DNA of 18,665 nucleotides from Promethearchaeia archaeon (GTDB taxonomy: Archaea; Asgardarchaeota; Lokiarchaeia; Sigyniarchaeales; SOKP01). A program made the position numbers and the translations under genes. Below are positions 1 to 18,665 of this stretch, one piece after another; position 1 is the stretch's first letter; each line of letters begins with the position of its first letter. The notes below the pieces were generated by a model, which saw only the letters and a list, made by a program, of their open reading frames with translations, did no database searches and was not told where the DNA came from. The stretch spans positions 1-18,665 of the forward strand of contig JAHQWX010000005.1 of assembly GCA_029856375.1 (NCBI GenBank), in the 5' to 3' direction.

Positions 1-1476
1 TTCCCAGCAACTTATTACGATTATGTATTTGGAAATCCCAGCATTCCACTGTTTGCTTTTATACTTATAAATATTGGAATTTTTATCGTATTATATTTTT
101 TCGTTAGAATTTTAGAGGGCCGTGCTGATTTAAAAACCAAAAGAATCGGACTCGGACCTAATCTAGCAAAGGCGCTATACAACTTAGAGAGCTTCTACGC
201 GCATGGCAGAGATGTGGGACTCAATACCATGCTTTTATGCGATGAGAAAATTACCAAAAATAACCAAATGTTAGACTATAAAAGTACGGCAGAATACATA
301 AACAATTCGATGATAAAGCCTTCAAGGGGTTCTCTGCTTGGAAACTTTTTAAATTCACACCCTCCAACATATTTAAGAATTGCTGCGATATTAGGAGATG
401 ATTTAAAACCCAGAACGGAAGCTTTTCTAACTTTTACTCTCATGAAAAGATCAAAACAGAGAAAATTTGCATCTCTATATTCTAACGCAAGAGAAGTGTT
501 CAAAAAGATTTCGTCTAACAAATTTAAAGAAAAATTTGATGTGAAAAGCATCTCAAAATTAATGGTTGACTTGAAAAAAAGCGAACTATACCAGAGATAT
601 GTAAATAAAACCTATATTTTTTCGAATAAAATCGATAAAACAAAAACATTGGGAAAGGTTGTGGATATTTCTTTCCTCGACGACGCGTGCGAATCTGTTG
701 AATTAAATATTGAATATATAGACGGGAAAGAAAATGGAAATATAATTCTTCCTCTTTATAATGCGGTTGAATACGAGATTGGATCGAAATATCTTTTGAA
801 AGAAAAGTATCTGCTAACTCTTGAAAAAATTGAATTGTTTAACGATAATACCGAAGGTAATTACATTTTTTCTTCTAAAATGGAACCCGTAATCAAGAAA
901 AGCTTAAAATTCAAAATACCAAAATCGATGGGTGTTATCGAAAATCTCAAGGACAAAGATGTTTTTCTAACCACTAAAGGGTCGCTGGCAATCGTAAAAT
1001 GCACTGATATTGAACCATCCAATATCTATAACGATTATAGAATCTCGATTTTAGAAAATGGCGAAACATCTGTTTACTCCTTAAAAGATCTTATCATCAA
1101 AACCTCTGACAATGGAATCGGCCTTGTATTTTTTCGAGATTTAGGTACAAAACCTTATGAAATAAAACTTCTAGAATGGTTAAAGGAAAAACAGTTGAGG
1201 ACTTCAATTTTTCTTAAAAAACCTGTAAATAACGAGGAAATCGGATATATTCAAGAAATTAATGTCAAATATGAAAATCAATTGGCGCTCGAAAAGAGCA
1301 CAGTAAAAATTAAAAATATATTTGGCGAAGATGTCGAGATTCCATTTAAAAAGATAGAAGTAGTGCTCTTTGATTACGATTCTGTTACGATCTTAAGGAA
1401 AGATAAAACAAGTGCTTTCAGCAAATTTGGATACAAGATCCTTAAAAGGTTCTCTCCACAAAAAATATTTATTTAA
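1..1476 (+). CDS. HtpX-like M48 zinc metalloprotease, C-terminal part with long extension (5' partial)
   Basis: The frame is open from base 1, so the gene starts left of the window; a GTG at 214 is internal. The visible 491 residues begin with one membrane segment (about residues 15-38). Directly after it comes EGRAD (39-43), which matches the E-x-x-A-D signature that supplies the third zinc ligand in M48 proteases. A helix with PNLAKALYNLE and then NSHPPTYLRIAAI follow; the latter matches the conserved S-H-P-P-T-x-x-R-I segment of HtpX. The HEXXH motif must lie upstream. After the protease core there are about 330 further residues, mostly predicted beta-strand and charged, without membrane segments, which I do not recognise. 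HtpX-type proteases degrade damaged membrane proteins. The extension may bind substrate or a regulator; that is inference. The next gene begins 31 bases downstream on the same strand. Confidence 0.78.
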   Translation, partial: FPATYYDYVFGNPSIPLFAFILINIGIFIVLYFFVRILEGRADLKTKRIGLGPNLAKALYNLESFYAHGRDVGLNTMLLCDEKITKNNQMLDYKSTAEYINNSMIKPSRGSLLGNFLNSHPPTYLRIAAILGDDLKPRTEAFLTFTLMKRSKQRKFASLYSNAREVFKKISSNKFKEKFDVKSISKLMVDLKKSELYQRYVNKTYIFSNKIDKTKTLGKVVDISFLDDACESVELNIEYIDGKENGNIILPLYNAVEYEIGSKYLLKEKYLLTLEKIELFNDNTEGNYIFSSKMEPVIKKSLKFKIPKSMGVIENLKDKDVFLTTKGSLAIVKCTDIEPSNIYNDYRISILENGETSVYSLKDLIIKTSDNGIGLVFFRDLGTKPYEIKLLEWLKEKQLRTSIFLKKPVNNEEIGYIQEINVKYENQLALEKSTVKIKNIFGEDVEIPFKKIEVVLFDYDSVTILRKDKTSAFSKFGYKILKRFSPQKIFI

Positions 1477-1507
1477 ATCAGAAGATGTAAGTTAAAAAAG
1501 AGAAAAT

Positions 1508-3073
1508 TTGAAAAATTCAAAATTATTTCAAGAAGAGACTCTATGGGAAATCCTAGTTGCTATAAGACTTTATGTAATCGTCTTATTTTTTATCGCACCA
1601 ATATTTCTTATAACGATCAACATTGGGTATATCACACCAGTAAATCTTGTCATAATAGGTTTTTCTATGTTGCTTATCGTTGTTTTCGTATTATTTGAAA
1701 AAAGACACTACTCGCGAAGGTTTTTAAAGGTCTCGTTGGCATTATTGATACTATGTGCGTTTTTAATTTTCCTGAATTTTAATATTGGCCTTGTATTGAA
1801 TATTGCACACTTGAATTTTTTAGGCATTATTATAGATTCTTGTATCATCGCGAGTTCTATTCTGTTCTTTCATTTTACGATTCCTAAAAAAAGATTCGAG
1901 AAACTTAATTCTTGGTTATGTTCGCGTAAAGATGAATGGTCAAATGGAGGTAATAGAACCCGAGTTAAGCAGCACATATTCGCATCTATGTCTATATTAT
2001 GGTTAATATTTTCAGTAATGGTTATAACACTTCCCTATCCCATCTACATTCAAAACGCACCTACTGCTACGAATAAAGATGGTAGAACGATTGGTATTTG
2101 GGGATTCAGTTATAGCTATATAAATCCCACCAAAGTGGGCTCGCCAACATACTTCAACGCCTCTACCTTAGAAATGATTTCGGACGCGAATATCTATTTC
2201 GAAATTACTATTAATAAGCATAGACTTGGAGATGATCTAGAAGCTATTCTTGCTAAATGCAGAGATTTTAATATTGAAGTTCACCTTTCTATGAGTACTA
2301 ACTCTACGCCATATAGCTTTGTAAATATTTGGACATTTGAAAATCTTAGCGTAGAGCTTGATAATATGCTCGATTGGCTCGATAGTAAAGGATTCATTCT
2401 AAATCCCGTAACTACTATTATCTACGATATGGAACCTCTTCTAGAATCGTTTATGCAATATTACGGTTTTTTGCCTTATGTATCAGAAAAACTCAGACAG
2501 TATTACGCGATTGAAGAGCTTTTTCTAGAAACTAATCAGCGTATAAGGGACGAATATAATCTTGAAATTCAAATTTGCACCGAGTACGGGCAAGGTTTTG
2601 ATGGTAAAGATGGAGACGACGATATTATAGCAAATAGAGGATTGCTATCAGACGAGAAGTGCAGTATGAGTTATATGGTCTATCGGCGAAGTAATGTCGG
2701 ACGAAACCATATTCTTGACCATTGCCGTTTTTTAGAAAACGGGGATACAATAATTTTAAACTCTTGGAAAGAGGAAGGACATCTTTGTTGGGGTGATATC
2801 GAATGCGCAATTAAAGATGCTCGAATAGTATTGGGTTACCCGGGAAAGACCCTGAACTTGGAAATCTGGCGGCTTGATTATTTCTTGGAGTCGTATGGAA
2901 TGCAAGGGCTGTACGATTTTATTGAAGGAGTATCTGGTGATTGGACAGAATGGGCTCCAATTTCTATCCATAACATTTACGGAGTATCGCCTTTCTGGGA
3001 TCTCGTATTTTTCGGGATTGCTCTGTTAGATGTATACGGTCCCCTTTTTAGAATTATGAATAATGCGTTTTGA
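1508..3073 (+). CDS. Multi-spanning membrane protein with probable TIM-barrel hydrolase-like domain
   Basis: The start is TTG at 1508. The 521-residue product has about five hydrophobic segments in its first 180 residues (near 14-38, 45-65, 72-94, 98-125 and 157-178). A soluble domain of roughly 310 residues follows, then a last hydrophobic segment near 493-515. The soluble part alternates predicted strands and helices. It contains IIYDMEP, a strand-end acidic motif of the D-x-E kind seen in glycoside hydrolase and deacetylase barrels, and acidic or aromatic strand ends such as ICTEYGQGFDG and EIWRLDYF. This suggests a TIM-barrel enzyme acting on sugars, placed outside the membrane. I cannot name the family, and the hydrolase reading is inference from motif style. 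It lies between an M48 protease and a UbiA/HAD lipid-sugar pair, which fits a role in the envelope. Confidence 0.6.
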   Translation: MKNSKLFQEETLWEILVAIRLYVIVLFFIAPIFLITINIGYITPVNLVIIGFSMLLIVVFVLFEKRHYSRRFLKVSLALLILCAFLIFLNFNIGLVLNIAHLNFLGIIIDSCIIASSILFFHFTIPKKRFEKLNSWLCSRKDEWSNGGNRTRVKQHIFASMSILWLIFSVMVITLPYPIYIQNAPTATNKDGRTIGIWGFSYSYINPTKVGSPTYFNASTLEMISDANIYFEITINKHRLGDDLEAILAKCRDFNIEVHLSMSTNSTPYSFVNIWTFENLSVELDNMLDWLDSKGFILNPVTTIIYDMEPLLESFMQYYGFLPYVSEKLRQYYAIEELFLETNQRIRDEYNLEIQICTEYGQGFDGKDGDDDIIANRGLLSDEKCSMSYMVYRRSNVGRNHILDHCRFLENGDTIILNSWKEEGHLCWGDIECAIKDARIVLGYPGKTLNLEIWRLDYFLESYGMQGLYDFIEGVSGDWTEWAPISIHNIYGVSPFWDLVFFGIALLDVYGPLFRIMNNAF

Positions 3074-3148
3074 ATGAAATAGAATCAAATTTAAATGTAA
3101 TATTTCAAATAAAAGGTTAAACGGTTAAAAACAGAAAAGCCAATAAGT

Positions 3149-3162
3149 AATTAAAAATTATT
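3149..3162 (+). promoter_or_regulatory. Possible TATA box for the UbiA-HAD operon
   Basis: The 125-base gap after the barrel protein is AT-rich and holds no gene. The stretch AATTAAAAATTATT-like around 3149-3162 is centred about 43 bases before the UbiA ATG. That would place transcription start near 3182, with a short leader containing GTGAT, a weak match to an archaeal ribosome binding site. In DNA this AT-rich the call is weak. Confidence 0.25.
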
Positions 3163-3198
3163 TTTCTAATAATTGTTCTATAACTAGTTGTGATATAA

Positions 3199-4146
3199 AT
3201 GGCTGGAAAATTAAGAGCAATTTTAAGACTATTAAGAGTAAAACAATATTACAAGAATATATTAATATTTGTTGGCGCCTTCTTTGGACGAATGCTTTTA
3301 GATTTTTCTTTATGGTTTATTTTAATATTTGGTTTTATCTTAGCTTGCTGTGCTTCGTCTATAAATTATGTAGTGAACGATCTCGTTGATATTGAAAAAG
3401 ATAAGGCCCATCCTGAGAAATCTAAAAAACGACCTCTAGCCTCTGGAGACTTATCGAAGAGCTTTGCCTATTTATTATTAATAGCTCTAATTAGTTTTAT
3501 AGCCATTAGCATAATCTTTATTATTCCTTATCCAACTAACCTTAACTTCGGATTAATGCTTCTTGTAATTACTATAATCGGACAATCATACAATTTTTTC
3601 TTAAAAGAATATGCTTTTATTGATATTATCTCTTTATCTGTAATTTATGTCATTCGTGCAATTGCTGGTTGTTTTCTTATTCAAGTCTATATTTCTCCCT
3701 GGTTAATCTTGGCAATATTTTTAGTGGCTTTATTCTTAGTAATCTGTAAAAGGACAGCGGATTTAGAACTTATTGGTGAGGAGAATGCTTCTAAACACAA
3801 AAAAGTCTACGATCAATACTCTAAAAAGCTATTAGAAGATTTTCACCTCCTCGTTTCAAGTTCGTTATTCATAACATATTCGTTGTACATAATATTAGGT
3901 GCGTTTGATGTAGGTGCGTTAGAAACTTGGTCGTATTACCAATATTTGTCAGTTTTTACTATTCCACTGGCGCTATATCTAATCATGAGATATATGTATC
4001 TGCTCAAGACAAAACCCGAAATTGCGCGAAGTCCCGTAAGAATCTTTCTCGATAAGGGTATGATCACGATGGGAATAATAATTGTAGTGATTTTATTTAT
4101 TTCATTCTACTGGGAAACCATGTTAGGTCTTTTTGGATTAACTTAA
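3199..4146 (+). CDS. UbiA-family prenyltransferase, decaprenyl-phosphate phosphoribosyltransferase-like
   Basis: This 315-residue integral membrane protein has about eight or nine hydrophobic segments. The first conserved Asp motif is N-D-L-V-D-I-E-K-D (60-68), followed by HPEKSKKRPLASG (71-83). The second region is YNFFLKEYAFID then VIRAIAG (131-157). The N-terminal LLRVKQYYKNILIF resembles the L-R-P-K-Q-W-x-K-N start of the DPPR-synthase branch (Rv3806c-like). Those enzymes transfer 5-phosphoribose from PRPP to a polyprenyl phosphate; the other branches prenylate quinone or lipid head groups. The stop codon touches the GTG of the HAD gene, so the two are almost certainly co-translated. Assignment to UbiA is firm; the DPPR-like substrate is inferred from motif resemblance and the phosphatase partner. 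An archaeal lipid substrate other than polyprenyl phosphate cannot be excluded. Confidence 0.85.
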   Translation: MAGKLRAILRLLRVKQYYKNILIFVGAFFGRMLLDFSLWFILIFGFILACCASSINYVVNDLVDIEKDKAHPEKSKKRPLASGDLSKSFAYLLLIALISFIAISIIFIIPYPTNLNFGLMLLVITIIGQSYNFFLKEYAFIDIISLSVIYVIRAIAGCFLIQVYISPWLILAIFLVALFLVICKRTADLELIGEENASKHKKVYDQYSKKLLEDFHLLVSSSLFITYSLYIILGAFDVGALETWSYYQYLSVFTIPLALYLIMRYMYLLKTKPEIARSPVRIFLDKGMITMGIIIVVILFISFYWETMLGLFGLT

Positions 4147-4893
4147 GTGATTCTCGTGTCTCAAACACACCCACCGATTATATTATTCGATTTTGATGGA
4201 GTTATAATCACTCATACCAGTCTAGAACTTGCTGCGTTAAAACAACTCAAAAACAAATGGTATAATTGGAAAAACACTGAAAATATGAGGTTAATCGACT
4301 TCGCTCGAATATTTGAGCAATCTGATTCTAAAAACAAAAGGAAAGCCTTTACGGGCATAAATAGAAGCTATAAAAATATAATTCCAAATTACTTCAAACG
4401 ATGGTTTTTTTTTGTCCGATTTAGGTTAGACTATCCGAAATTGGAGAAAATTTATGACACTCTTAAGCCTAATCTCGAAGATACATTAAAATTGTTTAAA
4501 GAAAATCGTTTTCCAATGGGAATTGTCTCAAATACTGGTAAAGAAAGACTCGAGTATTTTAGCACCAAATTCGAATTGGATAATTATTTTTCTGTTTTGT
4601 TTTCTCGTAGCGATACAGAGATAAGAAAACCAAGTCCTTATCCAATTATTCTCGCATTGAAAACAATTAAAGAAAAATTTAATTTACCCAAAATTGATAA
4701 GAGTATGGTTTATTACATTGGGGATTTGCCATCAGATATTATTTGCGCAAACGCGGCTGGTATTAACAGCGTAGCTACAATTTCCGGTCATGGCTTAAAA
4801 GAAGATTTGGTAGCAGAAAATCCAACTTTAGTAATTAATGAAATAAAAGACCTATTAAAAGTTGAAAAAATCAAGAAATTCCTAAAAAAATAA
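4147..4893 (+). CDS. HAD-superfamily phosphatase
   Basis: The start is GTG, immediately after the UbiA stop codon. All four HAD motifs are visible in the 248 residues: LFDFDGV with nucleophile D15 and acid D17; IVSNT (126-130); K161 in RKPSPYP; and YIGDLPSD (190-197) with D193 and D197. A helical cap of about 90 residues between motifs I and II makes it a C1-cap, phosphoglycolate-phosphatase-like enzyme. DPPR-synthase-like UbiA genes are often adjacent or fused to a HAD domain, so dephosphorylation of the prenyltransferase product is a reasonable guess, but the substrate is not shown by sequence. It ends two bases from the convergent stop codon of the kinase-fold gene, with no room for a separate terminator. 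Confidence 0.85.
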   Translation: MILVSQTHPPIILFDFDGVIITHTSLELAALKQLKNKWYNWKNTENMRLIDFARIFEQSDSKNKRKAFTGINRSYKNIIPNYFKRWFFFVRFRLDYPKLEKIYDTLKPNLEDTLKLFKENRFPMGIVSNTGKERLEYFSTKFELDNYFSVLFSRSDTEIRKPSPYPIILALKTIKEKFNLPKIDKSMVYYIGDLPSDIICANAAGINSVATISGHGLKEDLVAENPTLVINEIKDLLKVEKIKKFLKK

Positions 4894-4895
4894 AA

Positions 4896-5870
4896 TTATC
4901 TCTGTATTTTTCCGGGTAAATAGAACAAATATCTTCTTCTAAGTAATTTTGTCTTGATAAATCTGTCAATTTTGCGAGAATTTTGAACAACAACCCAAAT
5001 CATTTTATCGCTTTTATAATAATCTTGAACTTCTTTTAAAGTAATTGGTTCAATATTGAATTCCTTCGCCTCATCAGCAAAAAATTTATTCGTAACTTTT
5101 ACTATCCCGGGAATTAGTCTCGGGAGTTGCTCCTTAAAGAAGTTCGCAATTAAGTCAATAGTAACTAACCGCCAATCGTAGTATCGATCCAATATCTCTT
5201 GAACAAACATGTATTTAACAATCGGCCTCAAGAAAAACGCGAGGCTTTTTAATAATTGATCCGGATTTATTGCTTCTATTCCATTTTTTCTGTATAGAGG
5301 TGTGCTCGTATCTAAGTATTGCAATACACCATCTTCGGGAATTTTCGGATTACTAGGATCGTAACCTCCAAGAGAAAAGTTTGAAATTTGACCATCCAGC
5401 CCTAATTTTAAATCCTCGTTCTCTATATTAAATTTCCAAACTTTTTTCAATTCTCTCATTACGAGAATTATTAATTTATTCACATTTTGACTGTTTAAAT
5501 CGTGAATTATTTTATTTCCAATAGATTCAGGCGGAAGCTTTTTCTGAGCGCAATATAATACGGGTTTTCCTTCAGGATCTTCCACCCACGCTGTTTTATA
5601 TTCTGGAATGTTTAATCCAACGCGTTCGCTTAGAATTTTGTTATACTTGTCGTAAATTTTTATGTAATAGTTCACTTGTCTCTTGTTTTCAAAAACTGGA
5701 AGTCTTTTATAGGCAATACTTGCTGGATCGTTTAATAGCTCAAAAACTAAACTTATCTCTCCATAACCGAGTATTTTAATTGGGACTTGACCTCGCTCTG
5801 GATGGTAAGTATCAATTGTTTTTTCTAATTTTTTTAACAAATCTACATTAATCTTCATTTTTTTCCACAT
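4896..5870 (-). CDS. Kinase-fold protein (aminoglycoside-phosphotransferase-like, DUF6206-type)
   Basis: I place the start at the ATG at 5870, four bases after the aminotransferase stop, giving 324 residues. An in-frame ATG at 5909 would overlap that gene by 35 bases and add an unlikely hydrophobic/basic leader. The layout is protein-kinase-like: a glycine loop ILGYGEISLVFEL (near 33-45), a strand lysine in AYKRLPVF, then LGLDGQISNF with D159 and N164 in the places of the catalytic Asp and Asn, and YLDTSTPLYR with D187 as the DFG-type metal Asp. It probably phosphorylates a small molecule, perhaps one related to the upstream aminotransferase. The family name is from memory and less certain than the fold. 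It follows the aminotransferase so closely that translational coupling is likely. Confidence 0.65.
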   Translation of the reverse strand: MWKKMKINVDLLKKLEKTIDTYHPERGQVPIKILGYGEISLVFELLNDPASIAYKRLPVFENKRQVNYYIKIYDKYNKILSERVGLNIPEYKTAWVEDPEGKPVLYCAQKKLPPESIGNKIIHDLNSQNVNKLIILVMRELKKVWKFNIENEDLKLGLDGQISNFSLGGYDPSNPKIPEDGVLQYLDTSTPLYRKNGIEAINPDQLLKSLAFFLRPIVKYMFVQEILDRYYDWRLVTIDLIANFFKEQLPRLIPGIVKVTNKFFADEAKEFNIEPITLKEVQDYYKSDKMIWVVVQNSRKIDRFIKTKLLRRRYLFYLPGKIQR

Positions 5871-5874
5871 AATT

Positions 5875-7179
5875 TTATTTTTTTTGAAACAAATTAAGAG
5901 CATTTTCAAGCCGTTTCATTATTTCTTCGATGTCTTCAGGCTCAATTATTAATGGAGGCATCAATTTATCCACAGCCTTATTATTTCCACAATAATCTCC
6001 CCAAATTCCACTTTTTATCATATTTACAGTAAATAATTGTCCATAGACTTCGTCTTTAAATTCTATCCCCCACATTAATCCTCGTCCGCGCACTTCTACT
6101 ATTAAATTTGAATACTTTTCCTTCAATTCTTCTAAATCATCTCCGAATAATTTTCCCATATCCTTGACATGACTCAAAAATTCTGGTTTGGATAGGATAT
6201 CCAACATCTTTCTTGTAACATAGCACCCCAATTCCGAACCCCCTGTAGTACTTATGTGAAGAAAAGGATCCTCCTTAAAAACTTCTTCAATAAACGGTCG
6301 ATAACTACAAGTCGCCATAGGATAAACCCCAGAGCTCATGCCTTTAGCGAGTACAATAATATCAGGTACAACCTTTTCGTTCTCATACAATCCTCCATAA
6401 ATTCCCCACATTTCGCCGGTTCGACCAAGACCTGCTTGAACTTCATCAGATATCATTATTACGCCTTTATCGTCGCATAACTCTCTTATTGTGGTGAAAT
6501 AACCTTCTGGAGGTATCAAAATACCTCCTGTAGCGGGGATTGTTTCAAATAATACGCACGAAGTATTCTCGTCAATTTGTTTGGATAATGCACCAAGATC
6601 TCCAAAAGGTACTTGTGCAAAATCAGAAGGGCCCCATAAAAACATATCTTTAAATCTGGACGCACAGGCTCCTAATGCAAAACCCGTAACACCATGATAA
6701 GCTCGATTCGCCGAGAGGATTTTTTTCCTTTGTGTTATACCTCTAGCCAATTTTATTGCAAGATCAATTGCTTCTCCACCTCCAACGCAATATTGAGTTT
6801 TTGAGATATCTCCCGGGAGAAGTTCCGCCATTTCTTTTGCGAGTAAGGACCTTTGTTCGCTGAGTAGGTGATGATCTCCAATGTTTAATCCCGCATCAAG
6901 CCCATCTTTTAAAGCCTTTACAATCTCTGGATGGTTGTGCCCTAAATTGAAAACGCCTCCAGAAGTATGGCAATCAATTAAATCTAGTGGAGTTTCTCCT
7001 TTTCTTCGTCCTTCTAACATTTTAATGTTTAAACGATTTCTCTCTCCTAGGACTACCCCAAAACCAATCATTTTGAAAAAAGAAGCCTTGTATTTATTAA
7101 CATAGGTAGAATACATTTTTACAATAGATCTTTGGCTCTCTGAACCGATAATATTTTTATTGCGCGACAAGGAAATCAC
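5875..7179 (-). CDS. Class III PLP-dependent aminotransferase
   Basis: The start is GTG at 7179, giving 434 residues; an in-frame ATG sits 21 codons further in. The class III signature is complete: the phosphate-binding loop in GGGEAIDLAIKLAR (133-146), YHGVTGFALG (161-170), the metal-less PLP pocket ISDEVQAGLGRTG with D245, and the PLP lysine K279 in VLAKGMSSGVYP. C-terminal RGRGLMWGIEF is also typical. Members transfer amino groups from ornithine, 4-aminobutyrate or aminosugar-type donors; sequence alone does not tell which. The usual S-G-S/T-E-A-N entry is here V-G-G-G-E-A-I-D, which hints at an unusual substrate. The next gene begins four bases after the stop and encodes a kinase-fold protein, so amination followed by phosphorylation of one compound is a plausible, unproven scheme. 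Confidence 0.88.
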   Translation of the reverse strand: MISLSRNKNIIGSESQRSIVKMYSTYVNKYKASFFKMIGFGVVLGERNRLNIKMLEGRRKGETPLDLIDCHTSGGVFNLGHNHPEIVKALKDGLDAGLNIGDHHLLSEQRSLLAKEMAELLPGDISKTQYCVGGGEAIDLAIKLARGITQRKKILSANRAYHGVTGFALGACASRFKDMFLWGPSDFAQVPFGDLGALSKQIDENTSCVLFETIPATGGILIPPEGYFTTIRELCDDKGVIMISDEVQAGLGRTGEMWGIYGGLYENEKVVPDIIVLAKGMSSGVYPMATCSYRPFIEEVFKEDPFLHISTTGGSELGCYVTRKMLDILSKPEFLSHVKDMGKLFGDDLEELKEKYSNLIVEVRGRGLMWGIEFKDEVYGQLFTVNMIKSGIWGDYCGNNKAVDKLMPPLIIEPEDIEEIMKRLENALNLFQKK

Positions 7180-7260
7180 TATTTTTAGGTTGAATTAATT
7201 CTAGTTTGTGCTTTTAAGTTTATTAAGCTTTACGCAGTCTCCAAAGGAGTAGAGGTGTCG

Positions 7261-7279
7261 AATTCTGAAAAGAAGAATT
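7261..7279 (-). terminator. Small inverted repeat after the DUF362 gene
   Basis: AATTCT at 7261-7266 and AGAATT at 7274-7279 are perfect inverted arms around a 7-base loop, nine bases after the DUF362 stop on the minus strand. No strong T run follows, so termination is only a possibility. The rest of the 108-base gap to the aminotransferase holds a TTAAAAG-like element at 7211-7218 that could serve as its TATA box. Confidence 0.22.
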
Positions 7280-7287
7280 TAATCGCT

Positions 7288-8445
7288 TTAGGGATAAGAT
7301 TGGAACATTTTGCCCCAACTAGTTTGCATAAATTTCTTTATTCGACGCTTCCCAGTTGTATTATACCAGAATAAATCGTGGTAAATCTTGGAAGCATTTG
7401 ATGGTCCTAACATAAATAACTCGCTATGAAATAACGGCGCAAAAAAACTCAGAAATCCCTTTCTAGCCATTTGATCTCCCCAGATCACGAGGCTTCTTTT
7501 AACTCTGAACTTCCAATTTAAATTAGAAACATTTTTTCCAACTATCTCGATTTGATCGAAATCACCACACCCTATGCCCTCATCGTGTGCCATACGTATT
7601 GCTGGAAGTGAAAGAGGATCAAATCCCATTATACGAGAAACAACGGCGTCAACTGCTACTTGATCGTATCCTGCAAGTAGGTAGTTTTTAATTCTTGGAA
7701 ACATCGTTCTAGGACCAGCTCCATCGCCGCACACTGTCCCATCAACAACTGCTAAAATCTCGGGATGAATTTGTTGCTGAATAGTAAGTAAATCAACAAG
7801 CACTTCAGACATATATTGATGACTAACATGCCTTCTTTTAGTTAGTAATCCACCGAAAGCGTTTTTCATAGCACAGGTAATTCCTCCGTGTTTCAGTGAA
7901 CCTTCGGTTTTTCTGATATCCCCGCCCTCCTGTCCCGTGTGACCGTGAGTTTTCATTGTAGGTAAGTGAATAATCTTTTTTCCCACATAAAATTGAGGAA
8001 TTTTAAATCCCTTTGGAAATATTTTTAAGTCTAATACATGTAATCTTTTATTCTTTAACGCAATAAACCTCGGTCTTAAAGATTCGTAAGGTACAAATTT
8101 TATTCTTGTAAGTGGAACAAACCACGTATTATATTTCTTTATTATTTTATCCCATTTATTTCCTTTAAGACCTCTTTCTATATTCGTCACCACTGTCTTA
8201 TTTTCGCAGGGGAATAACTTTCTTGAGTCATAACCATCCTCTACCATCGTTTTTAAAACGCCCTCAACTTGCCAAGGAGGGCTCGAACACGCTGGAAAGA
8301 ATTTACTCCAAGAAAGATTTAATTTTATGATTGTCTTCTCATCTTTACCATAATGATCTTGATACTTCGCCATATGCATAATCTTTTTGTAGTCGTCCAA
8401 TACGGTTTTCGGCGAAGTTTTAATTACATATATTTTCTTATCCAT
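7288..8445 (-). CDS. DUF362-domain protein
   Basis: The 385-residue product carries the DUF362 pattern: an N-terminal KTIIKLNLSW strand, the middle segment IIHLPTMKTHG, a long glycine-rich GGITCAMKNAFGG region, AVVDGTVCGDGAGP, and LLAGYDQVAVDAVVSRIMGFDP followed by a short G-I-G segment. DUF362 proteins are widespread in archaea and anaerobes, sometimes carry ferredoxin clusters, and have no agreed function. No CxxCxxCxxxC cluster is present here, so this is the ferredoxin-free form. The C-terminal 100 residues are basic and aromatic. The neighbour upstream is the membrane acyltransferase, 37 bases away, but a good TATA element in that gap suggests it can be transcribed alone, probably with a leaderless mRNA. 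Confidence 0.82.
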   Translation of the reverse strand: MDKKIYVIKTSPKTVLDDYKKIMHMAKYQDHYGKDEKTIIKLNLSWSKFFPACSSPPWQVEGVLKTMVEDGYDSRKLFPCENKTVVTNIERGLKGNKWDKIIKKYNTWFVPLTRIKFVPYESLRPRFIALKNKRLHVLDLKIFPKGFKIPQFYVGKKIIHLPTMKTHGHTGQEGGDIRKTEGSLKHGGITCAMKNAFGGLLTKRRHVSHQYMSEVLVDLLTIQQQIHPEILAVVDGTVCGDGAGPRTMFPRIKNYLLAGYDQVAVDAVVSRIMGFDPLSLPAIRMAHDEGIGCGDFDQIEIVGKNVSNLNWKFRVKRSLVIWGDQMARKGFLSFFAPLFHSELFMLGPSNASKIYHDLFWYNTTGKRRIKKFMQTSWGKMFQSYP

Positions 8446-8465
8446 ATTAAACTCATAAATTCGTA

Positions 8466-8479
8466 ATTATTATATATAT
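8466..8479 (-). promoter_or_regulatory. Probable TATA box for the DUF362 gene
   Basis: On the minus strand a GATATATATAATAAT run preceded by purine-rich AAAA (a BRE-like element) is centred about 28 bases before the ATG at 8445. This is the spacing expected when an archaeal transcript starts at, or next to, the start codon. No Shine-Dalgarno motif is present in the gap, which agrees with a leaderless message. Confidence 0.45.
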
Positions 8480-8482
8480 CTT

Positions 8483-9604
8483 TTACTCTTTATTACCAAA
8501 TTCTTTCCTTTCCTTCTCCTTTGAAAGATATACAGCAAGCTTTGATACTCCATATTTTAACGATATTTTGCGACCAAATTTTTTGTAAGCTCTATCTAAT
8601 AAAAGCCATAATAGAAACAACCAGATTGCTATGGGAACCCAAATAATTATAAAATTTAAAGATCTCCAAAAAATAAGAGCGATAGCGTTATGGGCTAAAT
8701 ATACAGTTAATGAATAATAAGACAAGTAGAAGAAAAACGGATGTTCCCATTCCTGAGATAATTTAAATTCGTGAAGGTATGTTAAAATTCCTACGAATAG
8801 TAAATTCCATCCCATGGTATAAAAGCACCAAGTAAACGATTTTCTCCTTAAAAACGAAATAGGATCGTTAAATATAAAAATGGACGAAATTATTGAAAAT
8901 ACAACTAAGATACTCCCATATATTAATAAATTTCTTATCAACTTCTTTTTAATTTGGGCCTTTTGTTGCTCTTCATCTTCTATTGAGTATATTTCATAAA
9001 ATAAATCTCCAAATACAGTACCTAAAATAAAGAATGATAGAAATGGCAGAGGGGAATCTTGATCCCATGGGTGAAATAAGAGATGATAAAGTACTGTGCC
9101 AATCGAATCGACTTTATATAGGGCAAATAACACCGTGAAAACAGGAGCAGTTATGAAAAGCAAAATAAATGACAAAACCACGCGGCTTCCCTTCGACAAT
9201 TTTGCCATAAGGGGATACCCAACAAAATATGCAACTGCTACCGTTAATAAAATAAACCAGCTCCACAAACCTGCTGGACCCCATGCATAAATTCCCGCCG
9301 CAGCGTTATAGATTATAGCAATAACGAAAATAATAAAAGTACGATAATAATGTTCTTTAAAACAAGTTTTCCTCGAATATTCGGGATCATCTTCTGCTTT
9401 TTTCCACCTTAACCTTAGAGATAATGCGATACTTAATCCAGAAACAAATAAAAAACCGCTTGCTCCTACGACTTCCATAATAGCTTCGAATAATTGATAC
9501 AACCAAAAATCTTCTGGCAATATCCACCAGTTAATTGGGTGCATAAACACCATGTAAAACATGCATAAGCCTCGAAAGGCGTCAATACTCTTTATTCTAC
9601 GCAT
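8483..9604 (-). CDS. HGSNAT-like membrane acyltransferase
   Basis: The 373-residue polytopic protein has about nine or ten hydrophobic segments. The N-terminal RRIKSIDAFRGL then MVFMHPINWW (about 3-27) is the hallmark of the heparan-alpha-glucosaminide N-acetyltransferase-like catalytic family (DUF1624/HGSNAT), with H22 in the conserved position. A second conserved stretch, HPWDQDSPLPFLSFFILGT, carries the loop seen near the centre of these proteins, and YLAHNAIALIFW near the C-terminus supplies another membrane histidine. Such enzymes move acetyl groups from cytoplasmic acetyl-CoA across the membrane to amino or hydroxyl groups of sugars. The acceptor here is unknown; the nearby aminotransferase makes an aminosugar possible. 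Alternative: an OpgC/acyltransferase-3 type protein, which has a similar start. A TTTAAAAG element at 9641-9648 could be its TATA box. Confidence 0.7.
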   Translation of the reverse strand: MRRIKSIDAFRGLCMFYMVFMHPINWWILPEDFWLYQLFEAIMEVVGASGFLFVSGLSIALSLRLRWKKAEDDPEYSRKTCFKEHYYRTFIIFVIAIIYNAAAGIYAWGPAGLWSWFILLTVAVAYFVGYPLMAKLSKGSRVVLSFILLFITAPVFTVLFALYKVDSIGTVLYHLLFHPWDQDSPLPFLSFFILGTVFGDLFYEIYSIEDEEQQKAQIKKKLIRNLLIYGSILVVFSIISSIFIFNDPISFLRRKSFTWCFYTMGWNLLFVGILTYLHEFKLSQEWEHPFFFYLSYYSLTVYLAHNAIALIFWRSLNFIIIWVPIAIWLFLLWLLLDRAYKKFGRKISLKYGVSKLAVYLSKEKERKEFGNKE

Positions 9605-9675
9605 GATTTCTTATAGAAAAATACTTTTTCAATTAAAGTCTTTTAAATCAGAAAATTAAGCAAGTAATAAAAAAT

Positions 9676-10485
9676 TTATTTTAATTTTTCCCTTTCTAAA
9701 GCTTCAGATATAGAGAGATTTCCAAGGAAGACTTCTTTATCTAAATTTTCATCAAACTTAATCTCGCTATTTAATTTCTTTTGGGATTGCTTTCTATTAT
9801 TTTTAATACTTTCATCAAAATAATTTACACTTTTAAGAGCCTTTATTGCGCGAATAGCAATCCAGATAGCGGATATTTCGTGTTTCGTTATATTTAATAT
9901 CTTTTTTCTATGTTTAATTTTCGAAGTCTTTCTCTCATCAACGAGATAAAAAATTGGAGGATTTTCTTTAAATTCTTCAGTTAATGCATCCAATAATGAC
10001 TCTACCAAGCTTGGAACTCCAATACCAAAAAAAATTTTTATTTTATAGGCATCAGATTTTCTAAATTTAAAATAGGAAATGAATTTCTTGATTTCGCTAA
10101 CAATTTTCTTTTGATCGTAAAAAATTCTCGAAATGAAAAAGTATTCGTCGAGAAAAATGGCAACTCCAGTTTTATTCTCCCCAGGATCGATCGAAAAAAT
10201 AATTTCATTATAATCCCTGTTGTTTCCAAATTTATGAGTGGCTAAAATTTGCATGATATATTCTTCAAAATCTTGAGAGTCTGAATACACTAAAAATTTA
10301 TCGCTCTGAATTTCATCGGGCAATCGCTCGAACTCTTCTTGAGTAGTAAGTACGACACCATCAAAATTTCTTACCTTTTGACCAAAATTAAGAACTTGAA
10401 TAGGGATTTTTAGTTTTTTTAAACTGTTATTTACTTTATAAAAAAAACGAGAGTCATTACTGTACAAATATATTTTTAATCTCAA
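9676..10485 (-). CDS. RuvC/RNase H-fold nuclease-like protein
   Basis: The start is TTG at 10485; 269 residues. An N-terminal 90-residue region (one strand-helix domain, no recognised family) precedes an RNase H-fold core. IIFSIDPGENKTGVAIF (95-111) is the RuvC/YqgF first strand with D100. FFGIGVP (152-158) follows, then YLVDERKTSK (180-189) with E184, and ITKHEISAIWIAIRA (199-213) as the C-terminal active-site helix. In RuvC this helix usually reads D-x-x-D-A; here H202, E203 and S205 replace that pattern, so only about three acidic positions remain. It may be a structure-specific nuclease or a binding protein with reduced activity. It is divergent from a RadB-like ATPase, with 59 bases between, which favours a shared recombination or repair role. 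The last 40 residues are charged and low in complexity. Confidence 0.7.
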   Translation of the reverse strand: MRLKIYLYSNDSRFFYKVNNSLKKLKIPIQVLNFGQKVRNFDGVVLTTQEEFERLPDEIQSDKFLVYSDSQDFEEYIMQILATHKFGNNRDYNEIIFSIDPGENKTGVAIFLDEYFFISRIFYDQKKIVSEIKKFISYFKFRKSDAYKIKIFFGIGVPSLVESLLDALTEEFKENPPIFYLVDERKTSKIKHRKKILNITKHEISAIWIAIRAIKALKSVNYFDESIKNNRKQSQKKLNSEIKFDENLDKEVFLGNLSISEALEREKLK

Positions 10486-10490
10486 ATCAA

Positions 10491-10503
10491 TTTATTAAAT
10501 ATA
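10491..10503 (+). promoter_or_regulatory. Possible TATA element between divergent RuvC-like and RadB-like genes
   Basis: TTTATTAAATATA lies about 47 bases before the ATG at 10545, so a transcript would carry a leader of about 20 bases. On the opposite strand a GATAAATAAT stretch at about 10508-10517 is centred near 27 bases before the TTG at 10485, the distance expected for a leaderless message. The 59-base gap thus has room for one promoter in each direction. Confidence 0.32.
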
Positions 10504-10544
10504 CAAGATTATTTATCAATCTCTCTAGTGTTTATTGAAGCTGC

Positions 10545-11258
10545 ATGGAAAATCCAAATAATAGCGATTTATTAACAGAATTATTAAATAAGATTGATTT
10601 CTTAAAGGGGATACTATCTATTTGGGGCGAAGTTGGAGTAGGAAAAACAACATTGGCACTTCAAATAGCTAAACAATTATCCCAATTAAATCAAAAGGTA
10701 ATATACATTTATACTAAAGATACATTTCCCTCTGAGAAATATAAGAATTTAACGCATAATATGGAAGGATCTGAAATACAAAATATTAAATTTGTAAAGT
10801 TCGAGGATTTTGAGGATTTATTCACTTACTTCCTAAATTTAGAGTTCGTCATTTTAGATCTCAAGAAATTGGGTTTAATTCAAATTGGTGCAATTATAAT
10901 CGATTCAGCACTCGATCTGTATTCTTTAAAAACAGATATGACGAAAAAACAGAAAAATATCGAGCTCAATTATAAGTTAAACCAATTATTAGGAACCTGC
11001 ACTTATTTAAGTAATGCCTATAAAATCAAGATAGTTTTAACTAATTATCCTAGCGTAGTTCAGGAATCAGAAAACGAAGAATTCGTAATTAAACAAAAAG
11101 GTGGGAAAGTTGTTGAATATTGGACTTCAACTTCTATACAAATCCATCGAACGCAAAATATGTCTGAAAGGAGAATAAAATTGATTACCCATCACGATAA
11201 TGAAATATTTGAACATAATGTTAAATTGGATTCCAGAGGATTTAAGCTCTTAATTTAG
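10545..11258 (+). CDS. RadB-like RecA-fold ATPase
   Basis: The 237-residue protein is essentially a bare RecA-fold core. Walker A is GEVGVGKTTLA (28-38, K34) and Walker B is IGAIIIDSAL with D120 after four hydrophobic residues. LGTCTYLSNAYKIKIVLTNYPSV corresponds to the RadB/RadA strand that senses nucleotide state. Short length, lack of an N-terminal helix-hairpin-helix domain and position of motifs match RadB-type paralogs, which assist RadA filament assembly in archaea. The sequence is diverged, so a KaiC-like ATPase cannot be excluded. Its gene is divergent from the RuvC-like gene and runs into trm1, 20 bases downstream, so it probably leads a three-gene unit with trm1 and the FtsJ-type methyltransferase. 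Confidence 0.68.
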   Translation: MENPNNSDLLTELLNKIDFLKGILSIWGEVGVGKTTLALQIAKQLSQLNQKVIYIYTKDTFPSEKYKNLTHNMEGSEIQNIKFVKFEDFEDLFTYFLNLEFVILDLKKLGLIQIGAIIIDSALDLYSLKTDMTKKQKNIELNYKLNQLLGTCTYLSNAYKIKIVLTNYPSVVQESENEEFVIKQKGGKVVEYWTSTSIQIHRTQNMSERRIKLITHHDNEIFEHNVKLDSRGFKLLI

Positions 11259-11278
11259 AAAAAGATTCGTCCAAGGCA

Positions 11279-12508
11279 ATGATAGAAAACACTGACACAC
11301 AAAAAGAGAAGAATGTTGTCGTTCACGAGGAGGGTTCCTCTAAATTTTATTTACCAGTACCCGATAGTAATTGCGTCCCTTCCAAATCAATGTCAGTTTT
11401 TTATAATAAAAGAATGGAAATTAATCGAGACATTACAAATCTAGCTATTAATGCTTATAGCGAGCTATATAAAAAGAATGAACTGATTATTGTAGATTCA
11501 ATGGCAGCTACTGGCATCAGTTCGATTAGAATGCTTAAGGAGTGCAAAAATGTAAAAAAAATCTATATTAACGATATTAATCCAGCGGCCGTTGAATTGA
11601 TTAAGAAAAATTTGGAACTGAACAATTTAAAAAATGCAGGTACCTTTATTGAAATTTCAAAAAAAGATGCGAGCTTACTATTTTCGGAATTATCTCAATT
11701 AACACATAACGAAAAGCCAAATGTTATTTCAATTGATCCGTTTGGAACGCCAAATCTTTATGTTGACCCTGCTTTCAAGGCACTAATTAATAAAGAGGGT
11801 TTGATGTGTATCACAGCTACAGATACTCCAGTTTTATTTGGAGTAAAAATTAAAGCGTGTCTTAGAAAATACATGGCAAAACCTCTTAATAATGAATTTC
11901 ATAAAGAAACTGGGGCAAGAATTCTGATGTATTTTATTCAAAGAATTGCGAATATTAATAAGGTCGGAATTATTCCACTGCTAACTATGTACTCGAACCA
12001 TTTCGTCAGAATTTTCGGTCTTACATTTAAAAATAAAAACGACATTTCGGAATCAATCAAGAATTTTGGTTATTTTATTTATTGTAAACATTGTGGGTAT
12101 AGGAACTGGTATCAAAATATTATCTTAAATATACCTGAATGCTGCCCATTGTGCGAAAAAAGAGAGAAATTAGAATTTACTGGCCCTCTTTGGCTTGGAG
12201 AACTCCACAAACGGGATTATTTGGAAAGTTTGATTGAATTGAACGACCAATCTTCTTATAAAAATAGAAATAGACTTAATACTATACTTTCGATTGCTCT
12301 CGAAGAAATTAACATGCCTAAATCTTATTATAATCTTCATTATCTTAGCAAGGAATTAAAACTCAAAAATGTACCAAAGATTGACGTCGTTATCGCAAAA
12401 TTACGGAATAAAGGTTATACGGCTTCAAGAACTCATTTTGACTTTAAATCTATAAAAACTGATATGAAAATGAACGAATTAAAGCAAATGCTGGTATCTT
12501 TAAATTAA
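11279..12508 (+). CDS. trm1: tRNA (guanine-26-N2)-dimethyltransferase Trm1
   Basis: The enzyme adds two methyl groups from S-adenosylmethionine to the N2 of guanine 26 in tRNA. All family marks are present in 409 residues: FYNKRMEINRD (41-51), the SAM pocket VDSMAATGISSIR, NDINPAAVELI, catalytic IDPFGTP (152-158), and ITATDTPVLFG (178-188). The C-terminal domain has four zinc-type cysteines, C269, C272, C289 and C292, and the PLWLGELH segment. Length is near the usual 380-420 for archaeal Trm1. The ATG follows a weak AAGG element. The FtsJ-type methyltransferase begins 15 bases after its stop, so the two RNA-modification genes are likely in one transcript with the RadB-like gene upstream. Confidence 0.95.
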   Translation: MIENTDTQKEKNVVVHEEGSSKFYLPVPDSNCVPSKSMSVFYNKRMEINRDITNLAINAYSELYKKNELIIVDSMAATGISSIRMLKECKNVKKIYINDINPAAVELIKKNLELNNLKNAGTFIEISKKDASLLFSELSQLTHNEKPNVISIDPFGTPNLYVDPAFKALINKEGLMCITATDTPVLFGVKIKACLRKYMAKPLNNEFHKETGARILMYFIQRIANINKVGIIPLLTMYSNHFVRIFGLTFKNKNDISESIKNFGYFIYCKHCGYRNWYQNIILNIPECCPLCEKREKLEFTGPLWLGELHKRDYLESLIELNDQSSYKNRNRLNTILSIALEEINMPKSYYNLHYLSKELKLKNVPKIDVVIAKLRNKGYTASRTHFDFKSIKTDMKMNELKQMLVSLN

Positions 12509-12523
12509 ATAGGTTAATAATAT

Positions 12524-13165
12524 ATGCCAAAACAATGGATTAAAGAACACCAAAAGGAACACTTTTATAGATCTGCCAAAAAAGAAGGATATCGAGCCCG
12601 ATCTGCATTTAAACTTATTCATATCAACGATAAATTCAAAATTTTTAGAAGAGTTTATACTCTATTAGATTTAGGATGCGCGCCTGGATCGTGGCTTCAA
12701 GTATCAAAAGAATTTATCGACGCGAATATTCAAAAAGATAAAGGAAAAATCGCTCCGAAATTACTTGGAGTAGACATAGAAAAGATATCTCCCATAGAGG
12801 GAGTAAATTTTATACAAATGGATATAAATGACAACTCTCTAGAGAGTAAAATTAACGGTTTCTTTGAAAATGAACAAATAGATCTCATAATTTCTGATTG
12901 TTCGATAAATAAGACAGGTAACAAAACTCTTGACCAAGTCTCGCAAATCCGTATTTGTAACAGAGTAGTTGAAATTGCAATTCAATTTCTAAAGCCCGAT
13001 CGTTTTTTAGTTTTAAAATGCTTCGAAGGATCTGAATTAGCTAGTTTTATTAGAAATCTAAAAAAAAAATTTCAAATGGTCAAAAAATTCATTCCTGGGG
13101 CAACTCGCTCTCGAAGCAGCGAATTATACCTAATTTGTAAATCTATAATTAAGATAAAGCAGTAA
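12524..13165 (+). CDS. rlmE: RlmE/FtsJ-type RNA 2'-O-ribose methyltransferase
   Basis: The 213-residue product is a single-domain FtsJ-family enzyme. YRARSAFKL supplies K30, LLDLGCAPGSWLQV (47-60) is the SAM-binding motif I, IISDCS supplies D125, VLKCFEG supplies K165 and RSRSSELYL supplies E200, so the K-D-K-E catalytic tetrad is complete. In bacteria the family methylates U2552 of 23S rRNA; archaeal and eukaryotic relatives also methylate tRNA anticodon loops, so the target cannot be fixed from sequence. After the catalytic D125 the usual A-P-x-x-S-G is replaced by S-I-N-K-T-G, a modest divergence. A weak AGGT lies 11 bases before the ATG. The stop is ten bases from the convergent TFE-beta-like gene. 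Confidence 0.9.
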   Translation: MPKQWIKEHQKEHFYRSAKKEGYRARSAFKLIHINDKFKIFRRVYTLLDLGCAPGSWLQVSKEFIDANIQKDKGKIAPKLLGVDIEKISPIEGVNFIQMDINDNSLESKINGFFENEQIDLIISDCSINKTGNKTLDQVSQIRICNRVVEIAIQFLKPDRFLVLKCFEGSELASFIRNLKKKFQMVKKFIPGATRSRSSELYLICKSIIKIKQ

Positions 13166-13180
13166 TATATTTGAATTACT
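13161..13180. terminator. Possible bidirectional hairpin between convergent genes
   Basis: AGTAAT at 13161-13166 and ATTACT at 13175-13180 are perfect inverted arms with an 8-base AT loop. The arms overlap the stop codons of the methyltransferase (+) and the TFE-beta-like gene (-). With 6-base AT-rich arms the stem is weak, so a terminator role is only suggested by position. Confidence 0.25.
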
Positions 13181-13787
13181 CCTCAAAAAATCCCTCATCT
13201 ACTTGTTCAAAGGGATTTTGGTATACTTTTTTATCAAGACTATACCACACCCAATCAGTAAACCAAATACATACATTAGGATTAAAATTCTCCTGATTTA
13301 CATCGCAACGATTAATATATGGACAGAGAAAACAAGGAACCCGCCAAACCATATTCCAGATAAAATCCGCTTTCTTTGTATCTATTTTTACCTGTTTTTT
13401 TGATATACTTTCTTCGATTTCCTCAATATAGTAAATATATTTCGTCCAACTTGCTGTTGTTAATTCTCTCTGCATCTTAATCTTCGATTTTAATTCCAGT
13501 ATATCTAAGATGCTTTCGAGTTTATCACTAGCAATATTGGCCTTTTCTTTTAAATCCTCTAAACTTAATTCTTTTTCCTTCTTTATCAGATTAAGAAGTG
13601 CAATCTCGTCTTTTTTTAGCTTTCTGGATAATTCTTTTATCCTAAAATCAAAACGCGCTTGTTGTCGTTCTTGCTCTGTGTCCTCATCTTCGCTTTCAAT
13701 CCTTTGGCGGACTTTACATTTGTGACGACTTAAATATAAGAACTCCTGTCCGCAGTAGGGGCAAACCTCTTTCTTTTTCTTACTCAT
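13176..13787 (-). CDS. TFE-beta/RPC39-like winged-helix Fe-S transcription protein with N-terminal zinc finger
   Basis: Three parts are visible in 203 residues. At the N-terminus C9-x2-C12-x9-H22-x-C24 forms a small zinc finger after a run of lysines. Residues about 35-130 contain a charged coiled helix and a winged-helix-like segment (DEIALLNLIKKEKELSLEDL then ILELKSKI). The C-terminus has C152-x2-C155-x5-C161-x11-C173 inside PCFLCPYINRC and NPNVCIWFTDWV. Human RPC39 has the same arrangement (C-x2-C-x5-C-x10-C with S-P-S-N-C-I-Y-M-T-E-W), which holds a 4Fe-4S cluster and is shared with archaeal TFE-beta. That family helps open promoter DNA for RNA polymerase. The zinc finger is not part of the usual TFE-beta plan that I know. 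Regulation: divergent from the RadA-like gene, 104 bases apart. Confidence 0.78.
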   Translation of the reverse strand: MSKKKKEVCPYCGQEFLYLSRHKCKVRQRIESEDEDTEQERQQARFDFRIKELSRKLKKDEIALLNLIKKEKELSLEDLKEKANIASDKLESILDILELKSKIKMQRELTTASWTKYIYYIEEIEESISKKQVKIDTKKADFIWNMVWRVPCFLCPYINRCDVNQENFNPNVCIWFTDWVWYSLDKKVYQNPFEQVDEGFFEE

Positions 13788-13797
13788 GAAATAGTGG

Positions 13798-13824
13798 CCA
13801 ATTTTTTATTGGAGAATACGCGTA
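13798..13824. promoter_or_regulatory. Inverted repeats in the divergent TFE-beta-like/RadA-like promoter region
   Basis: CCAAT at 13798-13802 and ATTGG at 13808-13812 are inverted arms around five T, and the perfect 8-base palindrome TACGCGTA lies at 13817-13824. The first lies within 25 bases of the TFE-beta-like ATG, where its AATAAAAAATT core on the minus strand could also be the TATA box. The second is GC-richer than its surroundings and could be an operator. No protein partner can be named. Confidence 0.28.
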
Positions 13825-13854
13825 GAATAAATTAATATTGTGATTTTTGATAAA

Positions 13855-13870
13855 TTATTTAATATAAAAT
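13855..13870 (+). promoter_or_regulatory. Probable TATA box for the RadA-like gene
   Basis: TTATTTAATATAAAAT is centred about 29 bases before the ATG at 13892. The spacing fits a transcript starting just before the start codon, and no Shine-Dalgarno motif is placed at a working distance. Confidence 0.38.
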
Positions 13871-13891
13871 TTTAATTTTTCTATTTAGAGA

Positions 13892-14815
13892 ATGAAAAAT
13901 CTTCAAAAAAAATTAAAAGAGCTCAATCTAAACGACATTAATTCATTATTCTATCTTAACGACTCAGAAATAACACAAGTACTAAAACAAGATTTAGATT
14001 TAATTAATAAAATTAAAGTAGAATTAACACAGAAGTCAAGACAATTATGGTTTAAGAAAGATATTGATTCAGTCGCGAAAAAAGACAATCCTTTAAGCTC
14101 TGGAAGCAAAAACATAGATTCAATTCTTGATGGAGGCTTTTTTCCCGGAAAAATATATCTAGTGTTCGGAGAATTTAATACTGGTAAGACGCAACTTTGT
14201 CATCAATTAGCAACAAATATTTTCTTCGACAAACAAGGTATAAATCCTAACAACATCCAAAGCTTAACCTTATATCTCGATACAGAAAATACATTCAGAC
14301 CCGAAAGGATTAAACAGCTAGCTTCTAGATTAAGTGAAGATTCAGAGAGCGTATTAAATAGCATCGATCGCACTCAAATTATAGGAAGTATAGCTCTAAC
14401 GGTTGTTTTTGATAAAATTGAAGATTTACTCCAGCAAAATAAATATAAACTTCTTATTATCGACTCTATCGCCAATCATTTTCGAACGGAACTTACTCAG
14501 GAAGGGATAAATGCTTCAGTGCTTAAGAATAATTTTATAAAAATTTTGAAAAAAATCAACGAAATCACAAAAAAATATAACTTAATCACAATCCTAACTA
14601 GCCAAGTTACCCCAGTTTTTTCTAAAGAATCGTTAATACCGGTGAAACCCGTAGCGTTAAATATACTTGTGCATTTTTTTTCTGAATTTATCTATCTGAG
14701 TAATTTAGAAGAAAATCAGCGCCTTTTACATGTATTAAATTCGGAATTTCTCCCAGAAAGAAGATGTCTCTTCATAATCGATCAGGAAGGCATAAAGGAC
14801 TATAAATTAACTTAG
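13892..14815 (+). CDS. RadA-like recombinase paralog
   Basis: The 307-residue product follows the RadA plan. An N-terminal helical region of about 55 residues stands where RadA has its helix-hairpin-helix domain. PLSSGSKNIDSILDGGF leads to Walker A GEFNTGKTQLCHQLA (93-107, K99). LYLDTENTFRPERI (127-140) contains the catalytic E132, and KLLIIDSI (186-193) is Walker B with D191. HVLNSEFLPERR matches the V-D-S-P-x-L-P-E end segment of RadA. Differences are notable: Walker A reads F-N-T-G where RadA has F-G-S-G, the linker lacks a clear F-x-x-A polymerisation motif, and the L1/L2 DNA-binding region (198-215) has lost the G-R-G and R-Q-Q residues. It is thus probably a non-filament or accessory paralog, not the main recombinase. 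Its stop overlaps that of mptE by three bases. Confidence 0.82.
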   Translation: MKNLQKKLKELNLNDINSLFYLNDSEITQVLKQDLDLINKIKVELTQKSRQLWFKKDIDSVAKKDNPLSSGSKNIDSILDGGFFPGKIYLVFGEFNTGKTQLCHQLATNIFFDKQGINPNNIQSLTLYLDTENTFRPERIKQLASRLSEDSESVLNSIDRTQIIGSIALTVVFDKIEDLLQQNKYKLLIIDSIANHFRTELTQEGINASVLKNNFIKILKKINEITKKYNLITILTSQVTPVFSKESLIPVKPVALNILVHFFSEFIYLSNLEENQRLLHVLNSEFLPERRCLFIIDQEGIKDYKLT

Positions 14816-15669
14816 ACAGATTCTCCCTTTAAAATTCTGATATATTTACTTGGGTAGATATACTGAAAAATACTGGAGATTATTTCTGAACCCACAAAAT
14901 AAGTTTTGTTCTTTGAATTTTTCAAAATCCACTCTAATAACTTTTTAGCGTATTCAAGCTTTTTTACTTTACTCAGCGTAGCTCTTTCATTTTTTGAGAT
15001 ATCTGGTTTAGAGTAACGCCCTACTATATTTCCGAAATCCATTCCGATTAAAAATTGTATTTGAGAAGGTATCAGTAAGTTTTTAATAAAAAAGACAATT
15101 CTATCGCCATCAGTAAATCCACCGGGGTTTAAAATAATAGATTCTGGCTCAACTTGGGTAGTTCCAATAATATTTTTCGATTTCTTTAGGATTTCTGAAA
15201 CCTTATTTAACTTTCTGATGTTATCACCATGTGCGTGTACAACCATGAAATCTGTCTTGTCTACATAGCGCGAAAAATCTTCTAGAGGAATTCCGTCAAG
15301 ATCAGTGAAAATTAAGTTTGATCGTAGCCCAATTTCATCGAGAAATACTGCAGCTCCATCAGCAGAAATAATCGTACTATTTTTAAGTAGATTGAGCTCG
15401 TTATTTTCGATAATTCTATTCAATACATCCTCTAACGAGGGTCCACACCCAAAAATTGAAATAAATTTTTTTTTTTGGATCAATTCCCTTAATTTTAAGG
15501 CGTTTTGAGTAAATTGAGTGAAACTTGGACTTTCCTGTAAAATTTCAAGCAACTCATCTCGAGCAAAAATATCCATTTTTTCGTCATAACTAAATTCTTT
15601 AATGATTTTATAATACCATTCCTTGTATTCCGGATAGAAATTAATAGCTTTAGGTAATTCTGGCTCCAT
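14812..15669 (-). CDS. mptE: 6-hydroxymethyl-7,8-dihydropterin pyrophosphokinase, archaeal MptE type
   Basis: MptE adds pyrophosphate from ATP to 6-hydroxymethyldihydropterin on the route to archaeal folate or tetrahydromethanopterin cofactors. The 285 residues show the family's ordered motifs: ISIFGCGPSLE (70-80), IISADGAAVFLDE (100-112), IFTDLDG (120-126), VVHAHGDN (143-150), IGTTQVEP (168-175), NPGGFTDGDR (181-190) and IGMDFGNIVGRYS (208-220). The DLDG and HAHGDN residues bind metal and nucleotide in this fold. Start: ATG at 15669 with AAGGA six bases before it, overlapping the stop codon of the isomerase-like gene, which suggests reinitiation. A one-carbon carrier pathway fits an organism with Hdr/Mvh-type anaerobic metabolism. 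Confidence 0.92.
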   Translation of the reverse strand: MEPELPKAINFYPEYKEWYYKIIKEFSYDEKMDIFARDELLEILQESPSFTQFTQNALKLRELIQKKKFISIFGCGPSLEDVLNRIIENNELNLLKNSTIISADGAAVFLDEIGLRSNLIFTDLDGIPLEDFSRYVDKTDFMVVHAHGDNIRKLNKVSEILKKSKNIIGTTQVEPESIILNPGGFTDGDRIVFFIKNLLIPSQIQFLIGMDFGNIVGRYSKPDISKNERATLSKVKKLEYAKKLLEWILKNSKNKTYFVGSEIISSIFQYIYPSKYIRILKGESV

Positions 15670-15678
15670 ATATAATCC

Positions 15679-16434
15679 TTAATTGCTTTCTAATTGATGT
15701 AAATTAATATTTAATTGCTTTGCCATAATTTTTAATTCTTTAGTAATGTCTCCATACGCAACAATCCAATGGTGACCTAAGGCACATTCCTCAATAAATT
15801 TTAAATAATCCTTTATTGATACCGGTAATTTAACTCGAAGAGGATTTCCTGGGAAGGTCATATCTGTTTTAATCGCTTCTCCTAAAATAACTCCAAGCCT
15901 ATAGGTCTCTGCTTTTCCAATGAGGTTAGCCATAGTTACGATACCCGGTTTTGAAGGAAATACCACGCATGCCCCCCCATCTGCCAATCTTACTGGATTT
16001 ATTTCAACCTTCTCTCTAGATTCTGCTAACTTAATGGAACCACATCCACAATGAGAACCGGTTACCGAATTATCTTCTTTATGGACATAGAGTGTATCTG
16101 TATTGTGAACTGGCCCTCCAGATAATTTCATCATAATCCACATTAAAAGTGCTCCATGAACATCTCCTTCACAAGCACAAGCAATTCCCTCATCAGCCAA
16201 TAAACTAAATCCTAAACATGTTTTTCCCATAAACTCTGGATAGCATTCAATTGTTAAAGCGTCTAAATTTTTTTTTTCAATGAACTTTTTTAATATATAA
16301 AAAATTCTAATAACATCCAAACCAGTATTATCTGAGATATTTATTTTCTCGATTGAAGATTTAACTTTTTCCCATTGCTGGCTAATTTCATCCTCACTAA
16401 TGCCCATATTCATATTTTGTATAGAGAATTTCAA
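15679..16434 (-). CDS. L-fucose/L-arabinose isomerase-like protein, C-terminal half (N-terminus missing)
   Basis: The reading frame is 251 residues, from a TTG that directly follows an in-frame stop; family members are usually about 400-480 residues. Visible family features are LDALTIECYPE (57-67), the ACEGDVHGALLMWIM segment (87-101), SGGPVHNTDTL (105-115), GSHCGCGS (126-133), PLRVKLP (198-204) and the C-terminal ALGHHWIVAYGD (218-229), whose histidine pair is a conserved metal/substrate site. The first roughly 180-200 residues of the family, the domain that binds one side of the sugar, are absent. Recognisable homology starts near residue 10, at about base 16405. The gene ends nine bases before mptE on the same strand. 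It lies head to head with a truncated hdrA, so it is probably a broken gene or one cut by an assembly join, not a working isomerase. Confidence 0.68.
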   Translation of the reverse strand: MKFSIQNMNMGISEDEISQQWEKVKSSIEKINISDNTGLDVIRIFYILKKFIEKKNLDALTIECYPEFMGKTCLGFSLLADEGIACACEGDVHGALLMWIMMKLSGGPVHNTDTLYVHKEDNSVTGSHCGCGSIKLAESREKVEINPVRLADGGACVVFPSKPGIVTMANLIGKAETYRLGVILGEAIKTDMTFPGNPLRVKLPVSIKDYLKFIEECALGHHWIVAYGDITKELKIMAKQLNINLHQLESN

Positions 16435-17145
16435 TTATCAGACCTAAATGCTGAAAATCTGTGGCGAGGGCTTCGAAAAAAAGTTACTTATGAAAGATAT
16501 CGTTCAATTGATGACATTAAAATCATTAATGAAAATGAAAACTTCCATATTTCATATAAGAATGTTAACGCTCAAACAAAAATAGAATACAATACTGATT
16601 TGTTAATATTAGCTACTCCCAAAATTCCTGCTGATGGTACTGAGCAATTAGCAAAACTTTTAAAAGTAGCAACAAATATAGATGGCTTTTTCTTAGAAGC
16701 TGATGCAAAACTTAGACCAATAGATTTTGCTACAGAAGGAATTTTTTTATGTGGAGGTGCTCATTGGCCGAAATGGATAGGTGAAAGCATCACGCAAGCT
16801 TATGGTGCTGCTGGAAGAGCAGCAATAATAATGGTTAAAGGGGAAATAGAAACTGAATGTATAACTTCTTATATAAATGAAGAAAAATGTATAGGATGTG
16901 CTAAATGTATTGAGGTTTGCCCTTATAATGCTATTGAATTGATTGATATTAATAAAGAAATGGGTTTATATAATATATCTTTGAGAAAAGCTCGTATAGT
17001 CAATGCAGTTTGTAAGGGTTGTGGAGCTTGTGTGGTTGAATGCTCAGTTGGGGCTATTGATCAAAATCATTTTAGTAAATTTCAAATTAACAAAATGATT
17101 GATTTATTACCAAGCTTAGATATAATAGATTATGAATTCGTATAA
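16375..17145 (+). CDS. hdrA: HdrA C-terminal fragment (heterodisulfide reductase subunit A)
   Basis: The open frame starts with TTG at 16375, but likeness to HdrA only begins at about NAHIHILYREF (bases 16399-16431); the codons before that are antisense to the isomerase. The fragment keeps DLLILATPKIPADG and GFFLEADAKLRPIDFATEGIFL (in two parts, 75-88 and 104-125), which form the FAD-binding back half of HdrA, and ITQAYGAAGRAA. Two ferredoxin clusters follow: C172, C175, C178, C182 and C213, C216, C219, C223. The first roughly 380-400 residues, with the G-x-G-x-x-G FAD loop, are missing, so flavin binding and electron bifurcation cannot be complete. HdrA is the flavin subunit linking MvhD/hydrogenase to HdrBC. 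The stop overlaps mvhD by 14 bases. Confidence 0.8.
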   Translation: MLANFILTNAHIHILYREFQLSDLNAENLWRGLRKKVTYERYRSIDDIKIINENENFHISYKNVNAQTKIEYNTDLLILATPKIPADGTEQLAKLLKVATNIDGFFLEADAKLRPIDFATEGIFLCGGAHWPKWIGESITQAYGAAGRAAIIMVKGEIETECITSYINEEKCIGCAKCIEVCPYNAIELIDINKEMGLYNISLRKARIVNAVCKGCGACVVECSVGAIDQNHFSKFQINKMIDLLPSLDIIDYEFV

Positions 17146-17653
17146 TTATGAGGGATTTGTACTGTTAAAATTAAAAAAGAAAATAAAAAATGAATTTGAA
17201 CCAAATATTTTAGTTTTTTGTTGTAATTGGTGTAGTTATGCGGGTGCAGACTTAGCAGGTGTGTCTAGATTCCAATATCCCCCAAATATTAGGATTATTA
17301 GAGTAATGTGTTCTAGCAGAGTTGATCCAATATTTGTCCTACGAGCTTTTAATAATGGAATAGATGGAGTATTAATTATTGGGTGTCATATGGGGGATTG
17401 TCATTACATGAAAGGATTCGAATATACTCAAACAAGAATGAGTCATTTAAAGAACTTAATTAAATATATAGGAATTGAGGAAGATCGATTTCAATTACAC
17501 TCAATTTCAGCAAGTGAGGGAAAGCAGTTTGCAGAATTAATTAAGGATTTTACCAAGAAAATTATAGAATTTGGAGAATTAAAAATCCCAAAAAAACCTG
17601 GAATATTTGAATTAGATTATATTGTAAAATTAAATAGAACGAGAGAATTATGA
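17132..17653 (+). CDS. mvhD: MvhD-type [2Fe-2S] electron-transfer subunit
   Basis: MvhD passes electrons between hydrogenase or formate dehydrogenase modules and HdrA. The 173 residues carry the family's cysteine pattern: FCCNWCSYAGADLAG (C30, C31, C34), IIRVMCSSRVDP (C60), and GCHMGDCHY (C85, C90). The family core starts near residue 24, so the true start could be slightly later than the ATG at 17132, which overlaps the end of hdrA. Length is a little above the usual 140 residues because of about 20 extra at each end. Its stop codon overlaps the frhB start as ATGA, an arrangement typical of coupled translation. The HdrA-MvhD-FrhB order suggests one electron-transfer complex. Confidence 0.92.
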   Translation: MNSYNYEGFVLLKLKKKIKNEFEPNILVFCCNWCSYAGADLAGVSRFQYPPNIRIIRVMCSSRVDPIFVLRAFNNGIDGVLIIGCHMGDCHYMKGFEYTQTRMSHLKNLIKYIGIEEDRFQLHSISASEGKQFAELIKDFTKKIIEFGELKIPKKPGIFELDYIVKLNRTREL

Positions 17654-18665
17654 TGACTGAACCAGCTTATCTAAAACTTTTTCAAAAGGAAGTAAAAAGA
17701 TTTGAAGATCTTAACAATGAAATAATTAAAACTAATAAATGCTGTGCATGTGGTGCTTGTATAGCATATTGTGAAAGTCAAGGTTTTGATGTTATTGAGA
17801 TGAAAGGATATGTTCCTGAATTTAAATCTGAAAAAGGTATTGATAATTGTACTAAATGTGGTGTTTGTTACTATATTTGTCCTCAAACTAAAGTATTATT
17901 AAAAGAATTAAATGACTTTTATTGTATAGAAGATAATATTGGAAAAATAGTTAAAATTCTTGCCGCTAAAACAACAATCTCTGCATTAGAAAAAATTAGG
18001 CAAGATGGGGGGGTAGTTTCAGCAATTCTAACATATTTATTTGAAAAACATAAAATTGATGCCGCTATTGTTTCGGAATTTGACAAAAATTTTGAACCAG
18101 TTCCAAAAATAATATTTGATAAAAAAGATTTATTTAAATCAGCAGGTACACGATATTCTATTTCTCCTCAAATATTTCCTTTAAAAAATTTATATACTAT
18201 CCCAAAAGAGATTCTTATTAAAAATGAGATATTCGATATTGACCAATTAAGAATAGCATTTATTGGAACTCCTTGTCAATGTAGAGCTGTCAGCAAAATG
18301 AAATTTTTGCATGTTAAACCAGGGCATGTAATTAAATATATTATAGGTCTTTTCTGTTTTGAGAATTTTATTTATTCTCAATTATATAATATTTTGAAAA
18401 GAGAAACTAAAGTTGATCCTACTAATATCAAGAAAACTTGGATAAAAAAGAATTTCTTTCTACAAACCAAAGATCATAAAGAATTTGAAATCGATATCAA
18501 AACTCTAAATCCCGCAGTTAGAAATAATTGTCATGAATGCGATGAATTCACAGGAAGATTTACAGATATTAGTGTTGGGGCATCTGGAGCACCAGAAGGA
18601 TATTCTATGATACTAATTAGAACAGATAATGGTGAAAAAGTAATAAATAATATGCTTTCAAAAGG
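17650..18665 (+). CDS. frhB: FrhB-type F420-dependent oxidoreductase beta subunit (3' partial)
   Basis: The gene starts at ATG 17650, overlapping the mvhD stop, and remains open to the window edge (338 residues seen, none of the last part). Two ferredoxin clusters lie at the N-terminus: C31, C34, C37, C41 and C67, C70, C73, C77. The FrhB/FdhB core follows: QDGGVVSAILTYL (118-130), FIGTPCQCRA (204-213), GLFCFENF (233-240), and NCHECDEFTGRFTDISVG (293-310) with C294 and C297, then GAPEGYSMILIRT. Members bind FAD and a [4Fe-4S] cluster and exchange electrons with coenzyme F420 or another deazaflavin-like carrier. The gene order with mvhD and hdrA implies that electrons from F420H2 or ferredoxin enter the HdrA complex here. 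There is no gene on the minus strand of this stretch. Confidence 0.92.
   Translation, partial: MMTEPAYLKLFQKEVKRFEDLNNEIIKTNKCCACGACIAYCESQGFDVIEMKGYVPEFKSEKGIDNCTKCGVCYYICPQTKVLLKELNDFYCIEDNIGKIVKILAAKTTISALEKIRQDGGVVSAILTYLFEKHKIDAAIVSEFDKNFEPVPKIIFDKKDLFKSAGTRYSISPQIFPLKNLYTIPKEILIKNEIFDIDQLRIAFIGTPCQCRAVSKMKFLHVKPGHVIKYIIGLFCFENFIYSQLYNILKRETKVDPTNIKKTWIKKNFFLQTKDHKEFEIDIKTLNPAVRNNCHECDEFTGRFTDISVGASGAPEGYSMILIRTDNGEKVINNMLSK

Follow-up and report, generated by a model that had tools for sequence, protein, structure and literature searches.

A contig with truncated isomerase and hdrA genes head to head is probably a false join of two Lokiarchaeota lineages

Introduction

Near the right end of a contig from a Lokiarchaeota-like draft genome, two truncated genes, one coding for an isomerase and the other for HdrA, meet head to head. 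The question raised by this locus is whether such an arrangement is present in a genome or was produced during assembly or library making. The window analyzed here is the whole contig (C92, 18,665 nt). The draft bin to which it belongs (G000; its own genus is designated g1) consists of 503 contigs, with a completeness of 69.3% and a contamination of 1.52. Comparison genomes were taken from genus g1 (G001, G002, G003 and G004) and from genus g8 (G023, which is Loki_b32, G031, G033 and G035).

Results

Two truncated genes and their shared bases

The features around the join are as follows.

15679..16416, minus strand: isomerase, SftI/L-fucose-isomerase-like, C-terminal 245 of 440 residues (P0002 identity; SftI profile match)
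16397..16416: stretch apparently common to both parents, CTAATGCCCATATTCATATT (base comparison with eight relatives; P0002 on the isomerase side)
16397..17145, plus strand: hdrA, last 248 residues of a double HdrA-like protein of 1037 aa (alignment to relatives)

As the initial annotation had described, two cut genes lie head to head, and their open frames overlap over 16375-16434, with 16434 as the start of the isomerase frame on the minus strand and 16375 as that of the hdrA frame on the plus strand. The isomerase had been taken for a C-terminal half; it is indeed truncated, with 245 of 440 residues retained, and in the profile search its frame aligned with only the second half of the SftI profile (positions 201-440 of 443). 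The truncation of hdrA was also borne out, although the retained fraction is 248 of 1037 residues (24%) and not a third. Its frame corresponded to positions 420-639 of 777 of the HdrA2 profile, and alignment to P0122 and P0123, both of the same length as the 1037-aa protein of G023, revealed that residues 790-1037 are retained.

Full-length homologs starting at the same residues as the two fragments would have spoken against truncation; instead, the isomerase extends to 440 aa in P0002 and hdrA to 1037 aa in G023. DNA immediately upstream of the hdrA fragment is conserved in all eight named relatives, and at least 483 residues precede the fragment in every one of the best 120 of 1510 relatives, in a search that took proteins of about 570-1815 aa and hence no short ones. 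When short proteins were admitted, hdrA pieces of about 140-450 aa appeared among the matches listed, for example P0243 (319 aa, on a contig of 4,893 b). Such shorter hdrA-like proteins, together with the fact that both frames are open, would fit the view that nothing was truncated and that these are naturally short proteins or independently decayed pseudogenes. We consider this hardly conceivable, given the length of the G023 protein, the conserved upstream DNA and the residues preceding the fragment in relatives; for the isomerase it is refuted by the 440-aa protein.

It had been stated that the two genes lose homology about 40 bases apart. We found that the homologies instead overlap over 16397-16416. 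The sequence at the join is ELNEFINMNMGISEDE in P0002 and LKFSIQNMNMGISEDE in the window; the true isomerase sequence extends to 16416, because the two agree that far, with N-M-N-M at the join. On the hdrA side, ungapped identity to the eight named relatives was 13-23% over 16337-16396 and 85-90% over 16417-16476. Since the isomerase continues to 16416 while HdrA homology begins at 16397, the parents appear to share bases at the join. All eight foreign-side relatives differ from the window at position 16404, and over 16405-16416 three of the eight have all 12 bases and five have one mismatch. With relatives used in place of the actual parents, the overlap in the true parents is estimated at ~12-21 bases, the isomerase side being known as amino acids only, with two third-codon positions assumed. 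Under a simple base-composition model, the chance of at least 12 shared bases at a random join is ~2.5e-6.

Native backbone on the left side

1..15669: native g1 backbone, ending with and including the MptE-like gene (collinearity with G002; DNA identity to G001-G004)

Fourteen of the 15 window ORFs up to 15669 were found in G002 (L129, L128) in collinear order, and DNA stretches of 5.2-5.9 kb on the left side aligned with G001-G004 at 67-68% identity. The sole one of the 15 native ORFs unmatched in the compared stretches of G001, G002 and G004 is a 521-aa ORF at 1508-3073, which we read as either an insertion or a gene confined to this lineage.

In G004, G001 and G002, the MptE-like gene is followed by a 265-268-aa ORF (a membrane protein by eye) and then by an ORF that by eye resembles GcvH. 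The compared stretches of these three genomes around the MptE-like gene yielded no match to the isomerase or to the proteins of C191, a contig described below. Because the g1 stretches lack the isomerase there, its position beside the MptE-like gene is known from C92 only, and an additional join may lie between 15,669 and 15,679.

Foreign segment on the right side

16397..18665, plus strand: foreign segment, collinear with genus g8 genomes (DNA identity to Loki_b32 and relatives)
17132..17653, plus strand: FlpD/MvhD-type protein, complete, in the foreign segment (PF02662, 2.7e-54)
17650..18665, plus strand: FrhB/FdhB-like subunit, truncated where the contig stops, in the foreign segment (PF04432/PF04422); 369 aa in G023

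From 16397/16398 to its end, the window matched G023 at 90% identity, both G031 and G033 at 88%, and G035 at 81%. Identity of the segment to the eight named records ranged from 77% to 90%; seven of these matches extend all the way to the contig end or to within 18 bases of it, and the eighth, L119, reaches the end of its own contig. Seven of the eight records are titled Lokiarchaeota or Lokiarchaeia, and one Bathyarchaeota. In the latter, the segment lies on a 5.2-kb contig of a Bathyarchaeota MAG (L116:1694-3963, JAENXI010000076.1) and has 90% identity to the window, the same value as for Loki_b32; this is probably a misbinned Lokiarchaeota contig.

As a control for the values of 88-90%, we used other DNA from the same bin, considering matches of more than 100 bases to the g1 and g8 genomes compared, and obtained identities of 64-78%. 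The best matches of C464 were 74-78% to three g1 genomes and 67-69% to four g8 genomes; for C502, which had no match in G001, they were 70% and 73% in two other members of g1 and 66-76% across four members of g8; C452 gave 68-71% to four g8 genomes across matches of more than 900 bases. The right-hand segment is out of line with the rest of the bin, since the bin's own DNA gives only 64-78%.

In four g8 genomes the segment sits within an island of ~8.4-11.5 kb. On C452 of the bin, the same two island flanks are only ~1 kb apart, and the foreign Hdr island is missing at this syntenic place; additional copies of the right flank occur on C452, which makes the position of that edge approximate. 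When G023 DNA from both sides of the segment (16.8 kb, two queries) was compared with the bin, no match of at least 80% over 60 bases was found outside the window among the best 40 candidates for each query. Apart from the window ends, the matches among these candidates were 64-86% identical, and those of at least 80% were at most 50 bases long. With a bin completeness of only 69.3%, failure to find the remainder of the island is by itself weak evidence.

These results bear on the proposal that a single genome, to which both broken genes are native, underwent an inversion or deletion with its breakpoint at the join. The head-to-head orientation of two cut genes would be expected from such an event. 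However, the right side is foreign, with 88-90% identity to another genus against 64-78% for the other DNA of this genome, and the rest of the island had no close match in the bin among the candidates compared. We therefore hold a breakpoint of this kind to be very improbable.

hdrA-like genes elsewhere

hdrA-like genes of the bin are located on the other contigs C14, C464, C452 and C186. The initial annotation had warned that, if the join is false, the Hdr/Mvh/Frh genes say nothing about the rest of the genome, which was right for this locus. Contigs C464, C174, C220 and C186 were considered as carriers of the missing hdrA part and rejected, as none of seven stretches of the bin's own matched the window. 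Four of the seven (on C464, C174, C220 and C452) match seven hdr loci of relatives at 66-80%, and C186 matches none; on the basis of sequence comparison, these hdrA-like stretches are taken for paralogs or native orthologs.

Several side observations were made on such genes. Two in-frame TGA codons occur in the hdrA-like frames of L083 (6900-8936) and of C14, C464 and C174 of the bin, the pattern expected of selenocysteine genes; in the 1037-aa hdrA of G023 such codons are absent. C452 (L106) carries at 718-4648 a run of similar-looking ORFs of 254, 560, 228 and at least 179 aa, by eye two tandem copies of a pair. In addition, HdrA proteins of 1036-1037 aa from Thorarchaeota or Heimdallarchaeota MAGs (P0131, P0132, P0133 and P0134) are 83-85% identical to Loki_b32 HdrA over its last 258 residues, which we read as transfer or mislabelled bins.

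Missing part of the isomerase and occurrence of the join

A search of the same bin for the missing N-terminal parts had been suggested, and it succeeded for one of the two genes: isomerase residues 1-152 sit at the end of contig C191 (3,930 b), and no missing part of hdrA was found among the stretches and candidates compared. The C191 piece was 52-53% identical to the copies of G016 and G010, which belong to the same subfamily, and 25-27% identical to two other full-length paralogs of the bin. A protein search was performed with a query made up of the C191 piece and, after it, the piece from the window, and the best 120 of 626 matches were listed. It returned P0002, a 440-aa database protein with three member sequences on two contigs, identical to the C191 piece at 152 of 152 residues and to the window piece at 242 of 242 (P0002 residues 199-440); N-M-N ahead of these 242 residues is also retained in the window. 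Since the longest contig carrying P0002 measures 15,796 b, it is neither C92 (18,665 b) nor C191 (3,930 b). P0002 is known as a protein sequence only, and on contig size alone we infer that this is an independent assembly; strains with and without the join could exist side by side. A second full-length isomerase, P0003, is ~90% identical to both pieces.

Also on C191 (L028:1-2998), a 390-aa ORF and an ORF of at least 442 aa run in the same direction as the isomerase. They are likely its true neighbours, and by eye are predicted to be acyltransferase-like and rhamnosidase-like. A search with C191 DNA gave no match in seven genomes, which carries little weight.

A match across 16397 was found in none of 57 other genomes, and only in the bin itself among the 58 searched (best seven candidate places per genome); relatives with the same arrangement, which might have refuted an artefact, were not found in that search. 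The cut hdrA protein, with its MYREFQ start just right of the join, is P0242 in the database, where two member sequences come from one contig of 18,665 b, that is, C92. No second contig with this protein appeared among the best 120 of 121 matches to the chimeric frame as query; P0242 itself does not span the join, because it starts to the right of it. Outside the window, hdrA of the foreign parent was found only as relatives: a protein search returned no full-length hdrA above 89% protein identity.

A recent transfer was also considered, in which part of an Hdr-Mvh-Frh module would have passed between Lokiarchaeota genera, g8 DNA being inserted into the isomerase of this strain by microhomology-mediated joining and breaking the gene, while sister cells kept it intact. 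The short sequence shared at the join is compatible with such repair as well. Moreover, C191 ends ~43 residues before the join and does not overlap C92, which counts against a false join; an insertion with deletion might leave such an uncovered stretch. On the other hand, C191 carries the isomerase up to its final codon, identical to P0002 throughout and without a junction, and another contig encodes the identical isomerase protein in full. A far-side junction was sought as a sign of insertion: the contig stops within the foreign segment at 18665, and the C191 end shows none. No mobile-element gene was detected by Pfam in eight ORFs scanned around the join, and no second instance of the join appeared in what was searched. 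Thus, both the insertion and the transfer of the module seem improbable to us.

Discussion

Our comparison suggests that C92 is very probably a chimera, in which two Lokiarchaeota lineages (g1 and g8) were falsely joined. This is supported because the closest lineage differs by side and changes abruptly at one point, the isomerase is intact elsewhere (C191, P0002), bases are common to both parents at the join, and the join was absent from the other assemblies searched. The false join of metagenomic contigs suggested by the initial annotation is thus the explanation that best agrees with the results. The arrangement itself is almost certainly not a real genomic one and would be an assembly or library error.

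The true g1 contig would have run from the MptE-like gene into an intact isomerase gene. A chance match of ~12-21 bases inside this gene could then have led to a switch to DNA of the g8 lineage in the middle of hdrA, after which g8 DNA would continue for 2.3 kb to the contig end; both lineages would have been present in the same sample. Our guess, with a modest preference, is that a short k-mer in the assembly graph gave rise to the switch. Certain assembler settings would permit a join at ~20 bases. Another possible but less probable route is template switching while DNA was amplified or the library made.

It should be noted that the FlpD and FrhB-like genes and the hdrA piece at the end of this contig do not allow H2, F420 or heterodisulfide metabolism to be ascribed to this genome. 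The bin scores 1.52 for contamination, and a value this low is thus compatible with foreign contig ends like this one. Such joins may be detected without reads, from a change of lineage, a missing gene part located where another contig ends, an intact database protein and a short shared sequence.

Comparison with known systems

The isomerase resembles SftI sulfoquinovose isomerase and L-fucose-isomerase-like proteins in its profile match across the retained half, whereas this half protein, scored as such, reached 126.7 bits against the curated SftI cut-off of 700. The hdrA fragment resembles HdrA and HdrA2 of heterodisulfide reductase complexes in its C-terminal ferredoxin part and in being followed by FlpD/MvhD and then FrhB-like genes, but its relative in G023 has 1037 aa, FlpD being encoded separately there, and the fragment, scored as a fragment, obtained 162 bits against the HdrA2 cut-off of 1100.

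With regard to the join, chimeric contigs of related species are described as a known assembler fault (review PMC7299287; PMC8201837), and the GUNC report presents misassemblies as relatively rare compared with mis-binning (PMC8201837). C92 is similar to the metagenomic chimeric contigs outlined there (PMC7299287; GUNC, PMC8201837) in that sequence of two related organisms would lie in one contig, and differs in that its shared stretch is very short (~12-21 bases) and lies within two unrelated genes. It is also similar to chimeras of multiple displacement amplification, for which PMC1855051 reports switches at complementary stretches of up to 21 bases; however, 85% of the chimeras reported there were inversions, mostly intramolecular, whereas C92 appears to join two lineages.
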